From: Protonemura montana
Lineage: Eukaryota; Arthropoda; Insecta; Plecoptera; Nemouridae
Length of the DNA: 64,000 bases
Direction of reading: 5' to 3'
Assembly (NCBI GenBank): GCA_947568835.1
Contig: OX387603.1
Location: forward strand, 2,581,701 to 2,645,700
Positions 1 through 64,000 of this stretch are shown in pieces. Each line of letters begins with the position of its first letter. Position 1 is the first letter of the stretch. The notes under the pieces are model-generated. The model saw only the letters and a program-made list of their open reading frames with translations, did not search any database and was not told the origin of the DNA. The translations under genes and the position numbers were made by a program.

Positions 1-220
1 AAATGTAAAAAGTGTGGCACTGGTCACGATTCGAAATAACCTCCACAAACCTTGATTAATTCCGTCAATCAATCGTTTTCATTGGTTTATTGGACAGAAG
101 CAGATCATTTTGAGCAAAGTTACTCACACCCAAATCGTTTGGAGTAGAAAAATAGAACTCTATTGGTATTTTGACCAACTTTTATGTTCTCGTCTCACCC
201 TCTTGTCGGTGGTTCCCTAG

Positions 221-2119
221 GGAGGCGTCGTGCGTTCCGACGTCGACTCTCGAATCCTGGGCGGCTCTGACGCCGACCTCGGCCAGTTTCCATGGCATGT
301 GCACATCACCATTGACCAGGGGTCGTTCTTCTGCGGAGGCGCAGTGCTCAGCAAGAAGTGGGTCCTCACTGCGGGACACTGCGTTGACGGGTACGCACTC
401 AAGTTTTCTATTGCCAGAAGGCGAATCTCACAAATTTCACTCATAATGTTGCTACCTAGCTAGATCGAATCTTAGTCACGGTAAGATGAAACGAGTCGTC
501 TTCAGTGTCAGATATTGGTTGAGATCGGAGCCCAGGTCAACTTCGAGCTCGAGCGGCCGAAGAATGGACACCGCTTTGTTGCTCTCGTGAAAACCTATGC
601 AAGTCAGAGATGTTCGTCGGGGAGGTCGGCGAATCTCAAACTTGACATCCCGTTTTTTCTGGAATAATAGTCATCTCTCTGTCTCTTCCTGGCAGCATCA
701 CCACTTTCACCCTGGTGTTCGGTAACCTGCTCCCGGGCAGCACGACCGGAAATCCAGGAATCCAGATCACGCAGTCCCGAACCCACATGCTCCACACCGG
801 CTACAATGCGCAGACCATCGAGAATGACATCGGGCTCATCGGACTCGAGACAGATCTCTTCTGGAGTCGTGAGTTCATGCGCAATGTTTAATGCGGAGGT
901 TTAGAGCGCACAGAATATTGGGCATCACATAATAGCATACAGACTCAGACACGGGTACTGACACGGATAATTTCCAAAATATCCGTTGTACATCGTTCAT
1001 CGATTATTTTGCTAAATTCACCTCAAAATGGTCCGCATCCTTGAACATCTACATAAAAGCAGTGGTTTTTTATTGTCATTACAAAATTTTGCCTTAAGAT
1101 ACTTAAAATCAACGAGAAAGAAACACGGTCATGGCTTGAAAAACTAACCCTAGCTGAGTGCGTTGAGTGTGGCAAAGACATGGACGACTGACTATGTTCT
1201 TGTGATTCCAGCGACTGTCCAGCAAGTCTCACTGCCGACCCACGCCCAGTCTGGAGAGAGTTTCTCTGGGCTGGACGCCGCCGTCTCGGGCTGGGGCAAG
1301 ACCAACTATGGTAAGTCTCTCGGCGCGGTAAGCGTTCACAAACTGTTCGAACCCCAGTGTCAGCGCAGTACCTCCCCCGCTGACTGCAACGAGTTAATCT
1401 TGGCGACATTCCTTCAGGGGCTGCTGGCTACGCTAACGCTTTGAAGTGGGTTGAGCTACCGGTGATCACGAACGATCTGTGCAACGTCACGTACTCGACC
1501 ATCAAGTCCACGCACATCTGCGCGTCGGGCGAGAATGGTCGCAGCACCTGCATTGTGAGTATCTGACTCACTTACTGTACTCTTCAACAATGGGGTCAGG
1601 TAACTCCGTAGTCTACATATTTCACATGATTCAAACAAGTGCGGTAATCCGTTGTTCTACCGTTAGTGTCAAGCAATTTGTAATTATTAACTAGTTCAAT
1701 TTTGATCAAACACAGCCTAATTCTGAACATGGTTATAAACATTTTTGTAATAAGTTTTTTTGGAAGCTTTTTGTCGGCAAGTGGAGATAAACAATCAAGA
1801 AATAAGCTCTGTTCTATCCTAGGTTTACAACACTCACGACCTACAAAAGGACGTTAGTGGTTAGTTTGCAAGAAATGAATTTGTCTGTCACAACTTTAGC
1901 GGACGGATTCAAGTCTAACCTACTGCAACTGCTTGTACCTCTGTGCAGGGTGACTCCGGCAGTCCTATGGTCCTCCTGCAACAGTCCGGGGATTACATCC
2001 TCATCGGGATCCTCTCCTACGACTACCTCAACTGCGAGCGCGACTATCCGGCCGTGTTCACGAGGTCTACGGCATTCCTCGACTGGATAGAGACTCACAC
2101 AGATATCATCATCGGCTAA
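221..2119 (+). CDS. Brachyurin/chymotrypsin-like S1 serine protease, 5' partial
   Basis: Exons 221-390, 696-868, 1212-1310, 1418-1554 and 1949-2119 have AG/GT borders and join in one frame to give 249 residues and a TAA stop. The mature start ILGG follows an Arg, as expected of a zymogen activated by tryptic cleavage. The triad is intact: His in TAGHC, Asp in ENDIGLIGL and Ser in GDSGSP. Six cysteines fit the three usual S1 disulfides. The residue six before the catalytic Ser is Ser, as in chymotrypsins. The end (YPAVFTR...FLDWIETHT) resembles crab collagenase/brachyurin. It is probably a secreted, possibly digestive, endopeptidase. The signal-peptide exon must lie before base 1, judging by the paralogue at 3723. 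Introns are short (305, 343, 107, 394 bp). The family call is firm; the substrate is inferred. Confidence 0.9.
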
Positions 2120-2169
2120 TCGTGTTATCCCTTTCATCTTCACTAACCTGGCTCTAGCGACTCGCCATG

Positions 2170-2745
2170 GAGAGAGACTCTGATTTTAAGTTCTATCAAA
2201 GATCCCTTGGTATTGAAAGTGTTTTTATCGGTGTTTTTTTCTTGATTTTTGTAGTTTTCACTACTAAACCGGCGAAAAATGGTAGAAAACGTGTTTAAAA
2301 AACTCTAAAATTAGCATTGAAATCATAGAGACACATCAGATTTAGGGACTTATGCCTGCTACCAACAATGGCTTGCCTGACTTCAATTTTGATCAGCTGA
2401 CTGGACCCTATGCCCTATCCAGGTTATTTGAGATCAGTAACTGGATGCTATGCTCTAACCAGGTTATTTGAGATCAGCTGGCTGGATCCTATGCTCTATC
2501 CAGGTTATTTGAGATCAGCTGGCTGAATCCTATGCTCTATCCAGGTTATTTGAGATCAGCTGGCTGGATCCTATGCTCTATCCAGGTTATTTGAGATCAG
2601 CTGGCTGAATCCTATGCTCTATCCAGGTTATTTGAGATCAGCTGGCTGGATCCTATGCTCTATCCAGGTTATTTGAGATCAGCTGGCTGAATCCTATGCT
2701 CATCCAGGTTATTTGAGATTAGTGAGTTACTCTGGTCCCAGTCTC
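2170..2745 (+). mobile_element. Mobile element with internal 41-bp tandem array (copy 1)
   Basis: About eight copies of a 41-bp unit lie at roughly 2394-2730. The unit contains GGATCCTATGCTCTATCCAG and GTTATTTGAGATCAGCTGG. The left flank (about 2240-2394) recurs beside the 41-bp arrays at 37.1 kb and, on the opposite strand, at 59.0 and 62.0 kb, so array and flank move together. Each unit has a small hairpin, CTGGAT and ATCCAG separated by ten bases. No coding capacity was seen. The structure recalls non-autonomous elements with a central minisatellite, such as Helitron-derived ones, but no diagnostic ends were identified. Confidence 0.7.
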
Positions 2746-3660
2746 TTTTCGGACTTTCCCTTTTAGGAGAATCATGATTTCCAAATGAAAATCACTGGCA
2801 AGCCGCGCTTTTTGTATAAAATCTGAGAGAAAATGTGGCCATGAAATGAGGGGCGTGATGTGTGGTTCCTGTTAGTGACCACCTCGAGGACACAGCGCAA
2901 GGACACAGCGCATAAATAAAAAATAAAACACTGAACACTTGTTTATGTAAGACAATTATGACGATGATATATTCTGACCTGACCCATTCGCTGGTGATGA
3001 AGCCTGAGAATATATATAAAGCCATGAAGGTTTGCCATACCCCTATCGTCACAGAGGTTATACCTAGAAAAAAGTGGGTTACAGGTATATTACAAAAATA
3101 TGCTTTCCACATTTTAAATTTTGGTGAACAACCAAGGATAATAAATAAAGAAAGTAATGACGTACTAATAATATAATTGAGCACAAAATAAGATTAATAA
3201 TAATAACAAAGTAAATAAGTAGGTTTTTTTGGTGAAGTATAATATTAGGGTTGTAGTTTGTAGTTTTTGTAGATGGTGTAAGTGCGCCGAGGAATTTAAT
3301 TTAGTTATTTTTCGCATATTGCTTTCATTTGCAACTGCGTTACACCCAACTTTAACGCTAACCTCAAAGAGATAAAAATGTATCAATTGTAGAGGTTTTG
3401 TTAGAAAGGATGGAATTGGGTGGCACCTACCATTACCGGGTTGTGAGAAATGATAGAACGGTGCCCACTGGCACAGAGATAGCTAATTGTTATTGGAAGT
3501 AGGTAGTAGGTACTCGAGCAAACGAATTGATGGCAAGCACCTTATCTCGATTAGTATTTCTCCGTAATTTCAATGGTGTCGAGCTACTTGTTGATATCAG
3601 AATTGATAACCAGAATTGATAGCAAAGTATCCAAAATATATCTAGAAAAGTCAAACAAAG
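2746..3660. other. Intergenic stretch with no recognised gene
   Basis: AT-rich sequence between the two protease genes. Short open frames here have no recognisable domain. No RNA gene or repeat family was recognised. Confidence 0.5.
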
Positions 3661-3666
3661 CGTAGC

Positions 3667-3675
3667 TATATATAG
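3667..3675 (+). promoter_or_regulatory. Candidate TATA box of the second protease gene
   Basis: TATATATAG lies about 50 bases before the ATG at 3723. That spacing would put a start site near 3695-3705 and give a very short 5' UTR, usual for secreted protease genes. No initiator was picked out. Confidence 0.5.
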
Positions 3676-3722
3676 CTTTACAGAAAAATTATAGGTTATT
3701 TTGTTGTTAATGTTTAAACGAC

Positions 3723-6700
3723 ATGCAGATCTACGTGGCAGTGGTATTGGCGCTGTTCGCAGTCGCTCAGGTAAAGCAACTATTTTAATTTTGAATTGCA
3801 TTCTGATTTCGGGCTAGAAGAGGAAAATTGATCCCTAACGAGTTTCCGGGCTGCAAAATACTCATTCGTTTAGAATCTAAGCTAAACACAAATATTTTTT
3901 GATCTGTGGGCGTGCATTTAATTTATCTAGAGGCAATGTCAGATTTACACACAAGCGAAGTGTCTAGCAATTGATACTTGCAAATGTGTTTTCATAGAAA
4001 AATCTAGATTGCATTTCTGTTTTAGCTTCAGAGCCAGGACTTACCAAGGCTAATCAGACGCTGTTAACGCATAGTTTTGCTGCTGGTGCTCAGCTGGTGC
4101 TTGGATGGTGCTTAGCTGATGCTTAATTGATGCATGGCTGCTTTTACTCTGAACCTTCATCTGTTTCTTCATTGCGCTTCGTCCTCTACAGGGAGGCGTT
4201 GTGCGCTCTGACGTGAACCCTCACATCCTCGGGGGCTCCAACGCGTACCAAGGTCAGTTTCCGTGGATTGTCTACATCACCATGGACAACGCGGGGTTCT
4301 GCGGGGGTACAGTGATCAGCCAGGATTGGGTGCTCACCATGGCACACTGCGTGGATAGGTAGGTGCTCTACAGACATGTTTTATAATAGATTGTTTCTTT
4401 GCATCTATAATGGGTGGCCCCAGATGCCTCACCCAAAGATATTAAACTGTAGGTTTGTTTCTGGTATACAAACACCGAAGCTGTAACCGGTAAGCAATTG
4501 ATCACCAAACGTTTTGGCGTGTTGGAAACACCGGTCCTCATGAGAATCGCTTAACTTCGACGATATTGTCACGAGAACCGGTGTTTCCAACACGATAAAC
4601 CGTTCGGTGGTCACCCATCCTATGCCTGACCCAGCGCAGTGTTGCTTAACGTCGGTGATCTCACGAGAATCGATGTTTCCAACACGCCAAACCGTTCGGT
4701 GTGACGATTCGAGGAAGGCTCGTAAGCAATTGGACCCGCTGTGTGACTTGATTTGGTCAAGAACACTCATATCTAACAAATGCTAACATAGTTAAAATTA
4801 ATCTAATTAAACATCCGCAATTAAAGTACGAGAATTTGCAGTCGTTTAGCATCAGCTTGCTTAGAAAACATTTGGTTTGTGATAGCAGCTGTGGACGCCA
4901 TTGCTGTTATCACCTCAATCCACTTCGAAAACCGGTCAGCTAATGGGAGCCGAGCTTCAGTCGATTAAAAGTAGGAGGCTGGGTCGATCGAGCACGTGTT
5001 GTGACGTCACTTGAACAGCGATGCAGTAGGTTTCAGGCGATACTCTTCTGTCGGCTACTCGCCTGGTACGAAGAGACAAATTTTCGCCTCGTTTTAGACG
5101 ATTATTTCAGTTGAAACTTGTCATGGTTGGATTAACCGTACGTATAGGCAGTCCCGTGGCACTCACGCGTACCACGAGTTGCTTCAAAGTTTTCACAGGC
5201 AAACTAAATTTCCTGACATCATTCGTTCCCAGCTACTTGACACAATTTTGTGAAATATAGCTTTGAATTTTAGGCATAGGCAACGCCTCAAAATAGTACC
5301 GATCGGAAGATACAAATATGTGATATTCTGACTTTTGTTGCAAAACTTGTTGCAAACCTTTACAAGATACGATATTTTCTGCGTTGTAGTGCGATCTTAC
5401 CAGCGCACGCAATGGCAGTGACAACGGACCGGAAGTTAATATGTCTAAAATACCTTAGAGCCTTTACCATCAGCGAACCAAGAGTCCTCATTCACAATAT
5501 CAACCAAGCAATGTCATACACAAAACCGAGTATGCTCAAACAAAAATCTTATTTTGAGAGGTGAAACAATTGTCAAAAAGATCTGCTCCAGTCGCTCGTT
5601 TCATACCTGTTTTACTAGAACCGGTGGTTGGACCGAAATGACCTGTCAGAGACCACTTGCTTGGCGGCCCATTCACGCACTGCCTAATCTTGTACTGCCG
5701 TTTCTTCTCAGCGACCCTGAACTAGTTTCTTGCGTGTAAATTTAATCGGCATACATTTTTCTTGTCTCGCCTAAAGACGCTCCCAATCCCTTGTACGCGG
5801 ATGTTTAATTTTCGTGACCCGTGAAATCCTTGCTCTCCCGACAAGTCCTTGCTTACATCGCAGGAACCAGCGATGTGTATCATAAGAGCAGATTGATTGA
5901 TTGATTAGTGACGTTTAACGACGCACTGTTTTGACAACGGACAATGTGGCACTGGTCTAATAGTGCCGGTAAATGAGTGAGTGATGATGAGAATGATGAT
6001 TTACATTCCTAATTAAGAAGCACCAACGAGCGCCGACGAGCACCAATGGGGCCCCTGGCTTAACGTCCCTTCAATTCAAATCAATTCAATGCCTTTATTT
6101 TTCATTTTTTTTTACAGAACACTCGTAATGTTTAAGGAAAACAATGAGAATGAAAAAAGTCAACGTGTTTGCAAACCCCATATGTATAGCCCCGTGTTTA
6201 TAAAGATTAAAACATAATAATAAAATACAGTCTTATAGTAAATATCAATCACAATAATTACATTTGCAATCTTTTGCTTCGCTAAATTCATCCATGGTAT
6301 TACAATCCATGGTTTACAAGGAATTTTTTCGTAGTTTCTTTAAAAATTGATATTTTGCACTCTGTGGCTTGAGTTTGTCTGGTAGATTATTAAAAATGTG
6401 TGCCCCTAAGTTTTTAGGGGTTCGTTCTGTTATGTTTAATCTAATTCTAGGTTGGCGCAAGACATTTTTGTGTCTTGTATTTAAGTTATTTACATCAATA
6501 TTTTTTGTAAAAACACCAGTATTATCTACTACAAATAAAAGTAGTTCTAGTATACATGTCATGGTTAAAATCTGGTGTTTTATAAAAAACGGTTTACAGG
6601 ATTGTTGATTCCCTACATTGTAGACTATTCTTAATGCCCTCTTTTGTTTTAAGAAAATTGTTTGTGCTGCTGGCGAGCTACCCCAAAGAAGAATCCAAAT

Positions 6701-9700
6701 CTACTTTTAGCGTTGATCAGGGCTTGGAAAGCGATTTTTTTGCAGTAGGCTCGTTTACTCGGTTTGTCAAATTCGATAGTACGTAGCATGCCGAGCTTGA
6801 CGCCCCGCTAAGTTTCTTTGTGTGTTCTTTCCATTTCAGTCTATGTTCAACTGTGTTACCTAGAAAGTCACACGCACCTCTTTAGTGTTTAAAGTAGTGT
6901 TTTCACATTTCACTTTTGTTATGCCTGCGTTTCCTTTCCCTTTCAATATTACAATGTTCGTCTTGTCGTGCTTTAATTTGAGTTGGTTTGGACTGAACCA
7001 TCTTTCTGCCGTGCTAAATGTTGTTTTCAAGTTATGTAATAGGTCAATGTCATTTTGTCCATTAAATATTTATCTAGTATCGTCCGCGTATAAAATTACT
7101 TCCGTATTTGCATTCGTTGTGGCAGCGGCCTAAAAAGAACTGGAGCCAGCAAGGATTCCGTGTTTAATTGTTTTCCATTCTGACCCTTCTTCGTCGTAAT
7201 TGATTTTCACTTTCCGTTTCCTGTCTGATAGGTAAGATCGGATCAAGTTTAAAGCCACCCCATTTATACCGTAATATTTGAGTTTTTCTATTAGAATGGA
7301 ATGGTTTATTGTGTCAAACGCTTTTGATAAGTCACAGAAAATAACACCTACTGCTATTTTTCTTTCGAGACACTCGGTCACGTTATGCTTTAGACTGGTT
7401 GCTGCAGTCGTCGTTGAAAATCCTTTGCGAAACCGGTGCTGATTGTTACATAGTTTATCATTTTCTTTAATAAAGTTGAGCAACTTGATTAAAAATACTT
7501 TCTCGAAAATCTTTGAGAAGTTGGTAAACAAGACTAACTGGACGGTAATTGTTCATGTTTGTTTCCGGAACTTTCTTATAGAGTGGGTAAATTATCGATC
7601 GTTTCGCAGCTTTAGGGAATGTTCCTGACATTAGCGAATAGTTACATATTTTCTCTAGTGGTTTTGCTATTCCTATGCTAACACATTTTCCACAATTGAA
7701 CAATTGAACAATGGACAGCAATTGAAAAAATTGAAGGACAGTACAACTCGAACCACAGGATTCCTCCACAAATCCATGCTGTCGAGAGGTTGATAAGCAA
7801 GGCGAGTTAAGTTGCTGAACTAACTTTCAACCCTCCAACCTCCCTCCCGAACAGAACTGGTCATGTGTATGATGGTCACTCATATTTCAGAAGTGAAATC
7901 CAAAAGCTGACAACCATGTAAAATTATTTAAAGCATAGATTTAAATTGCAAATGGGGTTGGATTGTTTCGCTCACTACCCTCATCAAACACATAAAATTT
8001 CAATGTTTTAATGTCGGGAAAAATAACTTCAATAACCACAATTTAAAGGTCAAATTAAGTTGCAGAAGACATTTTGCATTACATGTATGCTCCCTTATGA
8101 TATCAGCGATCAGAGGCGCCGGAGCAGCGATCATATTTCAGAGATCAGCCAGATCAATGAACTCCAGTCTGCTAGAGCCTCTCTTGCAGTCCTGGAACAT
8201 CAAACACGGAGAGAGATTTTGCTGCTTTTTTGACTGCCGAGTTGAATTTTAACCAGTGGATTTGTTTCGCGGCGACCAGTACTGTAGCGAAATGAGTAAT
8301 TCGGCTCTTCATGGGTGCTAGTTTCGTGTCTGCAAGATAGCTGTCAAAAAAAAGATGTCAGCTTACCGATTCCTTTGAAATAAGGAACCTGGACCAATCA
8401 TTTGTTCGCTGCCAGCAAAAATTAAAAATTAATTTTTTTGCGTGTAGCGAAACAAGAACCATGTTACGGAATGTCCTGCACAGAGGCGACGGCGAATGTT
8501 ATTTCCAGGGGGATGCAAGCTCACCCCCTTGTACCCCCCTCCGGACGCCAATGCTGTCGCTTAACTTCGGTGATCTCACGAGAACCGCGGTTTCCTACAC
8601 GACAAACCGTTCGGTGGTCACCGATCCAATACCTGACCCAGCGCAGTGTTGCTTAACGTCGGTGATCTCACGTGAACCGGTGTTTCCAACACGCCAAACC
8701 GTTCGGGTGTTACGATTCGAGGAGGGCTCGTAAGTATTTGGACCCGCTGTGTGACTTGATTTGGTCAAGAACACTCACGTCTAACCAACACACCTAACTA
8801 ATATCTAACTAACATTTGACTAGCATTTAACACAGCATTTTACCATTAGTTTTCGAGTCACAAGTATCTAGTTCTCTAAGTTCTCTAGTTCTCTATAGCT
8901 CTCTAGATCTCTAGTTCTTTAAGTTTACAATTGTTCTAAGTTTTAAGTTTTAAGTCTCCACTCTGCTTGTAACGTTCCACATACTGTCAAAATTATTGAA
9001 TTTCTACATAGCTTATAATTAAGTGTTATCCATGTTTTATAAAAGTGCTAACATAGTTAAAATTAATCTTATTAAACATCCACAGTTAAAGTACGAGAAT
9101 TTGCAGTTCTTTTGCATCTGCATGCCTGGAAATCATTTGGTCTGTGATAGCAGCCGTGGACGCCATTGCTGTTATCACCTCAATCCACTTCGAAAACCGG
9201 TCAGCTAATGGGAGCCGAGCTTCAGTCGATTAAAAGTAGGAGGCTGGGTCGATCGAGCACGTGTTGTGACGTCACTTGAACAGCGATGCAGTAGGTTACA
9301 GGTGATACTCTTCTGTCGGCTACTCGCCTGGTACGAAGAGACAAATTTTCGCCTCGTTTTAGACGATTATTTCAGTTGAAACTTGTCATGGTTGGATTAA
9401 CCGTACGTATAGGCAGTCCCGTGGCACTCACGCGTACCACGAGTTGCTTCAAAGTTTTCACAGGCAAACTAAATTTCCTGACAACGTCATTCGTTCCCAG
9501 CTACTTGACACAATTTTGTGAAATATAGCTTTGAATTTTAGGCATAGGCAACGCCTCAAAATAGGACCGATCGGAAGATAAAAATATGTGATATATTCTG
9601 ACTTTTGTTGCAAAACTTGTTGCAAACCTTTACAAGATACGATATTTTCTGCGTCGTAGTGCAATCTTACCAGCGCAACTTAATGGCAGTGACAACGGAC

Positions 9701-12700
9701 CGGAAGTTTATATGCCTAAAATATCTTAGAGCCTTTACCATCAGTGAACCAAGGGTCCGCATTCACAATATCAACCAAGCAATGTCATACATAAAACCGA
9801 GTATGCTCACACAAAAATCTTATTTTGAAAGGTCAAGCAATTCTCAAAAAGATCTGCTCCAGTCGCTCGTTTCATACCTGTTTTAGTAGAACCGGTGGTT
9901 GGACTGAAATGACCTGTCAGAGACTACTTGCTTGGCAGCTCATTCACGCACTGCCTAATCTTGTACTGCCGTTTCTTCATAGCGACCCTGAACTGGTCTC
10001 TTGCGTATAAATTTAATCGGCATATATTTTCTTGTCTCGCCTAAAGACGCTCCCAATCCCTTGTGCGCGGATGCTTTATTTTCATGACCCGAAAAATTCT
10101 TGCTCTCCCGACAAGTCCTTGCTCACATCGCAGGAACCAGCGATGTGTATCATAAGAGCAGATCGATTGATTGATAAGTGACATTTAACGACGCACTGTT
10201 TTGACAACGGACAATGTGGCACTGGTCTAATAGTGCCGGTAAATGAGTGAGTGATGATGAGAATGATGATTTACATTCCTAATTAAGAAGCACCAACGAG
10301 CGCCGACGAGCACCAATGGGGCCCCTGGCTTAACGTCCCTTCAATTCAAATCAATTCAATGCCTTTATTTTTCATTTTTTTTTACAGAACACTCGTAATG
10401 TTTAAGGAAAACAATGAGCATGAAAAAAGTCAACGTGTTTGCAAACCCCATATGTATAGCCCCGTGTTTATAAAGATTAAAACATAATAATAAAATACAG
10501 TCTTATAGTAAATATCAATCACAATAATTACATTTGCAATCTTTTGCTTCGCTAAATTCATCCATGGTATTACAATCCATGGTTTACAAGGAATTTTTTC
10601 GTAGTTTCTTTAAAAATTGATATTTTGCACTCTGTGGCTTGAGTTTTTGTGGTAGATTATTAAAAATGCGTGCCCCTAAGTTTTTAGGGTTCCCTTCTGT
10701 TATGTTTAATCTAATTCTAGGTTGGCGCAAGACATTTTTGTGTCTTGTATTTAAGTTATTTACATCATTATTTTTTGTAAAAACACCAGTATTATCTACT
10801 ACAAATAAAAGTAGTTCTAGTACCTATATAAATATAATGTCATGGTTAAAATCTGGTGTTTTATAAAAAACGGTTTACAGGATTGTTGATTCCCTACATT
10901 GTAGACTATTCTTAATGCCCTCTTTTGTTTTAAGAAAATTGTTTGTGTTGCTGGCGAGCTACCCCAAAGAAGAATCCAAATCTACTTTTAGCGTTGATCA
11001 GGGCTTGGAAAGCGATTTTTTTTGCAGTAGGCTCGTTTACTCGGTTTGTCAAATTCGATAGTACGTAGCATGCCGAGCTTAACGCCCCGCTAAGTTTCTT
11101 TGTGTGTTCTTTCCATTTCAGTCTATGTTCAACTGTGTTACCTAGAAAGTCACACGCGTCTCTTTAGTGTTTAAAGTAGTGTTTTCACATGTCAATTCTG
11201 TTATGCCTGCGTTTCCTTTCCCTTTCAATTTTACAATGTTCGTCTTGTCGTGCTTTAATTTGAGTTGGTTTGGACTGAACCATCTTTCTGCCGTGCTAAA
11301 TGTTGTTTTCAAGTTATGTAATAGATCAATGTCATTTTGTCCATTAACTATTCAGCTAGTATTGTCCACGTATAAAATTACTCTCGTTTTTCATTCGTTG
11401 TGGCAGCGGCCTAAAAAGAACTGGAGCCAGCAAGGATTCCGTGTTTAATTGTTTTCCATTCTGACCCTTCTTCGTCGTAATTGATTTTCACTTTCTGTTT
11501 CCTGTCTGATAGGTAAGATCGGATCCAGTTGAAAGCCACCCCATTTATGCCGTAATATTTGAGTTTTTCTATTAGAATCGAATGGTTTATTGTGTCAAAC
11601 GCTTTTGATAAGTCACAGAAAATAACACCTACTGCTATTTTTCTTTCGAGACACTCGGTCACGTTATGCTTTAGACTGGTTGCTGCAGTCGTCGTTGAAA
11701 ATCCTTTGCGAAACCGGTGCTGATTGTTACATAGTTTATCATTTTCTTTAATAAAGTTGAACAACCTGATTAAAAATACTTTCTCAAAAATCTTTGAGAA
11801 GTTGGTTACAAGACTAACTGGACGGTAATTGTTCATGTTTGTTTCCAGAACTTTCTTATAGAGTGGTTAAATTATCGATCGTTTCGCAGCTTTAGGGAAT
11901 TTTCCTGACATTAGCGAATAGTTACATATTTCCACTAGTGGTTTCGCTATTACTATGCTAACACGTTTTCCGCAATCGAACAATTGAACAATGGACAGCA
12001 ATTGAAAAAATTGAAGGACAGTACAACTCGAACCACAGGATTCCTCCACAAATCCATGCTGTCGAGAGGTTGATAAGCAAGGCGAGTTAAGTTGCTGAAC
12101 TAACTTTCATCCCTCCAACCTCCCTCCCGAACAGAACTGGTCATACATATGATGGTCACCCATGTTTCAGAAATCAAATCCAAAAGCTGACAACCAAGTG
12201 AAATGATTTAAAGCATAGATTTAAATTGCAAATGGGGTTGGATTGTTTCGCTCACTACCCTCATCAAACACATAAAATTTCAATGTTTTAATGTCGGGAA
12301 AAATAACTTCAATAACCACAATTTAAAGGTCAAATTAAGTTGCAGGAGACATTTTGCATTACATGTATGCTCCCTTATGATATCAGCGATCAGAGGCGCC
12401 GGAGCAGCGATCATATTTCAGAGATCAGCCAGGTCAGTGAACTCCAGTCTGCTAGAGCCTCTCTTGCAGAGCTACATCAAACACGGAGAGAGATTTTGCT
12501 GCTTTATAAACTGCCGAGTTGAATTTTAACCAGTGGACTAGTTTCGCGATGACCAGTACTGTAGCGAAATGAGTCATTCGGCTCTTCATGGGCGCGGAGT
12601 TTCGTGTCTGCAAGATAGCCATCAAACACAAGGTGTGAGCTTACCGATTCTTTTTAAATAAGAAACCTGGACCAATACTTTGTTCGCTGCCAGCAGAAAT

Positions 12701-15700
12701 TAAAAATTAATTTCTTTGCGTGTAGCGAAACAAGAACCATGTTACGGAATGTCCTGCACAGAGGCGACGGCGAATGTTATTTCCAGGGGGATGCAAGCGT
12801 ACCCCCTTGTACCCCCCTCCGGACGCCAATGCTGTCGCTTAACTTCGGTGATCTCACGAGAACCGCGGTTTCCAACACGACAAACCGTTCGGTGGTCACC
12901 CATCCAATACCTGACCCAGCGCAGTGTTGCTTAACGTCGGTGATCTCACGAGGACCGGTGTTTCCAACACACCAAACCGATCGGTGTTACGATTCGAGGA
13001 GGGCTCGTAAGTATTTGGACCCGCTGTGTGACTTGATTTGGTCAAGAACTCTCACATCTAACAAACACACCTATCTAATATCTAACTAACATTTGACTAG
13101 CATCTAACACAGCATTTTACCATAAGTTTTCGAGACACAAGTATCTAGTTCTCTAAGTTCTCTAGTTCTCTATAGCTCTCTAGATCTCTAGTTCTTTAAG
13201 TTTACAATTGTTCTAAGTTTTAAGTTTTAAGTCTCCACTCTGCTTGTAACGTTCCATATACCGTCCAAATTATTGAATTTCTACATAGCTTATAATTAAG
13301 TTTTATCCATGTTTTATGTTAAACGTCACTCTGTCTTTATGTCTTGTTCTGTTTGGGTTTTTCTGTTTGTGTTGTCCACGTGTTGTCCAAATTTTATTAA
13401 ATCGCACTTGTGGACTCTCCTCTGTTGCCGATAAATAAATAATTAGTATTATTATTAACAAAAAATGCTAATCCGCAATTAAAGTACGAGAATTTGCAGT
13501 TGTTTAGCATCTGCATGCCTGGAAAACATTTGGTCTGTGATAGCAGCCGTGGACGCCATTGCTGTTATCACCTCGATCCCCTTCGAAAACCGGTCAGCTA
13601 ATGGGAGCCGAGCGTCAGTCGATTAAAAGTAGGAGGCTGGGTCGATCGAGCACGTGTTGTGACGTCACTTGAACAGCGATGCAGTAGGTTTCAGGCGATA
13701 CTCTTCAGTCGGCTACTCGCCTGGTACGAAGAGACAAATTTTCGCATCGTTTTAGACGATTATTTCAGTTGAAACTTGTCATGGTTGGATTAACCGTACG
13801 TATAGGCAGTCCCGTGGCACACACGCGTACCACGGGTTGCTTCAAAGTTTTCACAGGCAAACTAAATTTCCTGACAACGTCATTCGTTCCCAGCTACTTG
13901 ACACAATTTTGTGAAATATAGCTTTGAATTTTAGGCATAGGCAACGCCTCAAAATAGTACCGATCGGAAGATACATATATGTGATATTCTGACTTTTGTT
14001 GCAAAAAGTGTTGCAAACCTTTACAAGATACGATATTTTATGCGTTGTAGTGCAATCTTACCAGCGCAACTAAATGACAGTGAGAACGGACCGGAAGTTA
14101 ATATGCCTAAAATCCCTTACAGCCTTTACCATCAGCGAACCAAGGGTCCTCATTCACAATATCAACCAAGCAATGTCATACATAAAACCGAGTATGCTCA
14201 CACAAAAATCTTATTTTGAGAGGTCAAGCAATTCTCAAAAAGATCTGCTCCAGTCGCTCGTTTCATACTTGTTTTACTAGAACCGGTGGTTGGACTGAAA
14301 TGACCTGTCAGAGACCACTTGCTTGGCGGCCCATTCACGCACTGCCTAATCTTGTACTGCCGTTTCTTCTTAGCGACCCAGAACTGGTTTCTTGCGTGTA
14401 AAATTAATCGGCAGATATTTTTCTTGTCTCGCCTAAAGACGCTCCCAATCCCTTGTGCGCGGATGTTTTATTTTCATGACCCGTGAAATTCTTGCTCTCC
14501 CGACAAGTCCTTGCTCACATCGCAGGAACCAGCTATGTGTATCATAAGAGCAGATTGATTGATTGATTAGTGACGTTTAACGACGCACTGTTTTGACAAC
14601 GGACAATGTGGCACTGGTCTAATAGTGCCGGTAAACGAGTTAGTGATGGTGAGAATGATGATTTACATTCCTATTTCAGAAGGAAGGAGGGGAAACCCGG
14701 TGCACGTGGCGTGCAACATCAGTGGTGACCATCATACACATGACCAGTTCTGTTAAGGAGAGAGGTTTGAAGGATGAAATTTAGTACAGCAACTTCACTC
14801 GCCTTGCTTATCAACTTCTTGACAGCATGGATTTGTTGGGGAATCCTGTTGTTCGAGTTTTACCGTCCTTCGGAAGGGACGTTAAGCCGGTAGTCCCCTT
14901 GGTGCTATTCGACAGGAGTAGGCTACGTGCCGGCACCGGATTTTCCCTCCTCCCTCCTAGGTTAGGTTAGGTTTATCATCATTTGCTCATTCACCGACGC
15001 CATTAGACCAGTGCCACATGGCCCTTTGTCAAAACAGTGCATCGTTAAACACACTAATAAAGCCATTGATAAGTAAGATAACCTTCTTTATAATAAATAT
15101 ATTTTCAATAAATCACATATATAATAATTGTTGTAATATAAATAAATGATAAATGCAATTTATATTTATGTATCGTATATTTTTTCCGGGTGATCCAACT
15201 GGAGTCCCTTCTTCGGTACTACGGTTGATTTCTTTTTCCGACAGTGTGAAATCGTTCCTTCTCGTGTTCGGCAATCTCCTGCCGGGAGGCGAAGAAGGTA
15301 GTAACATGCAATTTGCGGGAAGCCGCAACGTCGTCGCCCACCCTCGTTACAACGAGGATACAATTGAAAACAATATCGCAGTCATCAGACTTGACAAGCC
15401 TCTCGTCTTCACCCGTAAGTGACAAAAACTAGATCTTCGTGAAGGCAATTTCAGTTGCGTGTTTCTTTGTGATAAAAATGGGTGGGGTGTAAAAAGAGCT
15501 AGTGAATGGGGGGGAGGGGGGGCTGCGCTCCATAACACCCCCCTTCCCTTCCCACCCCTCCTTCCATATTTTAATTACCGGACACTTTATTCTTGAACTG
15601 GTAACATTTTGCATTCAAAACAATTTCTGCAAATTCCAGTCTATCAATTGAAATTGATGTTTCGATACCAGTTTCGAAAAACATTTTCAGAAATCTTGGT

Positions 15701-18700
15701 TAGTTAGCCAACGAGTTTTACGAATTGTCCCCATCGAAGTTCAGAGAGCTCTGAAATGGCCAGCATCGGCCTAAACGTTTGGTCAGTCGAGAGCGACAAT
15801 ACTTGAAACAAACAGAAAGAAACAAATTATTTCGCTCGCTACGCTCAACTAATTACAAAAGCAGTTGGAAATGTTGTGCTAATTTTTTCTTTGCAAGTCT
15901 CGCAAGTAAAGTTAACGGCTCCATCTAAGGAAGATGAGCTTATGACCAATAACTTTGGGCCCCAAGTGTTATTGAACGTGCATTGAACGTGGTAATGGAA
16001 CTGAAACATTTTCTTGTTCCCACCGTTTGTTTGCAGCCAGTGTTAAAGCGGTCACGCTGCCATCGTACTCGCAGATTGGTACCAGTTTCGCGGGCATGGA
16101 CGCCACCGTGTCGGGGTGGGGCAAGACTTCTTACGGTGAGTGTTTGAAATTCAAACTATTGTTAGGAGAGGAATGCTGTGCTGATTGTCATCTTGTTTTC
16201 TGCTCTCTCTCTCTCTCGTATGCCTGTTATTTCTTCAAGGGTGGTAGCAGTTGTGACATTTCTCCGATAAGAAAAGAACTACAACAATATGAACAGTTAC
16301 CTTGTCTAGGCATCCTAGATCAGCTTACATATCAAGGTTAATAAATCAAATAACTTACAAAATTAGCATGTTCGATCTAAAATGACCCCGCAAAATTGAC
16401 GTTTCTTTCTAAAGAAACCAATAAGCGTATGTGTGTGTGGAAAGAAGCAACATTTTTTTTTGCGGCCAATTTTTCTACAGGCAATTTAAGGTTAAAAAAT
16501 ACGCAATAACTGTTAAAAATGCCGCATTTAAAATGATTGATTTTATAACCGATATCAAAAGGTTTGATCGATTGTCCTTGATGGTGCTGGAAGATAGTGG
16601 ATGAAGACTCGTCTAAAATTTAGCGACCCCAAAATTTAAGTGATAAACAACATCGAGATTTCGCCATAGAAATGCCGCTTGCGAATTTCAAGATTTTCTC
16701 TAATGGTATCGTTAGTGCTTCGATAGTGCTGAATAGTGCCCGTTTATTATCCCGATTCTAGTATTTGACTCGTCTAAAGATTAGCCAAACACCCACACGA
16801 CCACATAAGCGCTTGTGGAGGAGAAGACGGAACTGAAGACGGGTTTATAGCCAGACATGAAGATTATTAAATGTTAACACATTTAAATGATAAATCTTCC
16901 TTGAGGCTAGCATCACCTGTTGGTTGGAACTGCTCCGGAGCTAAGGACTATAATCGTTCGACGGAATCATACAACTTCCACTCGCCGTCAAGACAAACGC
17001 TTTCAACCGGGTCTAGAATGGGCGGTAAAAATTTTCAATGCGCGGTAGTTTTTGAGTCGACCGCTTGGGTCATCAAGCGAGTAGGTACACGGAAGTTACC
17101 GACCGATCACTGATGTACCGACATATTATTAATAACTATTTGATATCTCAACAGAGTTCGCTGTCTACCTGTCGTACAACACTAGGTCTCATTCAACTAT
17201 ACTTAGTTAAAGACCAGACCCTGGGTGTCCCTAGTTAAAGTATCGGTGTGAGAGCGGCTCTCATTGCCGGTCGTGCTCTGAAGGGTCGCATCTTCTCATT
17301 AGATTGTTACAGTTTTGGTAGGGTGAGTGTGATCCGAGTGCCTGTTGGTGCAGATAGCCAGTATCAGCCCTGAGTGAAGGATTGTGGGGTGTCAGTGGTA
17401 TTTATTAAAAAGAATGATTTTTTTTTATGGATTGTTGGCTTATAGGTATGAGACATAACCCTGTCTTATTTATCACAACGATTTTGTTAAAATATCAAAA
17501 TAAATTAAATTCTAACCTGACATGGATTCGAACCTGGACCGTCCTGCACGTGGTTCTGTACGTCTTACCATTAGGCCACGAATCCACTGATGTCGGTAGA
17601 ATGTTTTGCCGTACATATTCAATATTGGTACTACCGATGAAAATATACTTGGAATGATCATCGAAAAAATTTACAAGTCCGGATTGTAGTACCAATTTCT
17701 GCCAACAGGTTGCGCTCGCGTCATTTTTTCTTTTAACACTAAGTCCTGTTCCTCTATACTTGTTGCTAAACGTAGGAGCTGCACACGGGGTATAGGTGGG
17801 GTTTGGGGTCGTGGGAACGGCCCGCAAAATTGGCGGACGCGACTGGCGCGAAGCGCCAGGAGCGCCCGGCAATTTTGCTACTGTCTAAATCACACGCCCA
17901 AAAAAGTGCAAAAGATCGACCCCGCAAACGGACACGTTCTTCGTGTCCATACGAGTCTTCAAGACCTGTTTGCGGGGTCGATCTTTTGCACTTTTTTGGT
18001 GTTCTTTCAATCCGTTAATACGAATCTACAACTCCGACAGAAGTTTCTAAAAGAACCTGCACGGGATTCGATCCCGGGACCCTTGGCACATGGATTGCGT
18101 TCGCTAACCACACGTCCAACCGAGGATGTTCACGTCATAGGTTATTTGGTATATATGAGACATCTTCGGTTGCAACTGTCTCAGGTGTCTCTTATAAATA
18201 TATATATCAAACAAACACGTGAATGTAACATCCTCGGATGGTCGTGTGGTTAGCGAACGCAATCCATGTGCCAAGGGTCCCGAGATCGAATCCCGTGCAG
18301 GTTCTTTTAGAAACTTCTGTCGGAGTTGTAGATTCGTATTAACGAATTGAAAGAACAATTCGGATAAACGTTCTTCGTTTCCATACGAGTCTTCAGGACC
18401 TGTTTGCCGGGTATGATCTTTTGCACTTTTTTGGGCGTGTTATTTAGACAGTAGCAAAATTGCCGGGCGCTCCTGGCGCTCCGCGCCAGTCGCGTCCGCC
18501 AATTTTGCGGGCCGTTCCCACGACCCCAAACCCCACCTATACCCCGTGTGCAGCTCCTAAGTCTAACAACAAGTATAGAGGAACAGGACTTAGTGTTAAG
18601 AGAAAAAATGACGCGAGCGCCACCTGGTGGAAAAAATTGGAACTACACTCTAGACTTGTACATTTTTGATATCTTTTCGGTTTTACTTTGGTAGTTTTTA

Positions 18701-21700
18701 GCTTATCATGACATATATCCACGTATATATTTGCAACTATTTGTGGGCTTTGTGTCCGAGTGGTGAAGCTGTCGGTACTGAGTGCCGGAGGAACACGTTC
18801 AAATTCAGATGAATGCAGGTTTTTTCTTATCTTCGGGCTTATGTAGCGATTGAATGTGCCAGGAATAGCCGCCACCATTTAACAAATATTTAAACCTTAT
18901 GGAACAGTTCAAAATCTGCTAACAGATGGCGTGCAACGCCATCTGTTAGCCACAACAATTAACAACAAAAAAGGTGAAGATCGCACTTGTCCTACCAAAT
19001 GGTTGTCAGGATCCAACGCAAAGATCCCAACCCCTCGGGGATCGACCGACCAGGATGGCCGGTCTCACTCCGGTACCTCTAAATGCTGCACCCAGGGTCT
19101 TGTCTTTAACTAAGTATGGCCGAACGGGACCTAGTGTGTACGGCATGTCGACAGCGAACTCTGTTGGGACATCGAGCAGTAATTGATCAATTAATCAAAT
19201 GTCAGTACATCAGTGATCAGTCGGTAACTACAGTGTACCTACTCGCTTAATTATCCAAGCTGCCGAATCAAAAACAACCGCGCGTTTCAAACCAGTTTTA
19301 CTAGCGTCGGTAACCCGTTACACTTCATGTGCAGCTATCGCAGTTCTTAAACGCTGACAAGATATGGGAGCAGCGGGAGATCGAGGGAGAAACCATTTTG
19401 TGGCAGAAAGGGCAGATTGTACCCCTGAACACGATGAGCTATATCGATTTTAAACATTGAAACTTGAATAACTCCCTTAATATTAATCGGAGACAAAATC
19501 TGAGGGGTGCATTCGACTTCCCTTGGAATTCTACCCCAGTTGACACCCCTCGCGGGTCAAAATCCATCACTTGAAATTCCACTCGAAAAATATTGAAAAA
19601 AACAATGGACTAACCCCTTACGTTTTTTCTTGATTTTTGAAGATTCACCCATACTGTGGTCTAAGGGGTAGTTTGCACCCCCGAACACGATGGGCTAATT
19701 AGATTTTGTGTTAGCCTTATACTTTAGCAGCTATATCGAATTTAAACATTAAAACTTGAATAACTCCCTTAATATTAATCGGAGACAAAATCTGAGGGGT
19801 GCATTCGACTTCCCTTGAAATTCTACCCCAGTTGACACCCATCGCGGGTCAAAATCCATCACTTGAAATTCCACTCGAAAAATATTGAAAAAATCAATGG
19901 ACCAACCCCTTACGTTTTTTCTTGATTTTTGAAGATTCACCCATACTGTGGTCTAAGGGGTAGTTTGCACCCCCGAACACGATGGGCTAATTAGATTTTG
20001 TGTTAGCCTTATACTTTAGCAGCTATATCGAATTTGAACATTAAAACTTGAATAACTCCCTTAATATTAATCGGAGACAAAATCTGAGGGGTGCATTCGA
20101 CTTCCCTTGAAATTCTACCCCAGTTGACACCCCTCGCGGGTCAAAATCCATCACTTGAAATTCCACTCGAAAAATATTGAAAAAATCAATGGACCCCTTA
20201 CGTTTTTTCTTGATTTTTGAAGATTCACCCATACTGTGGTCTAAGGGGAAATTTGCACCCCCGAACACGATGGGCTAATTAGATTTTGCGTAAGCCTTAT
20301 ACTTTAGCAGCTATATCGATTTTAAACATTAAAACTTGAATAACTCCCTTAATATTAATTGGAGACAAAATATTAGGGGTGCATTCGACTTCCCTTGAAA
20401 TTCTACCCCAGTTGACACCCCTCGCGGGTCAAAATCCATCACTTGAAATTCCACTCGAAAAATATTGAAAAAATCAATGGACCCCTTACGTTTTTTCTTG
20501 ATTTTTGAAGATTCACCCATACTGTGGTCTAAGGGGTAATTTGCACCCCCGAACACGATGGGCTAATTAGATTTTGCGTAAGCCTTATACTTTAGCAGCT
20601 ATATCGATTTTAAACATTAAAACTTGAATAACTCCCTTAATATTAATTGGAGACAAAATATTAGGGGTGCATTCGACTTCCCTTGAAATTCTACCCCAGT
20701 TGACACCCCTCGCGGGTCAAAATCCATCACTTGAAATTCCACTCGAAAAATATTGAAAAAATCAATGGACGAACCCCTTACGTTTTTTCTTGATTTTTGA
20801 AGATTCACCCATACTGTGGTCTAAGGGGTAGTTTGCACCCCCGAACACGATGGGCTAATTAGATTTTGTGTTAGCCTTATACTTGAGCAGCTATATCGAA
20901 TTTGAACATTAAAACTTGAATAACTCCCTTAATATTAATCGGAGACAAAATCTGAGGGGTGCATTCGACTTCCCTTGAAATTCTACCCCAGTTGACACCC
21001 CTCGCGGGTTAAAATCCATCACTTGAAATTCCACTCGAAAAATATTGAAAAAATCAATGGACTAACCCCTTACGTTTTTTCTTGATTTTTGAAGATTCAC
21101 CCATACTGTGGTCTAAGGGGTAGTTTGACCCCCCGAACACAATGGGCTAATTAGATTTTGTGTTAGCCTTATACTTTAGCAGCTATATCGAATTTAAACA
21201 TTAAAACTTGAATACTTCCCTTAATATTAATCGGAGACAAAATCTGAGGGGTGCATTCGACTTCCCTTGAAATTCTACCCCAGTTGCCACCCCTCGCGGG
21301 TCAAAATCCATCACTTGAAATTCCACTCGAAAAATATTGAAAAAATCAATGGACCAACCCCTTACGTTTTTTCTTGATTTTTGAAGATTCACCCATAATG
21401 TGGTCTAAAGGATAGTTTGCACCCCCGAACACGATGGGCTAATTAGATTTTGTGTTAGCCTTATACTTTAGCAGCTATATCGAATTTAAACATTAAAACT
21501 TGAATAACTCCCTTAATATTAATCGGAGACAAAATCTGAGGGGTGCAATCGACTTCCCTTAAATTCTACCCCAGTTGACACCCCTCGCGGGTCAAAATCC
21601 ATCACTTGAAATTCCACTCGAAAAATATTGAAAAAATCAATGGACTAACCCCTTACGTTTTTTCTTGATTTTTGAAGATTCACCCATAATGTGGTCTAAG

Positions 21701-23924
21701 GGGTAGTTTGCACCCCCGAACACGATGGGCTAATTAGATTTTGTGTTAGCCTTATACTTTAGCAGCTATATCGAATTTAAACATTAAAACTTGAATACCT
21801 CCCTTAATATTAATTGGAGACAAAATCTGAGGGGTGCATTCGACTTCCCTTGAAATTCTACCCCAGTTGACACCCCTCGCGGGTCAAAATCCATCACTTG
21901 AAATTCCACTCGAAAAATATTGAAAAAATCAATGGACTAACCCTTACGTTTTTTCTTGATTTTTGAAGATTCACCCATACTGTGGTCTAAGGGGTAGTTT
22001 GCACCCCCGAACACGATGGGCTAATTAGATTTTGCGTTAGCCTTATACTTTTGCAGCTATATCGATTTTAAACATTAAAACTTGAATAACTCCCTTAATA
22101 TTAATTGGAGACAAAATATGAGGGGTGCATTCGACTTCCCTTGGAATTCTACCCCAGTTGACACCCCTCGCGGGTCAAACTCCATCACTTGAAATTCCAC
22201 TCGAAAAATATTGAAAAAATCAATGGACTAACCCTTACGTTTTTTCTTGATTTTTGAAGATTCACCCATACTGTGGTCTAAGGGGTAGTTTGCACCCCCG
22301 AACACGATGGGCTAATTAGATTTTGCGTTAGCCTTATACTTTTGCAGCTATATCGATTTTAAACATTAAAACTTGAATAACTCCCTTAATATTAATCGGA
22401 GACAAAATATGAGGGGTGCATTCGAATTCCCTTGAAATTCTACCCCAGTTGACACCCCTCGCGGGTCAAAATCCATCACTTGAAATTCCACTCGAAAAAT
22501 ATTGAAAAAATCAATGGACCCTTACGTTTTTTCTTGATTTTTGAAGATTCGCCCATTCTGTGGTCTAAGGGGTAATTTGCACCCCCGAACACGATGGGCT
22601 ATTTAGATTTTACATTCACTTCATAGTTTAGTCCCTAGAACGATTTTTATGTTAAAAGTGTCAATAACTCCCTCAGTTTTTATCTGAGAGAAACATAGGG
22701 GTGTGCATTCGACTCCTCCTGAAATTATGCTTATATTGACACCCTTCGTGGAGCAAAATTAGTCACGCGAATTTCCACCGCAAATATTGTAAAAAACGTA
22801 AGGAAGAACCATTACCCCCAACATATTAGTAGTTTAGCTTGAATTACTCCTTTAATTTTGACCCAAGATGAAAAAAGGGATGTGAATTCGACTCCCTTTG
22901 ACATTCAACACCAATTTTTCTCCCTTTTTGAGTAAAATTCATTATTCAAAGTATTGCCGTTTTAAGACGTTTGCTTCCTTCGAGTGTAGGCTTTTAAAAG
23001 TACACATATGAAATGCGGGTATGTCTAGCAATCAGGCGCAGGGTTTTTGGAGTATTATCGTATTATTTGGGACAAACGGCACTATCACAGGACTCTAAGA
23101 TAAAGGTCTAAACAGGCTCTAAGCTAAATAAAACTTTGATATTTGCAAGCGGGATTTCTACGGGAAATTTTTTCTGTCATGAATCATTGAAATTTTAGTG
23201 GGCGCTTTAACTGTCAAATGAGTACAGAACTAACAGCCAAACTAGCGGCACTATCCAGCTCTATCGAAGCACTTTTGATATCGGCACAGATCTGTGATAC
23301 CGGTTGTAAAACCATTCTTTCTTATAGTGTAGCATTTCGAGCATTAAGTTGGCAACGTCATTTTGGACCTTAAATTACCAACAAAATGGGCCGGACCGCA
23401 TTCTTGATACAGCCAACTTGATGAACAGAAAACAGTTTAGAAAAGAGATCAGGGTTAATCGAGCTGCTGGCACGGCTTCATCCCTATGCAGAGGCAGCCG
23501 GCTATGCGAATATCCTGAAATGGGTCGACCTACCTGTGATCAGCAACAGCCTATGTGACGTCTCCTACCACTCAATAATGCCTGGCAACATCTGCGCTTC
23601 GGGGTTGAACGGACGTAGCACCTGTATCGTGAGTGAACATATTTCAACCGCCTACAATTCTTGCAACCAATTTTCATGCAATACTCAATTTGCGGTCATG
23701 ATATTTTGGCCGAGTTTCTGCAAATTGTTCGATGGTTTTGTTTGCAGGGCGATTCTGGCAGCCCGTTGGTCCTTCGGCAGTCGTCGGGAGATAACGGCCC
23801 CCTAATCGGAATCCTCTCATATGACTATCTGAACTGCGAGCGCGACTACCCTGCAGTGTTTACTAGGATCACATTTTACCTCGATTGGATCCATGATACC
23901 ACACTCATCGGGATAGCACCATAA
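3723..23924 (+). CDS. S1 protease homologue, probable pseudoprotease, complete
   Basis: Exons 3723-3770, 4192-4358, 15245-15414, 16037-16135, 23492-23628 and 23748-23924 join in frame to 265 residues plus TAA. Exon 1 encodes the signal peptide MQIYVAVVLALFAVAQ. Exon 2 has ILGG, but the residue before it is His (SDVNPH) where the paralogue has Arg, so a tryptic activation site is missing. His57 (TMAHC) and Ser195 (GDSGSP) remain, but the Asp102 motif reads ENNIAVIRL, with AAT (Asn) at 15372-15374. All six disulfide cysteines and the Ser in the S1 pocket are kept. Splice phases match the gene at 221-2119 exactly. Intact frame and splice sites suggest a retained secreted non-enzymatic homologue rather than a dead gene; expression is unknown. 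Introns are 421, 10886, 622, 7356 and 119 bp, the two large ones filled with repeats. Confidence 0.88.
4505..4780 (-). repeat. 5S rRNA-derived SINE fragments, partly inverted
   Basis: Read on the minus strand, about 4560-4710 shows the 5S pattern TGTTGGAAACACCGG, then GTTAAGCAACACTGCGC, then GGATGGGTGACC. At 4510-4545 the segment TTTGGCGTGTTGGAAACACC is on the plus strand, so part of the head is inverted against itself and could form a hairpin. The downstream part (about 4700-4780) matches the ends of the two 4.3-kb units that follow. Confidence 0.8.
5891..6072 (-). mobile_element. 5S-SINE tail half, split by LINE insertion
   Basis: Matches the 3' part of the SINE (complement of GTTTAACGACGCACTGTTTT, then the two-fold TTAACGTCCCTTC block). 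It stops at CCCTTC where the retrotransposon begins. The rest of this SINE resumes at 7733. Confidence 0.8.
6073..7732 (-). mobile_element. Truncated non-LTR retrotransposon (jockey/CR1-like RT), copy 1
   Basis: Minus-strand translation gives reverse-transcriptase blocks: SLMSGTFPKAAKRSIIYPLY, NYRPVSLV, SKIFEKVFL, FCDLSKAFDTINHSIL, YLSDRK, then VILYADDT with the catalytic YADD (near 7080-7110), then thumb sequence FLGNTVEHRLKWKEH, and a C-terminal region with LNTRHKNVLRQPRIRLN and FNNLPDKLK. The endonuclease and the start of the RT are missing. The region between the QGS-like block and YADD is shortened and broken by stops and frameshifts, so it cannot encode an active protein. The 3' end at about 6073-6115 has an A-rich/ATTGAA-type tail. 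The element sits inside a SINE. Confidence 0.85.
7733..7883 (-). mobile_element. 5S-SINE head half, split by LINE insertion
   Basis: Resumes at GAAGGACAG, one base after the point where the tail half stops, and runs to the GGTCAC of box C near 7880. Together with 5891-6072 it makes one SINE interrupted by the retrotransposon. Confidence 0.75.
8440..8515 (+). repeat. Segment related to the 70-bp tandem repeat
   Basis: GCGAAACAAG, then CACGGAATGTCC-like and CAGAGGCGACGGCGA blocks occur in the same order and spacing as in the array at 63605-63955. A second copy is at 12716-12790. Here only one unit is present. Confidence 0.7.
8552..8790 (-). repeat. Double 5S rRNA-derived head
   Basis: Two 5S-like heads in tandem on the minus strand, each with the CACCGG and GATCACCGA...GTTAAGC blocks and one with the box C GGATGGGTGACC-type block (degenerate). 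The minus-strand 5' flank (CAAATCAAGTCACACAGCGG) differs from the 91-bp-module SINEs, so it is a second 5S-derived subfamily. Confidence 0.75.
10161..10342 (-). mobile_element. 5S-SINE tail half in unit 2
   Basis: Same split SINE as at 5891-6072, interrupted at the same base. The nesting therefore came before the duplication of the 4.3-kb unit. Confidence 0.78.
10343..12012 (-). mobile_element. Truncated non-LTR retrotransposon (jockey/CR1-like RT), copy 2
   Basis: Duplicate of 6073-7732. Here the RT palm frame is open further: one minus-strand frame at 11411-11836 runs from NYRPVSLVTNFSKIFEKV through LSKAFDTINH to SDRKQKVKIN, whereas copy 1 has a frameshift after NYRPVSLV. The block before YADD is lost in the same way as in copy 1, so the defect is ancestral. 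Confidence 0.85.
12013..12163 (-). mobile_element. 5S-SINE head half in unit 2
   Basis: Counterpart of 7733-7883, from GAAGGACAG to the box C complement near 12160. Confidence 0.75.
12716..12790 (+). repeat. Segment related to the 70-bp tandem repeat (unit 2)
   Basis: Near-identical to 8440-8515 and related to the array at the right end of the window. Confidence 0.7.
12832..13060 (-). repeat. Double 5S rRNA-derived head (unit 2)
   Basis: Counterpart of 8552-8790. Read on the minus strand it has TGTTGGAAACACCGGT, GATCACCGACGTTAAGCAAC and GGATGGGTGACC in 5S order, then a second partial head. Confidence 0.78.
13465..14672. repeat. 4.3-kb duplication unit 3, truncated
   Basis: Matches the first 1.2 kb of units 1 and 2, including the SINE tail half at about 14553-14672. 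It then stops before the retrotransposon and is joined to a plus-strand SINE. Confidence 0.88.
14722..15065 (+). mobile_element. 5S-SINE with one promoter remnant
   Basis: Starts at the end of box C (GGTGACC), then the 91-bp module remainder, then the SINE body with CCGTCCTTCGGAAGGGACGT and the tail block GTCAAAACAGTGCATCGTTA. The 5S-like first half is missing or degenerate (14690-14722). Confidence 0.8.
17521..17587 (-). repeat. tRNA-like sequence
   Basis: Minus strand has an A-box-like TGGCCTAATGG and a perfect B box GGTTCGAATCC at tRNA spacing. The two ends do not pair into an acceptor stem, so it is a tRNA-derived repeat or pseudogene, not a working tRNA. Confidence 0.6.
17653..18680. 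repeat. 1-kb palindrome (foldback) with nested hairpins
   Basis: Arms of about 500 bp, roughly 17653-18175 and 18185-18680, are near-complementary (GTGCAGCTCC, GGCGGACGCGACTGGCGC and their complements). Each arm carries a tRNA-like piece with A-box TGGTTAGCGAACG and B-box ATCGAATCCC (18061-18118 minus, 18240-18297 plus). In the left arm a perfect 32-bp inverted repeat (17898-17929 with 17968-17999) encloses a 38-base loop that has its own hairpin, GGACACG/CGTGTCC. The right arm keeps only half of this inner structure. Confidence 0.85.
18921..18945. repeat. Short perfect hairpin
   Basis: ACAGATGGCG, five-base loop, CGCCATCTGT. It lies inside the inverted-repeat element; role unknown. Confidence 0.6.
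19410..22610. repeat. Satellite array, about 290-bp unit, eleven copies
   Basis: Successive copies start near 19440, 19730, 20020, 20310, 20600, 20890, 21180, 21470, 21760, 22050 and 22350, marked by ACTTGAATAACTCCC and CCGAACACGATGGGCTA. Unit lengths vary around 288-292 bp through small indels. The minus strand of several copies has an open frame of 63-75 codons containing DFDPRGVSTGVEFQ, but indels shift or end it between copies. The array is in intron 4 of the protease homologue. Confidence 0.93.
22611..22960. repeat. Diverged satellite copies at the array edge
   Basis: Blocks like AATAACTCCCTCAG, GTGTGCATTCGACTCC and TTGACACCCTTCG repeat the satellite order with many substitutions. An old edge beside a homogenised core is usual for satellites. 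Confidence 0.75.
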
Positions 23925-26713
23925 TCAGAGAAAACATTTATTTATTATAGCTCGAATAGCTAAGGTTTTCTCAACAACTAGTCAATGTAAATTATACTGT
24001 CGCATCAAATTGTCCTTTTCTGAAAGTGAGAAATACATCTTTTGCAATTTCAGTTGGTTCCTAGTTAGACTCTAGAGCTTGAAAAGTCTAAAACATCTGG
24101 CAAGATGGTGACTGGGAAAAAGTAAACAGTTATGTTTTTATGTACTTTTAATGATATTTTATAATAATAATATTACAGTCAAACCCAGAATCATGTTTTC
24201 ACTGAATACAAAAGAAAATACTGAATGCAGTTCCAAGTTCGGAGAGTTAATACAGAGATATCGGCAAAAACTCTTGCCAGCGACAGTTTCTCAGGGGTTG
24301 GGAGCAAAAAGCGGTGTGAATTGCGGCAGGAACTCGCGAGCAAACACTTTCGAAACGATCGGGACACAAGCTGATCTCGTCCAGATTCGTGAAAAATGAA
24401 ATAACGACAATTGGTTTGTCGGTAATTAGCACGCGATGATTCGAATCGACCCGTTTGCCTCCCGAGTTCCTCGCATTGCAATTCGGCAGGACTTACTTCA
24501 ATTCAAGGGAAGTCGGGGTCACAAAAGACAGCCGGCGAGATGCGCGATTGGTCCACAGATTAAGAGGCGCACACTCTTTCTATCTCTCTCTTTTTAGGCA
24601 GGAAGAAAAGCGAAAAAAAATATATATCGTATTCTTGTACGTAGTTACACTATAGGGCGCGTAAAGGATGCGCGAAAACGCAGAGCGTCGATCAACTGGT
24701 TTCCTTCGTCTCACTGTCAGAAGCGAACTGAATTACGACGATTGGTCCGTTTTATTTTGAAGAAAGAGACGCGGAATCATAGACGGCCGCGAATGATTGT
24801 CAACATTTTTTCCCCAACGAATCGCCTTCAGTTTCTTACGCCAGCGACATCGAAAACGTGCTCTCAGCAAATAAAATAATATCAGTAAAATAATAACTAT
24901 AGACGCTCGCCCTGTCCTGATTCCGCGTTCTCTTTTACAACTTTATCTTACATATTTTTTATGCGTCTTCGCTCCCGATGGACCGCAATGCAGTCCCGGG
25001 GAACGCAGCGGGAGGAAACGACGCTGGCTCGATCCCAATTCCAGACGAAAAGCTAGTTTTAAACCCAGCGTGATCATTCTCATTTGAAAAACGCAAATAA
25101 AACACAAGTTTATAGTAAAGCACATTGAAATTTCCCCACCAATCGAAGGAACCAGCGTCGTCGTCCGTTTCCAAAGCAAAATGTTCGCCGAAGCCTGCGG
25201 CCCAAAAAAACCCTGTGTTTCTCTTTCTTACTTTCAGACATTCCCTCAATCGCTGGCTTTCTTGAGCCATGAACATCGACACGGCGTCCCAACCGAACGG
25301 CCCGAAAAACAGCGGCGTAAGTTTGCCTCATCGAATCCTGCTTCACTGAAACTGTCAACTGCCTAGCCCCAAAAGTGTTTCAATCCCAGAATGATTGCAT
25401 TTGAAACAAAATTGCCCGGTAAGACCATAAAAGACGAATACAATTTCCAAATGATTGATTTATATTTCCCGATTGCTTTTTCCGTTTGCAGTTACTGCCA
25501 CGTGATTTCCAACGCAAGTTAAATTTCAATGTTTGGATGAATAAATACCAAGCCTGATTTGCACTGATTGTTTGATTTATTGATTGAATATGGGCTAGGA
25601 CAGTGTGACTCTCCGGTCGAAGCTGACAGTTTACGAGGCCGTTCGATTGGCAAGGAAAGTCGATCCGACGAGCGATCCTAAGTGGGAAGGTCGCTGCGAC
25701 GTTGGCCACCAGCCTCGGGCAGAGCCAACAGTGCACGTCCGCAGACGCACTGAGAAATATTGACTTGTGAGATTATTTACCGTGTCACGACCGAAATCGA
25801 ACGGGACCTAATGCTAAGTGAAAACTTTGCTCCGTCTAATAAATAATTAAAGAGGAAAATAATAAAAGATAATGCAGTTTATAAGATAAAGGGAGAATAA
25901 TAATGATAAAGATAATACGAGGTTAAAAGAAAGTGAAACTAATTAGTGGAGCTCGATGAATATCTCTACGATGATAACACTTACTTAAGACGATGCTTGA
26001 CCTATTTTTCCGACGCCAGTGATATGCTATCGCTGCCGGGGCGGAGATATATAGGCAGACCGATAATAGATATAGGTAGGCATAAGTTTTACAGATCCAC
26101 AGAAGTCGTAAACGGCGGCGAAAAAAATACCCTGCCGATATTTTTGTCCTAGCAATAGTTTTCTTGCGTTATCTAAACGCTGATGATATATAATATTCCT
26201 ATTCAATATGTTTTAATGCTGTAATAATCATTTGTATAAATAACACGCATTACTCTTTCTTTCCCTGTCCCCGTGCCGCTGCCGTAGCTGCGAGCGGCAC
26301 AAGGAACCTAGATTCGTCATTCACGCGAAAAACAAACGAGATTTCTCCGTCGATAAGTGATTGGTCATTCGTTAGAATCGTCGATAATACTTGGATAGGG
26401 TCAAAAAATAGCGTTTTTTTTGTTTCTTTACTCTAAACACACTCGCCCGTCCAAACGTTACTTGTGATAATTTTCTTACAAAAAGAATGAAACGAAAAAT
26501 TCATTTAAAGTTAAAATTAAAGCGTACAACTAAATGCATCAGCGTGGGCCGGCTAACTCTACGTTGAAACACGCTTGCGGAAATGTCGCGCGCTTGAATA
26601 CTTTGTCGCGTGGTTTCGTGGCGGCGTGGCGCGAACGTGCGGCGCTAACTCAGCGCCGCGCCTAATATCATGCTGTGCCTCGCGGCGCGTTCGTCGTCGG
26701 CGGCAACGCGGCG
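23925..26713. other. Region between convergent genes, possible 3' UTRs
   Basis: No exon of either neighbour and no recognised domain in the open frames. It should hold the 3' UTR and polyadenylation site of the PTB gene (reading leftwards) and of the protease homologue. Several A/T-rich hexamers could serve, and none is decisive. A GC-rich hairpin, GTGCCGCT/AGCGGCAC, lies near 26275-26302. Confidence 0.4.
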
Positions 26714-29700
26714 TTAGATGCTCGACTTGGAGAACGACACCCGCAAGTGGTTCGACTCGCTCAGCTGGAAGTTGTGCATTTTCTGCAAGAACAAGACGAG
26801 AAAGTGAGAAACATTCCGTGCCAAAACCAAAGTCGTTCTGTAGTTGTGAGGTAGGCAACTTAAAAATGAAGCACGATTTCATGGCAGGAACTGGTTGAGT
26901 GACCAGCCGTGCTGCGATGGTCTTCACTTGACATTATCGAAGTCTTCTTCATGCATTATGCGGGACAGTTTGTGTCATGTTGCTATTGTAGACCTAGTAC
27001 TTACAATAAGGGCAGAGACGGAGTCGTCCATCGAGGGCAACTGGATGAGTGCCATCTTTCTGTCCTTCCTGAAAAATAAAGGCGGCAAGTCAGCGACTAA
27101 AAATCATAAGGGGACAGAAACATTCTCAGTTTTAAGAAGACAGACAGAAATTGGATGTGGTATGCTTTTACTAAAATGTTTACAGAGTGGTCAGCGGTTC
27201 TAGACTAAACAGGATCACTCATTTGCTAAAATAGCAGGTGAACTGGGAGCTCTAATGGGTGAAATGGGAGTCATACTGAAGTTTAGAACATCTGTTAAAA
27301 GTAAAATTTGAATCGTACGATCTTTGCAAATTCAGATTCTGGCCACTAAGATGGCGTTTCACAAGCCAGCAGTTATCGAGGGTTAGTCCAAGTCGAAGTA
27401 GAAGAGTGCTACTCACGGGAAGAATTTGAAGCCTTTCACATGGAAACCACTGTTGAGGAACGCTTCTTTGATCTCGTCCTCAGTTACCGCAGGCCTGGAA
27501 GAAAAAAGATATACATTAAAAACCACTCATGATTCTAGCATTTCCAAATCTATTCAGGATGTTTTGAAACATATGCAAGAATAGAGCTGGGTCCTTATAA
27601 GAATCAAAACATTAGATATTATAATAATTTTACTATCTGACAGTTACTCGAATAATATATTTAGCCGCCACAAGTTAGTGTCCGTGCTCTAAGGCTCGTG
27701 AGAAACGGAGTGCACTCACGGAATGTTTGAGAGGTGCAGGGTTGCGGACGGGGGGTAGATGTTCTGGTAGTTCTTGGAACCGGGTTTCTTGAAACGGTGG
27801 AGCGGAGAGTTTGCAAAGTCTTTGGTCAGCCCAGCGTCCGGCTGGCCCTCCTTCGGCAGCTGCACTGTCTGGTGTTTCGACGGCATCACTCGCATCTGCT
27901 TGCCGAAAACACGCAGCTTGTCCATGTGCGTCAGCGCTGTGAGAAACAAGACCAAGCCACGGTGAGTTTACTACAGGGTGGAACTGATTCTAAATGTAAC
28001 GAGGGGAAACAGCAATGGGGTTGAAGAATAATAGTAGACTGACATGTTTATTCATTTATGGGGTTCATACTTTAGGGGTTCTTTCATGCTCCAAGAAATA
28101 TTTTAAAATCTGAAGCAATTTATGCAGCATTGAAAGACTCTAGATATTTTAAATGTGGATCTAGAGTTCAAAAGAAAGTTAAGAAAGCAACATTGGCATT
28201 TTTTCTAGGAATCCCATTTGCAAGGAGCGAGGTGATTTGGCTGTTGAAATAACAACATGGCCACATTTTCCAATGGTCTGATGTTCTTAATAAACAAGCA
28301 AAGATTATAATTGCTTGCCAAGTTGCCTTTTGATTAATATCTACGAATATCTGTGCTTATAAACCAATCATGGCACAAGATAAAAGTCAAAAGTAACCAG
28401 ACTGCCATCTAGATTCAAATGATTACAGCTCATGCGAGCTGGAACTCGGACCAAACAATTTAAATGGCCTGGGACGGCCGACAACTCACCTAGGTGAGCT
28501 TGGTGGGGCTCTGACATTTGTACGAGCGCGCTGTCCTTTTTGTTGTAGAGGATCTTCACCCGTTGCACGTCCCCGTAAACGCCTGTGCAGAGCAAGACAG
28601 TCACGCGACCGCGAAAAAACTCTCTGTGCCGCTGCACCCGTCAGAGCAACTTCACCGCGGGGACGGGAGGATGGATTACGTCTCAAGTCTGCCCTATCTC
28701 CACGATTTGGCTTCTTGGGATTTGAATAATTTTGCTGTGATATATTTGCCATAAAATATTTTAAAGATTTTGCTAAATAGCGGACTCCACCCACTCTATC
28801 AAACTAACCATACTTGTGTGCAATTACGTGAAGGGCTTGTCAATTGTACTTTTTCTTTAACGCGGCATCTCTCCTTCCCTCCCAGCCCTCCTCTAAATTA
28901 TGGCTTTTAAGCTGAAATACACCAGGAAAACTGCCAGTTTTATCTTGTTTCCACATATCCCTATAACTTTATTATCCCCTGTGTACACCCTGCTGAAAGT
29001 GAGGGTTGGAAAAATTGCCATGGTGACTTCCAACAACAATGAGCTGGCTGGTGGTTAAAACACGTCTAAGCATAGTTAAATAAATGACCCATTAAAAGTA
29101 TTATAAGTACCTATCAATTACAACCTGTTGGTTTGGAATAACTGACCTAATTTGCCATAACCGTGGTTTGGTTCGTCTGGAGACAAGAGTTAGGACGTTG
29201 AGGAATGTGGAGTAAGGTCTGGTTCTGTAGCAAAGATAATCGGCGGCCTTGCTTTGAACTGGCACAGCAACGCAGGTTTCACACAAAACATCAAAATATT
29301 CCCGCAAGATCTCAAAAAAAAACCAAACGTAAAAAATAATACTTAAAAAAAAAGAATATAAATCGGAATAGATTGGAAAATGAACGCAAGATTTGAATAA
29401 AAAATGAATGGACAAGACCGTAGCAAAGATCGGTGAATGTGAAACTACGAAGCTTGAAATGGTAAAATAAAAATTAAGCAGAGTGAAGATTTAACGTCTT
29501 GGAAATTGAATTAAAAATTAATAATAAATAGCGATTAAAAAGCATAAGCAGTAGAAAGTTATTCTATGAAAATTTTCGTGACGTTGAGAAATGTCTGGGT
29601 AGAAAATCGAGGATTCGTTCGAGGTGTAAGATATGAACTAAGTCGTTGAGGAGCTCATGAAAATTATTCAGCTGGAAGAATGACTGCTTTTTGTTATTAT

Positions 29701-32700
29701 CATTTTGGGAATTTTCGTTGCTAAATATCTACTGGTCATTTTAAGATGGAAATATAGAAAATCCCTCCCTTGTCTGGGAAGGACTACAATAGCAAGAACA
29801 TAGCTGGAAAAACAAAAAAGGGCTAGCCCATGAGAGACCAATCATACCTGACTGTAAATCTACTATGATTTTAGTGAGAACTTTTTAATGGAAACGTAAA
29901 TCCAAAGACCAAGACATTTTCAACTTCACCAAGACTCGAAAGATGAAATAAAATAAATCTAATTCCGAGGCAACAACAGATCAAACAAAATATGAAATGA
30001 AGATGAAATATTAAAAAACAAAATTTTAAAAGAATACTTTAAAAACTGAAAGCAATTAACAACAAAAAAAGTGATCTACGCCGTACCTAACATCCACTGC
30101 TGACGTTAACTAAGCTGACTTTGTGATTCACGTTTTGTGAGACAATTGGCAAAACTAAAGAATTGATAAGGAAAAAATTAGCCGGCAGTTAATTTACTTA
30201 GTTTAGACTAGTTTCATCAAGTTGTGCAATAGCACATAATGAATAACATCAGAAATATGTGAATAACTGCCAAACTTTTCAACCTACACTTATATCTTTG
30301 GTTGCGATAATGACGGCTTTTGTAAAAGAATCAAAGATCTTCGAGAATTTACAAGAAAAATGTCGGATAGTGGATATTAGATAGGCACGGGTCGCAGTCC
30401 TTCAAGAATTGCCGTCCGAATCATCGCTCCGTTACTCTCTGCTAAAAAACCAATGCAGCAAGCAAACGAGCAATGGCCGACAATTCAAGAAATTCAAACA
30501 CCCGTCAACGATTGTTAAAAAAAAAAAAAACACCTAAATATTAATTTTAATAAAAAATTTTGTAAATAGAAATTGTGCTGGACATACCAAATAGGGTAAA
30601 TAGGGCATCAGTGGTGATGGTCTAGAAGAGATGGTGACAAATAGCAGAAGATGGCAGTATGTAGAACAGTGGTAGTGTGGAGAGGCACGCATTCCCGATG
30701 GGTATATCGGCAACACGAGCACAGAGCGACAGAGAGAAATGATATCGCGGTAGTGGTAGTGGTAGTATGGTAGTGGTAGAGACGGCGTCGACAGCGTTGG
30801 CCCAGAGCAATGCGTCAGGCAACGCAGGCACGCCAAATCAAATCAAGTCGGGAAAAAAAGAGAGAGAACACATGTGATAAGTAAAAAAGGATTACGGTAC
30901 TTCGACGTTTTTTTTTTTTTTAATTGATATTTTCACGATGAATTTTAGTTATGTCATAGTTAATAGGGTTTGGGACTCTTTTGTTCGACGGATGAACTAT
31001 TGTGCCCGTAGCACTATTAAGGTCTGGTAAGCAAGAAGGTCCGTAATACTGTTAATATGATTATGTTGTCATGCAAATTTGATGCAATTTTTGGTAAAGT
31101 GGGAAAGCAAAAAGAGGGACAAGTTGATTTAGAAGCTATCGAATTGTCCACTAGAAGTGGATGGAGCTGTCTAGCTAAGGGGCTGTGTATGGTGAAAGAC
31201 CACACAGGTGTGCAACTAGTAGTTCAAATTTTAATGTCATAAGACCAAATATTACTGCGTCCAAGTTGGAAGATGACAACTTTAGAAAAAAAATAAATAT
31301 TTTGGCTACAAGCCAAGGGCTACTGAATTCAAAGCTTCGTGAAACTAAAAACGGAGTCGAGGAATCGAACCCCAAATCGTTAACAAATGGTGGGTAGCAC
31401 GTTTTAATCAGTTAATTCATTCCTTCATTGGTTGGATGTCAAGAAGTTAGGGAGTAGACGTTCCAGAACAAGAAGGGCAATAAGTTTTAGTCCCAAAGCC
31501 CACTAACAGGATATAACTAGCATTCATAGATGATTGTGAAAATGACACTGTCTTCTACTAAAAGTCTTGCTACGGGAGCAAAACAAAACCTCTCGGGGGC
31601 GAGTGTCGTAAGTTTGAGCAGAAGTACTGAAAGTGAACAAAAACGTGAAACGAAAACACACACAACGTGGGCGGCAGAAATGAAAAAAGACGAACGGAAA
31701 CTGCCAAAAAATCAAGTGAGAGAAACTAGTCGAGAGTAGAGCAGACAAACTAAAACATCGCTAGAGTTCACAACACGGAAGTAGGTGTGTCTAAACGAGA
31801 ACTAGAACGACGGAAAACAAGGCGACGTAGCCGAGAGTAGAGATGGGAAACAAAAATGCTTTCAGTAGATTTGCTCAAACGAACACTGCTATCCGTCTAG
31901 TTTTTCTTGTAGCTATTTCCAGGTCTCAAATCTAAATTATTACAGATCTTACTGGCGCGTTTGAAGTACCTAGAGACCACACTTGAATTGAGACATTTCC
32001 AAGAGCAGAAAATCGGTCAAATTAAGTTTAAGATTTTTCAATTGATTTAAAAACACCTGCAAAAAATGTATACTTTTTAAATTTCTGGTTTTCTTTACAT
32101 TTCAAAAATGGATCTTGAATGCATTACCTCTAAGCCAAATAAATTTAAGTCTGCAATATATGAAAATGAAATAAAGATGGTAAACATACTTCCATATTTT
32201 GCTTACATATGGCATTCAAGATATTGAAGTGAAGAAAACTATTCCAGCTTGAAATGAGTATTCTCAATATTCTGTATGTGTCGCGGTAATTAAAATCCCA
32301 GAGAAGCAACGTTTTGACTGACATTGAACTTTGTTATCACCCATCAAATACAAGCTTCGATGTAGGCATCTGACAGATTTCACCTTGAGAAGGACAGAGT
32401 TTCAGGGCTCACAGAGTCGATCCAATTTTTACAGCAGCAAGATGTGAATGTCGAGTGTAAAATACTACGCTTCGAATTCTGAGCAGCATGGACCGCTTGT
32501 TTCACGGCACCGAAACCATCTCTGTATCAAAATAAAAATGCCAGCAAGCTAATCCTAGGCTAGTTAGAACCGCACGTTTCAGCATGCGTTCGAACGGGAC
32601 TTACCTCTTCGTTGAGATTGCTAACAAGGAGCACGCAGCCGCTGCCGCCTCCGAGTTGACCCATGGAGCCGGCGAGGCGGATGCCAGCTGCCCCTAGAGC

Positions 32701-35700
32701 TCCTCCTCCACCCCCTGCTTGCATCTGGAAGCCAGCCAGCTGCATACCTACAAACACGCACAATGTTTCGTTGTGTAAATCAAGCCAAAGTGATGAGTAA
32801 CACTAGTTATAACTTACGATAATTTTAGGTTGGCATGTTCTGGCAGCCAGAAACTTCAAGATCAACGACATTTTCTTTGATAAATAAGTGGCACTTCAAT
32901 TAGCATACATTTTGCAAGCAGTATTTTAATGAATGACCTTTTTATTAAAAAAAAAACTCGTTTGTAAGGCTTTGGAAATATTTTGTAAGCTTGTTATGGT
33001 TGCTAGCGTTCTGTTATTTTGTGCACAAATATACGGAAGCAAGTTAGGAATAAAGAAATAAGTGCAAGGCAAATGCAATTAAAGAAATCTAGTTCTAGAA
33101 GTAAGTGAAGGTTTGAGTAAGTAACATTCCAGTTAAGTGAAGGAGAGGGATATTGTGCGCTGAGCGGAAAAAGCAAACACTTTGCAGAACGATACGGAGA
33201 TTAGCAGCAAATTAGAACACTTCGGTCGAAGATGAATCGAGCAGCCAAACGATTCATTGAAGAAAAGCTAGTAGACTGAACATAAAGAGCATTTCATGGC
33301 ACAAAAGAATTGAGAAACTGGAAAGAAACAAAATAACATGCAATGTGCAACATTATATTTAACAGTAAAAATGGCATCGATAAAAAAATGAATGCTTTAA
33401 ACACCGAGTAGAACGAGACAAGAAATTAAGAAGACATTGAAAGAGTCGTCTGTGGCAGCGAAAAAATCAGCAGTCTCTTGTTTTATGTATCAAGTTGTCG
33501 AAAGAAATTAAACAAGTTATGCATACAGAGACAAAGATCCAACAGCAAGGTTGCCAGGTGCAGAGCGTACCACTGTGCAAAGAAATGCAGAGGAAAGAAA
33601 ATGCTACAAAATGAAAAACAAAGTTTTTAGCGCAAGGAAGAAGAAAGAAAAGAGTCAGCAAGAATCGCAGATTGTGCAGAGATAGAGGTTGAGTTGGCAA
33701 CGGAGATTTTTGTGGATTTTGAGAGCTAGATGCTAATTGAGTCTTGCCAAGGGTTGTGGGGGATAATGAGAAGTAACTAGCTGTGAGTTTGCTAGCCAGA
33801 CTTGCATGTAAAAAAGGCAAAGGAAAATCTGAGTAAGAATGTAGGCAAGAGACCAGCACGGTCAAACCAAGGAGGCAGAAAAGAGATCGAGGCATGAGAT
33901 GCATTGACGAGAGGTGGTCCAAAGTGAAGGTACTGCGGCCAAAGAAGACAGTAAGTCTCACAGTCCATAAAGTGCAAGCACCGACGACAGTCGAGGCCAA
34001 GCAAAGATAATACACAGTGTTTTTTAAAGTCTAAGACAACAGAAATTGCAGCACAGAGAGCTGCCGGGCAGCACCAGAGACCCATTGGCTGGGTGCATAG
34101 AGAGAGACAGAGAGAGAGGGAGGCGTGAAACGGGAATCGGCCGGCTAACCTCCGAGACCGGGCATGGTGGCCGTTGCGTACGGCGACGACAGCGGCGAGC
34201 CGAGACCGTGCATCGCGGCAAACGGTGACGCGAGAACTCCCGCACCTGACGACAGATGCGAGTCAAGCAGTGAGTAACAGCCTGAGCCCAGAGACCAAAC
34301 AAACAACAGGACAACACAGTTAGCATGGTCATATAGGTTATGTACCAATAGGATGAGTCGTTAGTATGGTCATACAGGTTATGTGCCAGTAGGATGAGTT
34401 GGTCTTACAGGTTATGTGCTAGGTTATATGGAAGGGCAAATCGGTTTAATTGCCCATTTGAGGAACAAACGGTGAGTTAAGGATGTTATTGGCATGGCTA
34501 TTAAATAACACTGTCGTAGGGATCTAGGTATTTTTGTTATTTTAGTCAATTAACTAGGCTGTTAGATTTAACTTCTATTTTTAAAAGAGGGCTACTTGGG
34601 CCTGAAGCGCTTGAAGGCCACAAAACTGAAAGAAATTAATGGACTGCTACAATTGTAATTTTCTTGGCAATAAATAACAAGTTTGACCCAAGATTTTGTA
34701 GGTCTGCTAAGGATAATCAATTAGATAGCAAGATTGTTTGTCCATATCTAATTAAGTGACCTACCAGAGGGTAAATCGATCATGTGCTTATCAGCCGTTT
34801 TAGTTGCATCTCTTACGTAAAAATGTGAGTGAATGGGAACCAAAACTAAATATTGCTTCACACCATGCAAAGAAGCAGACCCTGGACGTTAACTTTGTGC
34901 TAAAATGCTTTGTGGCTGGATTTCGTTACGTAATTTGCTTTATAAAATTACTTTTGGAAACGAAGCGTGGATAAAAAAAAAATCATCAACCCAGCGGTTC
35001 GTGAAAATGAAAACAGATCGTTGAACTTCTCGCAAATTATCTAAAGTTAAAGATGATGTTTCTTTGAGGCGAGCAAAACAAGCATCTATTTATTACACAT
35101 GCTTGATTAAATTAATGACAGTAATGACAAATTTGGTGACATGTAATGGCATTGGGTTTAGAGTTAGTCAGAGTCTCAGTGCTCGTCTGATTGACTCAGC
35201 AACATGCAATGCAAATATTTCCTGCTAGCTGGCGCTTCTTGCAAACCTCTCTACTTGAAAAATGAGTACTAAAATTATCAATAATGTATATTTATCATCG
35301 AGGTTGCGGTAAGAAATTTAACTGAATGCAACTTTGTCTCACTTGTGATTAATCTGCGAGGAATAATAGAATACAATTTCTTACGAATTAAGAGTTTATT
35401 ACTTCTCAGTGGTAAGGCGGATTAGCGCTGGGACTCTGACATAACCTATTAACTCAATAGTAAAAAATAACATGTTTTGCTAAATCTAAAAGCAAAGTTC
35501 AGACCAGCGCCACAAATCCTTACTCACACCAAACTAAATTTGGTAACCAATATGAGCAGACTATGCTAGAATCAAAGCTAGGTCCTACATAGCGTAAACT
35601 AGCACAATCTCACCCGCTTTTCTTGGAAACAAATGCAACGTGATAGGCACCTCTCCGAACAGAGTGGCTGCCTGCGGTAGTTTCCAGACCACTTGGAACC

Positions 35701-38700
35701 GGAGCTAGACTTTCAAAACTAATCACCCCTTTTAGTGGTCAATGCAAGCCAAGCTCGGGTTACTTTGGTTAATTAACTACCAGCCCCTGCTAATTGGACC
35801 AAATTAGGCTCCGTTAAAAGCGACATTTGATGTCAACAAACGCAGTCATCACACTGAAGGTTCAGCTTAAACGATCAAAACCTCGTTTAGTAGGAAACTT
35901 CTGCGTGCAGTGGTTTCATGGTAGAGAAAACCAATTACCAAAATCATGGCATGATGTACTCCCAGAAGAGTACAGGACAAATGTTGTTACACAATTTAGG
36001 CTGTGATTGTGACTATTATTCTGGTTTTTAGACAAGTCTATAATCTCTAGCCTCAGCACTGGTTTTGAAAAAATAAATATATTTCAGACAAGCTGCCTGG
36101 ATCCTATGCTCTATCTAGGTTGTTTGAGATCAGCTAGCTGGAGGCTATGCTCTATCCAGGTTATTTAAGATCAGCTGGCTAGATCCTATGCTCTATCCAG
36201 GTTATTTGAGATCAGCTGGCTGGATCCTATGCTCTATCCATGTTATTTGAGATCAGCTATCTGGATCCTATGCTCTATCCAGGTTATTTAAGATCAATAG
36301 GATCTCATTGCAAGCTACGTCCATGAGTCCTTCAGAGGCAACTAGCAAAACTACATTTAAGACCCATTCTCCTGTTACTTGGCTCCGTTGTCACATTCTC
36401 CGTGCCACCCACCTGGCGGTGGCATCCTCGGCTGGGTGTCCTGTGCAAGCGCCCGATGCCGACCCTGCGCCGCGTTCTGCGCCAACAGCAGCTGCGGCAG
36501 CAGATCTCCCCCGAGCGCGATCGCGCCGTCAATGCCGGGGTCGCCCGTTGCCAGGTTCGGGTTTGTGTAGTCGCGCGACTTGTCGTTGTTGTACTTCACG
36601 TTCAGGCTGGATAGCTTCGAGTATTCGATGCGTAACGTGCAGCAAGAGTTGTAGATGTTTTGACCGTCGAGGGACTATGGAAATTAAAAAAACACAATTT
36701 GTTAAAAATTAATTGAATTAATACCTGAAACTATTGATTTTATTTGTAACAGTAAAGGAAATGGTTTGGCACTAGTGTATTTAATTTTCGTGAATGATAG
36801 GCTGACAGCCTAGTCCTTTAGTTCCAAGCGTAAGTGTAAATGTGACCGGCACAGAAACTCAAGCATTTCTTGCCGTCCAAAATTTGAAAGGAAAAGTGGG
36901 TAAAAAGACTGGCCTCGATTCTCTGAACAAAATTGGTCAAGCGTAAGGTTAGCAGTGACCAACCATTCACTGATCTCAACTTGTCTGAAGCAGTTGACAC
37001 AGAGACTTCTTGAATCCTGGAATTTGAGTAAGAGCCTGTGGAAAGAGCCTGTGCTATATCAACTGTTTTCATCTGTATTTTTTGAAGTTTTCACAAATTT
37101 AATAGGCAAATTGGTTGAAAAAGTGTTTAAAAATTAGCATTGAAATCATACGGACACCTTGGATTTAGGGACTCCAACTATGGATCGCCTGACTGAAATA
37201 TTGTTCAGCTGGCTGGATCCTATGCTCTATCCAGGTTACTTGAGATCAGCTGGCTAGATCCTATGCTCTGTCCAGGTCATTTGAGATCAGCTGGCTGGAT
37301 CCTGTGCTCTATCCAGGTTATTTGAGATCAGTGATTGATACAGGTCCCGACGTTGAAATGATCTATGAAGAACGAGTAAAGTAAAGTCGCTGTGTATTCA
37401 GACTGATGAGGCCAGGTCTCTTCCCGACTGCTTTGCGACCTGTCCCGGCACGCTGCAAGTGATTATCAAGCTGCAGATAGTTACGACCAGCAGTTGATTG
37501 AAATGAGTAAACGCTGCGTCTAGAATTAGTTTCGCCGCAGCAAATTGGATAGTGCAAAAACGCAATTTTCTGGTGCACCATGGGAGCGGCGCTCGGTGGG
37601 TGGGTGGGAGGGCGGCAGCGGGTGCTTTTGAAAACACCAGTTGCAGCTAATTATTAAATTCCTCAATCAACTCTCGGCTTCCTTTGTGCTGCAGCGACTA
37701 GCGACTAGCGAGTAATAACCCAACAGGCTTCGCGTTCGGCGAGCACCATCGCGAGATGAGCTCTGTGACCAGTGGCGTCATCAAGTGGCGCAACGTGGAG
37801 TCGTCACTGGTTGCGGTGAAGAGTTCAGAGAATATTTAGATAATGCGATCGTTGAAAACCTCATTGTAACATTGTTGAAACATGAGAGCCACATTGTTGA
37901 CCAACAATGAGAACAATCATCAAAAGGTTTCTGTCACCCGACAGACATATTAGCTCAAGTTCAGTAAATCCAGATGGGTGATAAGTGTCCCGATTTGGAC
38001 CCAGTATCGGTTGGATGATCCCTATGAAAATGATCTCGTGGTTGCAGGGACATATCACCATAAAGAGGACATTAATTTTAGGGGAACTAGCGAGTTTTCT
38101 GGTACGATTGACACTCCCACGACCTTGCGGCAAAGCGAGTCGAGTCTTTAAATGTTTAAAATTGTACACATTATGTCTAATAATTCTCGCATTGAGTTGA
38201 AATGATTGGTACCTTGTTTTTGGACTATTTTCAATGCGTAAGACGGGGAACGAAGCACGTTTTTCCACAGTTAAGTTGATATTAACATCCGAACTAAAGC
38301 GCCTGAACCAATCGTGGCGGGCATGGTTCGCACGCCACTGGCGTCGCGTTTGACAATTAGCCGGAGCAAAATGAAATTAATAAACGAAGCCGGGACAGAC
38401 GAAGCCGGAACAATGGAACGAGCGAGTAATAAAGCTTGCAAACGTGCACTCAAAGCAAACTGGTAGGCGGGGGACGAGCGCTGGAAAACAAATGTTTTCA
38501 GCTGAGTCCACCACATATTATTATTAGGTTTGCTCGCATGTCCCACCACGAGTTGCGCACAACAGAACGTTTTATCGACTGTTTATCTCTTTCAGCAGGT
38601 GTGTGAAGGTAAGTGCGACCTACACCTTGTCTGCTGCCGACAAGGCCCAACACCGAACGGTTTGTCGTGTTGGAAACACCGGTCCTCGACCGAAGATAAG

Positions 38701-41700
38701 CAACACTGCGCTGGGTCAGGTATTGGATGGGTGACCATCATACACATGACCAGTTCTGTTCGGGAGAGAGGTTGGAGGGATGAAAGTTAAGCAACACTGC
38801 GCTGGGTCAGGTATTGGATGGGTGACCATCATACACATGACCAGTACTGTTCGGGAGAGAGGTTGGAGGGATGAAAGTTAAGCAACACTGCGGTGGGTCA
38901 GGTATTGGATGGGTGACCGTCATACACATGGCTGGTTCAGTTCGGGAGAGAGGTTGGAGGGATGAAAGTTAGTACAGCAACTTCACTCGCCTTGCCTATA
39001 AACCTCTCGACAGCATGGATTTGTGGAGGAATCCTGTTGTTCGCGTTGTACCGTCCTTCAGAAGGGACGTTAAGCCGGTGGTCCCCTTGGTCTTCGACAT
39101 GAGTTATAGGCTACGTGCCGGCACCGGGTTTCCCCTCCTCCTCATCATCATCCGCTCATTCACCGACGCCATTAGACCAGTACCACATGGCCAGTTGTCA
39201 AAACAGTGCGTCGTTAAACACCACAAATCAATCAAATCACAAGGCCAACAAAGAACGCAATGCTTCAAAGCACCCATATTTTGCTCGACTCTTTGTCGCT
39301 ACCTGAATGCAACTCTGACATCGATCGCTAATCCCGTAACGTACATCCAAAAGCAAGTACAGATCGGCTCAAAATAGCGTGAACACCCCCCTACCCCTAG
39401 ATCCAGAATCTTCCAGAGTCGAGTACATAGCATTGCGCAACAGGTGACGTTATTCGAATGAGAAACGCGAGCCCATAGCCTTTTGTGTCGCTTTCTGGAA
39501 GCAAAGAGCTTTCAGCATCGTCCAGGTTTCCAGAGCACGGCCGGTAATTTAAATCCTGTCACTTCCGGGAACAGCACAACCCTCTCTCATGGCGGGGATT
39601 AGCGCCAGTTTTTACACCTAGAGAGTCTTAGTATGTCTTAAGTGATGTCGCCCTGGTCTTGTAGGCGGAGGTATTGATTTACTGACTGGCTTGGTGGGCT
39701 CACATGCAGTGGAGGCAATTGTTCGAGACCATGGATGTGTGACTATGATAATGTGCTAACCCAAGCGCGGCAGAGTCGATGGAGACCTATCGTAAGTTGA
39801 CAAGCCCAGTACATGAGCCTGATGTACTCTTGTTTTAAAGGGATAGAGAAATAAGCGACCACTCGACTCTGCATCTAGACCTGTTTAACGACGCACTGTT
39901 TTGACAACGGGCCCTGTGGCAGTGGGCGTCGATGAATGAGCGGGTTATGGTGAGGATGATGGTCAACCTAACCTTAACTAAAAGCGATGGGAAACCCGGT
40001 GCCGGCACGTAGCCTACTCCTGTTGAAGAGCACCAAGGGGACCAACGGCTTAACGTCCCTTCCGAAGGACGGTACAACGCGAACAACAGGATTCCTCCAC
40101 AAATCCATGGTGTCGAGAGATTGATAAGCAAGGCGAGTGAAGTTGCTGTACTAACTTTCATCCCTCCGACCTCTCTCCCGAACAGAACTGGTCATGTGTA
40201 TGATGGTCACCCATCCAATACCTGACTCAGCGCAGTATTGCTTAACTTTCATCCCTTCAACCTCTCTCCCGAACAGAACTGGTCATGTGTATGACGGCCA
40301 CCCATCCAATACATGACCCAGCGCAGTATTGCTTAACTTTCATCCCTCCAACCTCTCTCCCGAACAGAACTAGTCATGTGTCACCCATCCAATACCTGAC
40401 CCAGCGCAGTGCTGCTTAACTTTCATCCCTCCAACCTCTCTCCCGAACAGAACCGGTCATGTGTATGATAGTCACCCATCCAATACCTGACCCAGCGCAG
40501 TGCTGCTTAACTTTCATCCCTCCAACCTCTCTCCCGAACAGAACTGGTCATGTGTATGATGGTCACCCATCCAATACCTACCCCAGCGCAGTGTTGCTTA
40601 ACTTTCATCCCTCCAACCTCTCTCCCGAACAGAACTGGTCATGTATATGATGGTCACCCATCCAATACCTAACCCAGCGCAGTGTTGCTTAACTTTCATC
40701 TCAGTAGGACCGGTGTTTCCAGCACGCCAAACCGTGTGCCTATGTGGGAGGGGGGGAGGGGGGGGGGGGGGGCGGCAAAGCTCTTGTTACTTTAGGCCAG
40801 AAAGGAAATTTGAGCGAAAACCAATCCCTAATGGCCACAGAGATTTCGGAACTAACTGACTTAACTAACTTAAATTTACCTTAAACACAAATTGAAGTCT
40901 GCAAAAAAAGCGGCGTGACGTAATGGCCAGGGTAAATAAGTAGCAACGAGCATTACGCGGATCATGTGAGAAACAAAAGGCGACCGCACGCTAATTTTCC
41001 CCGAGCTAACGAGGCTATTTTCCGTTGTTAAGAAAAACCCTGCTCTCTCCTTGTTAATTTCCCTTTGTGCACCTCGGCGAGTTCCGCGGCGTCAGATAAA
41101 TTTGGTTTATCTTCGTCGGAAAGCAGCGCGCCATTCGTTCGCGTACACAGAATTAAACGAGCGACGCAGAAACAAAACAAAAAAAAAAAACTGTGCCGGA
41201 AAACGTCGCAAAGAAAAGCTAAGTAGCTTGGGAAAGCTTAACGTGATTTTCCGAGGCCGTTTTCCGAGAAAACTGGGCGGATGTGAGCAGCACGGCGTCT
41301 TTTGTCTGCCGGGCCATTATTACCCTGATTTTCTTGCAGAGCTTTCGAAGACAATATCATCGGTTTTAGTCGGTGTCGCAGAGCTACTGTTAAACGTCCT
41401 GCCGAGCAAACGAGGCCGGCAACACGTGGTCATGGTTGTTGCCACCAGATAGCACTTGCGGTCGTCCCATAAAAAAACCTCTACAATGTAATAATTACAA
41501 AATATCGACATTTCAATCATTGTTAAGCCAAAAATGAAGATCATTTACGCGTAACTCAGTTTCGTATGCAAGCAAGAACCAAATGGTATTATTCTTTGCT
41601 CGCTTCACCAAAAATCATCGACCTTCTTCGTCGGTTTCGTTGATGACAGCTTCGTGACTTTGACTTACGGCTACAAACCCAACGCGATGGTATCACCTCT

Positions 41701-43874
41701 ACGGAGAATACTTTTAGTGAAGCAGCGAGGACCCCGCAGATAACTGCTTTTATTTAAAAAGATATTGAAGTGCTCAACCGTCGCTCTCTAGAAAATTAGT
41801 TTTGATTCTGACCGGACTTGCCGACATTAGCTCTTGTGAAACCAGCCCCAATACACTGGGGTTTGCTCAAGTTATAGCTTCTACCCCAGCAACTTGGCCA
41901 GGCTATGACGGCGCCGGTTGCATGCATTGAACAACATGCATCGCAGAACTCGCTACAGCACCCGAGGCCAACGCATGAGTACACGGTAATGCAAACAGGC
42001 AGCACTCGCCGCGCAACCCTAAGCGACCAATCAATGCTATTAATCAACCGATGACGATCACCGACCGCCGCCAGCCTAATTAGGAGGGTATGAGAACGCC
42101 GCCCGGATCGATCTCCCGGCAGTATTCGGGAGAGTGCATGGTTTATCGAGACGAGGCGGCCGAGGAGGGTTTGCTCTTTGCCGCCCAGTAGCGATGAATC
42201 CGCAAGACAGAGGCCACTGTCTTCATTGTTGTCAATAATAACGAGGACAACGGTGAAACCATTTCTTATTTTAATCAGAATCACAGCGCTTATGTCCAAC
42301 CATCTTCGCTAAAAATATCGACCGATCTGAAAAAATGGTATTGTTGCTACTGAAATCACGGTTTTTTTGAGGTTATAAAATGTCCATTTCGTTGTTTGGT
42401 TGTTTTAAACGCTGCTAGGTCCAGAAGTTGGCAACCGCGTTGGCAACTCTATCCACACGCCGTGGATGTTAGCGTTGGAGGAAAATGTACGAGTATTTTT
42501 ACAGAAAACCGAGTAACATGATTGCAATTGTCTTTGGTTGGTTAAGACCTACGTGGTCGGGTGGCCCTTCTGAGGGCATGCGCGCACCCCCAGACAGTTA
42601 TCAAGTTGGAACTGAGGGTAGTTCTTTGAGTGAAGTTAAGCTGTACATATTGAGTACCGTTTAGAAGCACCAGAACCCAAGTTCGAGTGAGGAACCGAGA
42701 ATGGGGAGTACCGATGTTACTCACCAGTTTCGCGGCCTGTGCTGTGACTACATCGGGGTACTGGATCAGCGCTTGGAACGTGTCTGAAAAAACAGGGGGG
42801 AACAGGGGGGTTAGAACATGTCAAGGTCACTTGCAGCGGGCTTTCCGCGACAACTCGGCAGAGTTTTGACGGTGACAGATAATCAATTGTGTACTTGGCA
42901 TTGTGCTCCGATCTAAACTGTGACCTTAATGAGTGAACACGAATTGGATTTGATAACTTCGAGAAATAACACCAACTTTTTGATAATTTTTAGACTCATG
43001 TCTACTTGATGTAAACTTAGCACTAGTTTTAACAAAAACTATTTGAACTGGGTTTTGAATGCTAAGTGAAGAACAACTAAATTTTCCAACGTTTTGTAAT
43101 TTGTACCTGTTACTTAATCATGTCAGAACTGCTCTAACCCTTAAAGAAGTAACAGGTACAAGTTACGAAACGTTGGGAAATTCAGTTGTTCTTCACTTAG
43201 CATACAAAACCCAGTTGAAATAGTTATTGTCAACGTCAACTTTTAACTCGGTACTAAGCAGTTGAGAAAGTGATTTAATGACGATGAAAATCGCGACGTG
43301 AGAGGAGTACAGAGTTTGAGAAAACAGATTCATGAATAATAGTTAGGCTCATGGGCATGCAGTCAAGGGTAGGCAAGGTAGGCAAGGTAAGCGGGGTGGG
43401 CAGTCCCCACCGATAAGCAGTGCTCACCCATAAGCCCCTATGGTATTAGGGTATTATGCTATGGTATTATAGACTCAAGCTGAAGTTTTGAAGGTGAACT
43501 CACTGTTTTTGGTGAAGGTGACGATTTTCAAGACCTTGCCGTATCGAGTGAAGATCTACAACAGACAAACAGAGTGCGATGGTGAGCGGCGTTAATTAAT
43601 AAAGCAATCCATTCCAAATCCGGCGCCCGCGAGCTGATATCGGAAAAAGGAAAAAAAAAGAAAAAGAAAAGCGCCGGCAGAAACGGGACTCGTGTAGTTA
43701 GAAAGTGGGTAAGGAAAATAAGGGCTGGAGAAAGAGAATTCCCGTTAGCCCCCAGTCGGACGGAAAAGCCACCCTTGGGAAATTCACTCCGTCAATTTTC
43801 CGCGGAAACTTCTCTGTCGCCGGTCAGCGTTGTGTTTGTGTGTAGGTTAAGCGCACCACAAATGGCGGCTCTTG

Positions 43875-43909
<35 letters not shown>

Positions 43910-46900
43910 TTTAGCTACACGGAAATATGAAATGGATTGTTTATTTAGCTGGACGCTATGGAATGGAGTTGGATAATGTATAATACAGTCTGCGTCACAT
44001 TTACAGAATGTCATGAATAATTTTGTCATTTCATTTCATAGTTTGTTCGCTAGAGTCGCTGCTGTCGAGAGGAAACGCAGAGCTGACGCCATCTTGACGG
44101 CTCAGCAGCTGCGTCAGGTATCTAACTATCAAGTGTGTATAAGGTTAAAAGTATTTTCTATGTTTTCATCAAAAGTTTGGGACTGAAAAAAGAGAACAAG
44201 ACCCAAATCATCTGAAAGGGTATTGATATCATCGTACCTATTATATGTTCTTGCAAGATGTTAAGGGTTGACTTTAAATGTTCAAGAATGACAGACAATG
44301 TCAGAATGTCTTATAACATAGCAACTATCGAAGAGATCGGTGGCAGTTGGTGGCGGGCTGCGAGTGGTGTGGTCGGAAGTGGCAGTCGAGACAGGAAGTG
44401 CCCCAGAGACCAGGAAGTCGTATGCTGAACCCGCACGGGAAACACCGACTGGAATGCGAGCAACCTTCTATTTGTGGTCTCTGCATTGAAATCAACATTA
44501 GGTGTAATTACATTCCTGCTCGGATGGAAATATTGAAGCGAATATAGTTGTTCGTTACTGATGGTGACGGGTGGGTGGGAGTCAGAGTCATGCGACGAAA
44601 TTGTCAACATTCTATGCAGCAAATCGCGAGTCGATATGAATTATTAGTGACACTATAGATTGACAAACGCTCGAACTTGAAGTTTTAGTTTGTGATTTTA
44701 AATTACAACGGCACGTGGTGCACATGACCTAGCACGACCTGCTTCCGACCTGCGAGCTAGAATCAACGGAGCGGCAAACAAAACTACTTACCACCTCATT
44801 GTCAAACTTATATGGACATTGCAAACTGCATCTTTACAAAATTCGTCCTTTGAGGATGCATTTAATTTGTAAGCGGAATGCACACAGACCAGGGGGTTTA
44901 GGGGTCGCGGAAAGCAAAGAAGCAAGATGGCGCCCCAACGCAACGCAACCGGAAGTGATTCCTTCGGGGGCTCGTCCATCGCGATCTGTCGACCATTATT
45001 TGCATCACCTGATAGATTTACATCCGGTATGGGGCGCTATGGGGCCGGGCCCGGACCGGAGGTAATAGGCATTCTCACACGCCGGCCCCTGGGATTCACT
45101 TTCGGATTAGAATTGTTAGAAGGCAGTGGGCAAGAACAAGGCGGCGGTGCTTTTCGGAGAATGGATGGTCGAATCTAGATAGCTGTGTGTTTGGGCAGGG
45201 GATTGGTGGTGGGGGACGGAGTCACGGTCCATGAGATTCCGAACTTTGTGGTTTTCCGGATCCAGAGAGCGGCGAGATAGAGAGAGATAGAAAGACAGTG
45301 GAAAAGAGAGATAAAGAGAGGCTCTTCGGTTTTTGGGGTGCGGTCGTTTGTTTTTTTGCCGAACCAATTATAAGCTGGAGTGAGTTATTTGCTGGAAAAC
45401 TCATAGATTCTTTGGCTTCGGGAAAAGAAGGCACGATGAAAATTTCTGGGAACATTTCCTTCCCAGCCTGTGCAGGTTTCCCCATCTTTTATATTTCTAA
45501 GGAAGCATTAAAGCTAACATACCAAACGTGTCGTATTACCAAAACGAAGAGTGCTCTTTTTTTAACAACGCGAGGCGACAAATTCGCGCAGAATGGCAAC
45601 AAGTATTTTCCCTATTTCCAGGCGTTAACGCGATTGTGAACGCCCCTCGAAACGAGCCGACGACGATTTGTAGCGATAACAACTCTCCCGGAATAGAACT
45701 TCATCGCAAGGCAGCAGACAACGACGCGTCTAGCATATTCAAGAGTAGATAACAGCGTCGTATGGACTACAGAGAGCCGTGGATGTCACAGAATGGCAGA
45801 CTCCTCGGAAGAACAAATGTCAAACACAAGCAAATAACTGTGATTTGTGGTCATTATAGTACTGCATTATATTAGAATGCATTCGGCGTCCCTTTGGAAA
45901 TGCCGCCTACGTTTGCTTTGGCGAGGTTCTGTTAAACTTGTCAATGTGTGTTGTGTGTGCATATCAGTTGATAATTACATTTAGTATTTAATTAGTTTAA
46001 TTTTGACAGCGCTGTGAACGGCTAAATAAGCGTTAAAACGGATTTCAAGTCGTAGGTACCATGAATCGGGATTTCAGTAAGCAAGGCAGATTTAGGACTA
46101 ATGCCATCCAGTAGGGAGTGCCCGGAAAAAACATAGTTTTTTGAAAACTAAGTAAAAACCCAGCTGTTAATAATTTTTTTCGGCACTGCACCCTGATCAT
46201 TTGAACCACGATAGACTGACTTTCGATTGAAGTTTATTATCTTAGTGGGCGTAGCTATAAGTGAAACAAAACGCAGTTTTGTGCGAACAGAAGAAACTCA
46301 CAAGACTTATAAAAGCTTATAAAAGTGTCCGCTCCAATTCGTTGAGATAGATTACTCTCAAGAAAACGGTGAAAATTTCGTCTGTCAAATTTGATACGCC
46401 ATAAACTCGAAAACTCTGTGCAATGTTTTTCCCACAAAACAAAAAAAAATGTTGCCGGCGACCACATCGCTGTATGAAAGGAAGGGTTGCTGCCCCCCCC
46501 CCTCCCTCTCAATCTCCAGGGCGTGCGTGTAGGGGGGGGGGGGGGGACGGTAATGAGAATAAGTGACCGTCGGCGTGCTGCAAACGACCCCCCTGGGACT
46601 CAGTCGACCAATCATTAGCGTCTCCACGAATCATGACCCTTTCGCCGTGAGAGACATGGCCTAGGCAAGGTCGCCCTGCAGACCAGAGGACCTGGGTTGT
46701 GTTGGAAGTCGCCGATGTTTGATTCGCGGTTGGTGAAACTGGATGCTTGTGACAGGGAACACGACTTTGTAGGTAATTTGGGAATTTGGCCGCTGGAGAT
46801 TTTGACAGGGTGGGGATTTCTTTGTGGCGGTCGATGTTTGAGATGGTGTGATGTACAGGAACATCTCAACGAAGTATCAGTGAATAGAATTAGATTCTAA

Positions 46901-49900
46901 ATCAACTGTATCAGCTGGTTGTCTCCATTTTGTTGAATAAATCATATGAAAGAGCGAACTGCATGTCTTAACTTATGTCCAGCATACGAGATTATTATAG
47001 CAAGTCGATTGTTGAAAATAACCGCAAGGTAGGTAAACTCTCTCAATTGTTTTCAAGACATCTAACAATCATCACTGCAGATCCTGCTCCGGCTCGTTAC
47101 GTCACCAAAGTTAAGCGACACTACAGTGAGCTTTGGTTTGAATGGGTGACCACCAAGGGGATTTGTTTCCGTTCACGGATGTCTTCGTTCAGTCCAAGCT
47201 TGTGTACGTCTCATTGGTTTACATAGCAAACAATACGTTTTGTTTTCTTTGTTTTTGCCTGTTGGCTCGAGTCCACTCTTTTCAGATGTTCAAATTGCAC
47301 GGTCCCTCGGATGGAAACATGATAAACATAAGAAAGATATCCCCCCCTCCCCCCCCGCCGCCCTCGGAGTGTACAGAAGAAATGTAATTTTCGTTCGAAT
47401 TTTCACGAGGACACGTCATCTTCCATTGTCCTAAAGAAACGAATTAAGCCGCGACTGAAAGAAACACAACCTGGTCCCCGTCCCCTACTTTACAACGGGC
47501 ACGTGTGTTCTTCGACATCATCCACACGTTACCCCCAAACCCCACGCGCCACAGTGGCGGACATGAGGGTCAAAACGCTTTCAACAATCGAACCTCAAAA
47601 CAAAATGAAAACAATCCAAGGATTATTTAAAAATGATGATGATATATCATCATCTCTCCAGACTAATATCGATAGCATACTTCATATTCAAGTCTCTTCC
47701 TCCGCTGTGCTGGACATCCCGTGACGGGCAGCTTTGCAATCGGTTGATGCAAACCAATGTTTACCTCCGTGATTGTAAAGTTAAAAATCCAACAGCGTGA
47801 AAAATGTAGAAAAACAACAGGAAAACAGAATCAGAATAAGCGAAACAGAAGCGAAACAGAACTGATTTGATGAAAAACAAAGCGATATCGCGTTCATAAA
47901 AAATATAACCAAGCCACACCAAGCCATACCAAATACCAAACCGAACAGAACCAAATATACCACTGACAACTCGCCACATTGAACACCGCCACTGCGGCCC
48001 CCCTTTCCACCACCATCTTCGACGTCCTGCGGGCTTCTATCGGGAATGGCATGGTCCCACGGGAGTAGCACGGGGACTCCGGGCAGCGGCACGTTCGTGC
48101 CCAAACAGAGATGATTCTGTTAGCGGGCACGGCGCGGGGAAAAACAATGCGGCCGACCGCAGGTTGTTTGTCAATATACAACAGTGTAGCTGTTTCGGGG
48201 CCCGACGCTCGCACCCTATGTCTGTGTGCGTGCGCGTGTGTGCGTGGGGCGATAAGGAACAATGGCGCAAGGAATCGAAGATATGATTTGATTTACACGC
48301 CCGACTGTCTTGCGAGTGATAGCAAGCTGCTACAACGCATTTCAGTTTTAGTATGAGAGAGATTTTTGTCATCATGTAGCGAAACAAATGTTTCAAAATT
48401 ATGTTACCCAAAATGAGCGACTTGACCAGAATTGCGCATTAAGGACAAGGCACGTAACAACTTGGGAGGGTTTGCGAGAAAAACAGATCTTTGCCGTGAA
48501 ATTGCAGCAGTTTTGGATCATACCAAAGGTTACACCATTGAGTGTAGGTTATAGGTAGAGAAACAACGTCAATGTTACAGTCTCTGCGTGAAAGATGACT
48601 ACCTTACCGACAAAAATGCAGAGTACCGGAACATCACATTAAGTGGAGCCACTGTCGTATGAAATTTAATTTCGATATTTCTCGTAGGTTAACTCGCTTT
48701 TTAATATCGTTACATGTATATCAATCGTTGAGGTAAACATTCGTGGAAATTTTTTAAGCATGAAAAGTCTCAAAAGCTAGTTAACCTACGAGAAATATTG
48801 AAATTAAAATTCATACGACAGTGGCTCCACTTAACGTGATGTTCCGGTACTCTGCATTTTTGTCGGTAAGGTAGTCATTTGGCGGCCATCTTTCACGCAG
48901 AGACTGTAACATCGACGTTGAAACTCTACCTATAACCTACACTCAACGACTACACCAGTCTAAATTCGAAGATCTGGGTTGAAAACCATAATAATTCATC
49001 TACAAGGCCAGCTCCTCGTCAGTGTCATCTAGTACACAGGGGCAATGAGGAGCGTCCGCTCGGTCGCGAATTGACTTGGCAGCGCCGTGGACCAAGCCCT
49101 GTCTCCCAGCCAACAGGGCAGTGGGCCCGAGACTACCCCCCCCCCCCCCTGCCCACCCTAAATGTCTCCCATATACTCCATCATTAAACCGCCGGGAACA
49201 CACAACCATAGGCAACCCACTAAATGATGGATCACCGCTGTTACGTTATTCAAACAACACATATAAGCTTTCCCAGTGTGTTAGTGTTTTCGAGCCATTC
49301 CTTGGGGGACGCCGTCGTACCTTCGGGGCGTCCCTCGGCGACGCCGCGCTAGGCGCGAGAGTGCGTCGTGAACCGCGGCGTCGCGTCACCTCGAGACGCA
49401 TGTACGCGAAGCGTCGTCTGATTCCATTTGCATTTCCTCGGACCAGTCAAGGATTGGAAATACGGGGCAGAAGAGAACTGGCAGTTCTACCGACTGGCGT
49501 TTGGAAATGCGAAGAACGTTGCCCACTTTTCAATTAATAAAATTAGCCACATTTAGGGCTCATTCCGCTTGTAACTAAACGGACAAGGTGTTGAAACGCC
49601 TCTCTCGAGGAGCCTGCGTATTGCTATGGGATTGTTGCTGCTAACAATTCAATCCCCGCCTTGGCAAGGCCACGAGAGACACGCAGCTGGCGGAAACGTG
49701 CGATGGCCCGCTGATCTCGCCGGCAAAAAAGTTGTTTGATAAGTCAAAGAAACCGCGCTAAGAATTCCGCGCTAACCCCTAAAGATTACCGCTATTAAAT
49801 CATCCCTTTAACCCGGGTCTAAGCATCTCTGCGTGATCAGCAAGTTAATGCAGGCGCGCGCGCCGGGGGTGTCAAAAACCAGCACACTTGGCGCAGAGCG

Positions 49901-52900
49901 GTGCATACATAGTGCGTCTTAAGATGCCTAGACCGCACACTGTTTCGCTCCCCGCATTGGAAGTAAATCACTCACATCATCAGCTCTTTGAATCATTGAT
50001 GAACTCGCAATAATTCAATTGATTGTCATTCACTAGTGGTTTCAACAGTGACAATTATTTACGGGTGATCAGTAGCCACAGAATTTCAGCTTCTATCTAT
50101 AATGGTATCTACAGTATCACAGTATCTATACTGGTAATTTTAAATGGAGTTGATTTGTGTGCTTCGAAGTTAATGCTTCCAAGGGGTTAATATTATCGGC
50201 CGGGATGCAATAACATGCTCCGAATGCGATCGAGAAAGGCGAAACTGATATACCCGTGGCACGTGTGCGAAACGTACGTTAGTGCAGACCCCCTAAGCGG
50301 TCCTGTAGGAGCGGAAACCGCCGGGGTATTCTATTACCAGCCACATCTCTTGCGGTGAGGGGCGCAACGGCGTAGGGTGGGGACAGGGGGGGATGACAAG
50401 AGGTGTTGGTTTTCTTCCCTTAGGCTTGACTGATCTCTGCTTTCACCTGTCGGGCGCGAAAACCCGCTCCCCCGCCCCCCCCCCCCTCACCCCGTCGCTC
50501 TATCGTCTTCTCGGTGCCACCCCTTTTACAGAAGCTGGAAGCGTCCAAGGTGTAGGCCAGCGGAGAAAGTGAGTCTACGTGAGACGTGTTTTCACTCAGG
50601 GGGGTCGTGGAAAAAAACTGGGGCAAACTGGTGCTAACAGGGAGTTGCAGAAGCTTCAACAAGACTCCGAGGTTCATGGACCACAATGAACCAAGCAGTC
50701 ATGTCCGGTACATAAAGTAAAACTCGAAGGAAGATTCCGTACAGAGGCAGAATATTACATCAGCGCAAGCAGAAATCAAGATAATGAAGCTACTTGGCTG
50801 ACTTCCACGGTGAAAGTATCACTTGAAAGTATCATTCAATTGAGAAGAGAATTAACTACACCCTGCGTAAAGAAACTATGCTCTCGCTACCGGAACAGCC
50901 AGGAAAATAAGGCAAGTTTAATAAACTAATTTTTAAAGCAGCTCTTTTTAGGTACACGACGAGCGCCAATGAAAACCAATATAATGCAACTTTATTTCCA
51001 AGGTTATTGCGCTTGGGAAGCGGCTGTCCTGTGGATAGTAAGGTGTATTATATATACTCTCACAAGGTTTCTTGGGAGATGGGATGGGGTGCTCACAGGG
51101 ACTGCGTTGGGGGTGGTTTTCGGTAGGCGGGGAGTTAGCACGGCGGGGATTATGCTTTAATGGAATACGCCACGAGGATTTCCAACGTTTGCTTGTTTCA
51201 CTTAGTCCTCTGTCTCTGTCTCACACTCCCTCCCTGTTGTCTTCTCTCTCCTTTACCTATTTATATATATATATATATATATACACACCTTAAACCCCCC
51301 ATCTTTCATCTCACTTCCTCATTCGTTCCGGGCGAATGGCTCTGTCGCGCTTTGTTGACACAATGCTGCCACCTGTCACACTGATTGGTTAACTAACAGG
51401 ACTTGCCGCGAGAATTCATTGTGTCAACGTGAAATGGGTGATGTGTGGGTGGGGGGGGGGGGGGGTCTCGAAGGGAAGATTTACGGAAGTTTGGGTGCAA
51501 GGAAGCTGGGCCGTCCCGACGTTCGTTTGTTCGCGAGATGCGGAAACTCACTTCGTGACAAAAGCGTACGTTGTGAGCTCAGTTTCGAAGAGTTTTTAAG
51601 TCTCACTGCTTCGTGGCAATGATATCACGGTAAGAACGGTCTGATGAGATACAGGAATGCATCTCGTTGTGATTTGCACATATGCTAAGTTGAGTCTCCT
51701 CTGCAACGCTGGGAGCGAAACAAGAGACGGTTCAGGCACGTTTATCACACCGAGTTTGTTGCTACAACCTTGCACCACGGGGCGCTGCAATGGGCGACTT
51801 TAGTCCAGTTCTGAGGGAACACGTCTCAGAGAAGAGGAGCGAAACATTGTCTTAACTTCTGAAAGAAACTTGGCGCAGATTTCACTCTTATATGGATTTC
51901 TATTGCTTTTCACTTTAAACAAGTGAGCCTCGAGCCCGGATTTGCGTGTACCGGAGTTAGGCAGGGCGCGATGGGACAGGGTGGGTTCTTGGCACGCTGC
52001 AAGCACAGCCTTGGTGTGGTTCATACCCCACGACCTCCAGGCAAGGCTGGGACACGGTACATGGGACATGGGGGCAGGGTCCAGGCAAGGCTGGGACACG
52101 GGACATGGACATGAGGGCAGGGTCTACGTTAGGCAGGGTGCGATGGGACAGGGTGGGTTCTTGGCACACTTCAAGCACAGCCTTGGTGTGGTTCATACCC
52201 CACGACCTCCAGGCAAAGCTCCAGGCAGACACGGGACATGGCGGCAGGGTCCAGGCAAGGCTGGGACACAAGACATGGGACATGAGGGCAGGGTCCATGT
52301 TAGGCAGGGCGCGATGGGACAGGGCGTTTATGAACAAGAAAAATGAAATATTTACATGCTTTTCCAAACCCCTCCATAACTTCGAACAACGAATCGAACT
52401 GATTACGAACTTCCTAAATTCACAGAACCACCGACTTAAGGCAAGGCAAGGAAAGAAACTCGATGGCGATATCCAAGGAATCGATTTCGCCTCTTGACTT
52501 GCCATCTGATCTTCGACCTCCCAAAAGGTGCCCTGCCGACACGGATGACGCCGTGTACGTATTAGCGAATGTGCGGGGTAGGGCGACACAAAAGTGAAAG
52601 CCGAAAAACACTCGTAGATTTCTAGTTCCAAAGAAGCGCTAAACTTGGGAACACTTCGATTGAACGAGAGGGTGGATGGGGGGGGGGGGGATGGGGGGCA
52701 ATGGCAAACTTTCCATTTCGGACCAAACTTTTCCACTCGAACACTGATAAGCGAGTCGATCGAACTCGAGTGATTCAAATTTCGACCCCACCCCCACACC
52801 TCCAATAGGCCTCCGACACCCCTTCATGCCTCACGCTTTTCTTGCAATTTGAATAATTTTTCGCCCTCGAACTGATAGAAAACTTGGGCCCCGTATCTCT

Positions 52901-53882
52901 GGTAGCTCGGTATAGACAAAACCGAAACTTCAGACCTCCTTTGCTCGTCCATCTTGTGCAGTCTCTATTACTCTTGGATGAACTCTAGCTACGTCGACTT
53001 TAGCAGCGTACTGGCACCAGGTTTACCACTAAACACACTTCAAGGCTAAACTAGCTTCATAATTAGCTTGTGAATCGCCCCCCTTCCATATACCAGAGCT
53101 GCTGCAATATTGCCAAAATAATGTACATCGACTGCTAATCGGTGACATAGCGGTGAGAGAATGCGTGCTTGTAATACGCACAATACGCAGGCTAGTCAAC
53201 ACATTGCGTAAACAATCATCAGTTAACTACAATACGACACAAGATGGAGCAGCCGCCAGGTGTAACCACGCGTGAAAACAGGCACAACGACCACAGTGCG
53301 GGCCGAGGGTGGGTTGCTTCACTATTCAGACAGGAGGGGGTGGAAATTTCGAACAATGGCCCTGTAATTCCAAGCGTGCGACCCTCTGAAGACAATAGAC
53401 GGGAGGCTCATTACGTTGTGTTCACTGCCCAGAAGAGTACTTGCCGACAGTTACCTAGCTGTCGGGTGACGTCATATAAGGTACAGTCTGTTTCGGAGAA
53501 ATTGCCCACTGTCGTCTTCGCAAAACAAAATAAAGACGGGGGGAGTTATCAAGTTCTTTTTGTATGAGATTAAAAATCGACTTGCGTTCAAGGACACAGC
53601 TTATTTGCTTCAAGGTCAATGCTGCAAGGTCATAAATGGGCGTGTCAAGAAGAAGCCAATCGAGTCTCAAGGCCAACTAGCATAGAGATGTGGTGTTGGG
53701 GCTTTGGGTTCTCTGGTTCGAGCCTCGGCTTGTGTTCAGCTTACCGTGGATAGCACCTCGAGCGTGACGGGGTAGACCATGTGCTCGATGATGACTCGCA
53801 GCACCGTGTTGGGTCCGCCTTGAGTCTCGTTCTGTCCGGACAGCGCAGACGCAGCTTGGAGCGCGGCCTGCGCGGACGCATT
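26714..53882 (-). CDS. heph: Polypyrimidine tract-binding protein (PTB/hephaestus), RRM2 to C-terminus
   Basis: Minus-strand exons in order: 53882-53745, 43555-43504, 42783-42725, 36674-36413, 34245-34150, 32747-32605, 30621-30588, 28582-28490, 27936-27720, 27494-27417, 27068-27005, 26782-26714. All have AG/GT borders and join in one frame: 434 codons plus TAA. Residues 27-105 are RRM2 ([58 protein letters not shown]). A Gly/Ala-rich linker follows, then RRM3 (240-318; [31 protein letters not shown]) and RRM4 (357-434; [39 protein letters not shown]). In the family this is a nuclear splicing regulator binding CU-rich RNA. The first exon begins inside the RRM1-RRM2 linker; RRM1 was not found before base 64000. 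Introns reach 10.2 kb. RRM4 matches arthropod PTB closely. Confidence 0.96.
30588..30621 (-). CDS. heph: 34-nt PTB exon encoding [12 protein letters not shown]
   Basis: Bounded by CTTCTAG before and GTATGT after, it supplies the first helix of RRM3 between exons ending NLNEE and starting GVYGDV. The length is 34 (33+1), so leaving it out shifts the frame. Vertebrate PTBP1 exon 11 and PTBP2 exon 10 are also 34 nt at this position and are skipped under PTB control to cause decay. Length, phase and position here are seen directly; regulation is inferred. Confidence 0.92.
30622..30870 (-). promoter_or_regulatory. CU-rich tract upstream of the 34-nt exon
   Basis: In transcript sense this stretch holds GTTCTCTCTCTTTTTTTCC (30851-30869), ATTTCTCTCTGTCGCTCTGT (30721-30740), repeated CTACCACTACCA blocks (near 30745-30780) and CCATCTCTTCTAG at the splice site. 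UCUU and CUCUCU are known PTB binding motifs, so these are candidate autoregulatory silencer sites. Confidence 0.6.
33080..34130 (-). other. Pyrimidine-rich PTB intron
   Basis: The plus strand is strongly purine-rich (GAAAGAAA, AGAGAGACAGAG runs), so the PTB pre-mRNA is CU-rich here. A 182-codon minus-strand open frame at 33467-34015 is explained by pyrimidine richness, which makes stops rare. No domain was recognised. Confidence 0.5.
36090..36300 (+). repeat. 41-bp tandem array, about five units
   Basis: Same unit as at 2394-2730 (GGATCCTATGCTCTATCCAG). It lies in the PTB intron directly downstream (transcript sense) of exon 36674-36413, about 110 bp from the donor, with no conserved flank on the left side. 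Confidence 0.85.
37030..37345 (+). mobile_element. Mobile element with 41-bp array, short copy
   Basis: About three 41-bp units at 37197-37335 preceded by the shared flank (TTAGCATTGAAATCATA, GATTTAGGGACT) also seen left of the array at 2394. Confidence 0.75.
38645..39245 (+). mobile_element. 5S-SINE with three tandem promoter modules
   Basis: Starts with CCGAACGGTTTGTCGTGTTG and GGAAACACCGGTCCTCG (5S 5' half). Three modules of 91 bp follow, each with TAAGCAACACTGCG, GGGTCAGG and GGATGGGTGACC. The box C copies are at 38725, 38816 and 38907, exactly 91 apart. Then come the SINE body (CAGCATGGATTTGTGGAGG, CCGTCCTTCAGAAGGGACGT) and a tail with GTGCGTCGTTAAACACC and AAATCAATCAAATC. It is the clearest full-length plus-strand copy in the window. 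Confidence 0.9.
39875..40735 (-). mobile_element. 5S-SINE with six tandem promoter modules
   Basis: Minus-strand copy: tail at 39880, body to about 40160, then six repeats of GGTCACCCATCC-type box C complement near 40205, 40296, 40378, 40470, 40561 and 40653 (spacing about 91, one module shortened). It ends at the 5S 5' half GGTGTTTCCAGCACGCCAAA near 40710-40730. Confidence 0.9.
40747..40773. repeat. Poly-G tract
   Basis: Interrupted run of G directly outside the 5' end of the SINE at 39875-40735. Confidence 0.8.
40860..42724. other. PTB intron, no recognised feature
   Basis: Contains a 167-codon minus-strand open frame (41796-42299) without a recognisable domain or splice pattern in the PTB frame. 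CpG and GC content are higher at 41960-42200 than in flanking sequence; the reason is unknown. Confidence 0.4.
43012..43240. mobile_element. Foldback element, about 100-bp arms
   Basis: Left arm about 43040-43115 (AACTGGGTTTTGAATGCTAA, CCAACGTTTTGTAA, GTACCTGTTACTT) is repeated as its complement at 43148-43240. The 40-base centre is unique. A single left arm recurs at 59812-59945. Confidence 0.8.
43877..43908. repeat. Uninterrupted G32 run
   Basis: Thirty-two G in a row on the plus strand (C32 in the PTB pre-mRNA). The exact length may be an assembly estimate. Confidence 0.9.
44041..47090. other. PTB intron, mostly unclassified
   Basis: Short open frames only, none with a recognisable domain. 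A G15 run lies near 46532-46546. No exon matching PTB was found here. Confidence 0.4.
47098..47165 (+). repeat. Diverged 5S rRNA-derived fragment
   Basis: CACCAAAGTTAAGCGACACT followed by TTTGAATGGGTGACCACC copies the 5S order box A, intermediate element, box C with the right spacing. It is not close to the other copies, so it belongs to a separate or older subfamily. Confidence 0.7.
48533..48950. mobile_element. Foldback/MITE-like element, about 160-bp arms
   Basis: Left arm 48538-48695 (GAGTGTAGGTTATAGGTAGA, TCTCTGCGTGAAAGATG, AAAATGCAGAGTACCGGAAC, CTCGTAGGTTAAC) returns as its complement at about 48780-48945, around an 85-base centre. TACACCA lies just outside the left arm and four bases outside the right arm, a candidate target duplication. 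No coding capacity. Confidence 0.8.
48960..51950. other. PTB intron, no recognised gene
   Basis: Contains a CpG-rich patch (49300-49410), C and G homopolymer tracts (about 49138-49150, 50470-50490, 51450-51467) and a (TA)n microsatellite near 51263-51282. Open frames up to 153 codons lack recognisable domains. Confidence 0.4.
51950..52335. repeat. About 172-bp direct repeat, two copies and a partial third
   Basis: GTTAGGCAGGG starts near 51956, 52129 and 52300. Each full unit repeats TGGTTCATACCCCACGACCT and shorter GGGACA/CAAGGCTGGGACA motifs within itself. A long minus-strand open frame runs through it only because the GC-rich unit lacks stops. Confidence 0.85.
52806..53744. other. PTB intron next to the RRM2 exon, unclassified
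   Basis: No repeat family or domain recognised. A 107-codon plus-strand frame at 53244-53567 has no visible homology. Confidence 0.4.
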
Positions 53883-53959
53883 CTGCGCACAACAAGGAAA
53901 ACCACACGATTAGTACACAAAGCTGGCAGGAGTTGGCAGGAGTTGGTCCTGAGAGTTTA

Positions 53960-54390
53960 AAAAGATTAAATAGCGCTTAAAGACGCATTGTTTTACAACA
54001 AGCCCGTTGAGACTCGCTATAGTGGCAGCAGTGAATTAGTGGATGATGATGAGGATGATGATGAACCTTTCCTTTTAGTCTAGTAAGGAAAAGGAGAAAC
54101 CCGGTGCCGGCACGTAGCCTACTTCTGTCGAATAGTACCAAGGGGACCACCGGCTTAACGTCCCTTCCGAAGGACGGTACAACGCGAACAGCAGGATTGC
54201 TCCACAAATCCATGCTGTCGAGAGGTTGATAAGCAAGGCGAGTGAAGTTGCTGTACTAACTTCAATCCCTCCAACCTTTACTGTTTCTGGTCAGGATGGT
54301 CACCCTTCCAAAGTGTAACCCAGCGCAGTGTTGCTTAACTTCCGCGGTCTCACGCGAACCCGTGTTGCCAGCACGCCAAGATGTTCGATA
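53960..54390 (-). mobile_element. 5S-SINE with one promoter module
   Basis: Minus-strand copy just upstream (in PTB sense) of exon 53882-53745: tail near 53966, body with GTACCGTCCTTCGGAAGGGA on the minus strand, one module with box C complement near 54298, and the 5S 5' half ending near 54385. Confidence 0.85.
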
Positions 54391-54814
54391 AATGTGTCTA
54401 AAATTGACTGGAACTTAGTTAGACGTGTCTATGACCAGACAGATAAGACAGAAGAGACGGCGTTCATGCACGCAGGCGTAATGCCGCTGAATTAGAATAG
54501 GCCGAGGAAGTGGACGCACAAACGACGCTCGGTTGATAATGAACTTGTGCACATTCTGCGGTCAAACTACGTTACGAGGACAACAATAACTTGGCGAAAT
54601 AATCTGGTGCCCCACCGACAATGGCGAGCTTGTCACAGCTTTAGAACTCTCGCAACAATTGACGAGGTGGAGATTGCAACTTTGCAGACTCGTCGAGTTG
54701 CCGATGCCATTGACCGGCATGAGTCGCGATTGTTTGGTAACGACCGAACTGGAAGAGCCAAGACTTGATTATAGCGACCAAGTCAACAGTTGAGTCGTAC
54801 GCACGGGGAATTGA

Positions 54815-55490
54815 TTGATTTATTTGTGGTGTTTAACGACACGCTGTTTTGATATCTGGTCATGCGGCACTGGTCTTATGGCGTCAGTGAATAAGTGGAT
54901 GATGATGAACCTAACCTAGCCTAGAAGGGAGGAAGGGGAAACCCGGTGCCGGCACGTAGCCTACTCCTGTCGAAGACCAAGGGGACCACCGGCTTAACGT
55001 CCCTTCCGAAGGACGGTACAACTCGAACAACAGGATTCCTTCACAAATCCACGCTGCCGCGAGGTTGATAAGCAAGGCGAATAAAGTTGTACAAACTTTC
55101 ATCCCTCCAACCTCTCTCCCGAACAGAACTGGTCATGTGTATGATGGTCACCCATCCAATACCTGACTCAGCGCAGTGTTGCTTAACTTTCATCCCTCCA
55201 ACCTCTCTCCCAAACAGAACTGGTCATGTGTATGATAGTCACACATCCAATACCTGATTCAGCGCAGTGTTGCTTAACTTTCATCCCTCCAACCTCTCTA
55301 CCGAACAGAACTGGTCATGTGTATGATGGTCACCCATCCAATACCTGACTCAGCGCAGTGTTGCTTAACTTTCATCCCTCCAACCTCTCTACCGAACAGA
55401 ACTGGTCATGTGTATGATGGTCACCCATCCAATACCTGACTCAGCGCAGTGTTGCTTAACTTCGGCGCCAAACCGTTCGGTCGCACGGGG
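54815..55490 (-). mobile_element. 5S-SINE with four tandem promoter modules
   Basis: Tail ATTGATTGATTTATTTGTGG at 54812, body to about 55100, then four modules with box C complements at 55146, 55237, 55328 and 55419, exactly 91 apart. It ends with CGCCAAACCGTTCGG. The modules are more alike than the bodies of different copies, which suggests recent local amplification. Confidence 0.9.
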
Positions 55491-56264
55491 AATGATGGGC
55501 GTAAATAAGAAAATGCTATAGAATCATGAGACGCTTGACTCAATTTTCGCTTCTTAAAGAGTTTTCATTTTGATTATAAACTGGAGACAATCTCACAAGG
55601 ATTTGCTTCGGGATCAGCGTAACCTTTAGAGAAAATCATAAGAACTCGGCTATGAAAAGTCACCTGGTCACCTACGGGTCGAGCGTTGAAAAGCCAGCTT
55701 TGTAGTTAGTAAACTTAGATACAAGAAGTAAAACTAGAGCTTCACGAACACAATCTGAGTTGCTTTATAAGCTGAGTGTAGCGGTATTCCGGGATGATTT
55801 AATAAGAAGCCGATCAATTGCATAGATCAAAGCAAAACATACAAAACTCAGAAAATTAAGTCGGACATTTATAAATAAAAAGAGAAAAAGAAGAGAATAC
55901 TCTAAAGAACACATAGCTATTTCTCTAAGGTAACGAGTTAGAAACAGAGGAATACTAGCGTCGTTTCTGGAATTTTTCTTGTCAAAGACCGAAGATGGCA
56001 CGAAGAATGGACAAAGTGGATGAATATCAATCTTGTTGTTTTCAATGAATGCTTATCATTGAATGAACTAGAACTTAACTACCAATACATTTAACTATAC
56101 ACTCAACGCTACTACCGTAGTAGCTTTAGGTTAGCTCGAGGTCGAGCGCATAATAATAGGGTTACAAGGTTAGGAACTAGCAACAATAACATTGCTAATA
56201 CTGCCCATGAATGAGCAAGGTCGTACTGGCCTGGTGTGGCGTAACGGGGTATCATTGAGTCAAA

Positions 56265-57325
56265 CTGGTTCGGTGGCTCGCCCTGGGGACAGCACCGTAC
56301 CACCCTCGGCTGCCTGCTAGGCTAGGTGTACGAGTCTAGTTCGGTGGCTAGCCCTGGTGACAGCACCGTGCCACCCTCGGCTGCCTGCTAGGCTAGGTGT
56401 ACGAGTCTAGTTCGGTGGCTAGCCCTGGTGACAGCACCGTGTCACCCTCGGCTGCCTGCTAGGCTAGGTGTATGAGTCTGGTTCGGTGGCTAGCCCTTGT
56501 GACAGCACCGTGCCACCCTCGGCTGCCTGCTAGGCTAGGTGTATGAGTCTGGTTCAGTGGCTAGCTCTGGTGACAGCACCGTGCCACCCTCGGCTGCCTG
56601 CTAGGCTAGGTGTATGAGTCTGGTTCGGTGGCTAGCCCTTGTGACAGCACCGTGCCACCCTCGGCTGCCTGCTAGGCTAGGTGTATGAGTCTGGTTCAGT
56701 GGCTAGCTCTGGTGACAGCACCGTGCCACCCTCGGCTGCCTGCTAGGCTAGGTGTATGAGTCTGGTTCGGTGGCTAGCCCTGGTGACAGCACCGTGTCAC
56801 CCTCGGCTGCCTGCTAGGCTAGGTGTATGAGTCTGGTTCGGTGGCTAGCCCTTGTGACAGCACCGTGCCACCCTCGGCTGCCTGCTAGACTAGGTGTATG
56901 AGTCTGGTTCGGTGGCTAGCCCTGGTGACAGCACCGTGCCACCCTCGGCTGCCTGCTAGGCTAGGTGTATGAGTCTGGTTCGGTGGCTAGCCCTTGTGAC
57001 AGCACCGTGCCACCCTCGGCTGCCTGCTAGACTAGGTGTATGAGTCTTGTTCGGTGGCAAGCCCTGGTGACAGCACCGTGTCACCCTCGGCTGCCTGCTA
57101 GGCTAGGTGTATGAGTCTGGTTCGGTGGCTAGCCATGGTGACAGCACCGAGTCACCCTCGGCTGCCTGCTAGGCTAGGTGTATGAGTCTGGTTCGGTGGC
57201 TAGCCCTGGTGACAGCACCGTGTCACCCTCGGCTGCCTGCTAGGCTAGGTGTATGAGTCTAGTTCGGTGGCTAGCCCTTGTGACAGCACCGTGTCACCCT
57301 CGGCTGCCTGCTAGGCTAGGCTACG
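56265..57325. repeat. 71-bp tandem array, about fifteen units
   Basis: Unit includes TTCGGTGGCTAGCCCTGG, TGACAGCACCGTGCCACC and CTCGGCTGCCTGCTAGGC. Each unit can pair GGTGGC with GCCACC around a smaller GGTG/CACC hairpin. Copies differ at a few fixed positions (CTGGTG or CTTGTG, TGCCAC or TGTCAC) that alternate, hinting at a higher-order repeat. Confidence 0.95.
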
Positions 57326-57699
57326 TTTGTCGGCAGAGCAAGCCCAAGATGGGTGAAGTTAAAACGCCCCTCGGGTGGGGCAGAAGGCTGATAAATGTAG
57401 TGGAAATCAACAACAATGACAGGGTAGTTTTAGCGTAACCTAGAACAAATGCACCGCGAGACAGATGGCCAAGATACCTCGAAGGTTCCGATATCATGCT
57501 TCCAAACTTCTGACCACAAACTTGCGTCGAACGATGGTATGTCGACCAGTACGTGCTTGGATAGGGGAAGGGGGAGGGGGCTGTCAGTGGCGGATCGCTA
57601 TGTGCTCATTTAAAATAGTGGCACTTAAACGTACATCGTGGGCAGTTCATGGGTCTCAGGGACAGCGTCAATGCAGCGCGTAGTCTGACCTTGGAGCTG

Positions 57700-59250
57700 T
57701 AGGACAAACCAGGCGTTCTTGATTGCACTGGGTTAACTGGGTTAACTTCACTGATATCAAATAACCTGGATAGAGCATAGGATCCAGCCAGCTGATCTCA
57801 AATAACCTGGATAGAGCATATGATCCAGCCAGCTGATCTCAAATAACCTGGATAGAGCATAGGATCCAGCCAGCTGATCTCAAATAACCTGGATAGAGCA
57901 TAGGATCCAGCCAGCTGATCTCAAATAACCTGGATAGAGCATAGGATCCAGCCAGCTGATCTCAAATAACCTGGATAGAGCATAGGATCCAGCCAGCTGA
58001 TCTCAAATAACCTGGATAGAGCATAGGATCCAGCAAGCTGATCTCAAATAACCTGGATAGAGCATAGGATCCAGCAAGCTGATATAAAATAACCTGGATA
58101 GAGCATAGGATCCAGCAAGCTGATATCAAATAACCTGGATAGAGCATAGGATCCAGCTAGCTGATCTCAAATAACCTGGATAGAGCATAGGATCCAGCAA
58201 GCTGATATAAAATAACCTGGATAGAGCATAGGATCCAGCAAGCTGATATCAAATAACCTGGATAGAGCATATGATCCAGCCAGCTGATCTCAAATAACCT
58301 GGATAGAGCATATGATCCAGCCAGCTGATCTCAAATAACCTGGATAGAGCATATGATCCAGCCAGCTGATCTCAAATAACCTGGATAGAGCATAGGATCC
58401 AGCCAGCTGATCTCAAATAACCTGGATAGAGCATAGGATCCAGCCAGCTGATCTCAAATAACCTGGATAGAGCATAGGATCCAGCTAGCTGATCTCAAAT
58501 AACCTGGATAGAGCATAGGATCCAGCAAGCTGATATCAAATAACCTGGATAGAGCATAGGATCCAGCTAGCTGATCTTAAATAACCTGGATAGAGCATAG
58601 GATCCAGCAAGCTGATATAAAATAACCTGGATAGCGCATAGGATCCAGCAAGCTGATATCAAATAACCTGGATAGAGCATAGGATCCAGCCAGCTGATCT
58701 CAAATAACCTGGATAGAGCATAGGATCCAGCCAGCTGATCTCAAATAACCTGGATAGAGCATAGGATCCAGCAAGCTGATCTCAAATAACCTGGATAGAG
58801 CATACGATCTAGCCAGCTAATCTCAAATAACCTGGATAGAGCATAGGATCCAGCCAGCTGATCTCAAATAACCTGGATAGAACATAGGATCCAGCCAGCT
58901 GATCTCAAATAACCCGGATAGAGCATAGGATCCAGTCAGCTGATATCAAATAACCTGGATAGAGCATAGGATCCAGTCAGCTGATAATAATTAAAGTCAG
59001 GCAATCCATTGCTGGCAACAGATAGGAGTCCCTAAATCATTGGTGTCCATGTGATTTCAATGTTAATTTTAGAGTTTTTGAAACAAGTTAACCAAAAATT
59101 TTGGTCATTGAAGAGGCGGAAAATAAGAAAACCAGCGACGAAAACACTTAAAATAGCACGGCTTCTTCGAGAAAACTCACAATCAGTTTCTCACAAGATG
59201 GCGACCTTGGCTTTAAAGTCAAACCATAGCAACTGTTATCCATGTAATTT
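57700..59250 (-). mobile_element. Mobile element with 41-bp array, about thirty units
   Basis: Array at 57745-58995 in the opposite orientation to the copy at 2394 (CTGGATAGAGCATAGGATCC). The conserved flank follows at 58990-59240, with CAATCCATTGCTGGCAACAG, CCCTAAATC and TTTTAGAGTTTTTGAAAC. It is the longest array of the family here. Confidence 0.88.
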
Positions 59251-59811
59251 GAGAAGCTACTTCTAATGCAGCCTGCAGTTGGCTGTTGGGTGCAGAATGT
59301 TTGCTTCCTGGTTTCAAACCCAGGATCGAACCTCGGAATTCCACCCCGAGAGTTCGCCACGAGTTGGCGCGATGCTTGATAAGTTGTCGGTTACAGCGGC
59401 AGACCTTCTCGACTCTTCGAGGAACGCAAGCGAAACTTATCGATAGTTTCAACTCGACTTGCTGAGCATAGATCTGTGAGGGGAACTAGTTGGTGCCGTC
59501 TTCTGCATCACTTGACTGGCAGCCCAAGATGGGTCTCTGATCATACCATACAGTGTTGCCGTCCGAAGCTGCTCGGTGTTCTAGCCAAGCAACTCGCATT
59601 GTTGCCATTTTGCGTACTTGATTTGTGTCAATGTCCGCAAAAGCAAATATCATTTCTTAACAAACTTGAATGTGTTAGGCTGATGTAGTGACATTATAAA
59701 AATACATTCCATTCACGATATTTAAGCAGTTTTTAAGTTCACAGCAATAAACCTAGATGCAAATCTATGCTATCGTTGAAATAAATGACGTCTATTATAA
59801 GTTGATTGTTT

Positions 59812-59945
59812 TTAGACTCCTGTCTACTTGATGTAAACTTAGCACTAGTTTTAACAAAAACTATTTCAACTGGGTTTTCAATGCTAAGTGAAGAACAACT
59901 GAATTTCCCAACGTTTTGTAACTTGTACCTGTTACTTTATCAAGG
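59812..59945 (+). mobile_element. Single arm of the foldback element at 43.0 kb
   Basis: CTACTTGATGTAAACTTAGC, AACTGGGTTTTCAATGCTAA and CCAACGTTTTGTAACTTG repeat the left arm at 43012-43115. The second arm is absent. Confidence 0.85.
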
Positions 59946-59959
59946 GTACGAGCAGTCCT

Positions 59960-61465
59960 GACAATTTTCCAATAACAAAAGAACCACATAAAATTGTAAC
60001 AATTACCGAGTTCAAGCTTCCTAAATGCAACTAAATAAAATAATCAGGGTCAATAACTCAAAAACTAATGTATTTTGTATTTTCTGAAATAAAGTCCACA
60101 TAGTCTAATGGGTTTTACAAGTTATTCAAGTGAATGGTCATCGAGCTCGGTCGTCTTATGAACGCATGGAAGTGTCCGTGAGCTGCGTTTGGCATCGACA
60201 CAAAGTTGTCGATCATTTCAACTATCGACCAGACAATAAGTTAATGGCAGTTTACTGCGAGCGAGCGAGCGACTGAAATTGTTCTCGGCTGGCACGGCTT
60301 GATGAAAACCAAGCAAGTCATTAAGCCATAATGTCCCGTGACTGGGATGTCGAGCACCCGCGACGGGAGGACGACGGTAAGACAATAAAATAATATCTTT
60401 TCTAAATTGAGAAGACGCGTCTAATAAATTGCTAGAGCTTTCAATCAATTTGCAAAACCCTTTCTCCGTGAAAACGTTTCACAAAACAAAAAAACCGGGC
60501 GGCTTTTTATTTTTAAACGTAAGGGATGATTGTTTTGATAAAAATTATAAACAAGCAAAGCACGAGAGAGACAGAGAGACGAAGACTTGTCTTTTGTTTG
60601 CGTCGAGTTTGCATTGCTTAGTGTGAAAAGTGAGATGCACGACGTCTTGGATCTTATTTACGCAGATGCAAAGGAGACGGGAAAACGCCGTGAAACGCGG
60701 AGAGCGGAAAAGCCGAGAAGATGAAGAAGGGAGGTACAGAGAGGATGAAAAGCAATTTCCGATCCGCTAGAATGTATTCAACGGCGAGAGAAAAGCGTGG
60801 AAAAAGGGGAAAATGTAAGAGTGGCATCGGAATGGACGAAACCGGAAAATCTCATTGTTTTTCGACTAAAATGCATTCTGTCTTGAGATGCTCGGTTGTC
60901 TGTTCTCAATGAGCCTTGTCTGGAAGCGTGCCACTGCTGCGGTCGTCGAAGAGTGCGTGTGAAGGTTTCATTTGACACATACGCACTTTGTTCGGCACGT
61001 TTCTAAACGTAAACCGTACCAACGCGTAGATTAATGCACAGAAATGATGTTGGAAGGTTTAATATTTGTCTGTCCTCTTCTCCGCAGTCTTCCTTGAGCG
61101 AAACAGACAAAGATCCCGGCGTCTTCTATCAAGCGATTCAGACACATAAGTTTAACATCACTGTTGCAATGCACATGCATTTTTAAATCTAATCTCAGAT
61201 TCACTCAGACGAGTGTCCCGGTCTCTGATAGCAACTAGAAGTACAATCGTTATGTTAACCGTGTTATTAGAGTGGTAACACGACTTCACTGGGATGCCAG
61301 CAGGCGTCGAGGTGATGAATTGAGCATCTCTGGGACACCGGCGATCTCACGCCGACACGCGTGATAAAACATTAAAATGCAATCTTACACGCGGGTGATG
61401 GCCGTGGATTTACCAAAACAGTCAGAGACATGCGAAGAAACGAAACGATGCAGCTTGATTTCATA
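59960..61465. other. Unclassified sequence
   Basis: No PTB RRM1 exon was found on the minus strand and no repeat family was recognised. Confidence 0.4.
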
Positions 61466-61469
61466 TGGT

Positions 61470-62240
61470 GCCGTGTAAAGCCGATCTCAAATAACCTGGA
61501 TAGGGCATAGGATCCAGTCAGCTGATCTCAAATAACCTGGTTAGAGCATAGGATCCAGCCAGCTGATCTCAAATAACCTGGATAGAGCATAGGATCCAGC
61601 CAGCTGATCTCAAATAACCTGGTTAGAGCATAGGATCCAGCCAGCTGATCTCAAATAACCTGGATAGAGCATAGGATCCAGCCAGCTGATCTCAAATAAC
61701 CTGGATAGAGCATAGGATCCAGCCAGCTGATCTCAAATAACCTGGATAGAGCATAGGATCCAGCCAGCTGATCTCAAATAACCTGAATAGAGCATAGGAT
61801 CCAGTGAGCTAATCTCAAATAACCTGGATAGAGCATAGGATCCAGCCAGCTGATCTCAAATAACCTGGATAGAGCATAGGATCCAGCCAGCTGATCTCAA
61901 ATAACCTGGATAGAGCATAGGATCCAGTCAGCTGATCTCAAATAACCTGGATATAGCATAGGATCCAGCCAGCTGATCAAAATTGAAGTCAGACAAGCCA
62001 TTGTTGGCAACAGGTAAAAGTCTCTAAATCCAATTAAAATCTAATTTTAGTGTTTTTGAAAAACATTTTCAACCAATATTGATCGTTTAAATGGTGAAAA
62101 CTATGAAAACCACAAAAACTACCAACGAAAACACTTCAAATCCAAATCAGAAAATCAGAAAATCGAAAATCAGGACCACGATGGCGGCATTGGCTGAGAA
62201 GTCTCTCCATGGCAACCGCTATCCAGAGCTTACCTCTCGA
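61470..62240 (-). mobile_element. Mobile element with 41-bp array, about twelve units
   Basis: Array at 61480-61978, then the conserved flank (AAGCCATTGTTGGCAACAGG, TCTCTAAATCC, TTTTAGTGTTTTTGAAA) to about 62220, ending near CATGGCAACCGCTATCCAG, which matches CATAGCAACTGTTATCCATG at the end of the 59.2-kb copy. Two copies thus define one element end. Confidence 0.85.
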
Positions 62241-62249
62241 AAGATATCG

Positions 62250-63600
62250 AGCCCGGGCTGTGGGTCGCACCCTCTATCGCCAGTGCCACCAACATCGGAG
62301 CAAAAGGTAAGGTGGTATCCCGTAAATAAGTAATGAGCGTGTGTAATGGCACCATACATCAGGTGTGCCCGGTAATGAGCATAACATAGAAGCAGTGAGA
62401 GTCCGGGAGCAGCGTACCGTGGCTATCCCCGGCGATTGGACTGAATAAGTAACGAGCTAGTAGAGGAACCAAGATCTAGGGGTGATGCTGGGGTCCATGC
62501 ATCACTGCGTGGAGGACGCCGGCGAGGTGGTAGAGGGGGTTTGACTATGAACGGGTAGTGAGCGATTGGAGAGAATCGAATGGGGTTTGCTGGTGTTTTT
62601 TTTTGTCGCGTCGAGGGTTAATAGCACCGAGCAGCGAATTACTTATCGTATTTAAGATTGAACCAATACAGAAGCGGCAACAGATCTCTTTAGTGAGCTT
62701 TTGATGCAAATGGAAACCAAATCACTGAAGCACATCTTAATAACGGACTTTCTCAAGAATACTAAGAATAATGGCGGATGTTAAATGCACGTTTAAACTT
62801 TAGAAGATTGTTACAGTGTGAGTGTGGAACTTGTGAGCACAATTTCGGAAAATGTGATCAACTATTGGACATACTTGACCGAACAAAGCATTATTTGCAG
62901 TAGTAATTTGTGTAAGAAAAGTGGGGTAGCGGTAGCACCTGGCACAGGAAGGGGGAATTCTTCTGGCGCTAGCGTAGAAAACAAACTTCGCTTCGCTCGC
63001 TGATTCTCATTCGACAGAGAACGTTTGAACTGGGAACGCACTTTGGCACGCGCGTGTCCCAAGCGTGCGTGCGCAACCGAAGCCAGCGACAGTTTGCACA
63101 AAACAACTTGAGAGAATTCAACAAGTAAACTCGCACATTTCTAACGTAAACTCCGTTCGTGAACTTTTCGAACCATTAGCGACACGTTATTCTCGCAAAC
63201 ACCGCGTCGTGAAAGTGTCAAAATAGGCACGGAAATTATAGTAATCAGGTGCCCGAATAGATCGATTCACGAGGGTGGGACGCATTGAAACGAATTGAAA
63301 AGTTAGTGCGCGGTTCGATCCCCGATTGAGGTGGAAATCGAACGACGACCTGTCACGCAGCCCTGTGATAACGTAACACAGGGCGATCGACCTAACACTG
63401 TCACTTCTCTTCAATCAAATACAAAACTCTCGCGTGATTGGCGATTAAATAACATGACATTGGAACTTTCAGCCTGTTTATTCCACTAGCTTCCGGGAAG
63501 AATATATAGATGCCAATACATCATAACGCTCGTCTGCAAGATATTGAAAAAATTCACAAAATGCCGTTCATTTTTCCTCGTTTGGGAGCAAAAATTAACC
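62250..63600. other. Unclassified sequence
   Basis: No exon or repeat family recognised. GGTTCGATCCCC near 63310 resembles a tRNA B box, but no matching A box or stem was seen. Confidence 0.35.
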
Positions 63601-63604
63601 CAAA

Positions 63605-63955
63605 AAAGCGCCCTGTCACGGAATGTCCAGCACAAAAGCGACAGCGAGTTTCCGCTCCTTTGCGTGGAGCAAAACAAGCGCCCTGTCACGGAATGTCCAG
63701 CACAGAGGCGACGGCGAGTGTCCGCTCCTTTGCGTGGAGCGAAACAAGCGCCCTGTCACGGAATGTCCAGCACAGAGGCGACGGCGAGTGTCCGCTCCTT
63801 TGCGTGGAGCGAAACAAGCGCCCTGTCACGGAATGTCCAGCACAGAGGCGACGGCGAGTGTCCGCTCCTTTGCGAGGAGCGAAACAAGCGCCCTGTCACG
63901 GAATGTCCAGCACAGAGGCGACGGCGAGTGTCCACTCCTTTGCGTGGAGCAAATT
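63605..63955. repeat. 70-bp tandem array, five units
   Basis: TCCGCTCCTTTGCG recurs at 63651, 63721, 63791 and 63861 (63931 with one change), exactly 70 apart. The unit also has CTGTCACGGAATGTCCAGCA and CAGAGGCGACGGCGA. Because 70 is not a multiple of three and the unit has few stops, two overlapping plus-strand frames of 154 and 115 codons stay open; they are not genes. Confidence 0.95.
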
Positions 63956-64000
63956 ACACGGCCGACTTGACTGATTTGGCCAACTTAGCACGAACCTACT

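Follow-up and report, generated by a model that had tools for sequence, protein, structure and literature searches.

Does the span 38645-40735 of the window, by which we mean the whole 64,000-nucleotide stretch of Protonemura montana DNA analysed here, represent a 5S rRNA-derived SINE whose internal promoter has been multiplied in tandem, and if so, how do such arrays grow and do the additional promoters serve a function? A first-pass annotation had proposed such an element. We favor, with a probability of roughly 0.78 for the full history set out below, the view that the 5' part of a 5S SINE, which bears the promoter, has taken on the behavior of a minisatellite.

The element is a 5S rRNA-derived SINE, and this part of the proposal was borne out by a 5S covariance match, TSDs and short-unit tails. 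The 5S-like 5' end matches RF00001 over its full length at 38652-38765 (cmscan, 42.3 bits against a gathering score of 38). With one module the SINE measures about 415 bp and consists of a 5S-like head, a module, a body and a short-unit tail, in which AAT or CAAT repeats are followed by the 3' duplication; multi-module copies keep the 5' end and the body unchanged relative to this form. TSDs of variable length were found in 39 of 114 complete copies, which were picked partly by module number (n) and differ from the genome in their distribution of n, and in 0 of 114 in a swapped-flank control. They are present in 22 of 43 single-module and 17 of 71 multi-module copies, 11 of these 71 being paralogues of one TSD-less site. 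The element fits the SINE3 class in being short, dispersed (9,428 module-body junctions) and putatively non-coding. Transcription of the SINE by pol III is predicted from promoter boxes read in the sequence, and its present-day mobility is putative.

Module counts in the window were obtained with TRF and blastn, followed by module-by-module reading (Table 1). The numbers first given for the copies at 38.65, 40.7 and 55.4 kb, namely three, six and four, held, as did the single module of the copy near 54 kb, which is decayed (blastn, sequence). The 14.7-kb copy had also been credited with one module; its match starts at about module position 33, downstream of any 5S head or box A. A head had been described as common to the copies, which is true at 38.65 and 40.7 kb but not of the headless 14.7-kb copy or of the 55.4-kb copy, whose head is internally deleted. 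The span 38645-40735 comprises two copies with tails facing and heads outward around 630 bp, and a TSD was sought for each of the two and found for neither.

Table 1. Positions of SINE copies and their parts within the 64-kb window.
Feature	Position	Strand	Remarks and evidence
5S-like head, 3-module copy	38652..38697	+	short deletion; cmscan RF00001, blastn
Three tandem 91-bp modules	38698..38970	+	all three with intact box A and C cores; TRF, blastn, module table
Body and short-unit tail, 3-module copy	38971..39236	+	blastn; tail compared with genomic copies
5S-like head, 6-module copy	40691..40735	-	blastn head match 40735-40706, sequence
Array of six modules, one 83 bp long	40153..40690	-	TRF, blastn, module table
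Body of 6-module copy, tail shortened	39882..40152	-	blastn
Head of 4-module copy, internal deletion	55458..55480	-	sequence
Four tandem modules	55094..55457	-	TRF, blastn, module table
Body and tail, 4-module copy	54815..55093	-	blastn
Decayed one-module copy (54.3 kb)	53977..54380	-	blastn, sequence
5'-truncated copy	14724..15061	+	from about module position 33; without head, without box A; blastn, sequence
Register-B doubled promoter	12833..12985	-	consensus 1-93 then 1-61; RF00001 match 12870-12985
Register-B doubled promoter, paralogue of 12.9-kb copy	8555..8707	-	RF00001 match
Register-B doubled promoter, third copy	4549..4700	-	register-B sequence comparison

Across the genome (258 Mb in 34 contigs) we counted copies with exactly one to five modules by anchored patterns, which miss copies with indels, the loss being greater at high n. 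Copies with exactly 1, 2, 3, 4 and 5 modules number 2081, 409, 310, 220 and 132; far from nearly all copies being single, 1071 of the 3152 counted at n = 1-5 have two to five modules, and the multiplication of the promoter module in many copies is thereby confirmed. Pattern counts gave 26,941 module-module against 9,428 module-body junctions, and module number per copy ranges from 1 to 13. Chance is excluded because reversed-pattern controls were 0 for the exact-n, module-module, module-body and register-B counts. Internal junctions almost invariably join GATGAAAGTT to AAGCAACAC, and a tandem array within the body was observed in 1 of 104 copies. A run of same-orientation copies on contig C1 among the matches listed was discarded, as the exact-n counts include minus-strand copies of that stretch.

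A second register (B), absent from the first-pass annotation, has the complete promoter as its unit, with a period of 92 bp, and accounts for 2,770 junctions genome-wide. The register-B copies of the window (starts 12985, 8707 and 4700, minus strand) are older copies. RT fragments between 5S heads and tails in the 12.9- and 8.7-kb copies (RVT_1, E = 6.5e-17 and 1.6e-11) prompted the idea of a LINE with a 5S promoter, of which the SINE would be a deletion derivative. We rejected this origin because the insert splits the body between consensus positions 233 and 235 and carries a LINE-like 3' end of its own, which differs from the end of the SINE. At the break made by the LINE insert in the SINE body no target-site overlap was seen, and it is therefore that LINE-like 3' end which supports a nested insertion. 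Pfam analysis of ten window ORFs returned the two RVT_1 matches and nothing further.

Arrays change length while sitting in the chromosome. One insertion site, represented by 13 near-identical subtelomeric paralogues, has n = 2 at three loci, 3 at seven and 4 at three, with module variants reshuffled. Identity between the flanks of these paralogues is 98.5-100% over stretches of up to 459 bp on the upstream side and 525 bp counted from the body onward, and the comparison holds because the flanks are shared on both sides. Plain segmental duplication was rejected as a description of the paralogues, since seven of the 13 adjoin a 1.2-kb unit that occurs at 40 scored places in the genome (of 270 candidates); the 13 may ride inside a larger repeat. 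A point against change in place is that four interior copies with a common 5' flank all have n = 3.

Modules proved more alike within than between copies in the test that the annotation had proposed (95.5 vs 93.9% identity, the largest of 1000 label shuffles reaching 94.6%; here and in the TSD, body-type/n and rare-variant tests L024, whose only module is interrupted by a deletion, was scored as having two). Rare variants are common to modules of one copy in 59 cases against 6.5 expected (maximum of 17 in 500 shuffles), and their sharing falls from 0.24 per pair for adjacent modules to 0.08 for modules at distance 2. Tandem duplication inside copies has affected both individual modules and whole blocks: modules 3-7 of L008 recur exactly as modules 8-12, a five-module block, and six full modules of L057 are identical. 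Identical units of the latter kind are easily miscounted, and the numbers rest on the assembly, but most counted arrays are shorter than 1 kb in a 34-contig assembly and modules differ from one another within most copies; we therefore consider it very improbable that the module numbers are an assembly artefact.

Module number increases with proximity to a contig end (Spearman -0.39, p = 2e-8, with 5 paralogues dropped and at least two n = 3 entries that are possible paralogues, C5:39576 and C4:25688202, kept), although differences in age or local history could produce the same trend. Arrays might instead grow by template slippage or jumping in reverse transcription and not in chromosomal DNA, which would agree with the 17 multi-module copies that have good TSDs and with a 12-bp duplication outside the doubled promoter of L039. 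This route leaves unexplained both the differing n at one insertion site and the rise toward contig ends, and we regard it as distinctly unlikely.

The relationships among copies bear on whether n is inherited. Position-17 alleles are mixed in 31 of 60 multi-module copies, including 9 of the 17 with a TSD. Such family-wide alleles mixed in arrays, together with the nearly uniform internal junction, would be expected if one multi-module source had spread, single-module copies being its shrunken descendants and n mainly inherited. However, rank-aligned modules are no more similar than shifted ones, no rank memory between copies being detected over 412 pairs (p = 0.31), body type and n are weakly associated (Spearman -0.03 for body identity against difference in n), and n varies at one identical site; descent from such a source is accordingly improbable. 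Body divergence is 3.1% in multi-module and 4.7% in single-module copies when all are compared (p = 0.04), and 3.1 vs 4.0% in matched picks (p = 0.44), which amounts to a weak age difference between n classes.

The module units are predicted to be promoters. Mouse L1 (L1Md) likewise has promoter units in tandem, in numbers that differ from copy to copy, and two models are given for these monomers in PMC6454616, unequal crossing-over and growth in cDNA synthesis. L1Md is a LINE that is autonomous and has a pol II promoter, whereas the present element is a putatively non-coding SINE whose pol III promoter is of the 5S type; we found promoter units in varying tandem number in its 5' part (counts at n = 1-5) but no LINE with open reading frames, the element being 415 bp long and the RT fragment a nested insert. 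Extra control regions might nevertheless be retained as in mouse L1, for TFIIIA/TFIIIC recruitment or as spare promoters after 5' truncation, with multi-module sources transposing more. The near-confinement of arrays to the promoter part, the whole control region contained in each of the 91- and 92-bp registers, and the persistence of two or more intact sets of box A and box C cores in 35 of 61 multi-module copies are in keeping with such retention. Against it, the rate of intact cores is equal for internal modules (53 of 104), first ones (31 of 61), last ones (30 of 60) and those that stand alone (20 of 40), conservation of the control region does not exceed that of the linker (3.0 vs 2.7%, four common polymorphisms left out), and the nearest neighbor by body has the same single or multi state in 52 of 104 copies.

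Nested start points had also been envisaged. The distance from head to box A predicts a nested start at module position 39 with a complete module after it, but of the two headless multi-module copies among 30 loci one starts at position 57 and the other at about position 1, so that no nested 5' ends were seen. L034, L035 and L036, the first two being paralogues, begin at positions 38-40, and in them the body follows directly with no complete module between. Retention of L1-like monomers is thus unlikely. The fuller version, in which each control region would be a working TFIIIA/TFIIIC site, a many-module copy a stronger and truncation-proof source, and the two registers, one of control region plus linker (91 bp) and one of the whole promoter (92 bp), independent gains of that benefit drawing on variation in promoter number that arises through exchange near chromosome ends, is doubtful. 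Core conservation, body lineage in relation to n, and the starts of headless arrays give no sign of a benefit, and the additional promoters have most likely been carried along passively by array growth.

The minisatellite reading that we favor implies the following history. The first duplication would have occurred through a short stretch that is identical in box A (GAAGTTAAGCAAC) and at the module 3' end (GAAAGTTAGTACAGCAAC); these two have AAGTTA in common and lie 91 bp apart. Later gain and loss would proceed by unequal exchange, slippage or conversion between modules, probably most often close to chromosome ends. Retroposition would also carry arrays along, as is suggested by the mixture of two family-wide alleles in about half of the multi-module copies, although conversion between loci could account for this mixture as well. 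The type A module consensus is free of TTTT, and one pol III transcript from the head could therefore copy the whole array. The arrival of multi-module copies in this manner is less certain because TSDs are rarer among them (17 of 71).

5S SINEs (SINE3) are described, in the accessible parts of PMC8010984 and PMC3272025, from zebrafish, fruit bats, springhare and moths (PxSE4/PxSE5 and HaSE3). They share with the present element a 5S-like head with type 1 promoter boxes, a body, a short-unit tail and TSDs, but in those parts have one promoter, while here 91-bp modules or 92-bp whole promoters repeat; the word "tandem" does not occur in the accessible part of PMC8010984. Among the matches listed, no SINE with a tandemly multiplied promoter is named in the open PMC literature. 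In this family one pol III type 1 promoter occurs naturally as a graded series of 1 to 13 tandem copies, spread over many loci and varying even within a single insertion site, which makes the effect of promoter number on a SINE directly testable. A SINE making its own promoter a minisatellite is also a small model for satellite birth inside transposable elements. SVA (SINE-VNTR-Alu) is a non-autonomous retrotransposon with an internal VNTR, which is not a multiplied 5S promoter. Cassandra is likewise a retroelement with a 5S internal promoter, but is an LTR element, and no LTRs were seen here.

The foldback element Tetris of Drosophila virilis (PMC4079207) resembles the present case in having internal tandem repeats that vary in number, and those of Tetris feed satellite arrays. 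Unlike this SINE, Tetris belongs to the DNA transposons and has terminal inverted repeats, and the inverted pair in the window encloses single-copy DNA: its 630-bp interior has one match in the genome, so pair and interior do not recur together as a foldback unit. Other inverted pairs elsewhere in the genome do have an interior unit common to them.

The element had been read in the first-pass annotation as a SINE derived from 5S rRNA, and target-site duplications, a constant 5' end, short-unit tails and a 5S covariance match bear this reading out. We examined a deduplicated sample of 114 complete copies, fetched partly by module number. Target-site duplications (called at a score of at least 9) were present in 39 of the 114, as against 0/114 in a control with swapped flanks; they were found in 22/43 single-module and 17/71 multi-module copies, and 11 of these 71 are paralogues at a single site. 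Nearly all heads inspected begin with ACCGAACGG, whatever the module number, tails are AAT or CAAT repeats, and a one-module element is about 415 bp long. The head and first module of the 38.65-kb copy together give a full-length 5S rRNA covariance match (42.3 bits, ending at 38765); therefore the module corresponds roughly to the 3' portion of the 5S region, which includes the control region, together with about 21 nt that belong to the SINE. Additionally, C11:70-105743 holds at least 26 matches at 86%, on both strands, to an animal 5S sequence, and this first 106 kb of the contig, at its end, is likely by sequence to be a host 5S gene cluster.

Within the assembly (258 Mb, 34 contigs), the window is C2:2581701-2645700. 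The window copies reported with three, six and four modules were recovered. The 54.3-kb and 14.7-kb copies are both decayed by blastn and sequence; the latter lacks the head and box A, so the 5S-like head ascribed to all copies does not extend to it. The region annotated as one interval (38645..40735) does contain the element, but as two copies, tail to tail, enclosing 630 bp that match a single place in the genome; a target-site duplication was not recognised at either copy.

Copies of the 5S-derived SINE and other repeats in the window
Feature	Position	Strand	Method
3 modules of 91 bp	38698-38970	+	TRF, blastn
6 modules, one of 83 bp	40690-40153	-	TRF, blastn
4 modules	55457-55094	-	TRF, blastn
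4.28-kb unit, tandem duplication, 95.7% (4778-9040 / 9043-13317), and partial third copy (13471-14682)	4778-14682		
Tandem array of a 292-bp unit, ~10.9 copies (97% matches)	19437-22611		TRF
41-bp minisatellite	2391-2719, 36097-36296, 37205-37331, 57751-58985, 61479-61978	both	
71-bp tandem units, 14.9 copies	56265-57320		
70-bp tandem units, 5.1 copies	63601-63953		

The 4.28-kb unit contains old copies of the SINE that are interrupted by nested inserts, one of them bearing an RVT_1 fragment, and the 41-bp minisatellite also lies near several fetched SINE loci. Tail-to-tail array pairs, about 2.8-4 kb apart, occur elsewhere at C1:8952523/8955992, 20983980/20988063, 23320505/23323979 and 26088664/26091498, and a further pair at C2:18557028/18560346. 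A 1.2-kb unit (positions 8-1202 of fetched locus L025; 40 scored places, 270 candidates) lies on the inner side of array pairs and adjoins 7/13 subtelomeric paralogues and two interior copies; pair and unit possibly form a composite mobile unit.

Counting with anchors in the head and the body, required at an exact spacing (at most 3 mismatches; controls 0), gave 2081, 409, 310, 220 and 132 copies with one to five modules, respectively. Of these 3152 copies, 1071 have 2-5 modules, and the single module is not near-universal. Genome-wide there are 9,428 module-body and 26,941 module-module junctions, about 2.9 per body (controls 0), and 12 of 30 loci not chosen by module number, all on C1, have at least two modules. 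Locus L008 has 13 complete modules, and 17 exact module-module junctions fall within about 1.75 kb at C1:62179-63931, among the matches listed. Tandem promoter monomers are described for mouse L1 (PMC6454616), internal tandem repeats for a foldback element (PMC4079207), and 5S SINEs for fish, mammals and moths (PMC8010984; PMC3272025); a search of open-access literature found no SINE with a multiplied promoter among the matches listed. We conclude that the element is itself a 5S SINE and that its variation resembles that of an L1 monomer array, although it is not such an array.

The number of modules in an array changes in place. Close to contig ends, thirteen loci whose flanks on both sides are 98.5-100% identical carry two (3 loci), three (7) or four (3) modules, and module variants are reshuffled among them. 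In L008, modules 8-12 repeat modules 3-7 exactly (490 bp identical at a shift of 455); locus L057 has six identical full modules; in L019, three variants common to modules 2-5 are absent from module 1; and L022 (5 modules) and L092 (4 modules) have identical bodies. However, four interior copies with a common 5' flank all have three modules. Modules of the same copy are more alike (95.5%, 348 pairs) than those of different copies (93.9%, 23,962 pairs), in a comparison proposed at first pass, and 1000 label shuffles reached at most 94.6%. Among variants that occur 2-6 times, 59 cases of sharing within a copy were counted (6.5 expected; maximum 17 in 500 shuffles), mostly between neighbouring modules. 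When modules of different copies are compared, identity is higher for internal modules (94.9%) than for those at either end of the array (93.0%), which would be expected if exchange makes the middle of the array uniform, and no memory of rank was detected (93.3% both aligned and shifted, 412 pairs, p = 0.31). Median distance from the contig end on C1-C5 is 2.83, 2.47, 1.36 and 1.30 Mb for one to four modules (96, 42, 33 and 21 copies; Spearman -0.39, p = 2e-8, 5 paralogues dropped).

Arrays are probably also carried by retroposition. Both common alleles of module position 17 occur within one array in 31/60 multi-module copies, including 9/17 with target-site duplications, and duplication after insertion would not mix alleles unless another locus converted a module.

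Both cores, box A and box C, are intact in 20/40 single, 31/61 first, 53/104 internal and 30/60 last modules, and conservation is no higher in the control region than in the linker (3.0 vs 2.7%, four common polymorphisms excluded). Since 35/61 multi-module copies keep at least two intact cores, such copies present several potential TFIIIA sites. TTTT was found 5' of the body in 10/104 copies, so a single pol III transcript could, judging from sequence, span most copies. The nested start points suggested earlier found no support: both headless multi-module copies seen begin elsewhere than expected. Single or multiple state matches that of the nearest neighbour by body sequence in 52/104 copies.

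In a second register, the repeated unit is the whole promoter, from the head to box C, with a spacing of 92 bp; locus L039 and the window copies at 12985, 8707 and 4700 show it. Its junction occurs 2,770 times in the genome, in runs of up to five among the matches listed, and the runs at C1:1225182-1225575 and C5:958612-958729 immediately precede 91-bp arrays of 5 and 4 modules, respectively. In L039 a target-site duplication of 12 bp lies outside the outer head. A tandem array within the SINE body was found in 1/104 copies. Three loci (L034, L035 and L036, the first two paralogues) start at module positions 38-40, at the end of box C, where the 92-bp register also has its breakpoint; in these loci the body follows immediately.
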